Of a stretch of DNA of 46,039 bases, positions 1-46,039 are shown in pieces. A program made the translations under genes and the position numbers. The notes beneath the pieces are model-generated. The model saw only the letters and a list, made by a program, of their open reading frames with translations, did not search any database and had not been told where the DNA came from. The stretch spans positions 1 to 46,039 of IMG/VR virus record IMGVR_UViG_3300020171_000051; one strand, given 5' to 3'. How positions within the stretch are numbered: the first letter of the stretch is position 1; each line of letters opens with the position of its first letter. Source of the stretch: a virus.

Positions 1-628
1 TGTTATCCAAGATAATGTTCGTGAGATGGGAATTAACGCAAGAATCACAAGGGATAAAGATGTAATTCAGGCATTGTATGGTGATGGATTTGACGAAACA
101 ACAACACCTGATGGTGTTTACACTTGGTCAAACTCACACTTAAATCTAAATGGGGACACAATAGATAATCTGGAAACAGGAACACTAACTCCAGCAAACC
201 TTGAGACACTTGTTAAGTCATTGAGACTGCAAAAGAAACAAGATGGTTTGTTAGGTGGACACAATCCAGCAGGATTGGCAGTCCCAGTAGCATTATTTCC
301 TGACGCGCAGGAAATAACTAAATCAGAATTAGCGGCTCACACAGGTGAAAATCAACTTAACTACTTCTCGGCAATTTATCCAGGATTAGTAGTTGGCTCA
401 TCTGGTTTTCTTGACAGCACCTTTAACGACTACACCAATGCTAATACCTCACATTATTTGGTATCAAGAAATCACAAACTTACAAGAACAGTAAGATTAG
501 GATTAACTACAGAATTGATACCTTATCAATTTGACCAAAAAGACAGATGGTTTTACAAGGCACGATATAGAGAGGTGCCTTCAGCTAAAGGTTGGCAGGG
601 AGCAGTAGCTTCTAATGGAACGGTCTAA
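1..628 (+). CDS. Major capsid protein, C-terminal part (5' end outside window)
   Basis: The reading frame is open from the window edge. It corresponds to the last 208 or so residues of the complete capsid gene at the other end of the window, with only two clear amino-acid changes (Ala to Thr and Asn to Ser, left to right) despite about 16 base changes. The pattern, with a YTWSNSHLN stretch, a long Gln/Lys helix and a LAVPVALFPDAQEI segment, resembles HK97-fold coat proteins of the Mu gpT-like kind; that assignment comes from memory of family patterns. The annotatable start is missing, so the internal ATG at 26 should not be taken as the gene start. Confidence 0.85.
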   Translation, partial: VIQDNVREMGINARITRDKDVIQALYGDGFDETTTPDGVYTWSNSHLNLNGDTIDNLETGTLTPANLETLVKSLRLQKKQDGLLGGHNPAGLAVPVALFPDAQEITKSELAAHTGENQLNYFSAIYPGLVVGSSGFLDSTFNDYTNANTSHYLVSRNHKLTRTVRLGLTTELIPYQFDQKDRWFYKARYREVPSAKGWQGAVASNGTV

Positions 629-654
629 TTATTACTAATTAACTAATAGATTTA

Positions 655-1218
655 ATGCAGAATAAAAGATGTCAGCAATGTGAGAAGCAATTTAAACCGA
701 GGCGTAAAACGAGTAGGTTTTGCTCTTCTAATTGTTGGTATGATTTCCGTTTTGGTAATCGTCATTATGATACTGAAAAAAAATGTCAACTATGTGGTAG
801 TATTTTCTCTAAAAGAAGAAATCTATCATTTAAGGCATTTTCAGAGCAAATGTTTTGTTCTAATGTGTGTAGAATAAATTGGAAAAAAACGGATGGTTAT
901 CGTAAAACAATCTCGCAAATTATACGAGAGTGGTATAGCAATAATGGATTTCCATTACCAATATTATTTCCACGATATTCGTCAGGATATGCAAAGTGGA
1001 GAAATGAAGTTTTGAAAAGGGATAATCATACTTGCGTGTTATGTGGTTCTGTAAAAGATTTACATGTAGACCACATAATTCCATTTAGTATATCTGAAAA
1101 CAAAAGATGTGAAGTGTCAAATGGTAGGACACTTTGCTTCAATTGTCATAAGGAAACTAATACTTATGGGCGTAGAGCATCAGTTATGCGTAAAAATCTA
1201 CAACAACTAACTACATGA
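655..1218 (+). CDS. HNH homing endonuclease, free-standing
   Basis: The protein has 187 residues. The C-terminal half carries an HNH nuclease: CVLCG, then LHVDHIIPFS, then NGRTLCFNCHKET. The N-terminal half has two Cys4 zinc modules of the type CxxC...FCSxxC, likely for DNA contact. The gene sits between the capsid gene and the next structural gene, and its stop TGA overlaps the next ATG. The same junction at the right end of the window (near 44720) has no such gene, so this is a recent or polymorphic insertion. HNH proteins of this kind nick or cut DNA to spread their own gene. Confidence 0.9.
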   Translation: MQNKRCQQCEKQFKPRRKTSRFCSSNCWYDFRFGNRHYDTEKKCQLCGSIFSKRRNLSFKAFSEQMFCSNVCRINWKKTDGYRKTISQIIREWYSNNGFPLPILFPRYSSGYAKWRNEVLKRDNHTCVLCGSVKDLHVDHIIPFSISENKRCEVSNGRTLCFNCHKETNTYGRRASVMRKNLQQLTT

Positions 1219-1853
1219 ATAACATTCATAATTGGATAAATACAGGATTAATCCTATTGGTTGCCATTCTTTTAGTTGTTGGTAATCAATCAGGCTACTT
1301 AGGAGGTGGAACACGCTTTCCCAGTGGTATAAGTGCAGATAGCACTTCACCATCAGTGGGAGAAGTTAGAGGAACTACTCTAACTTCAACAGGTGCGGCA
1401 ACTCTTGCTTCGGCAATAGTTTCAGGTGCAACGACATTGTCAAGTACATTAAGTGTAACAGGCGCTACAACACTTAAAGTTTTGACTCAAGGTGGAGCAG
1501 TTTTAGCAACTTCCACATCAGCAACAGCAACAACATTTGCACTTGCTGACTTGTTGACTTATTCAGCTTGGGAAGTCACACCAAATGTTGCGGACTTAAC
1601 TTATACATTTCCAGCATCTTCAACACTGTCAACAATAATACCGACAGCAGGAGATAGTAGGACTTGGACGATTTATAACGCAACAACCACTGCAACAATA
1701 GATGTTATCTTTGCGGCAGGAACAGGTTCAGAAATTAAAGGAGCAGGAGGTGCGGCATTAACTATTGATGAAGCATCATTTGGAACTATTACACTTACAA
1801 GAAAAGCTAATAGCGACATTATAATCCTTACAAATTTCCCAACAGCGGATTAG
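1215..1853 (+). CDS. Variable virion-type protein with N-terminal membrane segment
   Basis: The protein has 212 residues. It begins with a hydrophobic stretch of about 16 residues (GLILLVAILLVV) that looks like a signal anchor. The rest is Thr/Ser/Ala-rich, with repeated TGATTLSSTL-like units typical of beta-helical or fibre-like surface proteins. The homologue at 44734-45411 shares the VGNQS-YLG-GTRFPSG and SPxxGEVRGTTLT blocks and the FPASSTLS block but differs widely elsewhere, while genes on either side are almost identical between copies. A capsid decoration or host-contact protein under diversifying selection is a fair guess. The function is not known. Confidence 0.6.
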   Translation: MNNIHNWINTGLILLVAILLVVGNQSGYLGGGTRFPSGISADSTSPSVGEVRGTTLTSTGAATLASAIVSGATTLSSTLSVTGATTLKVLTQGGAVLATSTSATATTFALADLLTYSAWEVTPNVADLTYTFPASSTLSTIIPTAGDSRTWTIYNATTTATIDVIFAAGTGSEIKGAGGAALTIDEASFGTITLTRKANSDIIILTNFPTAD

Positions 1854-1902
1854 TTCATCCATTCATTTTCTCTTCTATAGAAGGGGAAATGGGTTGGGTG
1901 AG
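1854..1902 (+). promoter_or_regulatory. Conserved intergenic RNA hairpin (left copy)
   Basis: The arms pair over 22 bp, with one bulged T and a TATA loop: an outer TTCATCCA/TGGGTGAG stem plus a 14-bp inner stem with several G-U pairs. It starts directly after the upstream stop codon. The equivalent hairpin at 45412 keeps the fold with compensating base changes. No T-run follows, so an mRNA-processing or stability element is more likely than a plain terminator. Confidence 0.8.
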
Positions 1903-1931
1903 CTAAAATTAAAAATTAACAATTAACGATT

Positions 1932-2318
1932 ATGAACAAAATTATAGGAATAGGAATAGTAGTAATAGGACTTATTGTTTTGTTGACTACTGGAACTATG
2001 CAACTTGGTGGAGTAGTTCAAAATACGCCAACATATTCCAATGTTGCTACAAGTGGAATTATGTCAATTACGAGTTCTACTCAAATATTAGCAACAACAT
2101 CAAGAAGGGCTTATGCTGTAATATGCAACACTACGGCAACTAATTCTGCTTATCTAAGTTTTAGAGCAGATGCAGTGCCAGCTAACGGACTATTAGATTT
2201 TGAACTTGGAACTGGTGAATGTTATGAAATTAACAAAGACAATCTTTATGTAGGAGCTGTTAGAGCGACATCATCAACAGGCACAATAAATTTAACAGTA
2301 ACGGAGTTTAAAGACTAA
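1932..2318 (+). CDS. Small virion-type protein with N-terminal membrane segment
   Basis: The protein has 128 residues and opens with a strong hydrophobic segment (residues 3-22, IIGIGIVVIGLIVLLTTGTM) after a single Lys, like an uncleaved anchor or signal peptide. The remainder looks like a compact beta domain containing SSTQILATTSRRAYAVIC and GLLDFELGTGECYEI. Patterns of this kind occur in small phage structural proteins that stabilise or decorate particles, but I cannot name the family. The copy at 45485 differs at about six residues. Its stop overlaps the next ATG by one base (TAATG), so translation of the adaptor gene is probably coupled. Confidence 0.65.
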   Translation: MNKIIGIGIVVIGLIVLLTTGTMQLGGVVQNTPTYSNVATSGIMSITSSTQILATTSRRAYAVICNTTATNSAYLSFRADAVPANGLLDFELGTGECYEINKDNLYVGAVRATSSTGTINLTVTEFKD

Positions 2319-3463
2319 TGACTATACAAAATCTAAAAGCGGAAATTTCTGGAATGTTACACGGAAGCACTCTTAATAAAGTGCGAAACTTTTACGATTT
2401 ATGTAAAAGGGCTTCTGGCAATGTTTTACTAAAGATAGACCCCGCAGAAACGAGGAGAATTGCCAATCTTACAAACGCAATACACGATGACATTTATGAC
2501 TACACAGCACCCTCAGATTTGAAAAGAGTTATAGATATAAGACCACAGGTAAATAGAGATAGTTCAGATAACTTCTCTCAATGGTTTTCAGAGGAGTTTG
2601 ATAAATTCAAAGATAGTTGGGATGACATCTTTCAGATAAGACACAATGATGGAACAAAATCATTAAGAGTGAGTAAGAATATAAGTCCAGCACCGATTAC
2701 AGTTCACGGCTTTAATTCTCTAACTGATGACGGAACAATCGCAATAGTAGGAACAGCTTCAGGATTAAAAGTAGATACACTTCACTACATCACAGGCAAC
2801 AAAAGTGTGGAGGTAGATTTAGCAGTGACGGGAGATGGAATACAGATAACAGGAATGTCAGCCATTGATTTGACCGACCACGATGAGATTTCAGAACACT
2901 TTATAAGAGTTTATTTAGATAGTGTTTCAGCATTAACTTCAATTACACCTATTTGGGGAAATGATTTAACTGCAAACTACTGGACTGGTGTGGCTCAAAC
3001 TTCTCAGGCGGATGGAACAGCTTTTAGAATTGGTTGGAACATCATCAAAATACCGTGGAATACAGCTACAGAAACAGGAACAGTTGACCCCGCAACAATA
3101 GATAGTTTGAAACTTACTTTCACAATTACTGCGGCAATAACAAATGTGAGAATTGACCTTTGGACTTCTTCAATAGGAGAAATTTTTGAAATAGAATATT
3201 ACTCAAAATATCTATTCAGAAGTTCAGCAGGAACTTGGAAAGAAACACCAACAAGTGATGATGATATTATTTGTTTAGACAGTGACACTTACAACATATT
3301 TACTTATGAATGTTTAATTGAATGCGCTCAACAACTTCAAGGAAGCGATAGCACTTTTGATATTACATTCGCGCAGAATAAGTTAAAAGAATTATATGAC
3401 CTTCAAAAAGAAAACGCACCAACAGAGAAAATAAAACCTCAAACGAGATATTACAAAATCTAA
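2318..3463 (+). CDS. Head-tail adaptor-like protein with inserted beta domain
   Basis: The protein has 381 residues. An N-terminal helical part (about 1-75) and a C-terminal helical tail (about 330-375) flank a middle region rich in beta strands that looks like a jelly-roll insertion. A split helical protein placed right after the capsid genes and before a nozzle-like protein fits the podovirus adaptor or tail-tube A position. No tape-measure or tail-tube gene for a long tail is seen anywhere. The assignment rests on position and general layout, not on a recognised motif. Confidence 0.5.
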   Translation: MTIQNLKAEISGMLHGSTLNKVRNFYDLCKRASGNVLLKIDPAETRRIANLTNAIHDDIYDYTAPSDLKRVIDIRPQVNRDSSDNFSQWFSEEFDKFKDSWDDIFQIRHNDGTKSLRVSKNISPAPITVHGFNSLTDDGTIAIVGTASGLKVDTLHYITGNKSVEVDLAVTGDGIQITGMSAIDLTDHDEISEHFIRVYLDSVSALTSITPIWGNDLTANYWTGVAQTSQADGTAFRIGWNIIKIPWNTATETGTVDPATIDSLKLTFTITAAITNVRIDLWTSSIGEIFEIEYYSKYLFRSSAGTWKETPTSDDDIICLDSDTYNIFTYECLIECAQQLQGSDSTFDITFAQNKLKELYDLQKENAPTEKIKPQTRYYKI

Positions 3464-3528
3464 AAAATTATGAGAACAAAAAAATGTTCAAAAGGTCGTA
3501 TGTATAAGATTTTAAATAAAAAAGAATT

Positions 3529-5376
3529 ATGTCTGAAAAATACCAATTAAGGAAAGAAGTCTCTGGCTGGGTTACAAATCAGGAAAGCACATCTGACAAA
3601 GCTCTCCCTCATATGGTTTCAGGTTCACAAAACATTCTAATTGACCCTCGTTTTGGAAAGTTTAGTTCAAGAGGTGGATATTCACGACTTGGAGCAGGAA
3701 ACACAGCTTTAACACCGATTAGACAAGAGTTTAGATGGATAACTTCAACTGGAGAGGAGAGAGATTTAAGATGGTATGATGACGAATTAGAGGCATATTT
3801 AGGCACAATAGATGGAGTAGCAGTAAATGCTTGGACAAGAATTAAAAATAGTTTAAGCACTACAGCAATTCCGAGACGATGCACTTATTGGGATACTACA
3901 GAATTGATTGACCTTTTACTTTTTGTTCAAGGAGATGATAATATTTATGATTGGAGTGGAGCTATTACGACATTAGCTTCAGCAACTGTCAACACTTTGA
4001 CTAAAAATGGAATAGCAACTTGGGCAAATTCAAGATTTTTAACGGCAGGAACGCGAAAAGTTTTAATCAATGGCACAGAATATACTTATACAGGGGGAGA
4101 AACTACCACAACTTTAACAGGAGTTACGGGAGACCCTTCGGCAGAAGCGGTAAATAGTGTGGTTAGTCAAGTGGTGAGAACAAACGCCAATACTCCTTTA
4201 GCTGATAGAAATAACCATACGATATTTAACATTGAAAATCATATATTAGTAGGTTCAGACGAAGACGCTTTAGTTTATGTGTCAAAAAGCACTTCCTTTA
4301 CTGATTTTACTTATTCTTCACCAAGAGTTCCGACGGAAGGCGCCTTGCTTAAATTAACAGGCGCAACAAAAGGATTTGGCATAGTGAGTAAAATACCCAT
4401 TATATTTGGAGGCAAAAATGAAGTATTTACAATGGAATTTGAGCAATTGGCTGTGGGTGCGGTTTTAACTGAAACTTTAAAAATCAAGAAGCTAAAAACA
4501 GGCATAAATCAAGGAGCTTTTAATCAAGAAACAATAGTGCCAGTAGGTGATGGATTGATTTATTTAACAAATGAACCCACTTTAAGAATAATTGAAACTG
4601 TAGCAGGAGCAGACCAGCCACAAATACGAGCATTATCTAATCCAATTAAGCCAGACTTTGACGCTGAGACCTGGACGAATGCTTGTGCAATTTGGCATAA
4701 GAATAGATATTATCTTTCTGCCCCAGCAAATTCAAAACTTTACATATTAGAATACCAAGAAGATGCTGATGGAACTTTAAAAAGATTTTGGCAACCTCCA
4801 CAAATACTACCAGTTAGGTGTTTGACTATAATTTCTGATGCCTTATATGGACATTCAAATGCAGTTCCAGAAACCTATCTCCTATTTACAGGAAATGCTG
4901 ATGGAGTTTATACTGACATTGCAGTAGCAGATAAACTTCCAATAGAAGCAATAGCTAAACTTTCGTATAGAACTTATGGTGATAGGGCTAATTTAAAATC
5001 ACACGATGAGTTTTATGTGGAAGGAAATATCTCACCTGCGACAAATGATTTACAGCTGGTTTTAAGATACGACTACGGAGGAGCCACACAAGAGTCAACT
5101 TTTATAATAGACGGCACAAATCAAGACATTTTATATCAAACAATAGAAGAGACATCATTAGGACAGCAACCTTTAGGAACACATCCGATTGGAGGGGTGG
5201 TTCAAGAACCAACAGCACTTTCAAGGTTTAGAGTAATCTTTGAAATGCCAAAAGAAGACTATCACGAATTACAAGAAATTTATCAGAGTAATGGAGTTGA
5301 TAAATCTTGGGAAATAATTTCTGCTGGTGGTTCAGTTAAATTAAGTCCAAATCGGGACACTTTAATTCATTTATAA
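3529..5376 (+). CDS. Tail nozzle/hub-like protein
   Basis: The protein has 615 residues. It has repeated beta segments, including an arginine-glycine-rich N-terminus (FGKFSSRGGYSRLG), a central GFGIVSKIPIIFGGKNEVFTM stretch and an IWHKNRYYLSAPANSKLYIL segment. This combination resembles the beta-propeller nozzle (tail tubular B-like) proteins of short-tailed phages. It follows the adaptor-like gene, as expected for a podovirus tail. The start is the ATG at 3529 after an A-rich leader with no Shine-Dalgarno. A different structural role is possible. Confidence 0.55.
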   Translation: MSEKYQLRKEVSGWVTNQESTSDKALPHMVSGSQNILIDPRFGKFSSRGGYSRLGAGNTALTPIRQEFRWITSTGEERDLRWYDDELEAYLGTIDGVAVNAWTRIKNSLSTTAIPRRCTYWDTTELIDLLLFVQGDDNIYDWSGAITTLASATVNTLTKNGIATWANSRFLTAGTRKVLINGTEYTYTGGETTTTLTGVTGDPSAEAVNSVVSQVVRTNANTPLADRNNHTIFNIENHILVGSDEDALVYVSKSTSFTDFTYSSPRVPTEGALLKLTGATKGFGIVSKIPIIFGGKNEVFTMEFEQLAVGAVLTETLKIKKLKTGINQGAFNQETIVPVGDGLIYLTNEPTLRIIETVAGADQPQIRALSNPIKPDFDAETWTNACAIWHKNRYYLSAPANSKLYILEYQEDADGTLKRFWQPPQILPVRCLTIISDALYGHSNAVPETYLLFTGNADGVYTDIAVADKLPIEAIAKLSYRTYGDRANLKSHDEFYVEGNISPATNDLQLVLRYDYGGATQESTFIIDGTNQDILYQTIEETSLGQQPLGTHPIGGVVQEPTALSRFRVIFEMPKEDYHELQEIYQSNGVDKSWEIISAGGSVKLSPNRDTLIHL

Positions 5377-5391
5377 TTTAATAAAAATAAT

Positions 5392-6831
5392 ATGGAAATA
5401 ATAACAACAATAGGAAAAGCGATAGGAACAGCAATTATAGGATTAGGAATGCTCGTAGGCGGATGGTTTGGACTTCAACCAGCTCCTCCTATTCAACTTG
5501 GAGCTGACTCTGTTTTATTTTTCGGTGGCTCAACTTACTACATTTCAGGTTCAGGAATTACCTCAACAGGAACTTCTATAACTTTGACATCTTTGACTAT
5601 TCCTCAAACAGGACAAAAGATACTTGATGCTGACCTTTCAAGCACTTTCTTTATAACAATAGAACCCGGAAATACAACAAGACAAGAATTTACATCTTGC
5701 ACGACTGTCACTCAAAACTCAACTGGCACAGCAACTCTTTCAGGATGTTCAAGAGGACTATCTCCTATCTCGCCTTATACCGCCTCTACGACATTAGGAT
5801 TTGCCCATTCAGGAGGTTCAAAGGTAATATTCTCAAACCCTCCTCAAATTTATGACCAAGCGGCATTTAAGGCAAATGATGAGACCATCACTGGAACTTG
5901 GCTAATAGGAACTCCTACCGCTTCAACTCAAATAACAAATAAAACTTATGTAGATAATGTCGCTAACGCGGGAGCGGCTACCTCAACATCTTCAAATGGA
6001 GGTATTGTAGAAATAGGAACACAAGCTGAAATGGCTTCAGGAACGACAGCAGATGCAAACAAACCGCGAGTAATAATTACTGATTTTTCAACTTCAACAC
6101 CAGATGGGACTTCACAGGCAGGAAAGTTTGCAGTTATCTCAGAAACAGATGGAAAACTAAATCAAAAATGGTTAGATTTAACAGAAGATTATGCTTGGAC
6201 GGGAGCCCACACACATTCAGGAGTAAATACTTTTAATGGAGCAACAACAACAATTTCATCTGCTACAACTACGATAACAAGCACGACAGGGGTTGTAGGA
6301 ATAGCCACAACTACACCAACATTAAAGGCAAATGGAGTAAGTATAGGAGCAGATGTTTATATTGCAGGTGGATTGGGTGTAGGAGTAGCTACAACGACAG
6401 ATAATAACTTGGAAGTCGCAGGAAATATTTTAATTCGTGGAACAGCACAAGGGTTTCCAGCAATGAAAAGTGTTAATTATGCAACATCTACTGCATTTAT
6501 TATTGGTGCTGATTATACAGAAGTCGTGACGGTGGGTTTTAGACCAAAATCTATTGTAGGAACAGTTTTGCTTGACGGTCAAAATGATTCTAATATTCAC
6601 TGTATGTTTAGGTCTTATGAAGATAATGATTCATATTTTGGACAAGCGGTTGCGGGAACTGGTTTTATAGTTCAAACAGGAAAAATATGTGATTCAAACC
6701 AAACAAATGATGATATGATTGTTTCTATTTCAGCAGTTAGCTCAACGGGATTTACGATAACTTGGGATTGGGTCGCAGGAGGTTTCGCTACGGGAACTTT
6801 AATAAATGCAACAGTATTAGGGTTTGAATAA
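5392..6831 (+). CDS. Fibre-like surface protein with N-terminal membrane segment
   Basis: The protein has 479 residues. Residues 8-26 are hydrophobic (GKAIGTAIIGLGMLVGGWFG), so the product may be inserted in or exported across a membrane. The body is rich in Thr, Ser and Gly with short repeats such as ATTTISSATTTITSTTG and a TSTSSNGGIVEIGTQAEMA segment seen in many phage fibre proteins. The C-terminal 130 residues look like a compact beta domain (VVTVGFRPKSIVGTVLLDGQ), possibly a receptor-binding or trimer head. The start ATG has the AATAATATG context without a Shine-Dalgarno. Confidence 0.6.
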   Translation: MEIITTIGKAIGTAIIGLGMLVGGWFGLQPAPPIQLGADSVLFFGGSTYYISGSGITSTGTSITLTSLTIPQTGQKILDADLSSTFFITIEPGNTTRQEFTSCTTVTQNSTGTATLSGCSRGLSPISPYTASTTLGFAHSGGSKVIFSNPPQIYDQAAFKANDETITGTWLIGTPTASTQITNKTYVDNVANAGAATSTSSNGGIVEIGTQAEMASGTTADANKPRVIITDFSTSTPDGTSQAGKFAVISETDGKLNQKWLDLTEDYAWTGAHTHSGVNTFNGATTTISSATTTITSTTGVVGIATTTPTLKANGVSIGADVYIAGGLGVGVATTTDNNLEVAGNILIRGTAQGFPAMKSVNYATSTAFIIGADYTEVVTVGFRPKSIVGTVLLDGQNDSNIHCMFRSYEDNDSYFGQAVAGTGFIVQTGKICDSNQTNDDMIVSISAVSSTGFTITWDWVAGGFATGTLINATVLGFE

Positions 6832-6852
6832 CAATTTATTGGTATAAATAAT

Positions 6853-8232
6853 ATGATAGAACCATTACAAACAATAGAAGGAATACAGGGAGCAGTAAAA
6901 CAAGACCCAAAACTTAGTTTTGACCCTAATCTAAAAAAGACCTATCTAAAACTTGGTGGTGTCCTTTCTAATAATTCCATTCCAAGTTTTGAACCAATAG
7001 TTATATCTCCACAAACAGCAGAAAAAGAAATTAAAAAGGCAACAGAAAAGAGTGCGATGCTCGCGCCTATTGAACCCACTAAACCCGAAAAAGTAGAAAT
7101 CCCAAAACCAGAACCTTTAACTTTAATCAATTCAGAAACATTGCTTGAAGAAACTTTTGCCGACCCTTCACTTAATAGACAAAGAATAAGTGATTTAATG
7201 TCAACTGGAAATTATCAAGTTTCAAGTGGAACTTTACCAACAGGAATAATGGCAGACGGAAAGATAGACGAAGAGCAAAGTAAATTAGACGAATACAAAC
7301 AAGAAATTGCTGACTATACCACTAAGTTAAAAAATCTTAATGTAATGAATGACCCAGAGTTTCAGCAAATAGCAAGTGGAATAGAGTCGCAATGGAATAC
7401 CCGAATTGAAACTATGAGACAAATCAACAAGAGTAGAGCAGGAAGCATAACGCAATTAGGAACACGACTTGGCTCAAGATACCTTGCAGGAGGAATGGCG
7501 GGAATAATATCTGAAGAAGAAAAACAAGGAATGAATAGAATTGCTGAATTAGAGACACAAAAACAATCAGCATTGGCTCAAGCTCAAAAGTCATTTAGAA
7601 CTGAAAAATGGAATGAATATGTTGACCTTATTAACATTGCTGAAAAAAGATACAACGAACAAATAACCGAGATTGATAAATTAAACAAAAAAGCAACAGA
7701 GGAGAATAAAAAATTAGATGAGGAAAATACAAACATAAAGAGAGACACTGCGATTTCAGAACTTAGTGGATTAGGGATTGTAGACAAAAAAGAAGTATTA
7801 AAGTTTCTTAACGATAACGGAATAAAAACAACATTAAAACAAGTGGATGACGCATTGAAAATACTTGAAACTACTGATGATTTAGTAGGAACTTCAAGTG
7901 ATTTAAGAACATTTAAAGCGTTCTTTCCTGATGTTGATATAACTACGCCAGAGGGATTACAGAGATTTTATGATTTTAGAGATAAGGGAAAAATAGAATG
8001 GTCTGAACCTTATATGTTGGGTGGTGATTATGTCCAAAAGAATACTAAAACAGGTCAGATAAGAACTGCGGTAAATGTGCCAAGTGGAGGAAATAATAAC
8101 ATAACTGCCACTGAATTAGACCAATTTATAAACAAACAAATGGCAACGCCAGAATTTCAAGCATTGTCAGATGAAGATAAAAAGCTTTATATTCGTTCAC
8201 AAGGAGGAGACCCTTATGATTTTGGATTTTAA
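6853..8232 (+). CDS. Internal virion protein-like, coiled-coil
   Basis: The protein has 459 residues. A proline/glutamate-rich N-terminus (about 60-95) is followed by long helical, Glu/Lys/Gln-rich stretches around residues 135-300, including a likely coiled coil (NKKATEENKKLDEENTNIK). A glycine-rich hinge lies near residue 210 (LGSRYLAGGMAGII). No catalytic motif is seen. Its place between fibre genes and the two very large proteins matches the ejection (internal) protein slot in podoviruses. This is inference from position and composition. Confidence 0.45.
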   Translation: MIEPLQTIEGIQGAVKQDPKLSFDPNLKKTYLKLGGVLSNNSIPSFEPIVISPQTAEKEIKKATEKSAMLAPIEPTKPEKVEIPKPEPLTLINSETLLEETFADPSLNRQRISDLMSTGNYQVSSGTLPTGIMADGKIDEEQSKLDEYKQEIADYTTKLKNLNVMNDPEFQQIASGIESQWNTRIETMRQINKSRAGSITQLGTRLGSRYLAGGMAGIISEEEKQGMNRIAELETQKQSALAQAQKSFRTEKWNEYVDLINIAEKRYNEQITEIDKLNKKATEENKKLDEENTNIKRDTAISELSGLGIVDKKEVLKFLNDNGIKTTLKQVDDALKILETTDDLVGTSSDLRTFKAFFPDVDITTPEGLQRFYDFRDKGKIEWSEPYMLGGDYVQKNTKTGQIRTAVNVPSGGNNNITATELDQFINKQMATPEFQALSDEDKKLYIRSQGGDPYDFGF

Positions 8233-8234
8233 AT

Positions 8235-11200
8235 ATGCAAACAGTATCAGAATGGAAACAAAATAAGGCTGGAACATCAACTATAAATGTTGGACTACAA
8301 TCTGTTTCTGATTGGAAAAATACACCTATAAGCAGAGCAAGTAAAATTGCAACATTAAGACAAGATGTAGCACAAGCAGAAGTAGATGCAAATAAAGGAT
8401 TTCAACTATCTGATATTGCAAAGGGAGTTTATGGTTTATACAGTCCTTTGGTAAAAAGAATTGCACCGACATATACTCAACCCTTCAAGATTGCCTATGA
8501 AAGAGGAAAAGAGTTTATTGCAGGTTTGACTTCAGAAGAAAAGACAGCAGAAACAGTTGCGAAGGGTGTTCAAACTTTAACTGCTGGAGTAAGCACATTA
8601 TTTACACCGATTACCGCAGTATTTGAAGAAGCGTCTAAAGTTCCAGTATTAAAAGAAGCTGCACAAATTATTTCAATGCCATTTGAAGCAGGAGGAATTG
8701 TGGGAAGTTTTGCGGCAGATAGATTTGTTGATGTTTTACCAATAGGAAAAGAAAATAGAGATATTTTAAGAAGTTCATTTGAGGAAGCGGGAAGTTTGTT
8801 AGGTATGATATGGATAGGTGGAAAAGTAATGAAAACACTGACAAAAGGAGAATCTTTGACAAAAGAAAAAATTACAGAGTTCAAAGAAGAGGCAAAGGTA
8901 GTTCCTAAAACACTTGAAGTTATAGAAAAACAACAAGTTGCTGAACAACCAGTTAAAATGTCTGTGAAAGAGTGGAAAGAACAGGGAAAACCCGCAGAAC
9001 CACTTCAAGAAGCAAAAATTCTTCGTGGCACAAAAGGAATGACAGCGGATGATATAATGGCTAAATATCCTAATATTAAATTAACCAAAGATGTTCCAGC
9101 AAAAGATATATATGGAAATAAAATAGAAATTCCAAAAGGTGAAACACTTACTCCTTATGAATTAAAGGGAAATAAAATATTATTACAAGATGGCGACACT
9201 TATATTGTATCTAAAAATCAATTTCAAAATATAAAAGGACAAAGCGTGATAGCGGAAGCTAAAGAGTTTGCCCCTGAATTGAAGGGGTTGGAGGAGAGTG
9301 TGAGGGGAGAAACACCAAAGATAGTGTTTGGGGAAAACAATCTCAATAGAATTTCTCAAGAAAGATATGGGATAAATTGGACAGAACTGACACCAAATAA
9401 ACAGGCATTGGTAAAGAAAATTGCCGAAGAAAGACATACAACTGGTGCTACCAAATTCTCCTCCTATCAACTCCCAGGAGGAAAGAACTATAAAGAGATA
9501 TTGATTAAGGCTAAACCCGAAACCTTTGAAGGAGTGAAAATGCAAGATTTAACAGATACACAATTAGCAAAAATAAATGAGCAAGGTTTCAAATCCTCCC
9601 ACTGGGACGAACCTAATGTTATCTCCCACCTCCGCCTAAACGAAAGAGCCTATCAAGGAAAGAAAGTAACATTTATGGAAGAATTGCAGAGTGATTGGGC
9701 GAGAGAAGTGAGAAAAAACGTTGGTTCACAAGATTTTAATGTTGCAAATAAAAATCTTGATGATTATGTCAAAATTTTAACAGATAAATATAGTGCTGAA
9801 AAGTGGAGTGATGTAATGAAAAAAGCAACCAATGAAGAATTTACAAAATGGTCTCAATTAAACGAAGCAGTAAATAACTCTACAAAAGTCCCCAACAACC
9901 CTCTCCTCAAAAACTGGCAAGAACTCTCTATCAAAAGAGCCTTAAAAGAAGCAGTAGATAATAAAAGCGATTATTTTTCTTGGATAAATGGAGAACAAAC
10001 AAGTGCGAGGTATAACTTGGCGACACACATCAACGAGGCAAAGTGGAAAACTGGTTCTGATGGAGTAAGAAAAATATCTCTTAATGTAAAAGAGGGTGGT
10101 CAATTAAGTGATTTTGTTGTAGAAAAAGACGGAACGATGAGTTATCCAATGGGTTATGCGGGCAAGAAACTTGATGAAGTTCTCGGCAAAGGTTTAGCCG
10201 ACTCCATAATGGCTAAACCATCAGGCACCCTTTCAGGTGAAGGATTAAAATTCGGTGGTGAATGGGCTACTAACCTCTACGACAAGCAAATCAAGAATAT
10301 CGTAGAAGATGTTACTGGTGGAAAAGTAGTGAAGTTGGATATGGGGTTGCCGATAGAGAAAAGTGCAGAACGATGGATTACACCAGCAAGGGGAGGTCTT
10401 CCAACGAGAATGATTAAACCAGAAGACTTGAAAGTAGGTAAAGAGATTGAAAAAGTAAATGCAGGAGGAGCTTTAATAGATGCAAAATACATCATCACCG
10501 ACATTCTCGGAGATGGGAAGTTTAAGGCGGTGCCAAAAGAAGTATGGGTAAGAAGAGTTGAAGGAAAAATAAAAGGAGAAAAAGCGGGAGATTATCAAGG
10601 TATGCCAAATTGGAAAGACAAAAAAGAAACCTTTGACATCTCCACCAAAACCACTACCCAGCAAGGTATAAAACTAACCCCAGAGATTAAGGCAAAAATA
10701 CGAGAAGAAGCGCCCAAGATTAAGACGAGTGGGGAACAATTTGCGCCAGAAGTTCCAATAGGAAAACCATCAGGAGTAGCAAAAAGTATTGAAGCAAAGG
10801 CAATAGAACAAGGACTTATAGACAAAGGATTTGATAAACTTGCTGAATACGAACCTGCTGTTATTAAGGAACAATCTCAAATAATGTCTGATATAATGAA
10901 AACAGATATTGAGAGAGCAAAAAGACTTGCAAAAGGACAAGAAGTATTGCCAGAGAGATTAAAAGGAGCGACAGCACTTCAAGCAATGGAAGATTATGCT
11001 ATGGAGACAAAAGATGGACAATTAGCATTAGATTTAGCAAATTCGCCTATTGCGACAGAGATAAGTGTTGCAGGACAAACATTAAGATTATCGGCAGAAA
11101 GAACGCCAGATAGTGCTACCGCCAAGATTAAAGAAATACAGAAAGAAAGACAAAAAGCAGTTGAAAAAAAGTTAAAGGGAAAAGATACCACAAAAGTTAA

Positions 11201-11294
11201 AGCAGAAATTAAAAGGTCGTTAAAAGAAAAAATGGATAAATCCAAACCAAATAAATATGATTTGGCAAGTTTATTAGATAAAATAGTTTGTTAA
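8235..11294 (+). CDS. Large polyvalent protein, probably injected with the genome
   Basis: The protein has 1,019 residues. The central region (about 370-760) carries the block seen in polyvalent phage proteins: GGKNYKEI, then SSHWDEPNVISHLRLNER, then FMEELQSDW near residue 481, then LKRALKEA and FSWINGEQTSARYNL, with a GKVVKLDM segment further on. I know this block from multi-domain proteins that phages and plasmids deliver into cells. The N-terminus has three short SVxxWK repeats (near residues 4, 24 and 241). Flanking regions are Lys/Glu-rich and helical. A role in the first minutes of infection, such as countering defence, is inferred. Confidence 0.6.
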   Translation: MQTVSEWKQNKAGTSTINVGLQSVSDWKNTPISRASKIATLRQDVAQAEVDANKGFQLSDIAKGVYGLYSPLVKRIAPTYTQPFKIAYERGKEFIAGLTSEEKTAETVAKGVQTLTAGVSTLFTPITAVFEEASKVPVLKEAAQIISMPFEAGGIVGSFAADRFVDVLPIGKENRDILRSSFEEAGSLLGMIWIGGKVMKTLTKGESLTKEKITEFKEEAKVVPKTLEVIEKQQVAEQPVKMSVKEWKEQGKPAEPLQEAKILRGTKGMTADDIMAKYPNIKLTKDVPAKDIYGNKIEIPKGETLTPYELKGNKILLQDGDTYIVSKNQFQNIKGQSVIAEAKEFAPELKGLEESVRGETPKIVFGENNLNRISQERYGINWTELTPNKQALVKKIAEERHTTGATKFSSYQLPGGKNYKEILIKAKPETFEGVKMQDLTDTQLAKINEQGFKSSHWDEPNVISHLRLNERAYQGKKVTFMEELQSDWAREVRKNVGSQDFNVANKNLDDYVKILTDKYSAEKWSDVMKKATNEEFTKWSQLNEAVNNSTKVPNNPLLKNWQELSIKRALKEAVDNKSDYFSWINGEQTSARYNLATHINEAKWKTGSDGVRKISLNVKEGGQLSDFVVEKDGTMSYPMGYAGKKLDEVLGKGLADSIMAKPSGTLSGEGLKFGGEWATNLYDKQIKNIVEDVTGGKVVKLDMGLPIEKSAERWITPARGGLPTRMIKPEDLKVGKEIEKVNAGGALIDAKYIITDILGDGKFKAVPKEVWVRRVEGKIKGEKAGDYQGMPNWKDKKETFDISTKTTTQQGIKLTPEIKAKIREEAPKIKTSGEQFAPEVPIGKPSGVAKSIEAKAIEQGLIDKGFDKLAEYEPAVIKEQSQIMSDIMKTDIERAKRLAKGQEVLPERLKGATALQAMEDYAMETKDGQLALDLANSPIATEISVAGQTLRLSAERTPDSATAKIKEIQKERQKAVEKKLKGKDTTKVKAEIKRSLKEKMDKSKPNKYDLASLLDKIVC

Positions 11295-11295
11295 T

Positions 11296-11400
11296 ATGGA
11301 AACACAAATAGGAGAAATTGGAGATGCTGATAGAGTTTTTAAATTAGTTATTATTTTAACTATTAGTTTATTCGTTTTACACAGATTAGGATTACTATAA
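11296..11400 (+). CDS. Tiny single-pass membrane protein
   Basis: The product has 34 residues: a short acidic head (METQIGEIGDADR) followed by one hydrophobic helix (LVIILTISLFVLHRLGLL). The start has the TTAATATG context shared with neighbouring genes, and the stop overlaps the next ATG (TAATG). Tight packing on both sides supports a real gene. Its function is unknown. Confidence 0.55.
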   Translation: METQIGEIGDADRVFKLVIILTISLFVLHRLGLL

Positions 11401-13475
11401 TGTTTTGTTTACCTAAAGAATACTTAATAAAAATCAAACAAGCCATTAAAGAGGGTAAATTTGATATGGAAAAATTTAATACCACTTCTGAAGCAAGAAG
11501 GAGTATGCTTGCTGAAATTGTGGGAAAAGAAAATGCTGAACAGGTGAATTTAATTTATGAAAAGAAATTACTTTTGAAAAATCAAGAAGCGACTATGTAT
11601 AAATTTGTTGAAGATATAACAGGAGTATCAGCAAAAGCAAAGGCAGAAACTGCCGCTAAAATTAAAGCAACTTATGCTGATAAAAATAGACGACTATATG
11701 ACCCCACAGAAAATGAGAATTTTCTAAACGAAATAACAAGTGATATTTATTCCAAGAAATATAAAACAGAAATTTCGCTTGAAGAGGCACAAACAATTAC
11801 AGAACTTTCACAAGATGCAAAGATGGCGAGAGAAAGACTTATTAAATCAGGAAAAGACGGAATTTTCGCCGAAAAAGTCGCTTTGGACAATTATGTTAAC
11901 GCTTTAAGATTAGACGCTATTAAAGAGGGTTTTATAAATCCATTAAAAGAAGTAGGAATTAGAGCAAAGGTTGGAGCAATAGTTGATAATGCTAAAATTT
12001 CTGTCAAATTTGTTGCTGAAAATTCAAGAGCAATGGTTGCCTCTATGGATAACTCTTTATGGTTCAGACAGGGGATGAGAGCATTGTTTGACCCAAGAAC
12101 TTCAAAGATATGGGTTCAGGATTTTGCTAAATCTTGGGGAGATATATTTAAAACAATGAGAGGTAAAATAGGAAAGGGGGCAACAGGTAAAGATGTATTT
12201 TTAGGGACAGATGCCATTAGGGCGGGTGATTTAGTTTTGGATAGCATAAAAGCAGAGGCGTATGGAAGACAGAATTATCTTAATGGTAGATATGAAGGCA
12301 AGGTGGGTGCGGGTGAAAGAGGAACTAAACTTGATATAGGAACAGGTGAAGAGGCATATCCTACATCAAAACCGAGTATGATACCTGTTTTTGGTAGATT
12401 TTTTAAAGGTTCAGAAGTTGCTTATGAAGGTGGAGCTATGAGATTGAGAATGGATATTGCCGACTATGTTTATAAGTGGGCAGAAAAAAATGGATATGAT
12501 TTAAAAGATAATAAAATTATTGGAGATTTAAATGAAGTTGTAAATGGAATGACAGGAAGAGGAACTTTTGGAAAAAGAGCAGGGGGATTTGAAAAATCAG
12601 TGAATATAGCATTCTTTTCAATTAAGTTCTTTAAATCAAATCTTGATTATCTAACACTACATCAAGGAAGGTTAAGTATTCCAGCCACAAAGTTTGCCGC
12701 CACAAATTTACTTTATACTGTTTCTAACACTGCAATTATGATGGGTATGGCAAAAACTCTTTATCCTGAAGACAATAAAGATATTTTTAATCCCACAAGT
12801 TCAAATTTTGGGAAAATGAGATTTGGCAATATGACCTTTGATTTAACTCACGGAGCTGGTGGAATAGTAGTTGCTATGTCTAAAATTATTTTGCAACAAT
12901 CAACAAGTGGAACAACTGGAATTACAACAAAGCTTGGAGAAGGATATGGTTCACAGACAGGAATGGATGTGTTTTGGAATTTTACAGAAAATAAATTTTC
13001 ACCAATGTTTTCTGTCATAAAAGAAGTTGTAGAACAAAGAACATTTGAAGGAGGAAAACCAACAATTTTAGGTGAAGTGGGTAGTTTAATTACACCGATT
13101 TTAATACAAAACATACCTCAAAACCGAACTGAACCAGTAGCAATGCAGATTATAGGTTTAATTGCTGATGGAGTTGGTATAAGTGTAAATGTTTATGCTC
13201 CCTCAACAAATTGGGGACAAGATACAGGAGTTGAACTTCAACAATTTAAAGAAAAAGTTGGAGAGGAGAAATTTCAAGAAGCAAATGATAAATTTAATAC
13301 AAAATATAATGAATGGTTTATAAGTGTTAAGAAAAATCCAACATATATAAAACTTTCAGATGAAGACAAGAAAAAGGTTATTATAAAAAAGAAAAACGAA
13401 ATTAAAAACATAATTTTTAGACAATACAACTTCAAACCAACAAAAACAAGAGTTGAAAGATTGCCTAATTTATAA
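11400..13475 (+). CDS. Large internal/ejection protein-like
   Basis: The protein has 691 residues. It is mostly helical, with Ala/Lys-rich stretches (SAKAKAETAAKIKATYADK), a glycine-containing middle and hydrophobic helices around residues 430-460 and 485-500. The C-terminus again turns basic. The layout resembles helical regions found next to polyvalent proteins (large-polyvalent-protein-associated domains), but I see no decisive motif. It lies directly after the polyvalent protein and a small membrane protein, so it may be part of the same delivered complex. Confidence 0.45.
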   Translation: MFCLPKEYLIKIKQAIKEGKFDMEKFNTTSEARRSMLAEIVGKENAEQVNLIYEKKLLLKNQEATMYKFVEDITGVSAKAKAETAAKIKATYADKNRRLYDPTENENFLNEITSDIYSKKYKTEISLEEAQTITELSQDAKMARERLIKSGKDGIFAEKVALDNYVNALRLDAIKEGFINPLKEVGIRAKVGAIVDNAKISVKFVAENSRAMVASMDNSLWFRQGMRALFDPRTSKIWVQDFAKSWGDIFKTMRGKIGKGATGKDVFLGTDAIRAGDLVLDSIKAEAYGRQNYLNGRYEGKVGAGERGTKLDIGTGEEAYPTSKPSMIPVFGRFFKGSEVAYEGGAMRLRMDIADYVYKWAEKNGYDLKDNKIIGDLNEVVNGMTGRGTFGKRAGGFEKSVNIAFFSIKFFKSNLDYLTLHQGRLSIPATKFAATNLLYTVSNTAIMMGMAKTLYPEDNKDIFNPTSSNFGKMRFGNMTFDLTHGAGGIVVAMSKIILQQSTSGTTGITTKLGEGYGSQTGMDVFWNFTENKFSPMFSVIKEVVEQRTFEGGKPTILGEVGSLITPILIQNIPQNRTEPVAMQIIGLIADGVGISVNVYAPSTNWGQDTGVELQQFKEKVGEEKFQEANDKFNTKYNEWFISVKKNPTYIKLSDEDKKKVIIKKKNEIKNIIFRQYNFKPTKTRVERLPNL

Positions 13476-13503
13476 TTATGGATAAACTAAAAAAACTAAT
13501 AAT

Positions 13504-14304
13504 ATGAACAAACTAAAAGAATATATGCAAGTAAAGAAAAATCCAGAGTTGGCTATATTCAATGCGATTGAAGAAATGAAAAAAAAGGCAGTTGAAATTG
13601 CAAATGACCAAATTGAAAAAGAAATCAACAAGTTTTCTGATGAATTAAAAGAGTTGAGGGCAATTTTAAAAGTTGAAAAAGGAGCAAGAAGTTTTAATGT
13701 TGGATTAGATGGAATATCACAAATTAAAGGAGATAAGGGAGAAAGGGGAGATAAGCCTATTGCTGGAGTAGATTTTAGACTTCCACAAGACGGCTATGCT
13801 CCAAAGAAAGGAATTGATTATTTTGACGGATATACACCTAAAAAGGGAGTTGATTATTTTGATGGAGAAAAAGGGGATAGTATTGACAAAGAAGATGTGG
13901 TTAATGAGGTAATGTCTAAAATCAAAGTTCCAAAAGATGGTTCACCAGACACAGGGGAAGAAATAATAAAAAAGATAAATAAAGATGAAACAAAACTTAT
14001 TAAAAGAAAAAAGATTGAGGGATTAGAAGAAGAAATTAAAAGATTAGACCAAAATACACACTTTAAAAAGGGAGGAGGTATGGGGAATGTAATAACGGAA
14101 ACACCAACAGGAACAGTTAATGGAACGAATGACACATTTACACTTTCTTATATTCCTAAATCAAATTCCCTAATTCTTCTTTGGCAAGGTCAATTTCAAA
14201 GAAGTGGAGCAGGTTATGAATATATGATTAGTGGAAAAAAAATAACATTTAACGCAGGAAGTATCCCAACGGCAGGAGAACTCTACGCGTGGTATGTAAG
14301 ATAA
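13504..14304 (+). CDS. Tail fibre with collagen-like and GYTPKKGVDYFDG repeats
   Basis: The protein has 266 residues. An N-terminal coiled coil (to about residue 60) leads to Gly-X-Y collagen-like stretches (GDKGERGDK) and then near-copies of a G-Y-x-P-K-K-G-[IV]-D-Y-F-D-G unit, which is common in phage fibre shafts. The C-terminal 70 residues (TPTGTVNGTNDTFTLSY onward, ending ELYAWYVR) form a small beta domain known from fibre tips. Together these suggest a trimeric fibre contacting the cell surface. The start has the AATAATATG context. Confidence 0.75.
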   Translation: MNKLKEYMQVKKNPELAIFNAIEEMKKKAVEIANDQIEKEINKFSDELKELRAILKVEKGARSFNVGLDGISQIKGDKGERGDKPIAGVDFRLPQDGYAPKKGIDYFDGYTPKKGVDYFDGEKGDSIDKEDVVNEVMSKIKVPKDGSPDTGEEIIKKINKDETKLIKRKKIEGLEEEIKRLDQNTHFKKGGGMGNVITETPTGTVNGTNDTFTLSYIPKSNSLILLWQGQFQRSGAGYEYMISGKKITFNAGSIPTAGELYAWYVR

Positions 14305-14305
14305 T

Positions 14306-16654
14306 ATGAAAAAATATGTAATATCGTTTTTAATAGGAATAAGTTTAATAGCAACACCAGCTTTTGCTGTGTGGGTCTTTACCTCAAGTCAAATTGGTTT
14401 ATCTCCTACAAATGGATACCTTTTGCAAACAAATGGTTCTACTTCAACTTGGGTAGCCACATCAACACTTGGAATTACCGTAACTATTCCTGCAGGAACC
14501 TACGACCCATACGGACAAGCAACTTCTTCAATGAATTACTTTGCAGGACTTTATTATGCCACAACAACACACAACAATATTTCATCACTTCCTGCACTTT
14601 CTATAACTAAAAGTCAAGTGAGTGATTTTGGAACTTATGAAAATGCTTTGACTTTTAACTATCCACTATCAAGAAGTGTAAATGCTATTTCAACAGTAGC
14701 GACTTCATCACTTGGACTTTTAGTTAATTCTTTTGCTTCGCCAAATATTTCACAATGGACTAACAATTCAAACTTCATAGCGTTAACTAATTTATCCGCT
14801 ACAAATCCTATCACCTACAACAACACAACAGGTGCGATTGGCTGGACTAATTCCAACAACTATATTGCCCTTACTGACTTATCGGCAACATATCCTCTTA
14901 TAAAAACAAGTGGAGTATTCAGCACTGCTTTTAGCACTACAACTTCAAACATCTTTTCAGCATTAAATACTTTTGCCAATGCTTCTACGACTTTATTGAC
15001 CGCTAATACTATTTTTGACAATGACGGGGATATAGGAACGGCAGGACAGGTGCTTTCTTCAACAGGTTCAGTAACGAATTGGATAAACGCAGGAGCAGGA
15101 ACTGTAACGAGTATAGCCACAACTTATCCCATAACAGGTGGAACGATTACCACAACAGGAACTCTTGGTCTTGCTTTCGGAACTACTACATCTAATACTT
15201 GGGCGGGAACACAGACATTTACAAATAATATAGTAGGAAATTTAACGGGCACAGCTTCGGGCAACTTAACAACTATCGGTTCTGGCACAAATGGGAATTT
15301 AGCTTATTGGACGGGAGTGAATACATTAACAGGAATTGCTACTACAACTCTCACAGGAACTGCGCCAATAGTATTTTCTCAACCAATATCAGTGATTGGC
15401 AGTAGTGCTTCTGCAGTTTCTTGTTCTGTGGCTTCTGGCTCAACAGCGGGTTGTCTTTCAGCGACTAACTGGACGACATTCAATAATAAATGGGATTTAT
15501 CCTCTACAACCATCGCTAATACTTCTCTTACAAACTCAACAATAGGACTTACTTCATCGGGTTCAATTACCGTTGGAACTTCACCAATTTCTCTTGGTGG
15601 AACTTCTGCCCTCAATCTTAATATGGCTAACGCTAATACTTGGACTGCTTTGCAGACATTTGCTAACGCCTCTACAACAAATATAGGTTCAACTGGTTCT
15701 GCTTATTTTGCTACTTCGGGCGGCAACGTCGGCATTGGGACGACGGCGCCGGGGTATAAGTTACACGTAATGAACTCGGCTGGTTCAACATATAATACCC
15801 GACTTACAAATAGTGATTTTGTTGAAGGTTCAGCGGGAACTGAAATGCTGTTTGATTTTGGGGCGGCATCAGGGAACACATATGCCAGAATAAGTGCTTT
15901 AACTGCTGGTGAAACAGCTTGGGGCAATTTGGTTCTTCAATCAGGCGGCGGCAACGTCGGCATCGGAACGACGAATCCAAATTTTAAATTTGAAGTAAAT
16001 GGAACAGCATCATCAACTCTTGCATATTTTACAACCCTTAATATACCAGGTCTAACTGCTTCCCAATTAGTCGCAACAGATGCTTCCAAAAATCTTGTAT
16101 CATTAACAGTTGCTACATATCCATCTCTTACAGAATTAACTTATGTTAAGGGCGTTACTTCCGCTATTCAAACACAATTAGGATTGAAATCGCCGCTTGC
16201 TGACCCAGTATTCACAGGTTCGCTTGCACTACCACAAGGAGCATCACCAACAGTTGATGCGGCAGGGGAGATAGCAGTTGATACAACTTCAGACCAACTT
16301 ATTTATTATGGTGGGGCTAAGAGAGTATTGACAGGTTTTCAATATCCTTCATTTTCCCTCGCAACATCAACTGCGTGGGTGGCCACTTCAACAAGACAAC
16401 TTGGAACTGCGTCTGTGGCAGAAACTTGGAGCTTTGCAGAATGCTACACAACAGTTGGGACATTAAATATTAGTTTTTCAGATGGAACAAATCTAATGAA
16501 TATGATTTCTGCCTCTTCCACTCCCGCAAAATTTGCGCTCACGACTAATAATACTTTCACGGCAGGCGAGAAACGACAATTTAGCGCAGGAACACCCGCA
16601 ACTGCTCCTGTTGAGGTCAGTTGCACAATAACCAAAAGTATAACTGCGGACTAA
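14306..16654 (+). CDS. Long tail fibre with signal peptide and GIGTT repeats
   Basis: The protein has 782 residues. The N-terminus (KKYVISFLIGISLIATPAFA) is a textbook signal peptide, unusual for a tail fibre. The body is Thr/Ser/Asn-rich and repetitive, with NGSTSTWVATSTLGI, several TNWTTFNNKWDLSST-like units and two GGNVGIGTT motifs followed by a K-[LF] segment, as in fibres that end in chaperone domains; no S74 domain follows. The two GIGTT units lie in GC-rich patches unlike the rest of the gene. The motif style is the main hint for a Patescibacteria host. Confidence 0.7.
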   Translation: MKKYVISFLIGISLIATPAFAVWVFTSSQIGLSPTNGYLLQTNGSTSTWVATSTLGITVTIPAGTYDPYGQATSSMNYFAGLYYATTTHNNISSLPALSITKSQVSDFGTYENALTFNYPLSRSVNAISTVATSSLGLLVNSFASPNISQWTNNSNFIALTNLSATNPITYNNTTGAIGWTNSNNYIALTDLSATYPLIKTSGVFSTAFSTTTSNIFSALNTFANASTTLLTANTIFDNDGDIGTAGQVLSSTGSVTNWINAGAGTVTSIATTYPITGGTITTTGTLGLAFGTTTSNTWAGTQTFTNNIVGNLTGTASGNLTTIGSGTNGNLAYWTGVNTLTGIATTTLTGTAPIVFSQPISVIGSSASAVSCSVASGSTAGCLSATNWTTFNNKWDLSSTTIANTSLTNSTIGLTSSGSITVGTSPISLGGTSALNLNMANANTWTALQTFANASTTNIGSTGSAYFATSGGNVGIGTTAPGYKLHVMNSAGSTYNTRLTNSDFVEGSAGTEMLFDFGAASGNTYARISALTAGETAWGNLVLQSGGGNVGIGTTNPNFKFEVNGTASSTLAYFTTLNIPGLTASQLVATDASKNLVSLTVATYPSLTELTYVKGVTSAIQTQLGLKSPLADPVFTGSLALPQGASPTVDAAGEIAVDTTSDQLIYYGGAKRVLTGFQYPSFSLATSTAWVATSTRQLGTASVAETWSFAECYTTVGTLNISFSDGTNLMNMISASSTPAKFALTTNNTFTAGEKRQFSAGTPATAPVEVSCTITKSITAD

Positions 16655-16655
16655 T

Positions 16656-17930
16656 ATGTTTAATTTAAAGAAAATAATAATAAGCATAGGAATTATAGGC
16701 ATTGGAGGAGTTGTCTTGGCTGGAACTTTGCCTGAATCTTTCACAATAGAAAAATATAGGTTAAAAACTGATAAATTGGTTTCAATAGAACAAACATTTA
16801 ACGACCCATTCTCCAAAGAATATATTAAGAACTTAAGGGCAAACGATAAAGCAGAAATTAAATCAAGAGAAATTGAGAAACTTGTCCCTATTGGTAAATT
16901 CATAAAAGATAATATTGAAGTTGAAATAATCGGAAACATAAAAGCAATAGAAGTAAATGGGCAACACGGAATTGAATTATTTGCTCGTGCTTGGAAAGAT
17001 GGAAAACAATTAGGGTTTGGAAAAGATGGAAGTGTTGATATAGAAAGATTTAGATTTTTCAATCCTCCTATTTTAGTTGATGACCCAAATGGAGACATTA
17101 TAAGAGAGTGGACAGATGAAATAACAAAAGAATTAAAACAAAGAAAATTAAGAGAAGACCCACAAGAAGCAATAAAACAAACATTGATACACACAATCGG
17201 TTTAGTAGGAAAAGAAAATGCTAAAATTATAAAAGGAAGTATTGGAAATACTACATCAACCTTTTATCCCGATGTTGGAACGGGTGGAACTACGGTAGAT
17301 GGTTCTATGGATAGAGTAGTAACTGGAGAAAGTTGGGCTACTATTATTGCAGGAGCAGGCACAATTGCAGACGCAACTAGTGCATCCATATATGCTTTTT
17401 ATATTGCCAAAGGTGCTTCAACAGACACATGGGGTGATTTGGGTCGTAGTATTTTCCTTTTTAATACTGCTGTTATAGACACAGATGATATTTCTTCGGC
17501 TATAATTTCTTTTTATGGTTGGAATTTGGCAGATAGCATGGCACTTGCTCCCAATGTTGATATTTATACTTCTACCCCAACCCTAAATAATGATTTAGCT
17601 GCTTCAGATTTTTCTCAAGTTGGTTCTACTTCACAAACTGGTTCTCCAAAAGCTTATGCCGATTTATCAGCTACTGATTATGTTAATTTTACTTTTAATG
17701 ATGTCGGAAGAGGTAATATTGCTAAAACGGGTATTTCAAAATTTGGGATGAGAAATGCTAATTATGATGTATCGGGAACAGCACCTACTTGGAGTAATAA
17801 TTTTGCTTCTCGTTGGGGTGTTCGCACTGCCGACCAGACAGGAACAGCCAATGACCCAAAATTAGTAGTAGTTCATAGTGCAGTATCAAGCCCCTCAATA
17901 GAAAGTGATTTAATTTTATTTTTTGAGTAA
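16656..17930 (+). CDS. Appendage protein with signal peptide and beta-sandwich domain
   Basis: The protein has 424 residues. Residues 1-23 form a likely signal peptide (NLKKIIISIGIIGIGGVVLAG). The first half has mixed structure. From about residue 205, TSTFYPDVGTGGTTVDGSMD, then ESWATIIAGAGT and FLFNTAVIDTDDISSAIISFYG, follows the pattern of a beta-sandwich domain seen in tail appendages of environmental phages. Carbohydrate binding is possible. It starts two bases after the previous stop, so it is translated with the fibre gene. Confidence 0.55.
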   Translation: MFNLKKIIISIGIIGIGGVVLAGTLPESFTIEKYRLKTDKLVSIEQTFNDPFSKEYIKNLRANDKAEIKSREIEKLVPIGKFIKDNIEVEIIGNIKAIEVNGQHGIELFARAWKDGKQLGFGKDGSVDIERFRFFNPPILVDDPNGDIIREWTDEITKELKQRKLREDPQEAIKQTLIHTIGLVGKENAKIIKGSIGNTTSTFYPDVGTGGTTVDGSMDRVVTGESWATIIAGAGTIADATSASIYAFYIAKGASTDTWGDLGRSIFLFNTAVIDTDDISSAIISFYGWNLADSMALAPNVDIYTSTPTLNNDLAASDFSQVGSTSQTGSPKAYADLSATDYVNFTFNDVGRGNIAKTGISKFGMRNANYDVSGTAPTWSNNFASRWGVRTADQTGTANDPKLVVVHSAVSSPSIESDLILFFE

Positions 17931-17945
17931 TAATTTGAGTAATTT

Positions 17946-18209
17946 ATGAAAAAAGGAGCAATAACATTACAAATAGCGTCAATTTTAGGAGGAATAGGGC
18001 TTTTAGCTTCCGCTTTTGCTGGTTATTTTAGCGGACAAATCGCAACGAATAATAGTATAGCAAATGTAAAAGATGAAATAACTTCAGAGGTTCATCAAGT
18101 TGATTTAAAGGCACAGATGAATACTACTAACATTGAAAATATCTATAAACAACTGGAACAAATAAACAAGAAGTTAGACAAAATTTCAGATGCTTTTGGA
18201 GTTAAATAA
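17946..18209 (+). CDS. Small membrane protein with coiled coil
   Basis: The product has 87 residues: an N-terminal hydrophobic helix (about residues 8-30, ASILGGIGLLASAFAGYF) and a C-terminal coiled coil (IYKQLEQINKKLDKISDAF). It is followed at once by another protein of the reverse design (coiled coil first, membrane helix last). The pair sits at the start of the lysis region, so a role at the membrane in lysis is plausible, but no family is recognised. Confidence 0.55.
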   Translation: MKKGAITLQIASILGGIGLLASAFAGYFSGQIATNNSIANVKDEITSEVHQVDLKAQMNTTNIENIYKQLEQINKKLDKISDAFGVK

Positions 18210-18210
18210 T

Positions 18211-18459
18211 ATGTCATACAAAAAAAATCCAACAACAAGAGAATTATGTGTAAAATTGGATGCTCTTAAAGAAATTACAGAGATAGGTTTTTCACATATC
18301 AAAGAAGATTTAACCGAAATTAAAGAGAGACAAGATAAAACAAATGGAAATGTAATAAGAAATACAAAGTTTAGATACCAAGCAATGGGAGCATTAGCAA
18401 TTCTTACTTTTATGGTAGGAATTATAAGTTGGGATAAGATTAGTAATTTATTTAAATAG
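18211..18459 (+). CDS. Small coiled-coil protein with C-terminal membrane helix (XhlA-like layout)
   Basis: The product has 82 residues. A helical, charged N-terminal half (LDALKEITEIGFSHIKEDLTEIKERQ) is followed by one membrane helix near the C-terminus (MGALAILTFMVGIISW). This order matches XhlA-like lysis accessory proteins. I chose the ATG in the AATAATATG context rather than the TTG 21 bases upstream, because that context recurs at most genes here. Confidence 0.5.
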   Translation: MSYKKNPTTRELCVKLDALKEITEIGFSHIKEDLTEIKERQDKTNGNVIRNTKFRYQAMGALAILTFMVGIISWDKISNLFK

Positions 18460-18465
18460 TTTTTT

Positions 18466-18777
18466 ATGTTTAACTGGTTTAGATTTAGATTAGGCGGAAG
18501 AAGTGGAAGTTGGGGGAAAGTCCGAAAAGAATTTTTACGCAACAACCCAATCTGTGCAGTTTGTGGAACAAGAGGAAGTTTATTAAAACCTAATGAGGCG
18601 CATCATTTAAAAGATTTTTCAACTTATCCAGAATTAGAATTAGAAAAATCAAACCTTCGCACACTTTGCAGACCTCATCACCTTTTATTTGGGCACTTAA
18701 TGTATTTTAAATCTATAAATCCTAATTGTTTAAAAGACATAAAATTATGGAAAATCAAAATACAAAACAGAAGATAA
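18466..18777 (+). CDS. Small HNH endonuclease
   Basis: The product has 103 residues. It shows the HNH core: CAVCG, then EAHHLKDFSTYPELELEKSNLRTLC, then RPHH. It lacks the extra zinc modules of the other HNH proteins here. Its 3' end overlaps the start of the protease gene by 31 bases. It may be a homing nuclease or, as in some phages, a packaging-linked HNH; its distance from the terminase favours homing. Confidence 0.85.
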   Translation: MFNWFRFRLGGRSGSWGKVRKEFLRNNPICAVCGTRGSLLKPNEAHHLKDFSTYPELELEKSNLRTLCRPHHLLFGHLMYFKSINPNCLKDIKLWKIKIQNRR

Positions 18778-19547
18778 AATACGGGTATATTCCTGACATA
18801 ATTCACGCAGAGGATTATGTATTTGGGGGACAACAGATAGCGGGATTGCCTATTGTATTAAATGGACAATGGGACGATTTTTTACCTGTAAAGGAACTTC
18901 AAAGTAAAAAAATTGAAACGATGAATTGCACATCTTTTGGAACCCTAAACGCATTAGAAATTTTAATAAATAGAGTATTTAAAATAAAAGTAAATTATTC
19001 CGATAGATTTTTAGGAATAGTCGCAGGAACAAATCCTTCTGGAAATTCACCAAATAAAGTAGCTGAAACAATTAGAAAATGCGGAATAATAAACGAAGAA
19101 CTTTTACCCTTTGACGAAACAATAGATGAGTGGAAAAAATACTATTCACCTTTTCCTATGACCGATTATCTTTTAAGGTTAGGCAAAAAATGGTTAAGTA
19201 AATATGATTTTAAACACGAGTGGGTATCAAATAATTCAGAGGAATTGAAGAAAGCACTTATGTTTTCCCCCCTTGGTGTTTCAGTTTATGCTTGGGAACA
19301 AAAAGGAAATTACTATGTAAAACCAGAAGGAGTTTCAGACAATCATTGGTGTCTTTTATATGGATTTTTAGAAGGAAAATACTGGAAGATTTTTGATAGT
19401 TATGACAACACAAAAAAACAACTTGATTGGAACTTTAAATTTGGATTAGTAAAAAGATACTCAATAAGTCCTATGTTAAAAAAAACATTTTGGGAAGTTA
19501 TACACAATTTTTTCTTGTCTTTACTAAATAAGTTTCGTAATATATAG
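18747..19547 (+). CDS. Papain-like cysteine protease (C1-type fold)
   Basis: The protein has 266 residues from the ATG at 18747. An upstream TTG would add seven residues inside the HNH gene and is less likely. The active-site pattern is present: MNCTSFGTLNAL with the probable nucleophile Cys near residue 61, DNHWCLLYGF with the His near residue 199, and an FDSYD segment after it. The C-terminus has a hydrophobic stretch (WEVIHNFFLSLL) that may bind membrane. Papain-like proteins beside amidases in phages are presumed to act in entry or lysis; the substrate is unknown. Confidence 0.7.
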   Translation: MENQNTKQKIKYGYIPDIIHAEDYVFGGQQIAGLPIVLNGQWDDFLPVKELQSKKIETMNCTSFGTLNALEILINRVFKIKVNYSDRFLGIVAGTNPSGNSPNKVAETIRKCGIINEELLPFDETIDEWKKYYSPFPMTDYLLRLGKKWLSKYDFKHEWVSNNSEELKKALMFSPLGVSVYAWEQKGNYYVKPEGVSDNHWCLLYGFLEGKYWKIFDSYDNTKKQLDWNFKFGLVKRYSISPMLKKTFWEVIHNFFLSLLNKFRNI

Positions 19548-19549
19548 AT

Positions 19550-20086
19550 ATGAACAAAATCTGCCTTCACCACAGCGCAGTTTCAAGAGACGATGTTTCA
19601 TCTCAACTCCTTCCTATAAATAAATATCACAAAGACAAGTGGGGAATGAAATCCAAACTTGGTTTTTTTGTTGGCTATAATTTTTTGGTTGATTGTAACG
19701 GCATTGGCTACAATACTCGTCAGATAGGTGAAGAAACAGTAGCGGCAACTGGTTATAACTTTGACACTATACATATTTGTGTTGTAGGAAACTTCAGCAA
19801 GGAACTACCAAACGACTCACAAATCATTACTTTAAGACAACTTATAAAGGACATTAGAGCTTCTTTCAAGGACATTCCAATTGTCTTTCATAGAGATATA
19901 GGAGATACAATGTGTCCTGGGTCTCTTTTTGATAAGAATTATCTAAATACAGTTATTCTACAAAGTCAATACTCTACTTCTACTCAAGACGGCGAAAAAG
20001 AACGAAAAATAAAAGAAATCGCTAAACAAATTTCATACTTAGAAAAATTGGTCTTTGAGATAAAAAGAAAGTTAGGAATTAGTTGA
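19550..20086 (+). CDS. N-acetylmuramoyl-L-alanine amidase (endolysin)
   Basis: The protein has 178 residues. The amidase_2/PGRP pattern is clear: LHHSA at residues 6-10 gives the first zinc His; GYNFLVDCNG, HICVVGNF and VFHRDIGDTMCPG (about 111-123) give the other zinc ligands and the C-P-G end. It cleaves the amide bond between muramic acid and the peptide stem. A helical tail of about 40 residues (ending LEKLVFEIKRKLGIS) may bind a partner. There is no signal peptide, so it needs the holin for release. It is followed by a strong hairpin. Confidence 0.9.
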   Translation: MNKICLHHSAVSRDDVSSQLLPINKYHKDKWGMKSKLGFFVGYNFLVDCNGIGYNTRQIGEETVAATGYNFDTIHICVVGNFSKELPNDSQIITLRQLIKDIRASFKDIPIVFHRDIGDTMCPGSLFDKNYLNTVILQSQYSTSTQDGEKERKIKEIAKQISYLEKLVFEIKRKLGIS

Positions 20087-20090
20087 GAAC

Positions 20091-20148
20091 GGGAGAGGAA
20101 CAAAAACACACACCTACAAATAAAACTTCGGTTTTAAGTTCCTCTCTC
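20091..20148 (+). terminator. Nested hairpin with UUCG tetraloop after amidase gene
   Basis: An outer stem GAGAGGAAC/GTTCCTCTC (9 bp or more) encloses an inner TAAAAC-TTCG-GTTTTA hairpin with the very stable C(UUCG)G loop. It lies right after the amidase stop and before a gene cassette of different style. It may end transcription, although the U-run after it is broken (TCTTTCTG). Confidence 0.55.
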
Positions 20149-20159
20149 TTTCTGAAATT

Positions 20160-20190
20160 GTTCTTTAATAGTTCTTTAAAGTTCTTTAAC
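20160..20190 (+). repeat. Three tandem GTTCTTTAA repeats before phosphoesterase gene
   Basis: GTTCTTTAA occurs three times in a row at 10-11 base spacing, about one helical turn, ending 19 bases before the next start codon. This arrangement suits a cooperative protein-binding site or promoter element. No TATAAT-type -10 is seen here. Confidence 0.5.
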
Positions 20191-20209
20191 AAAAAAATAG
20201 GAGGAATAA

Positions 20210-20965
20210 ATGAAAGATATTAAATCTTTTATAGTATGTTCCGACCAACATACACCTTTTCACGATAAAAAGGTTCATCGGTCATTTCTGAAATTCATTA
20301 AGGATTTCAAGCCAGACGGGTTTATTATCAACGGTGATTTTGTTGATATGTATTCCATCTCTTCGTTCATTCGCGGTCTTACTGATTTGGAAGACGATAA
20401 TAAAATTATCAAGTTAGAAAAAGAGTTTGAAATAGCAAATTCTGTTCTTGATGATTATGATAAAGTTCTTCCTAAATGTGAGAAACATTATTTGTTCGGT
20501 AATCACTCAATGCGTCTTGAAAACTGGTTAGCGGAAGCAAATAGGGGAGTTCTCACAGGGTTAATCTCTGTTGAAAAGAATCTCCACCTAAAAGAAAGAG
20601 GTTATAAGGTATATCCGAATTATCCGAATAACTTTTTAACTCTCGGAAAACTAACCATAACTCACGGAGCTTGGTCTCCTGTCTATACCGCTTCTAAACA
20701 TTTAAACGAATATAGACAATCGGTTTTGTTTGGACATTCTCATACCGTTCAGATGTTTTATGCAGGAGGTCTTGGAGTAAAACAAGTAGGAATAAACATT
20801 GGGCATTTGTGCGATGTTAATTCAAAAGGTATGCAATACGCCAAAAAGACATCTCGTTGGGTGCAGGGATTTGCTATTGTATATGTTGACCGAAAGGGAT
20901 ATTTTTGGGTTGAACTTCTTAACTTCTTTCTTGGAAAACTTATTTACAACAAAAAAATCTATTAG
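20210..20965 (+). CDS. Calcineurin-like metallophosphoesterase
   Basis: The protein has 251 residues. The metal-site motifs are in order: SDQH (11-14), NGDFVD (41-46), GNH (near 97), THGAW (near 151) and GHSH (near 174). Such enzymes use two metal ions to hydrolyse phosphodiesters or phosphomonoesters; the substrate is unknown. Unlike most genes here it has a strong Shine-Dalgarno (AGGAGG, 6 bases before the ATG), shared with the tiny genes after it, so this cassette may come from a different source. Confidence 0.9.
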   Translation: MKDIKSFIVCSDQHTPFHDKKVHRSFLKFIKDFKPDGFIINGDFVDMYSISSFIRGLTDLEDDNKIIKLEKEFEIANSVLDDYDKVLPKCEKHYLFGNHSMRLENWLAEANRGVLTGLISVEKNLHLKERGYKVYPNYPNNFLTLGKLTITHGAWSPVYTASKHLNEYRQSVLFGHSHTVQMFYAGGLGVKQVGINIGHLCDVNSKGMQYAKKTSRWVQGFAIVYVDRKGYFWVELLNFFLGKLIYNKKIY

Positions 20966-20974
20966 GAGGAAAAA

Positions 20975-21139
20975 ATGAAATGGGAAGAGCAATTTAAATG
21001 TCCTGATTGTGATAAACAAGTTTCCATTAGAAACGGAAAGTTTAATTGGGACGGTAAAGTTTATATCTATACTTGCAAGTGTGGATATAAATATATCTTA
21101 AACATCAAAACAAAACGGAGGTTGCAATGGAAAGAATAA
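20975..21139 (+). CDS. Mini zinc-ribbon protein 1
   Basis: The product has 54 residues and two knuckles, CPDC (residues 9-12) and CKCG, which give a four-Cys zinc ribbon. The start has a perfect AGGAGG placed 6 bases upstream. It overlaps the next gene by 13 bases. It could bind nucleic acid or a host protein; no family is recognised. Confidence 0.75.
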   Translation: MKWEEQFKCPDCDKQVSIRNGKFNWDGKVYIYTCKCGYKYILNIKTKRRLQWKE

Positions 21140-21282
21140 GAGCAAGATGCGGTCATTGTTGCGGAACTCACCAAATGGAAATACTCCTAAAAGTGGAGTA
21201 TAAATACCATATAACATATAGAGTTCGTTGCTCTAATTGTTATCGGGTAAGTATAGTCCGCAAAAAGCGAGGTGAGAAATGA
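21127..21282 (+). CDS. Mini zinc-ribbon protein 2
   Basis: The product has 51 residues, with CGHCCG near the N-terminus and CSNC near residue 36. The start has CGGAGG 6 bases upstream, inside the previous gene. The stop overlaps the next start (ATGA). The basic tail (VRKKRGEK) fits nucleic-acid binding. Confidence 0.7.
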   Translation: MERIRARCGHCCGTHQMEILLKVEYKYHITYRVRCSNCYRVSIVRKKRGEK

Positions 21283-21464
21283 ACCTAATTTCTCAAGAAG
21301 TGTCTTGTGAAGATTGCGGAGCAGGACTGGTGATTGTTGAATTGCATATGGATTTAACTAATTGCCTGTATGCGATAGAATGCGAATGTCTCTTATGTGG
21401 AAAAGTATCAGGCATAATCCTATCGTTAGAGGACTTTATTGACCTCAATCGGAATGTTCTTTAA
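21279..21464 (+). CDS. Mini zinc-ribbon protein 3
   Basis: The product has 61 residues, with knuckles CEDCG (residues 9-13) and CECLLCG. It is acidic, unlike the previous one. The ATGA overlap with the gene upstream shows coupled translation, preceded by GAGGTGAGAA, a good Shine-Dalgarno. It is the last gene of the Shine-Dalgarno-type cassette. Confidence 0.7.
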   Translation: MNLISQEVSCEDCGAGLVIVELHMDLTNCLYAIECECLLCGKVSGIILSLEDFIDLNRNVL

Positions 21465-21490
21465 TATCGGGGGTTTATTCACACATTATG

Positions 21491-21518
21491 TTGACATAGA
21501 CCCCCATTTGTTTATAAT
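21491..21518 (+). promoter_or_regulatory. Sigma70-type promoter, leaderless arrangement
   Basis: TTGACA, a 16-base spacer, then TATAAT: both hexamers are perfect. The next ATG (21525) lies six bases after the -10 box, so the transcript would begin at or next to the start codon. The promoter would also transcribe the structured RNA block that follows. Confidence 0.8.
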
Positions 21519-21524
21519 AAAGAT

Positions 21525-21674
21525 ATGAGAAAAAAACTACCCGATATAATTTTATATTGTCCTAAATGTAAAAAAGTTCCACAAAAAGATGAAAGTTTAT
21601 CAAATGAGAATTGGGATGTGATACCAGCAAAATGTCCAATTTGTAAAGTTCGTCTAAAAATAAAAGTAAAATAA
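21525..21674 (+). CDS. Mini zinc-ribbon protein 4, leaderless
   Basis: The product has 49 residues, with CPKCKK at 12-17 and CPICK at 37-41: a basic four-Cys zinc ribbon. It has no room for a ribosome binding site, as the perfect promoter ends six bases before the ATG. It is the only gene between that promoter and the 21.68-22.22 kb RNA block. Confidence 0.7.
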   Translation: MRKKLPDIILYCPKCKKVPQKDESLSNENWDVIPAKCPICKVRLKIKVK

Positions 21675-21679
21675 TGTAT

Positions 21680-21750
21680 TTCCTATCTCAATTCGTAAGG
21701 ATTGAGTTTTAGCCAGAAATCTTAACTCCATTAGGAGTTGAGATAGGGAA
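21680..21750 (+). ncRNA. Structured RNA A, two alternative folds
   Basis: An outer stem of about 12 bp, TTCCTATCTCAA with TTGAGATAGGGAA (one bulge), closes the element. Two local hairpins compete with it: CTCAAT/ATTGAG (21687-21706) and AACTCC-ATTA-GGAGTT (21724-21739). Both reuse bases of the outer stem, so the two folds cannot co-exist fully, as in attenuators and riboswitches. No coding frame covers it. Confidence 0.6.
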
Positions 21751-21760
21751 TATAGTTATT

Positions 21761-21888
21761 TTAATTCAGGAAGTGTAGGGCTAAAGCTCTGTCGCGGTCA
21801 AGTGATTCACGGATATTTTAGCTTATTCTTTTTTAACTTATTCTTAGGATTAAGCGTCCAGCAAAACTGCAAACACTTCTTGAATTAA
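21761..21888 (+). ncRNA. Structured RNA B with 16-bp terminal stem
   Basis: TTAATTCAGGAAGTGT pairs with ACACTTCTTGAATTAA over 16 bp with a single G-U pair, closing a 96-base interior. Inside, GGCTAAA can pair with TTTAGCT, and a CTTATTCTT unit is repeated. An AGTTATTT leader starts seven bases before the stem, as it does at elements C and D. It has no similarity to tRNA (no 7-bp acceptor, no CCA). The function is unknown. Confidence 0.65.
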
Positions 21889-21990
21889 GGTAGTTATTTA
21901 ATATGTGATGATGCCGAAAAAACTGGAGCAGATAACTGGCCTCTACTCCCAAAACATAGCCAGAAGGTCATCACATATTAGATAATTACT
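21889..21990 (+). ncRNA. Structured RNA C with 23-bp stem and possible pseudoknot
   Basis: The two ends pair without interruption over 23 bp, with a few G-U pairs; the inner 11 bp (ATATGTGATGA/TCATCACATAT) are perfect. The 56-base interior can form interleaved stems: GGAG (21925-21928) with CTCC (21946-21949), and CTGGC (21936-21940) with GCCAG (21959-21963), the order of an H-type pseudoknot. It abuts element B directly. Confidence 0.65.
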
Positions 21991-22028
21991 TGACAATTAC
22001 TTGACAATTAAGCACAAATTAGTTGACA
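21990..22028 (+). repeat. Triple TTGACAA repeat between RNA elements C and D
   Basis: TTGACAA occurs three times (21990, 22001, 22023), the first two as exact TTGACAATTA copies. They look like -35 boxes, but none has a -10 box at the right distance. They could be a regulator site controlling element D or remnants of duplicated promoters. Confidence 0.45.
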
Positions 22029-22035
22029 ATAGTTA

Positions 22036-22224
22036 TTTAAATGTAGGGGTTCTTATCAAGGCGTTGATGACCAGACCTCTAATATCTCTTTAACGGATAA
22101 GCGTGAGATATTAGTTGTAGATAACAACACGGGTCGCAAGAGTCAGTTTCTGGTATAGTCCGTGAATATCACCAAACGGCTAATTACCTAAGGGGTATTT
22201 AAAATCTTGCCCCCTACATTTAGA
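22036..22224 (+). ncRNA. Structured RNA D, 189 bases, 14-bp terminal stem
   Basis: AAATGTAGGGG pairs with CCCCTACATTT, extended to 14 bp by flanking pairs. Inside are a perfect 10-bp stem CTAATATCTC/GAGATATTAG (22079-22114) and a small ATCAA-GGCG-TTGAT hairpin (22053-22066). The interior also has a TATAGTCCG run, but I could not build a group I core from it. It lies between the zinc-ribbon genes and the next coding gene, with no reading frame. Confidence 0.65.
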
Positions 22225-22276
22225 GAATTATGATAAAAAAATGTATTGTTTCACCAATCGTGCGAATTAGATAAAA

Positions 22277-22594
22277 ATGAAAATTGAAACCCGCGCAGAA
22301 TTAGTAAAAAAACTTTTAGGAGAAGCACAAAAAATTGCTTATGATAAAGGCAAGGCATATTCAGACGAAGACACTTTGTCTAATTTTAAGCGGAATGCTG
22401 AAAGGTGGAATTTAACTAAATATCAAGTGTGGGGAGTTTATTTTGGCAAACACATAGATTGCATACAGAACGCCATAAAAAACAAGCCTGAAGCACCACA
22501 AGACGAAACGGAAGGTCTTAAAGGGCGTATCATAGACGCAATAAACTATTTATGTATTTTGCATTGTTTATTGGAAGAGGATAACTTGAAATAA
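22277..22594 (+). CDS. Nmad1/DUF1599-like phage protein
   Basis: The product has 105 residues. KGKAYSDEDTLSNFKRNAE, then VWGVYFGKHIDCIQNAIKN, then TEGLKGRIIDAINYLCIL, follows the pattern of small helical phage proteins that I associate with the DUF1599 (nucleotide modification associated 1) group. Helices and conserved acidic residues suggest a MazG-like nucleotide-handling fold. I am fairly sure of the pattern and less sure of the role. Its 3' end overlaps a promoter for the holin. Confidence 0.55.
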   Translation: MKIETRAELVKKLLGEAQKIAYDKGKAYSDEDTLSNFKRNAERWNLTKYQVWGVYFGKHIDCIQNAIKNKPEAPQDETEGLKGRIIDAINYLCILHCLLEEDNLK

Positions 22595-22614
22595 AAAAGT
22601 TTTTGTAGTATAAT
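22586..22614 (+). promoter_or_regulatory. Sigma70-type promoter for holin/hydrolase genes
   Basis: TTGAAA, 17 bases, TATAAT, followed by an AT-only leader to the holin start 40 bases on. The same hexamer pair and spacing occur in the intron at 43184-43212. It would drive the two lysis genes up to the terminator at 23205. Confidence 0.75.
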
Positions 22615-22653
22615 AGTAGTTTATTAGTAATAATAAAAATAATAATAAAAAAT

Positions 22654-22842
22654 ATGATTTCACAAGAATATATAGCGGCGATTGCTTTAATCTTAATAAG
22701 TGTCCTTAAGGTTTTTGGTATAGAAATAGAAAATCAAACCATTGAAGCACTTATCGCAGGAGTATTGGCTCTTTGGATAGCAATAAGACGAAAATCCAAA
22801 GGAGACATTACGGCACTGGGCTTTAGAAAGTTTAGAAGCTAA
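22654..22842 (+). CDS. Phage holin
   Basis: The product has 62 residues, with two hydrophobic helices (about 6-22 and 32-44) separated by a short acidic turn (IEIENQ) and a basic tail (RRKSKGD... RKFRS). Size, layout and position just before a signal-peptide-bearing wall hydrolase fit a class II-type holin, which opens the inner membrane for lysis. It has its own promoter upstream. Confidence 0.7.
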   Translation: MISQEYIAAIALILISVLKVFGIEIENQTIEALIAGVLALWIAIRRKSKGDITALGFRKFRS

Positions 22843-22872
22843 TCAACTCATCTGAAATACTTAACACTAATC

Positions 22873-23190
22873 GTGTTGGTGTTCCTTTTAATGCCAATTT
22901 CTATCAGTGCTGAAACAATTTATTGTTCCTGTATTCTTACAGCAAGAGCTTTAGGCGTTCCTATTCCCGCGAATACAAATGCAGGAGAATTGAAGCCCAA
23001 TTCTTATCCTGCCATAAATGGACTTATCCTATTCAAATACGATGAATACTATCACGCCTCAAAAATAATAGGATTTCAGGAAGATGGAATTTTGGTAATA
23101 GAAGGAAACTTTAAGCGTTGTGAGATAACTGAAAGGATTATCTCATTTAGCGACCCTGCGCTTCGGGGTTTCTGGTATCCAACATTATAA
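22873..23190 (+). CDS. CHAP-like cell-wall hydrolase with signal peptide
   Basis: The product has 105 residues from GTG. CSCILTARALG holds the likely nucleophile Cys, YHASKI the His, and VIEGNFKRC the third polar residue, in the order of CHAP-type amidase/endopeptidases. The N-terminus is hydrophobic up to ISA-ET, like a signal peptide. An in-frame CTG at 22852 would extend it to a more typical (M)KYLTLIVLVF signal sequence and might be the true start. It lies after the holin, in the same frame as the holin, and before a terminator. Catalytic activity is inferred. Confidence 0.6.
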   Translation: MLVFLLMPISISAETIYCSCILTARALGVPIPANTNAGELKPNSYPAINGLILFKYDEYYHASKIIGFQEDGILVIEGNFKRCEITERIISFSDPALRGFWYPTL

Positions 23191-23204
23191 TAACTAATCG
23201 GTTA

Positions 23205-23248
23205 CAAAATCCCCCGTTTTTATTCGGGGGAATTTTGTTTTTATTTTT
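23205..23248. terminator. Bidirectional rho-independent terminator
   Basis: CAAAATCCCCCG and CGGGGGAATTTTG form a strong stem (one bulge) around TTTTTATT, followed by a T-run on the top strand; an A-run before it gives the U-run on the other strand. It separates the rightward lysis genes from the leftward methyltransferase. The 120 bases between it and that gene hold nothing I recognise. Confidence 0.9.
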
Positions 23249-23369
23249 CTCTGAGGCGATTATAACCGTAACCGCAAACGAAATGTCTTTACGACAATGC
23301 TTATATGATACCAAACCCTTTACAATATGTCAATATCATTTTATTATACATCACAATTCTGTAATTTTG

Positions 23370-24122
23370 TCAAAATAATTGTTTCGTAAGACCATCTAAT
23401 CTTTTCTGTCCTATTTCACAATACTCTTTTTCCTTTTCAATACATATCCAGTTTCTTTTTAACATCTCGCAAGCGATAGCCGTAGTAAAACTTCCTGCAC
23501 AGTTATCTAAAACTAAATCGCCTTCGTTGGTGTAGGTTTTTATTAAATACTCAAAGAGTGCTACTGGTTTTTGGGTGGGGTGAAAACGATTTTCCTTCTG
23601 ATTATGATTTGAAAATTTCTGTATCGTAATCGGATTTCTTTTACTCGGCTCAAATTTTTTAGAGTATATTTTTGGTATTGCTTTTCCAAGCACACCATCT
23701 CTAATTATATTGTGTGCCTTTCTTGGTGTTTGTAGTTCTCCGCTAATTTTTTGGGCATTATAGGTCGGCTGTTTCTTGTAAAATACAAGTATGTTTTCGT
23801 GAACCTTCATTGGCTGTCTATTGGCATTAAAAAAGTTTGTTGATTTGTGTTTTTCCCATATCCACTCGTATTTAAACATATCAGGATTACTCATCACCAA
23901 AGCACTCGTAAAAGGTTGAGAAGCCGTGAGAACTATCGCACCATTATCTTTTATTATCCTTTTGTATTCTTTCCACAATGGCTCAAAGGGGATTATGGTG
24001 TCCCACTTGCAGGCAGTAGTTCCGTAAGGTAAATCACATAAAATCATATCTATACTTTTGTCGGGAATTTTCGGCATTTCCTCTAAACAATCACCACATA
24101 TTATTTTATTGATTTCAATCAT
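23370..24122 (-). CDS. DNA methyltransferase, N6-adenine or N4-cytosine type (beta class)
   Basis: The protein has 250 residues. The catalytic motif comes first (DLPYG, residues 30-34, preceded by ICGDCLEEMPKIPDKSIDMIL) and the SAM-binding motif near the end (LDNCAGSFTT, about 205-214), the beta-class order. HPTQKPVALFEYLIKTY is the usual linker between them. It methylates DNA, probably to protect phage DNA. It overlaps by 8 bases the nuclease gene upstream on the same strand, and both form the only leftward operon in the window. Confidence 0.9.
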   Translation of the reverse strand: MIEINKIICGDCLEEMPKIPDKSIDMILCDLPYGTTACKWDTIIPFEPLWKEYKRIIKDNGAIVLTASQPFTSALVMSNPDMFKYEWIWEKHKSTNFFNANRQPMKVHENILVFYKKQPTYNAQKISGELQTPRKAHNIIRDGVLGKAIPKIYSKKFEPSKRNPITIQKFSNHNQKENRFHPTQKPVALFEYLIKTYTNEGDLVLDNCAGSFTTAIACEMLKRNWICIEKEKEYCEIGQKRLDGLTKQLF

Positions 24123-24546
24123 AAAATTTTAATAGTTTTTTTAGTGATGTAATTGAATTTTGAATCGCCCATTTTTTTTCTCTACTATCTTCAACTTCTT
24201 CCATAACAACTTTTTCCTCTGGTTTTTTTAACATTAAATCTAACCAAGCATCGTTATCAATCACTATTAAAAATTTATTATCTGGCATTCCATTAAAATG
24301 AATTGCTATCAGTGGAGTGTTGTGTGTTTTTTGACATTCAAATTCTGCTTTATCCCAAACTTTTTTTAAATTTATTCCAGCGACAGCTTTGACTTCCATA
24401 TGCAGGTTTAAATTATTTCCAACATCTGCTTTTTCTCTACTTCCACCACCAGACATTCCATCTTTCCACGCTTTAATTCCATTGTCTTTAAGCCAATTAG
24501 CAAATTTATTTTCCCACAAATTTCCTTTTTTCTTACTATTTATCAT
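24115..24546 (-). CDS. PD-(D/E)XK nuclease/resolvase-like protein
   Basis: The protein has 143 residues. The pattern E12, then GGGSREKAD41, then E51-V-K53 is that of a PD-(D/E)XK active site, as in small Holliday-junction resolvase-like or restriction nucleases. The rest has a Val/Ile beta core and a charged tail. Its partner gene is a DNA methyltransferase, so the pair might act as a restriction-modification-like unit, or the nuclease may be a junction resolvase. A promoter sits just upstream, and an AAGG lies ahead of the ATG. Confidence 0.7.
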   Translation of the reverse strand: MINSKKKGNLWENKFANWLKDNGIKAWKDGMSGGGSREKADVGNNLNLHMEVKAVAGINLKKVWDKAEFECQKTHNTPLIAIHFNGMPDNKFLIVIDNDAWLDLMLKKPEEKVVMEEVEDSREKKWAIQNSITSLKKLLKFYD

Positions 24547-24571
24547 TTTTAACCTTATTTATAGCCATTAA

Positions 24572-24600
24572 AATATAACACAATAATTTATTAAAATCAA
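24572..24600 (-). promoter_or_regulatory. Leftward sigma70-type promoter for nuclease-methyltransferase operon
   Basis: On the minus strand: TTGATT, 17 bases, TATATT, with transcription expected about 20 bases before the nuclease ATG. It lies back-to-back with the rightward early region. This 210-base gap also holds a DnaA-box-like TTATCCACT (24608) and two inverted repeats. Confidence 0.65.
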
Positions 24601-24623
24601 TAGGACTTATCCACTTTTTCATT

Positions 24624-24658
24624 TGTGTATATGTTATTTATAATATATATTATACACA
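24624..24658. promoter_or_regulatory. Inverted repeat TGTGTATA-N19-TATACACA, possible operator
   Basis: Two perfect 8-base arms flank a 19-base AT-only spacer, in the gap between the leftward operon and the rightward early genes. The spacing puts the arms about 2.5 helical turns apart, centre to centre. It could bind a dimeric regulator or form a cruciform. Confidence 0.45.
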
Positions 24659-24660
24659 TT

Positions 24661-24730
24661 GAGATTAACTGGGGTGTGCGATAGAAATATTTTACACTTT
24701 AAAATAAATCAACGCACACTCTGGTATCTC
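24661..24730 (+). ncRNA. Structured RNA E with 18-bp terminal stem
   Basis: GAGAT and ACTGGGGTGTGCG on the left pair with CGCACACTCTGGTATCTC on the right: 18 bp with one 2-base bulge and some G-U pairs, closing a 32-base AT-rich loop. Its long-stem style matches the RNA block at 21.68-22.22 kb. It lies 29 bases before the first early gene, so it may also act as a leader element. Confidence 0.6.
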
Positions 24731-24759
24731 TTCTTAAAGGTCAATTATACTACAAAATT

Positions 24760-24894
24760 ATGAAATTAAAAATACAAAAAGGCAAAGAAATAGTTCAGAT
24801 TTGGATATACAAAACTGATAGAAAAAAAATCAACAAGTGGGGAGTTCAAAGAGAAATGACCCACGCAGAGATTATCAATAACTTAATTAAATAA
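24760..24894 (+). CDS. Short basic protein, first gene of the rightward early region
   Basis: The product has 44 residues and is Lys/Ile-rich (KLKIQKGKEIVQIWIYKTDRK), with a helical end. It is followed one base later by another small gene. There is no known motif. Support comes from tight packing with the next genes and an AT-rich start; a TATACT box lies upstream, but no clear -35. Confidence 0.45.
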   Translation: MKLKIQKGKEIVQIWIYKTDRKKINKWGVQREMTHAEIINNLIK

Positions 24895-24895
24895 T

Positions 24896-25063
24896 ATGGA
24901 AGCATTAAAATTACATTTAGAAATGCAGAAGTTTTTATTTGGTGATGCTATTAAAAAAGCAATTCACCCAGAGATTATAGGTTTAGAAGAAGACGCGCTT
25001 GAAGGTGATGCAAACGCTATATCATTATTAGAATGCAAATATAATATAGAAGGCGACTTCTAA
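24896..25063 (+). CDS. Short acidic protein of unknown function
   Basis: The product has 55 residues and is acidic and helical (EIIGLEEDALEGDANAISLLE). The start has the AATAATATG context used by many genes here, and the stop lies four bases before the YopX-like gene. No family is recognised. Confidence 0.5.
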   Translation: MEALKLHLEMQKFLFGDAIKKAIHPEIIGLEEDALEGDANAISLLECKYNIEGDF

Positions 25064-25067
25064 TAAT

Positions 25068-25385
25068 ATGAAAAGAGAAATAAAATTTAGGGCTTGGGAT
25101 AAAGATAAAAAATTTATGAAATATTATGATTTTCTTTATACTGCACAAGCAAAAAGATTTGGACAAGATAATTGGGATTTAGAACATCTTATGCAATACA
25201 CAGGACTAAAAGATAAAAATGGCAAAGAATGTTTTGAGGGAGATATAATAAAAAGTCTTAATGACCAATTTATAGTTAATGATTTTATTACTGATATTTA
25301 TAGACTAAAAGTATGGCGTGATAGTAAGGATATAGATTGGGAAATAATCGGCAATATTTATCAGAACCCAGAGTTAATAAAATAA
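25068..25385 (+). CDS. YopX family protein
   Basis: The product has 105 residues. The family marks are clear: EIKFRAWDKDKK at the start, LMQYTGLKDKNGKECFEGDII in the middle, and IIGNIYQNPEL at the end. YopX proteins are widespread in phages of many hosts; their role is unknown. Context is AATAATATG without a Shine-Dalgarno. Confidence 0.85.
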   Translation: MKREIKFRAWDKDKKFMKYYDFLYTAQAKRFGQDNWDLEHLMQYTGLKDKNGKECFEGDIIKSLNDQFIVNDFITDIYRLKVWRDSKDIDWEIIGNIYQNPELIK

Positions 25386-25386
25386 T

Positions 25387-25746
25387 ATGAAAGGATACTT
25401 TTTTGAAAAATCAAAACACTATCATTCATTTGACGAAAAACCCTTGCTGGGAATTTCTACGATATGTAATGTCATAGCGAAAAATCTTACTTGGTGGTCG
25501 GCTGAATTGTCGGCAGTTGAGTGTTTAGAAGTAGGTGAAAAGATACCAACAATTAGAGAAGAGTATTTAGAAGCCAAAGCAAAGGGCAAGGTGGGAATTG
25601 ATGCACTACAAAAGAAATATCCTATCTTTAAGACAGCAAGATTTGCTCACTTCAACGACAGAAACACAAAAGCAGATAAAGGAACGGATTTACACGAAAT
25701 TTTGGAAAAATTTTGTAAAGCAGAAATGAAAAGAATACTTGCATAA
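25387..25746 (+). CDS. RecB/Cas4-like nuclease, N-terminal half (split gene)
   Basis: The product has 119 residues. It matches the first part of phage RecB/Cas4-type exonucleases: a LLGISTICNVIAKNLTWWSA segment, then ARFAHFNDRNTKADKGTDLHEILE with the G-T-x-x-H pattern near residue 100. It stops soon after, and the second half, with the catalytic D and D-F-K, lies 0.6 kb downstream after an HNH gene. Both halves share ATGAAAA at the break. Joining them there would restore a continuous protein of 268 residues. Alone it lacks the metal site. Confidence 0.8.
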   Translation: MKGYFFEKSKHYHSFDEKPLLGISTICNVIAKNLTWWSAELSAVECLEVGEKIPTIREEYLEAKAKGKVGIDALQKKYPIFKTARFAHFNDRNTKADKGTDLHEILEKFCKAEMKRILA

Positions 25747-25767
25747 AGAAATAGAAAAGTATATCAT
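25739..25767 (+). promoter_or_regulatory. Sigma70-like promoter for HNH gene, leaderless arrangement
   Basis: TTGCAT, 17 bases, TATCAT, ending six bases before the HNH start codon at 25774. The layout is the same as at the zinc-ribbon gene (21525) and the intron HNH gene (43220). Confidence 0.5.
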
Positions 25768-25773
25768 ATAGAG

Positions 25774-26391
25774 ATGATAAAAAAAGATATATTAGGACGA
25801 AAGATACCAATAAGAACACAAGAGTGGAAAGACAATATAGCAAAAGGAAATACCAGAGGAAGATTTGATGTATGTAAGTGTGGTAAAAAGTTTTGGGTTT
25901 ATCCTCATAGAGAAAAAAAGGCAAAATATTGTTCTAAAAAATGTTGGGGTAAATATGGAAGTTTTGGTTTTACAAAAGGGATGAAGATACCGAAAGGTTC
26001 ATTGTCCAAAATGGGTGATAAAAATCCAATGAGAATACACGGAATTAAACCAGAACATTTACAAGCATTACATAAAGGAGCAAAAAAATATCAAGATAGT
26101 ATAAGAGTTTCAAAAGAACACAAGCGAATTGTAAAAAGGTTATGTGAGTTAGTTAGAAATAATACAAAACGAGGTAATGGTGGAAGTTTTACAAAAAATG
26201 AGTGGGAAGAAATTAAAAAGAAACAAGAATATAAGTGTTTACATTGTAAAAAACAAGAACCTGAAATCAAATTAACAGTTGACCACATAATACCGATTTC
26301 AAAAGGTGGAACAAGTTTTAAAGAAAATTTACAAGGTTTATGTAGAAAATGTAATGCTAAAAAAGGAACAAAATATGAAAACATACAATGA
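25774..26391 (+). CDS. HNH homing endonuclease splitting the RecB-like gene
   Basis: The protein has 205 residues. The C-terminal HNH core is complete: CLHCKK, VDHIIPISKGG near residue 170, ENLQGLCRKCNAKKGT. An N-terminal Cys zinc module (CKCGKKF...YCSKKC) resembles those of the HNH protein at 655. The gene separates the two halves of a RecB/Cas4-like nuclease; its last 17 bases overlap the ATG of the second half. There is no space for a group I intron core, so this looks like a free-standing homing gene that split its target. Confidence 0.9.
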   Translation: MIKKDILGRKIPIRTQEWKDNIAKGNTRGRFDVCKCGKKFWVYPHREKKAKYCSKKCWGKYGSFGFTKGMKIPKGSLSKMGDKNPMRIHGIKPEHLQALHKGAKKYQDSIRVSKEHKRIVKRLCELVRNNTKRGNGGSFTKNEWEEIKKKQEYKCLHCKKQEPEIKLTVDHIIPISKGGTSFKENLQGLCRKCNAKKGTKYENIQ

Positions 26392-26842
26392 ATTAACAAG
26401 AGATGAAAAAGATAAATTGGGTTATCCTAATGATGAAGAATTGAACATTATTCAATCCTTTATAAATTGGACTAATGAGAATGTAGATAAGTTTTTATGG
26501 TCGGAACTACATTGTTATAGTTTAGAGATGTGGTGTGGGGGAATTACTGATTGTGGCGTTCTTCTAAAAAATGGTCAGGTTGGAATTTTAGATTTCAAAA
26601 GTGCAAAGGAAAGTTATGATAGTCATTTTATTCAATGCGCTGGATATGATTTGTTGATTTCTGAAAATGGAGGATTTACTTCAGAAGGCAAAAAAATCTT
26701 TCAACTTGATAAACCAATAGAATTTTATGGAGTAGTGCCTTTTGGGGCAAAAGAGTTCACTGTGGACTTTAAATATGACACAGTTGGATTAAGAGAAGGG
26801 TTCAAAAGTGCGTCGTGTTTGTATAAACTCACTAATTACTAA
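26375..26842 (+). CDS. RecB/Cas4-like nuclease, C-terminal half (split gene)
   Basis: The product has 155 residues from the ATG at 26375, which has AAGGA at good distance inside the HNH gene. It carries the catalytic part: E44, GGITD59, then ILD73-F-K75, then Q87 with AGY91. The order E/D/D-x-K/Q-x-x-x-Y is that of RecB/Cas4-type nucleases. Both halves have their own starts and may assemble into a working enzyme, as known for split phage ribonucleotide reductase. An ATG farther upstream (26306) is less likely. Confidence 0.8.
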   Translation: MKTYNELTRDEKDKLGYPNDEELNIIQSFINWTNENVDKFLWSELHCYSLEMWCGGITDCGVLLKNGQVGILDFKSAKESYDSHFIQCAGYDLLISENGGFTSEGKKIFQLDKPIEFYGVVPFGAKEFTVDFKYDTVGLREGFKSASCLYKLTNY

Positions 26843-26862
26843 TCATAAATTAACAAACAAAT

Positions 26863-27330
26863 ATGTTATACAAAAAAAATCAAGGAGTATCAGGCAATTG
26901 GGTTAAAGGCAAAGATGTAGTTTCAGGAACAAAAGCAAAATTGGTTTCGGAAACATTGCCGATTAAAAGCCAATTCAAAGACAAAAATGGCAACGATAAA
27001 ATGCAAGATGTTGCTAAAATAAGATTTGAGGACAAAAATGAAGCGTTTAACATAAGTTTGAACAGAGCAACGATAGACGGACTTATAGACGCTTTTGGCG
27101 ATGACTCAAAGGAGTGGATTAACAAAGTGCTCACAGCTCAAACAGAAAAGGTCGTAGTTGGCGGTAAAAGAGTTGTCGCTTTATATCTTATCCCAGAAGG
27201 ATTTGTATTAGAGGAAGACGATGAAGGTTATATGCACATAGTTAATCCAAACAAAAAGGAAAAGATAAAAGATATGCCAAGTGTAGATTATCCTGAAGAT
27301 GAAATTAACCCCGAAGACATCCTCTTCTAA
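26863..27330 (+). CDS. SSB-like protein with acidic C-terminal tip
   Basis: The product has 155 residues. Beta-rich first 110 residues with DVAKIRFEDKNEAFNISLN and IDGLIDAFGDDSKEWINK resemble phage proteins of the single-strand-binding/OB-fold type. The last residues, DEINPEDILF, resemble the acidic, Phe-ending tail of bacterial SSB that recruits partners. It follows the split nuclease, fitting a recombination/replication role. I judged this by pattern and position. Confidence 0.55.
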   Translation: MLYKKNQGVSGNWVKGKDVVSGTKAKLVSETLPIKSQFKDKNGNDKMQDVAKIRFEDKNEAFNISLNRATIDGLIDAFGDDSKEWINKVLTAQTEKVVVGGKRVVALYLIPEGFVLEEDDEGYMHIVNPNKKEKIKDMPSVDYPEDEINPEDILF

Positions 27331-27436
27331 ACTGCTCTAATTCAAGCAAAACTGCGTTCTGGGGCGTTTAAATAGGTGTAATAAGCATATCTATCAAAAT
27401 GCCTTAAATTATCAATAACCTAACCAATAAAATAAG

Positions 27437-27703
27437 ATGAAAGAAGAAATAAAAGAAATACTCGGTAAACATAAGGCAATTGGAGATACAACCTATGGGC
27501 TTGGATATGCAGAAGCCGAGCAACTCACCAATGAAATAATCGCATTCTTCTCTAAAAGGGCTGATGTGATTTATCAAGAGAGAAAAGAAGAGTTAGAAAA
27601 AGTCCATTTTAGAGATAAGAGCCGCACCTTTGTCATTGCTGGACTGGATTTAATTTATAACTTCAAGAAAGATGTTTTTGATAATGAAGATTTAACCCCC
27701 TAA
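27437..27703 (+). CDS. Small helical protein, unknown
   Basis: The product has 88 residues and is helical and charged (EIKEILGKHKAIGDTTYGLGYAEAEQL). Start context is ACCAATAAAATAAGATG, a boundary form repeated at several genes in this stretch. No motif is recognised. The 106 bases before it hold no clear signal. Confidence 0.55.
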   Translation: MKEEIKEILGKHKAIGDTTYGLGYAEAEQLTNEIIAFFSKRADVIYQERKEELEKVHFRDKSRTFVIAGLDLIYNFKKDVFDNEDLTP

Positions 27704-27713
27704 CTATATCAAG

Positions 27714-28067
27714 ATGAAGAAAGAAATTAAAACCAATAATGGTATCTGGGCTTATCACGGAACGAATAAAGAAAATGCACTTAAAATAATAAAAAGTGGA
27801 TTTGCTGTCGGAACTCATTTTGCCCATCATCTTGAAGAATGTTTGGAATTTGGCGGTTCGTGGGTGTTTCGTATCAGGTGGGAAAATAAGCCAGATAATT
27901 GGCAATTTCTTAACAAGAAACGTATTCCACCAAGTAGAATAGACCGACTTACACAATTTCGTTCGATTGTTAGGATTGGAACACAACCACACCTTACGAG
28001 AAAATTAGATGGTAAAGCCGAACATTATAATTTATTAGGTATCCCCCTAACCCCTATATCAAGATGA
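27714..28067 (+). CDS. Possible ADP-ribosyltransferase-like protein
   Basis: The product has 117 residues. IWAYHGTNKENALKIIKSGFAVGTHFAHHLEECLEFGGSW follows the H-G-T / G-F...G-T-F-A pattern of ART/PARP-type folds, where the His binds NAD. The glutamate expected later could be one of those in ECLEFGG. Phage ARTs modify host proteins or tRNA, but activity here is not shown. It lies among small accessory genes and overlaps the next ATG; its last codons run through the boundary repeat. Confidence 0.4.
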   Translation: MKKEIKTNNGIWAYHGTNKENALKIIKSGFAVGTHFAHHLEECLEFGGSWVFRIRWENKPDNWQFLNKKRIPPSRIDRLTQFRSIVRIGTQPHLTRKLDGKAEHYNLLGIPLTPISR

Positions 28068-28288
28068 AAAAGAAAAATAAGATAAACTTTAACGAAATGC
28101 CTGCAAAAACTTATATTGCTAATAATGGTTGGGTTTCGCAATGGTGTTGCACTTGCAAAACAAGACATATACTGCATCTCAAAATTCATAAAGGCAATAA
28201 AGAAACTGGTGGTGCTTATATAGAGATAAACTGGTTTCAAGATAATCTGGGAACAAAATTAAGGAAATTCTATGAGAAACACTTTTAA
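28064..28288 (+). CDS. Small Cys-containing basic protein
   Basis: The product has 74 residues. WCCTCKTRHILHLKIH gives a Cys/His cluster that may bind zinc, with a beta-like IEINW segment after it. It starts at the end of the boundary repeat (TCAAGATG), overlapping the previous stop. No family is recognised. Confidence 0.5.
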   Translation: MKKKNKINFNEMPAKTYIANNGWVSQWCCTCKTRHILHLKIHKGNKETGGAYIEINWFQDNLGTKLRKFYEKHF

Positions 28289-28309
28289 CCCCCTAACCCC
28301 TATATCAAG

Positions 28310-28621
28310 ATGAAACAAACAAAAGAAAACTTAATAATAGAACTGACTAAAATTAGGCAATCTCACGAAGAATGGGTTGCTGGAGATTTGAAACGAAGAA
28401 AAGAATTTGCGAGAGCATTTAGATGGAATAAACCTAAAAAGCAATATGATTATGGAGATGCTGAATTATATGAACCAACTTGGGTGGAAATATTTGTTGA
28501 ATTGGGAAAACTCCTCGCTGTTAAAAACTTTATGGATTTTAAAGGTAATATATCGGAGTTAGAATGTAAATTAGAAAATCTTGAACAGAAAATTAAAAAA
28601 GAAATACATCCTAATTTATAA
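28310..28621 (+). CDS. Helical protein, unknown
   Basis: The product has 103 residues, Lys/Glu-rich and helical, with a C-terminal coiled coil (ISELECKLENLEQKIKKEI). It starts in the boundary repeat. Nothing else is recognised. Confidence 0.55.
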   Translation: MKQTKENLIIELTKIRQSHEEWVAGDLKRRKEFARAFRWNKPKKQYDYGDAELYEPTWVEIFVELGKLLAVKNFMDFKGNISELECKLENLEQKIKKEIHPNL

Positions 28622-28634
28622 CCAATAAAATAAT

Positions 28635-28775
28635 ATGAAAGGAGAAATAAATAATGACATAATAAGCGAAGAGGAATTAGTTGATATGTTTGGCGAAGGT
28701 GGAGCAGAAGAAGTTAAAGAAAACTTTTCAAGTGAAAGTATAGAAGATATTGTAAGAACAGATTTTATAAATTAA
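28635..28775 (+). CDS. Short acidic protein
   Basis: The product has 46 residues and is very acidic (SEEELVDMFGEGGAEEVKENF). Start context is ACCAATAAAATAATATG. DNA-mimic or inhibitor roles are known for such phage proteins, but nothing here shows one. Confidence 0.45.
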   Translation: MKGEINNDIISEEELVDMFGEGGAEEVKENFSSESIEDIVRTDFIN

Positions 28776-28788
28776 CCCCTATATCAAG

Positions 28789-28956
28789 ATGAATAAAGAA
28801 ACATTAAAAGACAAAATAATATCGTGGTATTGGACGTTGTTGAGAAAAGTAATGAACTACACTCTTAAACATTATGGATATGATTTTGGAATATACTATA
28901 TGGAAGAAATTGAAAAAATGTATATTACAAACAAGCATTTAATTAAAAGAGACTAA
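28789..28956 (+). CDS. Short aromatic-rich protein
   Basis: The product has 55 residues, rich in Tyr, Trp and Lys (IISWYWTLLRKVMNYTLKHYGYDF), and amphipathic. It starts in the boundary repeat and ends in another copy of it. No family is recognised. Confidence 0.45.
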   Translation: MNKETLKDKIISWYWTLLRKVMNYTLKHYGYDFGIYYMEEIEKMYITNKHLIKRD

Positions 28957-29007
28957 CCCCCTAACCCCTATATCAAAATAATTATTAACTCTAACCAATA
29001 AAATAAG

Positions 29008-29211
29008 ATGAAAAACATAAAACCAAAAATAAAACATACAAGATTAGATACCATAATTGTTTCTTATAAGAAAAAGAGATATGAATTATATTTTGACCAA
29101 AATGATTATAGTGTCTTTATTGGAGAACCACAAGAAGGTTCATTAATAACAATTCCAAATCCATTAAATGAAAACGGAGAAATGAAGTTTAGTTATTATA
29201 AGGAATGGTAA
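29008..29211 (+). CDS. Small beta-type protein, unknown
   Basis: The product has 67 residues, with short beta segments (DTIIVSYKKKRYELYF, DYSVFIG). Start context is ACCAATAAAATAAGATG, the same 17-base form as at 27437. No known motif. Confidence 0.5.
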   Translation: MKNIKPKIKHTRLDTIIVSYKKKRYELYFDQNDYSVFIGEPQEGSLITIPNPLNENGEMKFSYYKEW

Positions 29212-29247
29212 ATAAACCACCAAACAGCAGGAAATATAATAAATGAG

Positions 29248-29436
29248 ATGATACAAAATTGCGACTGCGGTTTAACTGGCGTATGCAAAGATTGTAAAAG
29301 TTTAACTTCAGGAAATTGCGGAAAACATTCATTTAACCATAATTTTAATATAAATCCAACGCCCAAAAGTGATTCAAGTGCCAGTCGTGAACCTTTTGGA
29401 ATTAGTAGTCCAACAGCGTTAAGGGTTGCTCAATAA
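29248..29436 (+). CDS. Small Cys-rich protein
   Basis: The product has 62 residues. CDCGLTGVCKDCKSL followed by CGKH gives a Cys/His cluster near the N-terminus, possibly a zinc site; the remainder is Ser/Pro-rich. The ATG is in an AATGAGATG context. Confidence is limited by its size. Confidence 0.4.
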   Translation: MIQNCDCGLTGVCKDCKSLTSGNCGKHSFNHNFNINPTPKSDSSASREPFGISSPTALRVAQ

Positions 29437-29522
29437 TTATAAATTAACCCCCTACATCAAAATAATTAAAACTATTATCAACTAACGCCTAACCCCAAAG
29501 GCAATAAAGATGGGGAAGAGAA

Positions 29523-30053
29523 ATGGAAAAAAATATTGGAGATAAAATATGGTGGGCAAGTTGTGGTCATAAGGAAATTACTATTGATTGTCCTGTATGT
29601 TATAGAACAAAAAAGGTAATTTTAACTCTGGGAAATGGAGAAAAAATAGAAACACCTTGTGAGTATTGTGTGAGTGGTTTTGAAGAGCCAAGAGGATATA
29701 CAAACGAACATCAACTTATATCAGAGGTAAAAGAAGTTATAATTACTGGAAAAGAAATAAACGAAAATGAGCAAGGAAAAAGTATAGAGTATCATTATCA
29801 AAATTATTGTTTAGATAAAGATAATATGTTTGATAAAAAAGAAGATGCAGAAAATCGTGTTAAAGAAATGATTAAGGAATATGAAGATAGAGAAGTTGAA
29901 AGAAGTAGTTATAAAAAGAAAAAAAATCAATCTCATTATTCTTGGTCAGTTGGATATTACAGAAGACAACTAAAAGATGCTCAAAGAAATATTGATTTTT
30001 ACTCAAGAAAAATAAGAGGATTACTAACTAACCGTCTCCCACCTACGGATTAA
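29523..30053 (+). CDS. Zinc-ribbon protein with charged helical tail
   Basis: The product has 176 residues. The N-terminal 55 residues carry CGH, CPVC and CEYC clusters, similar to a DnaJ-type zinc region (TIDCPVC...TPCEYC). The rest is charged and helical (NRVKEMIKEYEDREVERSS). A GGGGAAGAGAA stretch lies before the ATG. The function is unknown; binding of RNA or protein is plausible. Confidence 0.55.
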   Translation: MEKNIGDKIWWASCGHKEITIDCPVCYRTKKVILTLGNGEKIETPCEYCVSGFEEPRGYTNEHQLISEVKEVIITGKEINENEQGKSIEYHYQNYCLDKDNMFDKKEDAENRVKEMIKEYEDREVERSSYKKKKNQSHYSWSVGYYRRQLKDAQRNIDFYSRKIRGLLTNRLPPTD

Positions 30054-30108
30054 AAGGTGAGGGAATTATATGAAAACCCAGACTTACAACCTAACCCAAT
30101 AAAACACT

Positions 30109-30411
30109 ATGGAGAAGAAAATAAAAAAAGAAAAATGGGAAGAAGTTTTTGATAAATTGTTATACAAAACTGCTAACAATATAAATGAAGGTGGATTAGT
30201 TGCAGGTATAGGAACAGAACCATATCAACGAGGAACCGCTGATATTAAATCTTTTATCTCTCAACTTCTTCAAGAGCAAAAGGAAGAGATTATAGAGAAA
30301 GTAAAAAGAATAAAATTAGATATGGATGTTGTCGTTTGTGATTGTGGAGAACCTTACAAAGATAGCGACCCAGCAGATTTAGTCAACGAATTATTAGAAT
30401 TTCTAACCTAA
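30109..30411 (+). CDS. Small helical protein, unknown
   Basis: The product has 100 residues. It is helical, with a VVCDCGEPYKDSDPADLV segment near the end that might hold metal. Layout is similar to the gene at 27437 (Lys/Glu-rich start, glycine turn, long helix), so distant relation is possible. No family is recognised. Confidence 0.5.
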   Translation: MEKKIKKEKWEEVFDKLLYKTANNINEGGLVAGIGTEPYQRGTADIKSFISQLLQEQKEEIIEKVKRIKLDMDVVVCDCGEPYKDSDPADLVNELLEFLT

Positions 30412-30445
30412 CAATAGATAGAATTATAACTTTAATTAAAGAATT

Positions 30446-30778
30446 ATGAACGAGGAAAAACAAAGAACAATTCAACAGAACAAAGCTCTTCATAAATTTT
30501 TTGAATTGGTTGCTGATACTTTGAACGATGCGGGAATGGATATGAGAGCAGTTTTAAAACCAGAAGTTGAAATCCCGTGGGACAAAGAAACAATTAAAAC
30601 TTATCTTTGGAAACCAATACAGAAAATAATGATTAAAAAGGAACACACAGCAGATTTAAATACAAAAGAAATTGACAAAATATACGAAGTTTTAAATAGA
30701 CATCTTGCTGAACGAGGAATACACGAGGCATTTCCGAGTATGTCACAACTAATGTTAGCAGATTATGAAAACCTATAA
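30446..30778 (+). CDS. Conserved phage protein, possibly NinB-like
   Basis: The product has 110 residues. It begins EEKQRTIQQNKALHKFFELVADTLNDAGMDMR and continues WDKETIKTYLWKPIQKIMI, then TKEIDKIYEVLNRHLAERGIHEAFPS. I recognise this as a widespread phage protein; the R-x-x-x-Q-N start resembles lambda NinB, a single-strand-binding recombination factor. The link to NinB is weak, but it would fit the recombination genes nearby. Confidence 0.6.
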   Translation: MNEEKQRTIQQNKALHKFFELVADTLNDAGMDMRAVLKPEVEIPWDKETIKTYLWKPIQKIMIKKEHTADLNTKEIDKIYEVLNRHLAERGIHEAFPSMSQLMLADYENL

Positions 30779-31001
30779 AGATTATAGTTTCAAAATTATT
30801 AAAGCAAGACGGAAGCCAATTCTTATTTACTACTTAATGTTCGTATCAGCTTTAATCTTTTTCTGGTTAGTAGTTGAGTTTTTAGCGATAAACAACATAG
30901 CAAAATGTAATGTCCCCGATGAATGTTTTAAATTATCTATTATGAAAGCAGAGGCGGAGGCTAATCCTTATAGGGATTGGTTTAACGCAGGATTAAAATG
31001 A
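30765..31001 (+). CDS. Single-pass membrane protein
   Basis: The product has 78 residues. A basic head (KIIKARRKP) leads to one hydrophobic helix (ILIYYLMFVSALIFFWLVVEFLAI), then a short outside region with two Cys (CNVPDEC) that could form a disulphide. It overlaps both neighbours by a few bases, so it is in one operon. The function is unknown. Confidence 0.6.
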   Translation: MKTYKDYSFKIIKARRKPILIYYLMFVSALIFFWLVVEFLAINNIAKCNVPDECFKLSIMKAEAEANPYRDWFNAGLK

Positions 31002-31255
31002 AAAATCAAAAACAAATGATAATAAATAAACTTAAAATTGACGGCTTTGTTAATAGAAACTGGGCTTTACAGAATTTCTGCTCACGACTTGGAGCGATTA
31101 TACACAAATTAAAACGAGAAGGATGGAAATTTGAAGCCCGATACATTAAAACAGAAAAAGGATTGGACTACGCATATTATACGATTAAGATGCCCTATAA
31201 GAAAGTGATTTATGAAATCCCAGAGTTAAATCGTGAAATAGTTAGTTATGAATAA
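30998..31255 (+). CDS. Small winged-helix DNA-binding protein
   Basis: The product has 85 residues. NRNWALQNFCSRLGAIIHKLKREGWKFEARYIKTEKG follows the pattern of small phage winged-helix proteins (a recognition helix RLGAIIHKLKREGW followed by a beta wing). It may regulate the operon, which contains two methyltransferase genes. It overlaps both neighbouring genes. Confidence 0.65.
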   Translation: MKNQKQMIINKLKIDGFVNRNWALQNFCSRLGAIIHKLKREGWKFEARYIKTEKGLDYAYYTIKMPYKKVIYEIPELNREIVSYE

Positions 31256-32303
31256 AATAATACAAGGAGATGCATTAGAAGTTTTAAAAACACTTGAAAA
31301 CGAAAGTATAGATTGCGTTATCACTTCACCGCCTTACTGGGCTTTAAGAGATTATGGAGTAGAAGGACAATTAGGATTAGAACCAACATTTCAAGAATAC
31401 ATAACTAAACTTTGTGATATTTTTGACGAAGTGAAACGAGTATTAAAAAAAGAAGGGACTTGCTGGGTTGTGATTGGAGATACTTATTATGGGTCAGGTA
31501 AAGGTGTTGGTGGTGATATAAAAAAAAGTAAAGAAAGTTATCAGATGCCAGAAGATTGGAAGAGACCATCAAGAGATAATTTTAACAAAATAAAAGTTGA
31601 ATGTGTGTGCTTGTTTTGTAAACAGAAATTTAAAGGAAAACCAAAATCACAATTTTGCTCAACAACTTGTCTAAACAAAATGGGTAATGATTTTAGAAGT
31701 CAAAATAGGCAAATGCCCGATAAATCTCTTTGCCAAATCCCCTCCCGCTTCACAATAGAAATGACAAATCGTGGCTGGATATTAAGAAACGAAATCATCT
31801 GGCATAAACCGAATTGTATGCCTTCAAGTGTCAAAGATAGATTTACGGTAAATTTTGAGAAGGTTTTTTTCTTTGTTAAAAATAAGAAATATTGGTTTGA
31901 GACACAATATGAAAAATATACTGCGCCAATGAATAGGTGGGGTGGCGATAAGTTAAAAGCTGATGGTAAAAGTAATTGGGATAATGGAACAGGACAAGAC
32001 ACTTATAGAGATAGAAATATGCGACCAAATGAAGAAGGAAGAAACAAACGAACCGTCTGGACTATAACTACCAAACCTTTCAAAGAAGCCCACTTTGCTG
32101 TCTTTCCCGAAGCACTTATTGAACCAATGATAAAAGCAGGGTGTCCTGTTAATGGAATAGTTTTAGATTGTTTTTTTGGAGCAGGAACGACAGGGGTGGT
32201 TTCATTAAAGTTAGACAGAAAATATTTAGGAATAGAATTAAATCCCGAATATATAAAAATCGCACAAGATAGAATTAAACCTTATGAGAATAAATTATTT
32301 TAA
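31248..32303 (+). CDS. DNA methyltransferase, N4-cytosine/N6-adenine (beta class), with inserted zinc module
   Basis: The protein has 351 residues. TSPPYW at 26-31, which is common in N4-cytosine enzymes, comes before the SAM-binding DCFFGAGTTG near residue 307, followed by LDRKYLGIELNPEYIKIAQ. An insertion near residues 119-145 (CVCLFCKQKF...QFCSTTC) is a Cys4 zinc module of the type seen in the HNH proteins of this phage. It starts inside the gene upstream and overlaps the start of the small protein after it. Confidence 0.9.
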   Translation: MNKIIQGDALEVLKTLENESIDCVITSPPYWALRDYGVEGQLGLEPTFQEYITKLCDIFDEVKRVLKKEGTCWVVIGDTYYGSGKGVGGDIKKSKESYQMPEDWKRPSRDNFNKIKVECVCLFCKQKFKGKPKSQFCSTTCLNKMGNDFRSQNRQMPDKSLCQIPSRFTIEMTNRGWILRNEIIWHKPNCMPSSVKDRFTVNFEKVFFFVKNKKYWFETQYEKYTAPMNRWGGDKLKADGKSNWDNGTGQDTYRDRNMRPNEEGRNKRTVWTITTKPFKEAHFAVFPEALIEPMIKAGCPVNGIVLDCFFGAGTTGVVSLKLDRKYLGIELNPEYIKIAQDRIKPYENKLF

Positions 32304-32527
32304 TGAATAAAATTTGTAAAATCTACCAAGAACCCTACTGGGAAAACAAAGAACCAGATTTCCAGGAATTAGTTGATAGAATAATAAAAACTACTTCTTG
32401 CGTAAACGGCTGTAAATATCACGATAATCTAAAAGTAATGTGGGTAGATTTACATAATGGTCGTATTCTGTGGTGGTGTCTGCGCCATTCTGTTATGTGG
32501 AATAGCTTAAATGAGAGGAGTAAATGA
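32303..32527 (+). CDS. Small protein, paralogue 1 (WVDLHNGRILWWCL family)
   Basis: The product has 74 residues. It is a clear paralogue of the protein at 33148: both have CxxG/C, H-x-NLKVMWVDLHNGRILWWCL-x-HS-x-MW-x-SL. The Cys and His residues suggest a metal site. It starts on the last base of the methyltransferase stop (TAATG). Two copies, each directly after a methyltransferase gene, suggest a partner role. The function is unknown. Confidence 0.65.
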   Translation: MNKICKIYQEPYWENKEPDFQELVDRIIKTTSCVNGCKYHDNLKVMWVDLHNGRILWWCLRHSVMWNSLNERSK

Positions 32528-32528
32528 T

Positions 32529-33155
32529 ATGAAATACCCAGACGATTTTATAAATAAAGTAATCTGCGGAGATTGTTTAGAAGTTATGAAAGATAAACCA
32601 AAAGACAAAACATTTCATTATACAAATCCTGAAATGGTAAGAGATTTAATTCGTCTTGTTCCAATTAGTGAACAAGATACAATTTTGGACGCTGGAAGTG
32701 GTAAAAATAAGGTATGGTTTAATGAATTAAGAAGTAAAAAATTTGAATTTGCAAAAATAACAGATAAAGAATGTACACACGGAAATTATGTTGGTTGGTG
32801 TGATGATTGTGAAGATAAAAATAAAATATATGAATGTGAAATAGATGATGGATGTGATTTCTTTGAGTGGGATAAAAAGGTTGATTGGGTTATAGGAAAT
32901 CCCCCATTCCATCTTGGTTGGGCTTTTTTAGATAAAGCAAGTGAAATCGCAGAAAAAGGAATTGCCTTTTTGGGAAATCTTAATTTTTGGAATAGTTGTT
33001 TACCTAATAGATTTGAAAAGTTAAAAGAGAAAGGATTTTATTTGAACAAAATACATATCTTACAAGATAAAAGGTGGTTTGGTAGATATTATTTTCTGGT
33101 ATTTGAGAAGAAAGAAAACAACTTTGTAAGTTGGAACACAAATACTTATGAATAA
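32529..33155 (+). CDS. Chimeric DNA methyltransferase (NPPF type)
   Basis: The protein has 208 residues from the ATG with GAGGAG eight bases upstream. The first 27 or so residues (INKVICGDCLEVMKDKPKDK) match the start of beta-class enzymes, but then a different enzyme follows: SAM motif ILDAGSGKN, then VIGNPPFHLGWAF as the catalytic motif. An extra Cys/His-rich part (CTHGNYVGWCDDCEDKNKIYEC) lies between them. It looks like a fusion of a leftover start and an N6-adenine-type enzyme. Confidence 0.75.
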   Translation: MKYPDDFINKVICGDCLEVMKDKPKDKTFHYTNPEMVRDLIRLVPISEQDTILDAGSGKNKVWFNELRSKKFEFAKITDKECTHGNYVGWCDDCEDKNKIYECEIDDGCDFFEWDKKVDWVIGNPPFHLGWAFLDKASEIAEKGIAFLGNLNFWNSCLPNRFEKLKEKGFYLNKIHILQDKRWFGRYYFLVFEKKENNFVSWNTNTYE

Positions 33156-33378
33156 ATTTGTAAATAAGTTTTATGTTGAGCCATTTGTTGAGAACACTGA
33201 AGATGACTTTCAAGATTTCGTAGATGTAAAAATCCGCCAAACGCTTTGTATCAACTGCGGAAAACCCCATCACGAAAACTTAAAAGTAATGTGGGTAGAT
33301 TTGCATAATGGGCGTATTTTATGGTGGTGCTTGGGACATTCGGCTATGTGGGGTAGTTTGAGTGAGAAGAGTAAATAG
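33148..33378 (+). CDS. Small protein, paralogue 2 (WVDLHNGRILWWCL family)
   Basis: The product has 76 residues. It has CINCGKPHHENLKVMWVDLHNGRILWWCLGHSAMWGSL, nearly the same as the protein at 32303 in the C-terminal half and diverged in the first 30 residues. It overlaps the end of the second methyltransferase. The methyltransferase-plus-small-protein unit is thus duplicated, and the last bases lead into the candidate origin. Confidence 0.65.
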   Translation: MNKFVNKFYVEPFVENTEDDFQDFVDVKIRQTLCINCGKPHHENLKVMWVDLHNGRILWWCLGHSAMWGSLSEKSK

Positions 33379-33441
33379 TTATCCACCCATTATCCACAAT
33401 TTCATTTGCTTTATTTAATTTTTTAATATAGTATATAGATA
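33379..33441. other. Candidate replication origin with two DnaA boxes
   Basis: TTATCCACC (33379) and the perfect consensus TTATCCACA (33390) lie 11 bases apart, one helical turn, in the same orientation. They are followed by about 35 bases of almost pure A/T, able to unwind, and then by a replication-initiation-like gene. Two boxes are few for an origin, so a regulatory role is possible. Confidence 0.55.
33406..33434 (+). promoter_or_regulatory. Possible promoter next to DnaA boxes
   Basis: TTGCTT, 17 bases, TAGTAT, ending six bases before the ATG at 33441. Both hexamers are weak, but the layout equals the other leaderless promoters in this genome. Overlap with the DnaA-box region would allow initiator feedback. 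Confidence 0.35.
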
Positions 33442-33563
33442 TGAACGAAATCGTGAATATAAGAAAAATAATTGTAGGCAACATCTCCAAGATGATTTTG
33501 GTTCTCACGAGCCAGTTCAGTCGTCTTGGAGATTTTGCTTGTAAAAAATATGGAGAAATTTAA
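33441..33563 (+). CDS. Possible leader peptide before initiator gene
   Basis: The frame encodes 40 residues (NEIVNIRKIIVGNISKMILV...), hydrophobic in the middle, ending 14 bases inside the initiator gene. A hairpin of about 15 bp lies inside it, so its translation could change access to the initiator start. It is supported only by position and the weak promoter. Confidence 0.3.
   Translation: MNEIVNIRKIIVGNISKMILVLTSQFSRLGDFACKKYGEI
33483..33543 (+). promoter_or_regulatory. Hairpin before replication gene start
   Basis: ATCTCCAAGATGA pairs with TCGTCTTGGAGAT over 13 bp plus two more pairs, with a smaller TGG/CCA stem inside. It ends seven bases before the initiator ATG, so it could control translation, or be part of the origin. 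Confidence 0.55.
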
Positions 33564-34302
33564 GATAAAAGATGAGAGTGGAGACAAAAAGTATTTTACC
33601 CAAATACCAAATATGATTATCAATCATTCTACCGCTTATGAGCAGTCGCTTTATTTAGTTATGAAAAGAATAGCGGGAGAACACGGCTCGTGTTTTGCTT
33701 CTTTAAACTTTTTATCAAAGAAAATGGGTATTCATAAGACAACGGTTTCAAAAACAATTAAGAAATTACTAAAAAGAAAGTGGGTTAGTGAGATTGAGCA
33801 CAAAAAAGTCAAAGGAGGAATAGTCAGGCAGTTTATTATCGTTGATTTATGGCGATTAAATATAGATTTATATGAAAGTGGTGCTGAAATGACCACTAAC
33901 GAAAGTGGAGCTGTGGTAGTTGGAAGTGGAGCTGTGGTAGACGGAAGTGGTGCCCAAAGCGACATAAAGAAGAACTATAAAGAAGATATAGAAGAAGATA
34001 CCGAGACAAGCTCGGACATTCCACTTCTTATAAAGGAATTTGAAAAACTAAATCCCGCTTCCAAGAAATTCTATGGTTATCCTCCACAAAGAAAAGCTTG
34101 CGCCGATTTAATTGAAACTTATGGATTTGATAGGGTTCGGGGTGTAGTTGAAAAAACTTTATCCAAAACAAATGGTATTCCCTACTTTCCAGTGATAACC
34201 ACACCAATCCAATTAAGAGATAAGTGGGTTAGTTTAGAAAGTGCGATTAGAAAGTATCAGTCGGAAAAATTATCAACCACTAATAAATATCCAAAAATAT
34301 GA
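33550..34302 (+). CDS. Replication initiation-like winged-helix protein
   Basis: The protein has 250 residues from the ATG at 33550. The N-terminal 100 residues form a winged helix (YEQSLYLVMKRIAGEHGSCFASLNFLSKKMGIHKTTVSKTIKKLLKRKWV), as in phage replication proteins of the RepA/DnaD-like kind. A low-complexity linker with repeated SGAVV units follows, then an acidic stretch and a helical C-terminal domain (about 160-245). It is next to two DnaA boxes. It may bind the origin and load the host helicase. Confidence 0.65.
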   Translation: MEKFKIKDESGDKKYFTQIPNMIINHSTAYEQSLYLVMKRIAGEHGSCFASLNFLSKKMGIHKTTVSKTIKKLLKRKWVSEIEHKKVKGGIVRQFIIVDLWRLNIDLYESGAEMTTNESGAVVVGSGAVVDGSGAQSDIKKNYKEDIEEDTETSSDIPLLIKEFEKLNPASKKFYGYPPQRKACADLIETYGFDRVRGVVEKTLSKTNGIPYFPVITTPIQLRDKWVSLESAIRKYQSEKLSTTNKYPKI

Positions 34303-34700
34303 TAAAAATCCGCACAGGGTTCAGAGATGACCAGTATTACATAATAGATGACGAGGAAGCCCACAAAGTGTATTATCTTTTTAATAATCCCGAAGCAAGA
34401 ACTATATTTGGAAATGGAGTTGCCTTGATAGGAAAAAACATACAAGGAATAGAACCAGCATATAATGAAATTATGGGGTGGAACCCGACACATAGATTAG
34501 ATGATGATGATTGGAATGAAATAAGGGGTAGAGGAGTAGATAGAAAAATGAGAAATCTTTTAGAAGAAGCAAAATACATTGCCCAGTTATCAGAAAAAAA
34601 TCCCGAACTTCTTAATAAATCATTAAGTGAGGTTAAACTTTTACCAGAAGATGAAATAAATAAAGAAACCAAACAAATAAGTGAAAAGATGAAGATATGA
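34299..34700 (+). CDS. Unknown protein downstream of replication initiator
   Basis: The product has 133 residues. It has a GFRDDQYYIIDDEEAHKVYYLFNNPEARTIFGNGVALIGKNIQGIEP segment typical of a small mixed fold, then charged helices. It overlaps the initiator stop (ATGA) and is probably made with it. A helicase-loading or origin role is possible but not shown. Confidence 0.5.
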   Translation: MIKIRTGFRDDQYYIIDDEEAHKVYYLFNNPEARTIFGNGVALIGKNIQGIEPAYNEIMGWNPTHRLDDDDWNEIRGRGVDRKMRNLLEEAKYIAQLSEKNPELLNKSLSEVKLLPEDEINKETKQISEKMKI

Positions 34701-34720
34701 ATTACGAATTAAAGGTCGGC

Positions 34721-34749
34721 TTGTATTATTAGAAGTAATATGATATAAT
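34721..34749 (+). promoter_or_regulatory. Sigma70-like promoter, leaderless arrangement
   Basis: TTGTAT, 17 bases, TATAAT, ending six bases before the ATG at 34756. It would drive the small membrane protein, the next genes and possibly the chaperonin. Confidence 0.65.
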
Positions 34750-34755
34750 GCAACT

Positions 34756-34926
34756 ATGAAAACTCCAAATTTTAATAAACTAATAATCGTATTCTTAATA
34801 ATAATCGCCTGTGTTTTCGCCTATCAAATACTATTCCCAAAGGTAATAATAGAAAACATACCAAAGCAAACTCCAGAAGTAATAGAAGTAATTCCCCAAG
34901 TAATTCCTCAAGATTATAAAGGATGA
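34756..34926 (+). CDS. Small membrane protein, leaderless
   Basis: The product has 56 residues, with one hydrophobic helix (LIIVFLIIIACVFAYQILF) and then a Pro/Val-rich outside tail (PEVIEVIPQVIPQ). It may be a membrane anchor or a lysis-linked lipoprotein-like protein (Cys near residue 19). It overlaps the next start (ATGA). Confidence 0.6.
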   Translation: MKTPNFNKLIIVFLIIIACVFAYQILFPKVIIENIPKQTPEVIEVIPQVIPQDYKG

Positions 34927-35297
34927 CAATTAAAATTATGGTTACATTAAAAAATTTTAGTCCCTCAAATATACCAACACAAAAACAAGTAGAAGATTTA
35001 GGACAATTCTTAATTGAAAACTTTGAAAGCGAGATTGGTGGGAATAAAGAAGCAAATGGAGAAGGGGCAATAGAAATGTCGGTCAGACTACTCTTGGAAT
35101 TAAAAGAACTCCGAATTAAAAGAAAAAATATAAACCAATTAGCCACAGCAACAGTCTGGCATCTTAATAATCCACAAGGCACAAAGATGAATATACCAAA
35201 TGCTGTTTACGAAGTTTGGGGCAAGAAATTAGCGCAACTCCCCAAAGATAGAGAAATATCAGAAAGTGAAGCATTGGAAATCGTCAGGAAGAAATAA
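34923..35297 (+). CDS. Unknown helical protein
   Basis: The product has 124 residues. It has charged helices (AIEMSVRLLLELKELRIKRKNINQL) and a NIPNAVYEVWGKKLAQLPKDREIS end. An ATG 15 bases later (34938) is an alternative start. It may form a small complex with its neighbours. No family is recognised. Confidence 0.5.
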   Translation: MTIKIMVTLKNFSPSNIPTQKQVEDLGQFLIENFESEIGGNKEANGEGAIEMSVRLLLELKELRIKRKNINQLATATVWHLNNPQGTKMNIPNAVYEVWGKKLAQLPKDREISESEALEIVRKK

Positions 35298-35326
35298 TTT
35301 ATCTCCCACCTTAAATAAATAAAATT

Positions 35327-35584
35327 ATGGAAATCCAAAATATAGAAAATTGGCTTCAAAGATTAGAGGTAAGATACTTTAGCGAAAAAGCTACGCAAGA
35401 TACAAAGATTTACAATTTAGAACAGCAAACTAAACTATTCTTGCAATTAGCCAGTGAGGTAAAAGAATTAAAAGACGCAAGATTAAGACAAATAGAGTTA
35501 AACGGACAGATTTTAGAAACATTGAAATTTTTAAGCAAACCAATAGAAATAAAATCAAGTTTTTTTAGTAGATTATTTAAGTAA
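35327..35584 (+). CDS. Small coiled-coil protein before chaperonin
   Basis: The product has 85 residues, almost all coiled coil (LEQQTKLFLQLASEVKELKDARLRQIELNGQILETL), with a basic end (SFFSRLFK). It is not GroES-like: there is no beta barrel or mobile loop. It ends 13 bases before the chaperonin gene and may act with it. Confidence 0.55.
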   Translation: MEIQNIENWLQRLEVRYFSEKATQDTKIYNLEQQTKLFLQLASEVKELKDARLRQIELNGQILETLKFLSKPIEIKSSFFSRLFK

Positions 35585-35597
35585 GTAAAAATAAACA

Positions 35598-37199
35598 ATG
35601 GAACAAGAACAAATGATTATCCTAACAGGATACGAAGCCAGAGTAAAGTTAATGGCTGGAATAGAAAAAGCTGCTAAAATTATAAACTCCACGCTGGGGC
35701 CTGGAGGGAAGAATGTTATTTATGAGTCAGAGTACAACAGGCGAGTAAATGTAGCTGATGATATGTATGATAGTCAAGCTCCAACAATTACAAATGATGG
35801 GGTAAAAGTTGCTTCAAAGGTAATTTTTGAAGACCCCATTGAAGATTTGGGGGCACAAGCATTATTTGAGGTCTCAAAACAGCAAAACATAGAAGCAGGA
35901 GACGCTACCACCACAGTAGTAACGATTGCTCACAAACTAATTCAGTTGATAATGAATAAACTAAATGAGGGAGGTGAATTAGATGTTGAGACTATAAATA
36001 GAATGGAGCTTAAAAGGGAACTAAACAAAGCCAAAGACGAGGTGATTGCCGAACTTAAAAAGAAAGCCAAACCAATTAAGACCCTACAAGAACTTGAAAA
36101 TATAGCAATGACAGCGGGAGAGAACGAGTTTATTGATAAAAAAATAGCGGAAGCGTGGTGGAAAGTAGGAAAAGATGGTTGGGTTGGAGTTGAAGGACAC
36201 AAAGGACTTGAGACAGAAATTGAAGTTCACGAAGGTATGAGATTTCACGCCAAGTTAATGAGTGAGTATATGAGAACCAATGCAAAAGGTGAAATGGAAG
36301 TAAAAGAACCCCTCGTTATTGTAACTAATCACGATATAGATAATTCAGAACAAATAAAAGGATGGATACAAAAAGCGACACAAAAAATAAAATTTGACAT
36401 AGTTTTATTTGCCCCAAAGTTTTCAGCCAAAGCGACAGATTTTATAAATACAGCAAGAATGAAAGTGGAACAATTCAATGTAGCAAACAAAAATAAAGGA
36501 GTAAAAGCGGTAAGATTATTTGCAGTTAAAATTCCTTCATTAACCGAAAAGGAAGGGGGACAAGTGGAAGACCTTGCAATTTTTACAGGAGCAAAGTTTA
36601 TAGACAAACACAAATCAATGAGTATGGAAGATTCTAATGTTGATTATTTCGGATATGCTACAAAAGTATTCTGTGATAATGACATAGCAATCGTAGCCAG
36701 TGATAATGGAGATGTAAAAAAGAGAATAAAGGATTTAACAATTCAAATGAACTCCGAAAAAGACGACACATTTAAAAATCGCCTAAAAAATAGAATAGCA
36801 TCACTATCATCAGGCATAGCTATAGTAAAGGTAGGAGCAACAACTGATACTGAGAGAAGATATATCAAACTTAAAACAGACGATGCGGTTCATTCTTGTG
36901 GAAATGCACTGCAAGATGGATATATTACTGGAGCGGGACAGGTTCTTAAAAAACTACCTTGTAAAAATGAATATCTTAAAAAGGCGTTAGAGTCACCTTA
37001 TAATCAGATACAAACAAATGCAGGAAATATAGATATACCAAAGTGGGTAATAGACCCAGTAAAATCAATGATACTTGCGATAGAAAGAGCTGTAAGTATG
37101 GCATCAATGATTATCACCATTGATACTTGTGTGGCTTATAAGAGGGATAATGATTTAAGTAAAAAGTTTGATGAGATATTAAAAGTATTAAAGAAATAA
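35598..37199 (+). CDS. groEL-like: GroEL-type chaperonin, phage-encoded
   Basis: The protein has 533 residues, near the usual 540. Family marks in order: LGPGGKNV (32-39), ITNDGVKVA, DLGAQA, GDATTTVV (near 101, catalytic Asp kept), the apical domain, SSGIAIVKVGATTDTE (near 405), the ATPase Asp in KTDDAVHS (near 424), and VIDPVKSMILAIERAVSMASMII (near 484). The GGM tail is missing. No GroES gene is seen nearby. Phage chaperonins fold virion proteins, often without a co-chaperonin; the terminase and capsid genes follow directly. Confidence 0.92.
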   Translation: MEQEQMIILTGYEARVKLMAGIEKAAKIINSTLGPGGKNVIYESEYNRRVNVADDMYDSQAPTITNDGVKVASKVIFEDPIEDLGAQALFEVSKQQNIEAGDATTTVVTIAHKLIQLIMNKLNEGGELDVETINRMELKRELNKAKDEVIAELKKKAKPIKTLQELENIAMTAGENEFIDKKIAEAWWKVGKDGWVGVEGHKGLETEIEVHEGMRFHAKLMSEYMRTNAKGEMEVKEPLVIVTNHDIDNSEQIKGWIQKATQKIKFDIVLFAPKFSAKATDFINTARMKVEQFNVANKNKGVKAVRLFAVKIPSLTEKEGGQVEDLAIFTGAKFIDKHKSMSMEDSNVDYFGYATKVFCDNDIAIVASDNGDVKKRIKDLTIQMNSEKDDTFKNRLKNRIASLSSGIAIVKVGATTDTERRYIKLKTDDAVHSCGNALQDGYITGAGQVLKKLPCKNEYLKKALESPYNQIQTNAGNIDIPKWVIDPVKSMILAIERAVSMASMIITIDTCVAYKRDNDLSKKFDEILKVLKK

Positions 37200-37200
37200 G

Positions 37201-37365
37201 ATGATGAGAATATTAAAAAAATTTCCAATAATTCTAACCAAACAAAAGGATTTTTTGGGAAGTCAAATAGATAAAGACGGATACGGTAGGTATAATGAAG
37301 CCACTGTATTTTTACTACCAGAAGATGCTGTCTTAATAGAAATGCCAGAAGATAAGAAATTATGA
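37201..37365 (+). CDS. Small protein after chaperonin
   Basis: The product has 54 residues, a basic start (MRILKKFPIILTKQKDF) and an acidic end (EDAVLIEMPEDKK). It starts right after the chaperonin stop, so it is co-transcribed. The size is about half that of GroES and the GroES loop is absent. A 16-residue hydrophobic peptide frame (37362-37412) follows and may be chance. Confidence 0.45.
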   Translation: MMRILKKFPIILTKQKDFLGSQIDKDGYGRYNEATVFLLPEDAVLIEMPEDKKL

Positions 37366-37467
37366 TTGAAACTATGTTTATTGGTATAGTAATTTTAGCG
37401 ATAAGTGATTAAAAAATAATAGGTAGAGTAGCAACAAAAAGATTTGTTGTTAATCAACAGGAAAACA

Positions 37468-37719
37468 ATGACATTTGTAAAAGGAAAATCAGGAAATCCT
37501 AAAGGAAGACCTAAGGGGAAAACATTAAAAGAATGGCTTAAAGATAAGTTAGCTGATATGTCTGTGGAAGAGAGAGAGGAATTTATTAAAACAATACCTA
37601 AGGAAATGCAATGGAGAATGGCTGAAGGAAATCCAAGACAAGACACAGGTGTTCAAGTAGAGGGAGAAATCAAAGTAGAAATATCAGAAGAAATAGCTTC
37701 AAAGAATAAGATAACTTAA
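37468..37719 (+). CDS. terS: Small terminase-like DNA-binding protein
   Basis: The product has 83 residues from the ATG at 37468, which has CAGGA at the right distance; a TTG upstream is weaker. It begins with GKSGNPKGRPKG (residues 6-17), a minor-groove-type basic motif found in small terminase and DUF5681-like proteins, followed by helices. The stop overlaps the next ATG (TAATG) of the large terminase. It is short for a small terminase, so the assignment rests on position. Confidence 0.65.
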   Translation: MTFVKGKSGNPKGRPKGKTLKEWLKDKLADMSVEEREEFIKTIPKEMQWRMAEGNPRQDTGVQVEGEIKVEISEEIASKNKIT

Positions 37720-38924
37720 TGTATTTGCATCCCACACAAGCAATAGTAGCTAAAGATTTACATCGTTTTAGAGTATTAAGATGTGGAAGAAGATGGGGAA
37801 AGACGATGTTGATTAGCGAAGAAATAAAAGGATTAGTTCTATCAGGAGAAAAAAAGATAGCTTACATAGCTAATAACTATCAACAAGCTCGTGATATTAT
37901 ATGGGAGATATTGAAAAGAGAATTAAATCCAATTATAATTGATAAGAATGAAGCAAGATTAGAGATTTTAGTTAGAACATTAAATGGAAAACAAAGTCAG
38001 ATAGTATTAAGAGGTTGGGAAAGTATTGAAAACTTAAGAGGACAAGCGTTTCACTTTTTAGCAATAGACGAAGTGGCGATGATGAGTAATTTCTGGGTTG
38101 GTTGGCAGGAGGTGTTAAGACCAACACTAACAGACTATAAGGGAATGGCTATGTTCACTTCAACACCGAAAGGATATAATCACTTCTTTGATTTATGTAA
38201 TTTAGAACTTACGGATGAGAATTTTAAAACATTTCACTTTACATCCTACGAAAATCCACATTTACCAAAAGATGAAATAGATGACGCCAAAAGAACTTTG
38301 CCAGAAGAACGATTTGAACAAGAGTATATGGCAAGCTTTGAAAAGACAGCAGGACTTGTTTATAAAGAATTTGACAGAGAAAGACATCTATATGATTTTC
38401 TACCCACCCCACCTTTAGATAAGAAATATACAAAAATAGGAGCGATTGATTTTGGTTATAGAAATCCTGCCGCAGTTTTAGATATAAGATTTGATGATGA
38501 AATGATATATGTTGAAAGTGAATGGTATAAAATGGAAAGAACAGAGATACAAATAGCAGAATATGTGGCAGGAAACAAGTTTGATGCAGTATATCCCGAC
38601 CCAGAAAGTCCTTCCGCTATTGAGGAATTAAGACGAAAAGGCATAAATGTAAGAGAAGTAGTTAAAGGAAGAGATAGTATAAAATCAGGTATTCAAAAGA
38701 TAAGAGAATTACTGATTTCAGGTAAAATAAGAATAAATAGAAAGTGTGTTAATTTGATTAGTGAGTTTGAAACTTATTCGCACGAAGAAATTAAAGATGA
38801 TAAAAACAAGCCAGAAAATCCTATTAAATCAAACGACCACGCTTTGGACGCTTTGAGATATTTCATTCTGATGATGGATACAAAACCACAACAACTAAAA
38901 CAATTTAGACCAAAGTGGCAATAA
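37719..38924 (+). CDS. terL: Large terminase subunit (ATPase and nuclease)
   Basis: The protein has 401 residues. Walker A GRRWGKT at 23-29, Walker B FLAIDEVA near 110-117 and the coupling motif FTSTPKG near 145 define the packaging ATPase. The C-terminal nuclease has IGAIDFGYRNPAAVLDI, VYPDPESP and DHALDALRYF, with the metal-binding Asp residues. It pumps DNA into the procapsid and cuts it. It is a little shorter than average. It is translated with terS (1-base overlap). Confidence 0.95.
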   Translation: MYLHPTQAIVAKDLHRFRVLRCGRRWGKTMLISEEIKGLVLSGEKKIAYIANNYQQARDIIWEILKRELNPIIIDKNEARLEILVRTLNGKQSQIVLRGWESIENLRGQAFHFLAIDEVAMMSNFWVGWQEVLRPTLTDYKGMAMFTSTPKGYNHFFDLCNLELTDENFKTFHFTSYENPHLPKDEIDDAKRTLPEERFEQEYMASFEKTAGLVYKEFDRERHLYDFLPTPPLDKKYTKIGAIDFGYRNPAAVLDIRFDDEMIYVESEWYKMERTEIQIAEYVAGNKFDAVYPDPESPSAIEELRRKGINVREVVKGRDSIKSGIQKIRELLISGKIRINRKCVNLISEFETYSHEEIKDDKNKPENPIKSNDHALDALRYFILMMDTKPQQLKQFRPKWQ

Positions 38925-38926
38925 GA

Positions 38927-38955
38927 TTGACTTTTTTTGCGTTTAGGTGTATAAT
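38927..38955 (+). promoter_or_regulatory. Sigma70-type promoter before portal gene
   Basis: TTGACT, 17 bases, TATAAT, right after the terminase stop and about 45 bases before the portal start. It probably drives the capsid operon, giving it expression apart from the terminase genes. Confidence 0.8.
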
Positions 38956-39006
38956 GGAAGGCAATTACAATTAAAAACTAAACTTACGGAACACTAAGTG
39001 CTAACA

Positions 39007-40947
39007 ATGATTGGCACAGTATCTAAAAATAAAAAGGAAAATATAGTATCAGCTTATATGCCTTCAAATGAGGTTCTTGAGCTTATTAAAAATGTCAAAA
39101 AGGACTACGCTACTGGTGTAGGAATAATGCAAAAGTCCTATGAAGAGTTCAACGACAAGACCATTTCACAAAGAATGAACCTTGACCAAAAGGCATTTAA
39201 CTCTTATTCAGAACCAAAATCTACCGACCCAGACAGAAACTGGCAATGGACAGGTGTAAAACCGATTACACGCAATAAACTTATAAGTATAGCGGCTCAC
39301 ATAACCGCTAATATTCTTATTCCACAAGTGTTCGCTCAAAATGACGCAGACGAAGAAGATAAACTAACAGGAGAAGTGATGCGTTCACTTATTGAGTGGA
39401 ATATACAAAACTCTGATTATGACATTACATTTTTAGGTGCTGTTATTTCTGCGTTAGTAAATCCAGCCGTGATAGTAAGTGTAGAGTTCGCAGAAGTAAT
39501 GCAAGACATTAAGACCAAGAATGAAGCAGGGGAGATAAGTGTAAAGGAAGTTATAGATGAGTTCTTTTCAGGAATGCAAATGCACATCGTTCCTTGTGAA
39601 GAATTACTAATCAATAACATTTACGAATATCACCTACAAAGACAAAAATGTGTTATAAGGAGAAAATATGTTGACTATGATGTAGTTGAAGGAAAATACG
39701 GAGACCACAAGGACTTTGGACTTGTTAAAACAGGCATAAGAACATTTTACTCAGAAGAAGAAGGAATGTTTTATGACAATAAAGATGAGGAACATCCTAC
39801 ACTATGCGAGGAGGTTGTTTACTATAATCGTAGAGAGGATATGGAAGTTCCTTTTGTTAATGGTATTTATTTGGGAACAGGAAATGTAAAAGATAATCAA
39901 TTCAAACATAGACGAATAATCAACTACGATGGTGAGGTGATATTAGTTCCCATTTATCCATTCGCTAAAAGTGGATATGAGTTAATAGACGAAAAGAGAT
40001 TTTTTTACTACAAATCAGCCGCTTTTAAACTCGCTTCAGAACAAGACCTCATAGATAAGATTTACAGAATGGTAATGGACGGGACATTTATGCAAGTAAT
40101 GCCTCCTATTGCGGGATTTGGCACAGGAGCGATTGACTCGTCCGTGATGTATCCAGGAGCATTTACTCCATTCGCAAAGGACTCAAAGATAGAAAAAATA
40201 GACGCAGGCGCAAAACTTGACTGGGCTTATAAGGCGATAGAAACTTTAGAAGACTCATTATCAGAGAGTTCACAAAGTGAAACAATGGGTGGAACACTCC
40301 CAGACCCCGACCAAAAAGCATATACGGTAGCAAGGGCAGAGCAAAATGCACGAATACAACTTGGAATGTTCGGCAAGATGATAGGCAGATTAGTAATTGA
40401 TATAGGATATTTGATGGCTGATATAATACTTAATCATCAAACCGTAGCTTCAATAGATGAGACGGTATCAGGAGAGTTAAAAATGAAATACAAGACTTTT
40501 TTACTTCCGAACCAGACAAAAGAAGGAAAACAAATAACTAAAAAGATGGTATTTACTGATGAATTTATGGGAGTAAAAATGACGGAAGAACAACTCTTAA
40601 AAGAAAGTTTTAAACTTAAGAAAGAAGGAGGCGACTCTGAAATATATAAGATAAATCCTGTTCTATTTAGTCGTTCAAGGTTTCTGTTTTCAATAAACGC
40701 TGATGAACAAATCAACAAATCGGACGCATTTGAAAAAGCCTGGAACCTTGAGGCACTTGACCGTGGAATAAATAATCCATTTATAAATCAAGAGAAATGG
40801 ACAGAAGAACATCTTGTAAAAGTATTCCATAAGGGAGATTCAGAGAAGTTTATGACTAAAGAACAAATGGGAATGCCAATAAATAAGACATCAAAATCAA
40901 CACCAATCAATAAGTTAATGGAGTCAAAGGTCGGTTTATTAGGATAA
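39007..40947 (+). CDS. Portal protein
   Basis: The protein has 646 residues from ATG; a GTG nine bases upstream is also possible. It lies between the terminase and the scaffold, the portal position. Marks include a helical N-terminus, NWQWTGVKPITRNKLISIAAHI, the middle crown/wing part with KRFFYYKSAAFKLASEQDLIDKIYRMVMDG, and ARAEQNARIQLGMFGKMIGRLVIDIGYLMADIIL, typical long helices of podovirus portals. It forms the ring through which DNA is packaged. The length fits P22-like portals. Confidence 0.75.
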   Translation: MIGTVSKNKKENIVSAYMPSNEVLELIKNVKKDYATGVGIMQKSYEEFNDKTISQRMNLDQKAFNSYSEPKSTDPDRNWQWTGVKPITRNKLISIAAHITANILIPQVFAQNDADEEDKLTGEVMRSLIEWNIQNSDYDITFLGAVISALVNPAVIVSVEFAEVMQDIKTKNEAGEISVKEVIDEFFSGMQMHIVPCEELLINNIYEYHLQRQKCVIRRKYVDYDVVEGKYGDHKDFGLVKTGIRTFYSEEEGMFYDNKDEEHPTLCEEVVYYNRREDMEVPFVNGIYLGTGNVKDNQFKHRRIINYDGEVILVPIYPFAKSGYELIDEKRFFYYKSAAFKLASEQDLIDKIYRMVMDGTFMQVMPPIAGFGTGAIDSSVMYPGAFTPFAKDSKIEKIDAGAKLDWAYKAIETLEDSLSESSQSETMGGTLPDPDQKAYTVARAEQNARIQLGMFGKMIGRLVIDIGYLMADIILNHQTVASIDETVSGELKMKYKTFLLPNQTKEGKQITKKMVFTDEFMGVKMTEEQLLKESFKLKKEGGDSEIYKINPVLFSRSRFLFSINADEQINKSDAFEKAWNLEALDRGINNPFINQEKWTEEHLVKVFHKGDSEKFMTKEQMGMPINKTSKSTPINKLMESKVGLLG

Positions 40948-40960
40948 CAAATAAATTCAA

Positions 40961-41266
40961 ATGAACATAAAAGAATATGCATTAGTATATGAGCCAAAAA
41001 TAAGCAGAGTTTATGAAAAAGACCAAGCTGGTAAAGATGCGACTGAAGAACAAGTTTTAGCTTTCTATGACAAGTTTGGAGGTTTAATTCTAAAGGACGG
41101 ACTTAAAGTAGAAAATGGCAAGTTTTGGGCTGAATATACACAAAAATTAGCTTCAGCGCATAAATCTGAGGTAGAGAAGGTTAAAAAGGAGGAGTTAAAG
41201 GCAAAAGATGTAGAAATAGCGAAATTAGTGGAAGTTAAAAAGGTTAAAAAGGTTAAGAGTAAATAA
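40961..41266 (+). CDS. Small protein between portal and scaffold
   Basis: The product has 101 residues. The first part is mixed (YALVYEPKISRVYEKDQAGKDATEEQVLAFYDKFGGLIL) and the end is Lys/Val-rich and helical (EVKKVKKVKSK). It may be a scaffold or connector helper. The stop overlaps the next ATG. No family is recognised. Confidence 0.5.
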   Translation: MNIKEYALVYEPKISRVYEKDQAGKDATEEQVLAFYDKFGGLILKDGLKVENGKFWAEYTQKLASAHKSEVEKVKKEELKAKDVEIAKLVEVKKVKKVKSK

Positions 41267-41559
41267 TGAATAAATTTGTAGATAATCTTATAGATGAAAC
41301 ACAATTTCTTACATTCAACAAGAATGAGGTTTTTATTCGTGGCAAGAAGTTAGATAAAGACCAAATCAATGAATTAAAGGACTCCGCAAAGGCATTTTAC
41401 AACTCACCTATTTGGAGGATGTTAGTTCAAGAAGTTAGAAATGAATCAGTTATGGCACTTTATAAAGCCAATCCAAATGTGCCTACTGAATCAATAGCAG
41501 GTCAAACAATGTTATTAAACCTTGAGATAATGGAAAAATTACTCAAGAAATTAACCTAA
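41266..41559 (+). CDS. Small helical protein before scaffold
   Basis: The product has 97 residues, helical (DQINELKDSAKAFYNSPIWRMLVQEVRNESVMALYKA). It lies in the capsid operon between portal and scaffold, translated with the previous gene (TAATG). It may be an assembly factor. The function is unknown. Confidence 0.5.
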   Translation: MNKFVDNLIDETQFLTFNKNEVFIRGKKLDKDQINELKDSAKAFYNSPIWRMLVQEVRNESVMALYKANPNVPTESIAGQTMLLNLEIMEKLLKKLT

Positions 41560-41571
41560 TGGGTTTAATAT

Positions 41572-41659
41572 GAGGGTCTTAGCTTCGGCTGTGTTCCAAG
41601 ACCCTCACACTAAGTCCATTAGGACAGGTTGGGTAAGCCTTAATTACCATTAAGAACCC
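41572..41659 (+). promoter_or_regulatory. Structured mRNA leader before scaffold gene
   Basis: The 125-base gap holds hairpins in a row: GAGGGTCTT/AAGACCCTC (9 bp) around an AGC-TTCG-GCT mini-stem with a UUCG loop; GTCC-ATTA-GGAC; and CTTAAT-TACC-ATTAAG, with GGGT/ACCC around it. No promoter is seen. It may set the scaffold-to-portal ratio by RNA processing or translation control. Confidence 0.55.
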
Positions 41660-41684
41660 TTGATAGCAGGTAGCTATAAAAAAT

Positions 41685-42347
41685 ATGGAACAAGAAAAGG
41701 AACAAAAAAAGGTGGAAGAAGAATCATCAGCCACCGATGAAAAAGAGGAGGAACAAAAACCTGAGAAACAGGAAGAAGAAGAAAAAGACGACTTTGATTA
41801 TAAGTCGGAGTTTGAAAAGTTAAAAGGCACCAAAGAAAAGAAAGATTACGCTTGGAACAAACTTCATAAGGAAAACAAAGACCTCAAAGAAAAACTCAAG
41901 GAACTGGGTGGAGAAGAGGATAAAGAAGATGTCCGAGACATTATCAAAGAAGAGATTAGTGGGTTAAGAAGCGAGCTTTTAAGCAATAAGTCAGAATCGG
42001 AGATTGCTAAACTTACCGACAATCAATTTGGAAGAGAATTGATTAGATTAAATTTAGAGAGATTTCCAGGAATGTCTATTGAGGATGCTTGGTTTCTTGC
42101 CAACAGAGGCAGATTGGAAGGACAAATGTCTGAAATGAAAAAGACATCCCTTTCAAAAGAACGCAAAGGTTCTGGTTCAGGAGCAGGACAAAAAGACCAA
42201 AAGTCAAAAGAACCTCAAATATCTTCTGATGATATGACAATAATTAACAGAATGGGGCTTAAATGGGACGGAAACGCCTTCACAAAGCCAAAAGGTAAAT
42301 TTGGTCTCAAATTAGAAGGAGACAAACTTGTTCAAATAAAGACATAA
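41685..42347 (+). CDS. Capsid scaffold protein
   Basis: The product has 220 residues. The first 100 are extremely Glu/Lys-rich and helical (EEEQKPEKQEEEEKDDFD), then a helix-rich middle, and a basic C-terminus (KPKGKFGLKLEGDKLVQI), as in scaffolds that bind the coat protein. It lies just before decoration and coat genes. It would guide capsid assembly and then leave or be cut. Confidence 0.75.
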   Translation: MEQEKEQKKVEEESSATDEKEEEQKPEKQEEEEKDDFDYKSEFEKLKGTKEKKDYAWNKLHKENKDLKEKLKELGGEEDKEDVRDIIKEEISGLRSELLSNKSESEIAKLTDNQFGRELIRLNLERFPGMSIEDAWFLANRGRLEGQMSEMKKTSLSKERKGSGSGAGQKDQKSKEPQISSDDMTIINRMGLKWDGNAFTKPKGKFGLKLEGDKLVQIKT

Positions 42348-42380
42348 TCAAAGTTGATTAACAGATAATCAATTAAAGAT

Positions 42381-42911
42381 ATGGCAGTTCAAAAAGTATT
42401 TAAGGTTGTAGAAGACCCTGGATGCGCCATTATTGCAAGAGTTGAAGACAGGACAACATCTTCAATGACTGCAGCAATAGCAAAAGGAGAACCTCTAAAG
42501 ACAAGAACAGTGCAGAATAGTGCAGCAACAGACTTGATTCCAGTAGGAGATGGAGACCCTGAAATAGCAGTCGACGATTTTATTGGAATTGCAAATAGTG
42601 CTTCAACAGAAGCCGCAGCAACAACTGAGGGCGTAGTTGAGGTTATTCTTTGCAAAGGTTCAACATTCATAAGAGGAAAAGCTACAACATTCGCAAATAT
42701 AGACACACAAGCAGAAATTGATGTGTTGTTATTTGCGTGGGTGACTTTTGATGTCACTGCATTAACGAATACAAATGGAGACTTCACGGTTGATGAAAAC
42801 GAAACATTAGACAGCAATGTTAATGGACTCCAAATTATGAGAGGCGACCCAGTATTAGGAACTTTAGATGTTAGAGTTCATTCACTAATTTTGGACGCTT
42901 ATGTTGCTTAA
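42381..42911 (+). CDS. Head decoration/stabilising-like protein
   Basis: The product has 176 residues, beta-rich and Thr/Ala-rich, with FIGIANSASTEAAATTEGVVEVILCKGSTFIRGKA, the alternating pattern of small head decoration (gpD-like) proteins. It lies between scaffold and coat genes, as expected. The start ATG is in an AAAGATATG context. Confidence 0.6.
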   Translation: MAVQKVFKVVEDPGCAIIARVEDRTTSSMTAAIAKGEPLKTRTVQNSAATDLIPVGDGDPEIAVDDFIGIANSASTEAAATTEGVVEVILCKGSTFIRGKATTFANIDTQAEIDVLLFAWVTFDVTALTNTNGDFTVDENETLDSNVNGLQIMRGDPVLGTLDVRVHSLILDAYVA

Positions 42912-42930
42912 TAGATAACCTTATAAAATT

Positions 42931-44717
42931 ATGAAATTAGATGCACAAGTCGTCTCTTAATTCGTAGCGACTTTTTAGTGGAAACACTAATTGACAAATC
43001 TTGCCTAATCAATGGGGAAAACCCTGAGAAGGACAACCCTCAAGAACCCGAAAGGGACTTGCAGAGACTGAGTGGTGAGACTCCTAACAGATAATGCTGA
43101 GGAAGAAGCGACAGTCCGAACTACACATATAATCTAAAAACGAAAGTGTAGAGATAAGTAGAAATGACTTATCCATTAGAACCTTGAAAATTACATAGCA
43201 ATAGAGTATAATATCATAGATGGTATTTTATAGAGGAAACAAAGAAAGACTTGGGACAAAACACAAACAAGAGACAATCAATAAAATGAGGAGGTCTGAT
43301 GTGTGGTCTAATATAGATGAAGCCAAGAGATTATATTTAGAAGGTAAAACTTGTAGAGAAATTGGTGAAATCTTAAAAATCAATCATATTACACTTGGAA
43401 AGGGATTGAAACGAATTGGTGTTAAAATGAGAATGTCTAAACCACGAAAAGGAAATATCGCTTGGAATAAAGGAAAGAGATATTTAGCAATTACTGGAGA
43501 TAAAAACCCTAACTGGAAAGGAGGTATTTCAGGAATCAGAGATGAAATCAGACATTGTTTAGAATATAAACAATGGAGAAAGGAAGTCTTTGAACGAGAT
43601 AATTATACTTGTAAAAAATGTAATAAAAGAGGTGGAGAATTAGAAATCCACCACAATATAAAAACATTTTCTGAGATTTTAATATCAAATAATATAAAAT
43701 CAACGGAAGATGCAATACTATGTAATGAGTTTTGGAATATAGATAACGGGATAACTCTTTGTCTAAATTGCCACAATAAAACAAAAGGTAATAATAGTAA
43801 CAAAATGACGAACAGAGCTTGATGAGGTTCTCTTTGAGGAATATGAAAGGGAGTCAGCTCCAGGCGAAATTCTCGCAACTGATGGTTTGTTCGTAAAGCA
43901 AAAGGATATATCAAAAGGGTATGTAATATACGCTGAAAATATGGGTCCTGGCGCTTTTGAAAAACACGTTCAGGAGCAAAATGTAAAAGAGTCAACTACA
44001 AAAGTTGGCAATAAAGTAACGAAGGAAATAGAAAACTGGAAGAACTCTTTGCCCGTGGCGATTGAGTCTTACGAAGATGACCAGCACGATGTTATCCAAG
44101 ATAATGTTCGTGAGATGGGAATTAACGCAAGAATCACAAGGGATAAAGATGTAATTCAGACATTGTATGGTGATGGATTTGACGAGACAACGACACCTGA
44201 CGGTGTTTATACTTGGTCAAACTCACACTTAAATCTAAATGGGGACACAATAGATAATCTGGAAACAGGAACACTAACTCCAGCAAACCTTGAAACACTT
44301 GTTAAGTCATTAAGACTGCAAAAGAAACAAGATGGTTTGTTAGGTGGACACAATCCAGCAGGATTGGCAGTCCCAGTAGCATTATTCCCTGACGCGCAGG
44401 AAATAACAAAATCAGAATTAGCAGCTCACACAGGTGAAAATCAACTTAACTACTTCTCGGCAATTTATCCAGGATTAGTAGTTGGCTCATCTGGTTTTCT
44501 TGACAGCACCTTTAACGACTACACCAATGCTAATACTTCACATTATTTGGTATCAAGAAATCACAAACTTACAAGAACAGTAAGATTAGGATTGACCACA
44601 GAATTGATACCTTATCAATTTGACCAAAAAGACAGATGGTTTTACAAGGCACGATATAGAGAGGTGCCTTCAGCTAAAGGTTGGCAGGGAGCAGTAGCTT
44701 CTTCTGGAACAGTCTAA
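42931..44717 (+). CDS. Major capsid protein, interrupted by a group I intron
   Basis: Exon 1 is 42931-42953 (23 bases) and exon 2 is 43811-44717; joined they give 309 residues in one frame, starting MKLDAQVVTELDEVLFEEYE. Without splicing the frame stops soon after exon 1 (TCTTAA). The body (YTWSNSHLN, LAVPVALFPDAQEI, FYKARYREVP) fits an HK97-fold coat protein of Mu gpT-like style. Exon 2 alone is open back to 43809. The C-terminal 208 residues match the left window end. It forms the capsid shell. Confidence 0.88.
42954..43810 (+). mobile_element. Group I intron with HNH gene in the capsid gene
   Basis: P1: exon end AAGTCGT pairs with GCGACTT, with the splice-site U-G pair in the right place. 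P2: TTAGTG-GAAA-CACTAA. A GGGG-AAAA-CCC stem then GACAACCC and the core GCAGAGACTG follow; P7 pairs GACTG (43066) with CAGTC (43112). Stems CTACAC/GTGTAG and GATAAGT/ACTTATC come after. The intron ends in G (43810). Length is 857 bases. Splicing here restores the coat frame. P10 pairing is not clear. Confidence 0.88.
43184..43212 (+). promoter_or_regulatory. Sigma70-type promoter inside intron, leaderless HNH gene
   Basis: TTGAAA, 17 bases, TATAAT, ending seven bases before the HNH ATG. The same hexamers and spacing occur before the holin (22586). The HNH gene may thus be made from its own transcript, apart from the capsid mRNA. Confidence 0.7.
43220..43822 (+). CDS. Intron-encoded HNH homing endonuclease
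   Basis: The protein has 200 residues. An N-terminal helix-turn-helix-like segment (KRLYLEGKTCREIGEILKINHITLGKGLKRIG), a NPNWKGG motif as in NUMOD-type DNA-binding modules, and a C-terminal HNH core (CKKCNKRGGELEIHHN, then NGITLCLNCHNKTKG) are all present. Its last 12 bases run into exon 2. It would cut intronless capsid genes to spread the intron. It has its own promoter. Confidence 0.9.
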   Translation: MVFYRGNKERLGTKHKQETINKMRRSDVWSNIDEAKRLYLEGKTCREIGEILKINHITLGKGLKRIGVKMRMSKPRKGNIAWNKGKRYLAITGDKNPNWKGGISGIRDEIRHCLEYKQWRKEVFERDNYTCKKCNKRGGELEIHHNIKTFSEILISNNIKSTEDAILCNEFWNIDNGITLCLNCHNKTKGNNSNKMTNRA

Positions 44718-44733
44718 TTATTACTAACCAACT

Positions 44734-45411
44734 ATGACTATGAAAGAAACAATTAAATTAGTCGCTATAGTTCTCATTGCAGGACTTATTGGTGGTTTCG
44801 TAGGCGGTCTGGTTGGTAATCAATCAGACTACTTAGGAAGTGGCACACGCTTTCCCAGTGGGTTAAGTGCAGACGGCACTTCACCTATTGCGGGAGAAGT
44901 TAGAGGAACTACTCTAACGATTACAGGAGCACAAACTCTTACAGGGGCAACAACTCTTTCAAGCACCCTTACAGCAAATGGATTAGCTACATTTAATGCG
45001 GGGTATTATCACAGTTATACTAATTCAACATCTACAACGGCAACGACTCAAACTCTTGTAGCTGCAGATATCTTGAATTACACAAGTATAATTTTGACAC
45101 CTAATGTTGGAGCATTAACACTCACATTTCCAGCTTCTTCTACTCTATCGGCAATGGTGCCAGTAGCAGGAGATAGTTTTAAGCAATGTTGGTATAACGC
45201 TACAACAACCGCAGCAGTAACAATTACATTTGCAGCAGGAACAGGTATTGATTTTCAGAGAGCAGCAACTACAACTACGGATGGTGGAGCTACAACAGCA
45301 TTTCCTATTGACGAACAAGGTTATGCTTGTCTAACATACTTTAGACAACCAGCAACATCTTCAACATTTGATATTGGTGTTCTTATGACAGGATATCTAA
45401 ATGCGGATTAG
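44734..45411 (+). CDS. Variable virion-type protein, second version
   Basis: The product has 225 residues. A hydrophobic N-terminus (LVAIVLIAGLIGGFVGGLVG) is followed by the same VGNQS-YLG-GTRFPSG-SAD-SP block as in the protein at 1215, then a diverged body and a longer C-terminus with GTGIDFQRAATTTTDGGATTAF. Neighbouring genes are almost identical between copies, so this gene changes faster. Start at ATG 44734, with a second ATG at 44740. Confidence 0.6.
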   Translation: MTMKETIKLVAIVLIAGLIGGFVGGLVGNQSDYLGSGTRFPSGLSADGTSPIAGEVRGTTLTITGAQTLTGATTLSSTLTANGLATFNAGYYHSYTNSTSTTATTQTLVAADILNYTSIILTPNVGALTLTFPASSTLSAMVPVAGDSFKQCWYNATTTAAVTITFAAGTGIDFQRAATTTTDGGATTAFPIDEQGYACLTYFRQPATSSTFDIGVLMTGYLNAD

Positions 45412-45455
45412 TTCATCCATTCAACTTCTCAATTTGGGAAGTTGAGTTGGGTGAG
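45412..45455 (+). promoter_or_regulatory. Conserved intergenic RNA hairpin (right copy)
   Basis: Outer stem TTCATCCA/TGGGTGAG and an 11-bp inner stem TTCAACTTCTC/GGGAAGTTGAG around AATTT, with the same bulged T as at 1854. Inner pairs have changed together between the copies (T-A to A-T, T-A to C-G), so the fold is under selection. Confidence 0.8.
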
Positions 45456-45484
45456 CTAAAATTAAAAGTTAACAATTAACGATT

Positions 45485-45871
45485 ATGAACAAAATTATTG
45501 GAATAGGAATAGTGGTAATAGGACTTATTGTCTTATTGACTACTGGAACTATGCAACTTGGTGGAGTGGTTCAAAATACGCCAACATATTCTGATGTGGC
45601 CACAAGTGGAATTATATCATTTACAAGTTCTACTCAGATATTGGCAACAACATCAAGAAGGGCTTATGCTGTAATATGCAACACGACAGCAACGAATGCC
45701 GCTTATTTAAGTTTTAGAGCAGATGCAGTGCCAGCTAACGGACTATTAGATTTTGAACTTGGAACTGGTGAATGTTATGAAATTGACAATGACAACCTTT
45801 ATGTAGGAGCTGTTAGAGCAACATCATCAACAGGCACAATAAATTTAACAGTAACAGAATTTAAAGATTAA
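45485..45871 (+). CDS. Small virion-type protein with N-terminal membrane segment, second version
   Basis: The product has 128 residues, the same length and N-terminal hydrophobic segment as the protein at 1932, with about six changes (Asn to Asp in YSDV, Met to Ile and Ile to Phe in the next segment, Ser to Ala, and two near EIDNDN). The TAATG overlap with the adaptor gene is kept. Confidence 0.65.
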   Translation: MNKIIGIGIVVIGLIVLLTTGTMQLGGVVQNTPTYSDVATSGIISFTSSTQILATTSRRAYAVICNTTATNAAYLSFRADAVPANGLLDFELGTGECYEIDNDNLYVGAVRATSSTGTINLTVTEFKD

Positions 45872-46039
45872 TGACCACTCAAAACCTAAAGCAAGAACTT
45901 ACGGGAATGTTGCACGGAAGCACTCTTAATAAAGTGCGAAACTTTTACGATTTATGTAAAAGGGCTTCTGGCAATGTTTTACTAAAGATAGACCCCGCAG
46001 AAACGAGGAGAATTGCCAATCTTACAAACGCAATACACG
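45871..46039 (+). CDS. Head-tail adaptor-like protein, N-terminal part (cut by window end)
   Basis: The first 56 codons match the protein at 2318 (TTQNLKQELTGMLHGSTLNKV against TIQNLKAEISGMLHGSTLNKV), with the changes limited to the first residues. The rest is outside the window, or is the left copy if the unit is circular. Confidence 0.8.
   Translation, partial: MTTQNLKQELTGMLHGSTLNKVRNFYDLCKRASGNVLLKIDPAETRRIANLTNAIH

Follow-up and report, generated by a model that had tools for sequence, protein, structure and literature searches.

Why does a long hairpin stand directly behind the capsid genes of a phage, starting at a stop codon, and what keeps it paired while its sequence changes? The locus belongs to a virus record of 46,039 bases, analysed here at its full length (the window), and it is present there at two sites. 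Allele A of the hairpin, HP2 (1850-1906, + strand), has 26 bp, a 4-nt loop and a bulged T (1894) after 12 bp; allele B (45408-45459, + strand) has 24 bp and a bulged T (45447), again after 12 bp. An earlier note on this DNA had proposed a hairpin at both sites and given the first the extent 1854-1902. The hairpin is real, but these limits are too narrow: at both sites the stem is longer and reaches the upstream stop codon, the UAG at 1851-1853 sitting within the stem of allele A.

Each allele folds at about -31.5 kcal/mol on the + strand, far beyond chance, with z values of -7 to -11 against shuffles and zero shuffles equally stable. A sliding scan of both strands places the two alleles as the strongest 64-nt folds of the 46-kb window. 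The minus strand gives only -12.5 and -16.7 kcal/mol at these sites because many of the stem pairs are G·U, and the element is therefore a + strand RNA. Behind the stem, an AU-rich linker of 25 nt with no U-tract leads to the next start codon (1907-1931, + strand, in allele A; its counterpart in allele B is 45460-45484, + strand). The sequence that follows the stem in the window is AATTAAAA, in line with the earlier observation that there is no U-tail, and the tail is not U-rich in the family either: it holds at most 4 T in 8 nt in every member except L051 (5).

Two further views of the site were ruled out. A DNA-level palindrome as the main function fails on the G·T positions, which make the minus-strand fold far worse. 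Read-through of the stop codon into HP2 fails on the alleles themselves, which are 5 nt different, allele A having an in-frame TAG after eight codons.

HP2 separates a variable gene (212 aa, 1215-1853, in allele A; 225 aa, 44734-45411, in allele B; both + strand) from a gene of 128 aa (1932-2318 and 45485-45871, both + strand), homologues of which occupy the same place in relatives. In allele A, both flanking genes begin with a hydrophobic, membrane-like segment (1215-1290 and 1932-1990), which is odd for virion proteins beside a capsid gene. The major capsid protein gene of allele B lies at 43887-44717 (+ strand; PHROG 371, Pfam Phage_capsid_4 / Mu gpT), and that of allele A is truncated where the contig begins (ORF 26-628). 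The two regions also carry different HNH endonuclease genes, one between the capsid and variable genes of allele A (655-1218) and one upstream of the capsid gene of allele B (43220-43822); these are homing-type insertions that differ between strains.

Elsewhere in the window a large terminase gene and a GroEL-like gene are clear. The chaperonin gene (35598-37199) comes shortly before the terminase and is also found in the relatives L016, L025, L026, L032 and L033. Short dispersed direct repeats (26-55 bp, 80-96% identical) cluster among small genes at 27400-29013. Searched against 50,697 deposited phage records, the capsid, portal and p381 proteins gave no close match, and the lineage therefore appears to be uncultivated; a query with the capsid protein of L056 returned only distant phage matches. 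A Shine-Dalgarno-like motif precedes only 3 of the 37 ATG-started ORFs of the window and the upstream 20 nt are A-rich, features that would fit a Bacteroidota-like host, although this is a guess.

Is the pairing itself preserved? The two alleles share 23 pairs, of which 18 are identical, two changed on one side, three changed on both sides and none broken. The one-sided changes turn U·G into U-A (1863/1892 and 1869/1886). The two-sided changes are T-A to A-T (1866/1889 versus 45424/45442), T-A to C-G (1867/1888 versus 45425/45441) and again T-A to A-T (1873/1882 versus 45431/45435). The earlier note had named two of these three double changes and had described inner-stem pairs that differ yet all pair, an outer stem and single bulged T (1894; 45447) identical between the copies, and an inner stem differing by three pairs in length. 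All of this was borne out, the length difference becoming two pairs once copy B is credited with its closing A-U. Its claim that covariation marks a working RNA element is likewise supported, and relatives add much stronger covariation.

These relatives comprise more than 30 loci from IMG/VR, obtained with capsid, tail-protein and terminase queries. Where the gene that follows the capsid gene meets the p128-like gene, 21 of 23 capsid-family junctions have a hairpin, a count that takes in the two window alleles as well as L037 and L041, where the hairpin had been hidden by an overlong or close-set ORF. In L031, L048 and L052 it comes directly after the capsid gene. Four of the 21 are weak or irregular (L003, L025, L052 and L055), and the two remaining junctions, L029 with a gap of 27 nt and L044 with one of 18 nt, lack a hairpin. 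Furthermore, L015 and L004, which are related via the terminase and not via the capsid, also have a junction hairpin. Among gaps of 45-320 nt, the median fold z is -5.5 in HP2 gaps versus -1.1 in other gaps (p 1.3e-9), a descriptive p value, as the gap classes were set by flanking genes after the positions of HP2 and of a second hairpin, HP1, had been noticed by structure. Searches of viral contigs with the exact outer-stem pattern, and with the 128-aa protein alone, gave no matches, nor did searches of bacterial genomes with capsid and portal alignments.

In nearly all members the dominant fold has 19-27 bp, and in most the stem starts no more than 3 nt from the stop codon, is interrupted after 11-13 bp by a 3' bulge or a 1x2 internal loop, and leaves 20-30 nt to the next start codon. 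The usual form is 11-13 bp from the stop codon, the 3' bulge, then 9-14 bp, with no U-tract. Covariation was counted on eight relatives' hairpins that align by sequence alone, because a MAFFT alignment of all 16 hairpins misaligned the longer ones. The eight fit a single 21-bp structure, in which 17 of the 21 pairs have changed on both sides. In their alignment 95.7% of cells are paired; shuffles reach 70% and slid controls 38-51%. The first of these percentages is flattered, as the eight were picked because they fold and align and the structure was written by inspection, and more weight falls on the count of two-sided changes. On every measure, all 500 shuffles stay below the observed value.

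A covariance model built from these eight relatives' hairpins, with none from the window, was run on the window filter-free and ranks the two window hairpins first (E 9.7e-5 for allele B and 1.3e-4 for allele A; the next match has 0.4). Further matches of the model are the junction hairpins of L037 (3e-6), L028 (0.001) and L043 (0.007), L051 being borderline (0.05). The hairpins of L015, L056, L025, L039, L050 and L003 are not convincingly found by the model; they share position and general shape with the others, not demonstrable descent. HP2 is a genuine RNA hairpin, with pairing preserved through sequence change. Rfam 15 gave no matches at gathering score in the window and nine relatives, and no description of such a hairpin after capsid genes was found in the literature. 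Intercistronic phage hairpins are a familiar kind of element; a family of them with conserved architecture in an uncultivated group appears to be undescribed.

What could such an element do? HP2 lacks a U-tract, and the roughly 25 nt between it and the next gene would hardly accommodate a promoter outside the stem, so the downstream genes are probably transcribed through it. Sigma-70-like matches near HP2 are no more frequent than expected by chance, for a consensus that may not be this phage's own. On balance, we lean towards HP2 as a boundary for processing and/or 3'-end protection of the capsid mRNA. Once transcribed, it would set the 3' boundary of the capsid cistrons within a long late transcript, its two stacked helical turns starting at the stop codon that closes the capsid block. 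It would most likely serve as an RNase III-type (double-strand-specific) processing site, as a barrier to 3' exonucleases, or as both. A cut at HP2 or in the AU-rich linker would leave a capsid mRNA ending in a stable stem, and the same cut would create a new 5' end for the mRNA of the 128-aa and tail genes. The outcome would be much more capsid-block than tail protein from one transcript. The analysis shows the structure of HP2, its covariation, strand and conserved position and its lack of a U-tract; cleavage, the enzyme and the effect on protein ratios are what we infer. The preference for processing or stability over termination, already voiced in the earlier note, still names the likeliest function, and a U-tailed terminator drops out.

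Several results point towards processing or stability: the occurrence at 21 of 23 junctions, the two-sided changes at 17 of 21 pairs in eight relatives, a model free of window sequences that ranks the window hairpins first and recovers L037, L028 and L043, and junction folds that beat those of other gaps. Stems of 19-27 bp with a 3' bulge come near the size and shape of T7 R1.1 (PMC6121014), and intercistronic hairpins set segmental mRNA stability in the puf operon (PMC8625941). Against it, the internal loop of R1.1 (4/5 nt) is larger than the HP2 bulge, and L029 and L044 presumably manage without the hairpin.

A second hairpin may complete the picture at the other end of the capsid block. HP1 (41556-41622, + strand) lies between the p97-like and p220-like genes, before the latter, and a fold is found at the same place in most relatives (median z -4.3 in HP1 gaps; p 5.5e-6, descriptive); in the window its minus strand scores slightly better than the + strand. 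HP1 and HP2 bracket a block of p220, p176, capsid and variable gene, and the position of HP1 before this block suggests that the capsid segment may be bracketed on both sides. More speculatively, the fixed bulge of HP2 could be read by a dedicated, possibly phage-encoded protein, and HP2 together with HP1 could excise the capsid mRNA and so set virion stoichiometry, the inner stem being free to diversify as long as it stays paired; we offer this fuller scheme as a tentative idea with the odds against it.

A different strong hairpin occurs in terminase-related phages, directly after the probable capsid gene (L015, 7523-7580; L013, 8447-8508; L012, 16717-16776). These three share the loop ATCACCT and are possibly a second RNA family.

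Alternatively, HP2 might be a partial terminator or pause site that works without a U-tract and lowers transcription of the tail genes. Its position just after the capsid block, its strong stem and the downstream leader of about 25 nt would suit such a role, but at 20-27 bp the stem is longer than in typical intrinsic terminators, the conserved mid-stem bulge is not a terminator feature, and the 8 nt behind the stem hold no more than 4 T in all members but one. Lacking a U-tract, HP2 is unlikely to be a canonical terminator, and it is not among the terminator-like sites. We consider partial termination unlikely, if worth keeping in mind.

It is also conceivable that HP2 acts on translation, by blocking coupling to the 128-aa gene or by controlling its start. 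The stem begins at the stop codon and, in most members, ends at a near-constant 20-30 nt before the next start, and the conserved bulge could be a protein site, possibly one bound by a virion protein in the manner of the coat operator of RNA phages. The start codon and linker, however, lie outside the stem, and the folds contain no alternative pairing that would mask them, which leaves a translational role doubtful as well.

The earlier note took the two sites as two copies in one genome, and both regions do lie on one contig. Positions 1-645 are 97% identical to 44090-44734, and 1278-2486 are 77% identical to 44812-46039. The last 127 bases of the former stretch (2360-2486) are repeated exactly at the contig end (45913-46039), a sign of wrap-around assembly, and the base preceding the repeat differs between the two places. 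Exact overlaps of this kind are typical of assemblers, and a de Bruijn assembler run at k=127 would leave one of 127 bases at a branch. Both contig ends lie inside genes. The gene order of relatives runs on over the proposed join, and in L003 the genes portal, p97, p176, capsid, variable gene, p128, p381, p615, p479 follow one another without a break and in single copy; the capsid gene is single in 8 of 8 related records and p381 in 7 of 8, the eighth (L026) ending inside its capsid gene, before p381. A true duplication is very improbable on these grounds. The record most likely represents a genome of about 43.5 kb, circular or circularly permuted, with an assembly that ran on into the allele of a second strain. 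It is classed as linear, and the genome is probably circular or permuted. The locus is then one, with two strain alleles, and the covariation between A and B is therefore between strains. Seeming duplicate loci in metagenomic phage contigs can thus be strain alleles, which here provide a natural test of covariation.

Turnover of the inner stem and of the neighbouring gene is also seen among relatives. L032 and L033 have exactly the same hairpin architecture, with six inner positions of the 5' arm differing and pairing preserved. Over 500 nt, covering the upstream gene and the outer 5' arm, the two are 92-100% identical; identity in the flanks is 44-92%. In both, the gene after the capsid gene (8831-9343) is a recent cassette exchange, which, to judge from these identities, ended inside the hairpin. 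In another pair of phages, 99% identical, L038 (at 6872) lacks 361 bp present in L039 (6872-7232), most of the gene between capsid and hairpin, and keeps the hairpin. The exchange and the loss together indicate that the hairpin also borders a variable gene. Stem-loop cassette borders occur in T4-type phages, and an identity stretch that stops within the hairpin, like a hairpin retained beside a lost gene, would suit HP2 as a joint for variable-gene exchange with pairing as a side effect, but recombination explains neither the compensated inner-stem pairs nor the strong + strand preference of the RNA fold, and this is the least probable of the readings.

HP2 is an RNA element with good support and no Rfam counterpart, placed where a capsid block ends. 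Terminators or translation are the usual explanation for how phages obtain many capsid subunits but few tail parts from a single transcript; in HP2, a conserved stem of two turns with strong covariation, there is a specific candidate processing point. How does it compare with known elements? T7 T-phi is an intrinsic terminator after gene 10, the capsid gene, and HP2 is likewise positioned after the capsid block. However, HP2 differs from T-phi and other intrinsic terminators in having no U-tract, a stem about twice as long and a conserved bulge. In T4-type phages, promoter-stem-loop cassettes (PeSL) place stem-loops at the borders of exchangeable genes, as HP2 stands at the border of one; no promoter was recognised beside HP2, and it is fixed at one structural-gene junction.

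There is also a likeness to T7 R1.1, an RNase III signal of 60 nt that lies between genes 1.0 and 1.1 and contains an asymmetric internal loop (PMC6121014). HP2 shares with R1.1 the irregular shape, the length of about two helical turns, an irregularity in mid-stem and a place between cistrons of a polycistronic phage transcript. Sites of the T7 type have at least 20 bp between cistrons, and the window alleles have 26 and 24; the 21-bp stem of the family, with its mid-stem irregularity, comes close to RNase III substrates in size. The irregularity differs, a 0x1 or 1x2 bulge in HP2 against a 4/5 internal loop in R1.1. Moreover, R1.1 serves early genes, whereas HP2 lies among late structural genes and has a different sequence, and its cleavage is a prediction. 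In the Rhodobacter puf operon, an intercistronic hairpin sets segmental mRNA stability (PMC8625941), and HP2 likewise stands between cistrons whose products are needed in different amounts. The puf hairpin is bacterial and its effect on stability is measured, whereas HP2 belongs to a phage, where a comparable effect would adjust the output of capsid and tail genes.

What the first reader, a model, noticed from the sequence alone, without database searches (positions are those of the whole stretch)
21680..22224. Block of four adjacent structured RNAs with long closing stems, no coding frame
Elements A (12 bp), B (16 bp), C (23 bp) and D (14 bp) follow each other in a 545-base gene-free stretch. 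B, C and D each begin with AGTTATTT at 21754, 21892 and 22031, i.e. at near-constant steps of 138-139 bases, as if one unit had been duplicated and diverged. A perfect promoter lies 160 bases upstream. None looks like tRNA, a group I intron or a known riboswitch to me. Phage RNA decoys, regulators or packaging RNAs are possible. This is the best candidate for an undescribed system in the window.
Basis: partly seen in the sequence, partly recalled or inferred. Interest (0 to 1): 0.88.

Follow-up and report, generated by a model that had tools for sequence, protein, structure and literature searches.

The report
Array of structured phage RNAs
An uncultivated bacteriophage carries four back-to-back folded RNA modules, each clamped by a long double-stranded stem; the stems show the marks of selection on RNA and similar modules recur in distantly related phages, but no known RNA family matches and what they do is still unknown.

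Summary
At 21.67-22.23 kb, in a stretch without any ORF of 40 aa or more, four adjacent elements (A-D) are each closed by a 16-24 bp stem. The region folds far better than shuffles (z -7.2). In the closing stems G.U wobbles occur nine times and A.C mismatches never, which points to selection on the rightward RNA rather than on DNA. 'One duplicated unit' is not supported: only an 8-11 nt boundary motif is shared; the cores show no sequence similarity.

No Rfam family, tRNA, reverse transcriptase or Nop (TIGR-Tas) gene is involved. Noncoding long-stem elements of the same architecture, sometimes 2-3 head to tail, recur in distant relatives (25 in 48 kb noncoding, about 5 expected; sense-strand G.U 68, A.C 23). 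In one further phage a genuine tRNA-His sits inside such a stem.

Best explanation (0.5): a polycistronic array of independent noncoding RNAs whose closing helices act as processing or protection handles (inferred: RNase III-type cleavage). Main rival: plain intercistronic processing stems with passive cores. Covariation inside the block could not be tested, because no close relative was found, and there are no expression data.

The parts
21491..21518 (+). sigma-70-type promoter-like site, TTGACA-16-TATAAT, 12/12
   Evidence: consensus scan; not tested for function
21675..21754 (+). Element A: closing stem 21675-21698/21731-21754 with a 32-nt core; near rod-like hairpin
   Evidence: 20 WC, 3 GU, 0 AC
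21761..21888 (+). Element B: 16-bp closing stem 21761-21776/21873-21888, branched 96-nt core
   Evidence: core z -1.0
21888..21991 (+). Element C: 24-position closing stem, 56-nt core; possible H-type pseudoknot 21925-21928 with 21946-21949 and 21936-21940 with 21959-21963 (read by eye)
   Evidence: 21 WC, 3 GU, 0 AC; the pseudoknot is untested
21984..22030 (+). Spacer between C and D with 11-bp repeats AATTACTTGAC (2.5 copies) and a related third copy
22029..22231 (+). Element D: 21-position closing stem, branched 161-nt core
   Evidence: 18 WC, 2 GU, 0 AC; core z about -2
21754..21761 (+). Boundary motif AGTTATTT, copy 1 of 3 (others 21892-21899 and 22031-22038), at the 5' edges of B, C and D
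22277..22594 (+). 105-aa ORF directly after D (phrog_6802, unknown function)
22654..22842 (+). Holin-like 62-aa protein downstream
   Evidence: weak phrog holin hits; orthologues in relatives
23210..23231 (+). First terminator-like hairpin downstream of the block
20074..20165 (+). Further long-stem noncoding element of the same kind, after the amidase gene
   Evidence: 3 GU, 0 AC
33472..33544 (+). Further long-stem element at the 5' end of a DnaD-like gene
   Evidence: 3 GU, 0 AC

Best explanation
The block is a polycistronic array of four independently folding noncoding RNA modules, transcribed rightward (probably from the promoter at 21491) together with the neighbouring lysis-region genes. 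Each module is a variable core enclosed in a closing helix of 16-24 bp. SHOWN: the stems exist, exceed chance and bear the mark of selection on the rightward RNA; the same architecture recurs in related phages with unrelated cores. INFERRED: the closing helix is the handle by which a module is cut out of the transcript (a host RNase III-type cut, as in pre-rRNA processing stems) and/or shielded from exonucleases, so that the core persists as a stable small RNA. SPECULATIVE: the cores act in trans on host factors; their lack of conservation would fit fast-changing targets.
For: Folding z -7.2 and stem scores beyond random sequence. In A-D 9 G.U and 0 A.C in closing stems; across 27 noncoding elements 68 sense-strand G.U to 23 A.C (p 2.5e-6) against 99:132 for stems inside coding sequence. 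Enrichment in noncoding gaps, 25 found against 4.9 expected, arms mostly 19-29 nt. Head-to-tail arrays in relatives: three in L053 about 13159-13550, two in L063 562-786. A tRNA-His sits inside a long stem in L108, directly after a three-hairpin module. Compensatory TT/AA to AC/GT change in a hairpin between strain-variant ends of the contig. Short-loop hairpins lack a consistent wobble bias.
Against: No close relative, so no covariation test of A-D. Cores are only modestly more structured than chance (mean z -0.88 against -0.29 in coding controls, p 0.056; element C core z about 0 without its pseudoknot). No expression data and no trans target. Some relatives' elements must be chance, since coding sequence also yields equal-scoring stems at 0.14 per kb. 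The wobble test of A-D alone is small (9:0, p 0.004).
Confidence: 0.5

Rival explanations
1. The long stems are only mRNA processing or stability devices (RNase III sites between cistrons, as in T7 early RNA, or a retroregulator like lambda sib); the enclosed cores are passive.
For: All window elements are intercistronic and stem arms are mostly 19-29 nt; cores are not conserved between phages; A, 20074 and 33472 are nearly plain hairpins.
Against: Four in a row is more than processing needs; B and D have large branched cores, and D and several relatives' cores fold better than shuffles; a tRNA forms the core of one element.
Confidence: 0.25
2. A-D form a long structured 5' leader that regulates the downstream ORF 22277 and holin genes in cis (attenuator or translational control).
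For: D ends 46 nt before ORF 22277; no terminator lies between the block and the lysis genes.
Against: No Rfam riboswitch or leader matches; no alternative terminator hairpin seen; in relatives the elements follow rather than precede the holin (L049/L064, L052/L069).
Confidence: 0.1
3. A DNA element: replication origin or recombination site built of inverted repeats and iteron-like 11-bp repeats.
For: Inverted repeats plus 11-bp direct repeats between C and D.
Against: G.U but not A.C mismatches in the stems, which DNA folding would not favour; GC skew does not turn here; the repeats are confined to one 47-nt spacer.
Confidence: 0.06
4. Chance or relic: decayed small RNA genes or mobile repeats without present function.
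For: Coding regions give stems of equal score at about 0.14 per kb, so some of the relatives' elements are chance; one relative core carries an isolated perfect T-arm (L063 562-671).
Against: The block itself is beyond chance; decay would not keep long stems whose only departures are G.U; T-arm-like motifs are no commoner than background.
Confidence: 0.09

Closest known systems
GOLLD and ROOL RNAs (large ornate bacterial and phage RNAs; PMC12286853)
   Same: Structured noncoding RNAs without a coding role, some of them phage-borne
   Different: Those are single, much larger RNAs (size from general knowledge) with conserved sequence and Rfam models; here four small unlike modules and no Rfam hit
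RNase III processing stems: pre-rRNA closing stems, T7 intercistronic sites, lambda sib (general knowledge)
   Same: Long closing helix around or beside a functional RNA, in polycistronic transcripts
   Different: Several consecutive modules with large branched cores; no cleavage shown; the phages carry no RNase III of their own
Type III toxin-antitoxin RNA arrays (ToxI-like; general knowledge)
   Same: Tandem structured RNA units; C may hold a pseudoknot
   Different: Units are not repeats of one another; no endoribonuclease toxin recognised beside the block
TIGR-Tas arrays in phages and parasitic bacteria (PMC12045711)
   Same: RNA array in a phage, possibly with a parasitic (CPR) host
   Different: No short direct-repeat array and no Nop-domain protein
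phi29 packaging RNA (general knowledge)
   Same: Phage structured RNA of comparable size
   Different: Ordinary large terminase; four unlike modules; no Rfam hit

Membership tests
Any Rfam 15 family (incl. GOLLD, ROOL, group I introns, riboswitches) | Covariance-model score at or above gathering | tested here: not met
   No hits in the window; best weak hits are plant microRNA models far below gathering
tRNA / tmRNA | Cloverleaf recognised by ARAGORN | tested here: not met
   None in the window
Retron | Reverse transcriptase next to the RNA | tested here: not met
   No RVT_1 match in the record
TIGR-Tas | Nop-domain Tas protein | tested here: not met
   No PF01798 match in nine records
TIGR-Tas | Tandem repeat array | tested here: not met
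   Only a 15-bp x2 and an 11-bp x2.5 repeat
Type III toxin-antitoxin RNA | Near-identical tandem repeats | tested here: not met
   Elements not alike
Excised noncoding RNA with processing stem | Long closing helix selected as RNA | tested here: met
   Stems and wobble asymmetry
Excised noncoding RNA with processing stem | Core structured beyond chance | tested here: inconclusive
   Mean core z -0.88 (20 noncoding) against -0.29 (55 coding), p 0.056; D about -2, C about 0
Excised noncoding RNA with processing stem | Cleavage inside the closing stem yielding a stable core RNA | not testable with these tools
   Needs RNA-seq or northern blot
Excised noncoding RNA with processing stem | Covariation of stem pairs in close relatives | not testable with these tools
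   No close relative in the held collections; the metagenome collection could not be scanned

The most novel reading that the evidence does not exclude
Phages of a little-known, perhaps CPR-infecting group carry cassette-like arrays of fast-changing RNA modules that share only a two-turn closing helix; the helix serves as a generic excision handle and the interchangeable cores act in trans (for example as decoys of host RNA-sensing defences), an RNA counterpart of anti-defence gene clusters.
Probability: 0.17. Interest if true: 0.85.

Novelty: new variant of a known kind. Interest (0 to 1): 0.55.

Why it matters
If the modules are released as stable RNAs, phages would have a way to deploy several small RNAs from one transcript, with a recognisable architecture (two-turn closing helix, variable core) that sequence-based RNA family searches miss because the cores are not conserved. 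It also gives a simple genomic signature that can be tested at scale: long-core stems in noncoding gaps with G.U but not A.C exceptions on the transcribed strand.

Tried and rejected
Rfam at gathering and permissive thresholds: nothing beyond tRNAs in L108. Duplication of one unit: local alignment of A-D with each other and with about 50 other elements is no better than shuffles. A family linking D to an element of the L053/L070 array through GACnAGACCT...CTnGTATAGTC: not significant by alignment, and an IMG/VR scan for the motif returned only that same phage. tRNA mimicry: one perfect T-arm in L063, 0.5 expected by chance. Conserved position beside lysis genes: suggestive (window, G014, G025, MW202497) but p 0.18 by permutation. 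Retron, TIGR-Tas, phage RNase III, defence-system proteins beside the block: none. DNA origin: no skew signal. Exact search for part of element C in IMG/VR: no hit. Search of annotated phages with the region's DNA: only weak, short matches. Control phages (lambda, A118, LP.2, HTVC026P) hold none to two long stems each, and these lack the G.U excess. Group I intron in the block: no Rfam support.

Full report
WHAT IS THERE. The stretch 21675-22231 lies between a 49-aa zinc-ribbon-like ORF (21525-21674) and a 105-aa ORF (22277-22594, phrog_6802), and no ORF of 40 aa or more overlaps it in any frame. It folds into four consecutive elements. Closing stems: A 24 positions (20 WC + 3 GU), B 16 bp (1 GU), C 24 (21 WC + 3 GU), D 21 (18 WC + 2 GU). 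The 801-nt surroundings fold at z -7.2 against dinucleotide shuffles. A stem scan of the whole window ranks C, A and D among its five strongest long-core stems, and random sequences of the block's composition rarely reach D's score even once. A 12/12 promoter lies upstream and the first terminator-like hairpin downstream is at 23210, so the block would be co-transcribed with the lysis-region genes that follow (inferred).

THE REPEATED MOTIF. AGTTATTT occurs three times on the + strand of the window, exactly at the 5' edges of B, C and D. It extends to TAGTTATTTAA in C and D. Beyond it the elements are not alike: local alignments among A-D, and with about 50 other elements, do not exceed shuffles. 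The nearly equal 138/139 spacing results from a longer B and a shorter C plus spacer. A common boundary is shown; a duplicated unit is not.

RNA OR DNA? I searched for stems with a scoring that treats G.T and A.C mismatches alike, then counted both. If DNA folding were selected, they should be about equally frequent; if an RNA of one strand is selected, only G.U on that strand is tolerated. In A-D the count is 9:0; A, C, D and the two further elements at 20074 and 33472 together give 14:0. Across 27 noncoding elements of this phage group with a clear gene direction, the sense strand has 68 G.U and 23 A.C (p 2.5e-6; 19 elements against 2, p 2e-4), whereas stems found inside coding sequence give 99:132. 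This is the strongest evidence that the block works as rightward RNA. The contig's two ends are strain variants of one another, and a hairpin present in both (1845-1935 and 45403-45488) keeps its lower stem while its upper stem changes TT/AA to AC/GT, two compensatory pairs; this shows selection on such stems in this phage population, though not in the block.

RELATIVES. The phage has only distant relatives in IMG/VR (terminase up to 71% identity; the peptidase-like protein up to 54%). Terminase relatives in genome collections occur in metagenome bins, among them a Candidatus Nomurabacteria bin, so a CPR host is possible but not shown. In these phages noncoding gaps are rich in long-core stems: 25 in 48 kb against 4.9 expected from the rate in coding sequence (p 1e-10), with arms mostly 19-29 nt. 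They sometimes come head to tail: three in L053 about 13159-13550 (the same locus as L070 about 5510-5900), two in L063 562-786. None matches Rfam and no two phages share a core that alignment can detect. Four control phages have none to two such stems each, without G.U excess. In L108, reached through a relative of the window's 22873 gene, one long-stem element contains a tRNA-His found by ARAGORN and Rfam, directly after a module of three hairpins in a 15-bp closing stem. That shows that a functional RNA can be the core of such an element, though part of that stem may be chance, and the other two tRNAs of L108 have no such stem.

MECHANISM. I commit to an array of separate noncoding RNAs whose closing helices serve as excision or protection handles (0.5). 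Shown: stems, RNA-level selection, recurrence. Inferred: cutting by a host RNase III-type enzyme, because the helices have about the two turns such enzymes need (general knowledge); none of nine phages searched carries its own RNase III. Unknown: what the cores do. The chief rival is that the stems alone matter, as intercistronic processing sites (0.25); core-structure statistics lean against it, but only at p 0.056. A cis-regulatory leader (0.1), a DNA element (0.06) and chance or decay (0.09) are less likely.

COMPARISON AND NOVELTY. In kind this is a phage-borne structured noncoding RNA locus; unusual is the combination of several unlike modules in a row, a similar closing helix and no core conservation. 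Searches of open papers found reviews of phage small RNAs (PMC12197685) and the ornate RNAs GOLLD/ROOL (PMC12286853), but no description of such arrays (titles and abstracts only, and subscription journals are mostly not covered). I rate it a new variant of a known kind, interest 0.55, limited by the lack of covariation, expression and functional data.

Noticed in passing
window 1-2486 and 44090-46039: The two ends of the contig overlap as diverged copies (1-645 with 44090-44734 at 97%; 1845-2486 with 45403-46039 at 92%), with an HNH gene (655-1218) only in the left copy: probably a circularly permuted genome of about 44 kb assembled from two strains. An intergenic hairpin in both copies shows compensatory changes.
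   Followed up: partly
window 42911-43822: A 309-nt gap that folds strongly and by eye resembles a group I intron core, followed by an HNH-like ORF (43220-43822) beside the major capsid gene; Rfam gives no intron match.
   Followed up: partly
window 35598-37199: Phage-encoded GroEL-like chaperonin (Cpn60_TCP1, E 4e-24); the annotated spring-water phage MW202497 also has groEL.
   Followed up: no
window 20975-21674: Four consecutive tiny ORFs (49-61 aa) rich in cysteine pairs, zinc-ribbon-like by weak Pfam hits. The ATG of the last one lies 7 nt after the promoter's -10 box, so it would be leaderless or untranslated from that promoter.
   Followed up: no
window 655-1218, 18466-18777, 25774-26391, 43220-43822: Four HNH endonuclease genes or HNH-like genes, probably homing endonucleases.
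   Followed up: no
L108 4050-4290: A tRNA-His gene enclosed in a long extended acceptor-side stem, directly preceded by a module of three hairpins in a 15-bp closing stem.
   Followed up: partly
L063 562-671: Long-stem element whose core holds a perfect tRNA T-arm (GTAGG-TTCGACT-CCTAC) but no full cloverleaf; next to a second long-stem element (680-786).
   Followed up: partly
window 41555-41623: Long intercistronic hairpin that folds better on the minus strand and shows no wobble bias (2 G.U, 2 A.C), unlike the other window elements.
   Followed up: no
L069 14310-14596: A tRNA-Trp gene (minus strand) with a long, strongly folding inverted-repeat stretch directly abutting it at the contig end; may be an attachment site.
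   Followed up: no

Follow-up and report, generated by a model that had tools for sequence, protein, structure and literature searches.

The analysed DNA (hereafter the window: the whole stretch of 46,039 nucleotides of the IMG/VR virus record IMGVR_UViG_3300020171_000051) carries an open reading frame with an ATG start whose product, as the first-pass annotation had proposed, is a phage-encoded chaperonin. It matches PF00118 (Cpn60_TCP1) with 85.5 bits, above the curated cut-off of 34.3, as well as the 'chaperonin groEL' profile PHROG 5725 and group I chaperonins in PDB (E-values down to 2e-61); its closest relatives in PDB are not those of group II (thermosome/CCT), all of the 60 matches listed being group I or organelle Cpn60s or parts of them. 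When the protein is aligned with the GroEL of E. coli, its D67, D102 and D429 fall on D52, D87 and D398, so the ATPase aspartates, said earlier to be kept, are all three present, and the GGM tail is indeed absent, the C-terminus being LSKKFDEILKVLKK. The protein had also been described as full-length. This holds in as much as the Cpn60 match spans nearly its whole length, but GroEL residues ~423-438, 460-464 and 471-491 are missing, all of these deletions lying in the C-terminal equatorial half. Besides the insertion in the equatorial stem loop (Table 1), alignment with GroEL reveals an insertion of 11 residues in the apical helix region, which occurs in the Cpn60 of the related locus L002 too. 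The position of the gene just before terminase and capsid genes was likewise recognized correctly, and the genes of the large terminase subunit, the portal and the major capsid protein follow it.

Table 1. Features of the chaperonin gene and of the adjoining head module in the window
Feature	Coordinates	Strand	Evidence or remark
85-aa coiled-coil-like ORF directly upstream of cpn60	35327..35584	+	31% identical homologue in the same place in L002; not Cpn10
cpn60, 533-aa viral chaperonin (short-equatorial clade)	35598..37199	+	PF00118 (4e-24), PHROG 5725 (6e-74), clade and tree
~13-residue insertion, equatorial stem loop (YNRRVNVADDMYDS region)	35733..35774	+	Common only to the window and L002
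Asp67 codon (GroEL D52, catalytic)	35796..35798	+	Alignment; Asp in 40/40 clade members
Asp102 codon (GroEL D87, Mg/ATP)	35901..35903	+	Asp in 40/40 clade members
Asp429 codon (GroEL D398, catalytic)	36882..36884	+	Asp in 39/40 clade members
Deletion junction 1 (GroEL ~423-438 missing, incl. E434)	36957..36971	+	E434 missing in 40/40 clade members
Deletion junction 2 (GroEL ~460-464 and 471-491 missing, incl. E461, S463, V464, N479, A480, A481)	37023..37043	+	Missing in 40/40 clade members
54-aa ORF directly downstream of cpn60	37201..37365	+	
DUF5681 protein; its position makes it a candidate small terminase subunit	37444..37719	+	PF18932 (2e-8)
Terminase large subunit (TerL)	37719..38924	+	PHROG 2 (4e-50), PF03237 (3e-16)
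Portal, 649 aa	38998..40947	+	Conserved in 30 loci; SU10_portal PF23899 (6e-11) in a relative
Conserved head-module gene, scaffold position	41685..42347	+	Function inferred from position only
Conserved head-module gene preceding the major capsid gene	42381..42911	+	
Major capsid protein, candidate client	43887..44717	+	PHROG 371 (7e-7)

The portal of the window has no match among GenBank phages, and the capsid protein has a single weak one. The SU10_portal match, obtained for one of the seven aligned portal members, is consistent with a podovirus, though it is not a proof. TerL differs between the window and L002 (8339-9859 in the latter), while the portals are about 71% and the Cpn60s 62% identical, pointing to a terminase exchange. 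Upstream of cpn60, L002 also contains an ORF (4590-5429) resembling by eye a trypsin-like (HtrA-like) serine protease. Elsewhere in the window, a motif (CTAACCCCTATATCAAGATGAA and CTAACCAATAAAATAAGATGAA) recurs upstream of many small ORFs (27420-29031) and is perhaps a shared signal of transcription or translation start; genes of DNA methyltransferases, or fragments of such genes, occupy 31248-32303 and 32511-33155, together with HNH-like matches and a near-repeat of 108 nucleotides at 32418 and 33269.

The ends of the window repeat each other (positions 1-645 correspond to 44090-44734 at 97% identity, with further similarity up to 46039), as an assembly would show when the copies at its ends differ slightly, and for this reason the genome appears complete, with a size of about 44 kb (~43.6-44.1 kb). 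The C-terminal part of the major capsid protein is repeated in this redundant end (2-628). The identity of the end repeats (1-2486 and 44090-46039) is uneven, being 97%, about 90%, 75-78% and 92%, which suggests that two strain variants were joined in the assembly. Since the genome is apparently complete, the absence of GroES from it is meaningful. The earlier statement that no GroES lies nearby can be extended to the entire record: no PF00166 (Cpn10) match turned up there with the threshold relaxed to E <= 10, whereas the same search was positive in 12 of 14 control genomes, and a purpose-built Cpn10 profile gave none in the window either.

To find relatives of the protein, viral sequences were scanned; the first scans, with the bare protein and with a two-row alignment, recovered only L002, while profile scans yielded a clade of 40 viral loci whose Cpn60s are 29-62% identical to that of the window. 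The clade was defined by no more than 9 residues replacing GroEL 459-490, no more than 14 replacing 425-448, and monophyly with those columns removed, and the window protein belongs to it. Its members have 5-8 residues in place of the 32 of GroEL 459-490 and 10-13 in place of the 24 of 425-448, and positions 427-438, 461-464 and 471-490 are missing in at least 90% of them. All 40 members show this equatorial reduction, versus none of 80 bacterial GroELs, a sample chosen for the TNDG motif and not exhaustive. Outside the clade, the protein of the crAss-like cr108_1 (L007), which does not group with it, is reduced to some extent in the same way, to 9 and 15 residues. The K51N substitution (TNDG) was considered as a mark of the clade and rejected, since many Firmicutes and Parcubacteria have it too and the bacterial sample had been chosen by this motif. 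The conserved equatorial deletion, which the first-pass annotation had missed, is the unusual part of this chaperonin.

Chaperonins had been called rare in phages and mostly restricted to large ones. This is only partly right: 222 of 50,697 GenBank phage records match Cpn60, nearly all at 22-29% identity, and these include podoviruses of 60-73 kb (ctfjg026, elemo, phi38:1), in which cpn60 has cpn10 adjacent or near; in crAss-like phages (L007, L010, L011) cpn60 stands several genes upstream of the terminase. Many IMG/VR contigs also carry the gene, a pattern scan having given at least 583 confirmed Cpn60 relatives, some of which are host-derived contig edges. Members of our clade may occur among the virioplankton chaperonins reportedly surveyed by Marine et al. 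in 2017. As to the gene being unusual in a 44-kb podovirus, that view finds no support as worded, for it recurs in this uncultivated lineage of ~40-kb genomes: a search based on the portal, and thus independent of the chaperonin, found cpn60 in 13 of the 19 loci with at least 5.5 kb of upstream sequence. The gene is therefore common but not universal in the portal lineage, and the six scorable loci without it indicate that the head does not always need this chaperonin. One portal-lineage virus, L275, has a lone Cpn10-like protein (1130-1453, E 4e-13) where its relatives have cpn60, which recalls gp31 of T4.

In 32 of the 40 clade loci cpn60 lies upstream of TerL and/or the portal gene on the same strand, and in contigs of sufficient length the head genes that come next, as far as the major capsid gene, are the same from locus to locus. 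A second arrangement is found in L113, L118, L120 and L124, which possess a different head module with cpn60 immediately behind the major head gene, assigned by PHROG 1328 in L113 and L118 (E 4e-34 and 2e-33) and by similarity in L120 and L124. Folding of the coat protein by Cpn60 would fit this gene order, but a place beside head genes does not establish the client, since the late operons of phages comprise a large number of genes. Nothing in the analysis points to the very large injected proteins, which had been suggested earlier as alternative clients. A family of 60-100-aa proteins is encoded upstream of cpn60 in some ten loci of the clade: its genes end a few bases before it in L103 (9763-9987), L111, L114, L123, L125, L126, L131, L019 and L115, and farther from it in L112. 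The candidacy of this family as a new Cpn60 partner is weakened by L259, L260 and L286, which carry it without cpn60 before the terminase/portal genes. The 85-aa ORF upstream of cpn60 in the window was rejected as a co-chaperonin, having no similarity to Cpn10 and no homologue beyond L002.

The lack of a co-chaperonin gene is a property of the whole clade. Searches with PF00166, through stop-to-stop ORFs of at least 30 aa and with an iterated GroES profile run at the highest sensitivity detected no Cpn10 in any of the 29 clade records searched whole (seven of them of 38-43 kb), nor was any found in the window and eight further cpn60-bearing records located via the portal. With the iterated profile, Cpn10 was found at 0 of 40 clade loci vs 77 of 80 bacterial loci, and at 56 of 127 other, nearly all viral, loci; many of these loci are truncated, and they do not represent phylogenetically independent cases. 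A hidden Cpn10 in the window or the clade was thus rejected, none of the profile and ORF searches having given a credible match in the clade. The missing gene is compatible with the use of a host lid, and the main rival explanation is that Cpn60 recruits the GroES of the host and runs a host-type cycle, so that the phage need not encode a lid. Patescibacteria-related bacteria, the likely donor type, do encode GroES (9/9 genomes tested), and the apical-groove positions 199, 204, 237, 259 and 263 stay mostly hydrophobic in the clade. However, L234 of the GroES/substrate groove is lost in most clade members (hydrophobic in 29% of them, the figures being 88% for other viral proteins and 100% for bacterial ones), the window protein has the apical insertion of 11 residues, and among viral relatives whose equatorial domain is intact many have a Cpn10 of their own (L132, L144 and L043 of the close ones, though not L171, and also elemo, phi38:1 and immuto), while no member of the short clade has one. 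We therefore regard the recruitment of host GroES as unlikely.

The residues lost by the clade include some that in GroEL take part in ring pairing and in contacts with the nucleotide. E434, E461, S463 and V464, which make inter-ring contacts, are deleted in all 40 members, and R452 is replaced by Asn in the window; the GroEL mutant R452E/E461A/S463A/V464A falls into single rings (PMC12696368; PMC2741606). The adenine-contact loop N479-A481 is deleted in all 40 members as well, and in GroEL N479, A480 and A481 are nucleotide contacts (PMC2741606). With part of the adenine pocket gone, the protein may bind ATP weakly or in an altered way. R197 is replaced by Ala or Gly in 34 of the 40 members, and the D83-K327 pair is not kept.

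The rest of the nucleotide site is preserved in a family with a mean column identity of 39%: D52, D87, T89, G414, G416 and D495 are present in 40 of 40 members, D398 in 39, and T30 and G32 are among the nucleotide-site residues kept in 38-40 of them. The sole exception at D398 is L120 (8016-9515), which has Asn there and possibly a slow or dead ATPase. For close pairs of clade members dN/dS is 0.022, 0.013 and 0.056; between the window and L002 it is ~0.14, with dS saturated. The conservation of the active site together with the low dN/dS, a sign of purifying selection, leads us to conclude that Cpn60 is maintained as a nucleotide-driven machine. The same evidence bears on a moonlighting or structural role of the ring (an accessory of the portal or scaffold, or a virion component) instead of a folding chaperone. 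The usual location of the gene within the head module, the remodelled equatorial domain and apical surface, and the extra insertions in the window and L002 would agree with such a role, but the active-site residues are kept in all members except L120, and we consider it very improbable.

The first-pass annotation had also raised the concern of a recent pick-up from the host followed by decay. The equatorial domain is indeed shortened relative to GroEL, as might be expected of a captured and decaying groEL gene; however, the same deletion is shared by 40 divergent viruses, dN/dS between close members is low (0.013-0.06), the best bacterial match has about 32% identity, and the GC and GC3 of the gene agree with the rest of the genome. 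The gene is not decaying, and recent capture can be regarded as refuted.

A tree calculated after removal of the reduced columns unites the 36 distinct clade members in a single group (one change, SH-aLRT 91); this was a quick maximum-likelihood search without bootstrap, from which the EL and OBP sequences were left out, and the support of the clade is moderate. The clade is sister to the viral L043 and is nested in a set with a support of 99 which includes GroELs of Parcubacteria, Kaiserbacteria and Pacebacteria along with the viral L132 and L171. The probable ancestor of its cpn60 is thus a groEL of the Parcubacteria type, acquired in an old uptake after which groES and the equatorial segments would have been lost. 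The tree also suggests, without showing it, that the clade viruses have hosts of the Parcubacteria type. A portal profile used to look for a provirus had no match in 379 genomes from the phylum of a Kaiserbacteria genome.

Considering all of the above, we think it rather probable that the window encodes a GroES-independent, ATP-hydrolysing Cpn60, most likely a single heptameric ring, dedicated to the head proteins of the phage. Without a lid, binding and release of the client could be accomplished by ATP-driven movement of the apical domains or, as proposed for EL, in a partial enclosure, and the likeliest client would be the major capsid protein. The more specific proposal, that the clade is a natural, obligately single-ring and lid-free subfamily derived from group I, which has had its ring-ring interface and adenine-side loop removed and folds the head proteins of an uncultivated, podovirus-like lineage with ~40-kb genomes, is put forward more tentatively, as a plausible one. 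A sub-case of the main explanation, with which its likelihood overlaps, is a single-ring holdase that blocks aggregation of the capsid protein without encapsulation or active folding. The absence of an encoded lid and the example of EL, which keeps proteins from aggregating although it neither encapsulates them nor uses GroES (PMC7185714), make this possible; the near-invariant catalytic aspartates and phosphate-site residues imply an ATP-driven cycle instead, although sequence alone cannot separate a holdase from an active folding machine, and on the whole we doubt that it is a mere holdase. If the main explanation is confirmed, the protein would be a minimal folding machine of one ring, a case separate from those of the giant phages and with its likely client next door. 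It offers a small natural experiment, specific to viruses, on the needs of a chaperonin, in which the catalytic core is fixed but lid and ring-ring interface have disappeared together with part of the nucleotide pocket, and it extends the carriage of chaperonins to a widespread lineage of ~40-kb phages without a cultured relative.

With GroEL and other group I Cpn60s the protein shares the three-domain sequence over nearly its whole length, D52/D87/D398 and the TLGP and GDxTTT motifs, the nearest GroELs in the tree being Parcubacteria-type; it differs from GroEL in its ~30% identity and, as the clade does, in lacking ~427-438, 461-464, 471-490, the GGM tail, R197 and a groES partner gene. The chaperonins of giant phages, EL gp146, OBP gp246 and AR9 gp228, are reported to function without a co-chaperonin, and single rings were observed for them (PMC7185714; PMC9598537). 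EL has a loop instead of helix 462-471 and has lost two allosteric salt bridges, D83-K327 and R197-E386 (PMC7185714); our clade likewise does not keep R197 and the D83-K327 pair. In contrast, PBS1 (AR9-like) and Madawaska fall far outside the clade (split with a support of 100; EL and OBP are not in the tree) and keep the equatorial segments that the clade has lost, PBS1 having 34 residues where the window has 6. Wu et al. (2021) described a separate group of soil viral chaperonins (PMC8390657). Other Cpn60s encoded by phages, such as the Flavobacterium phages elemo and immuto, Cellulophaga phi38:1 and ctfjg026, some of which are podoviruses of 60-73 kb, differ from the clade in that their equatorial domain is full or less reduced and that Cpn10 is usually encoded as well. 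Finally, gp31 of T4 and CocO of RB49 are phage-encoded factors of the chaperonin pathway serving the folding of head proteins (PMC9598537); these are replacements of GroES, whereas the phage of the window encodes the chaperonin itself and no lid.
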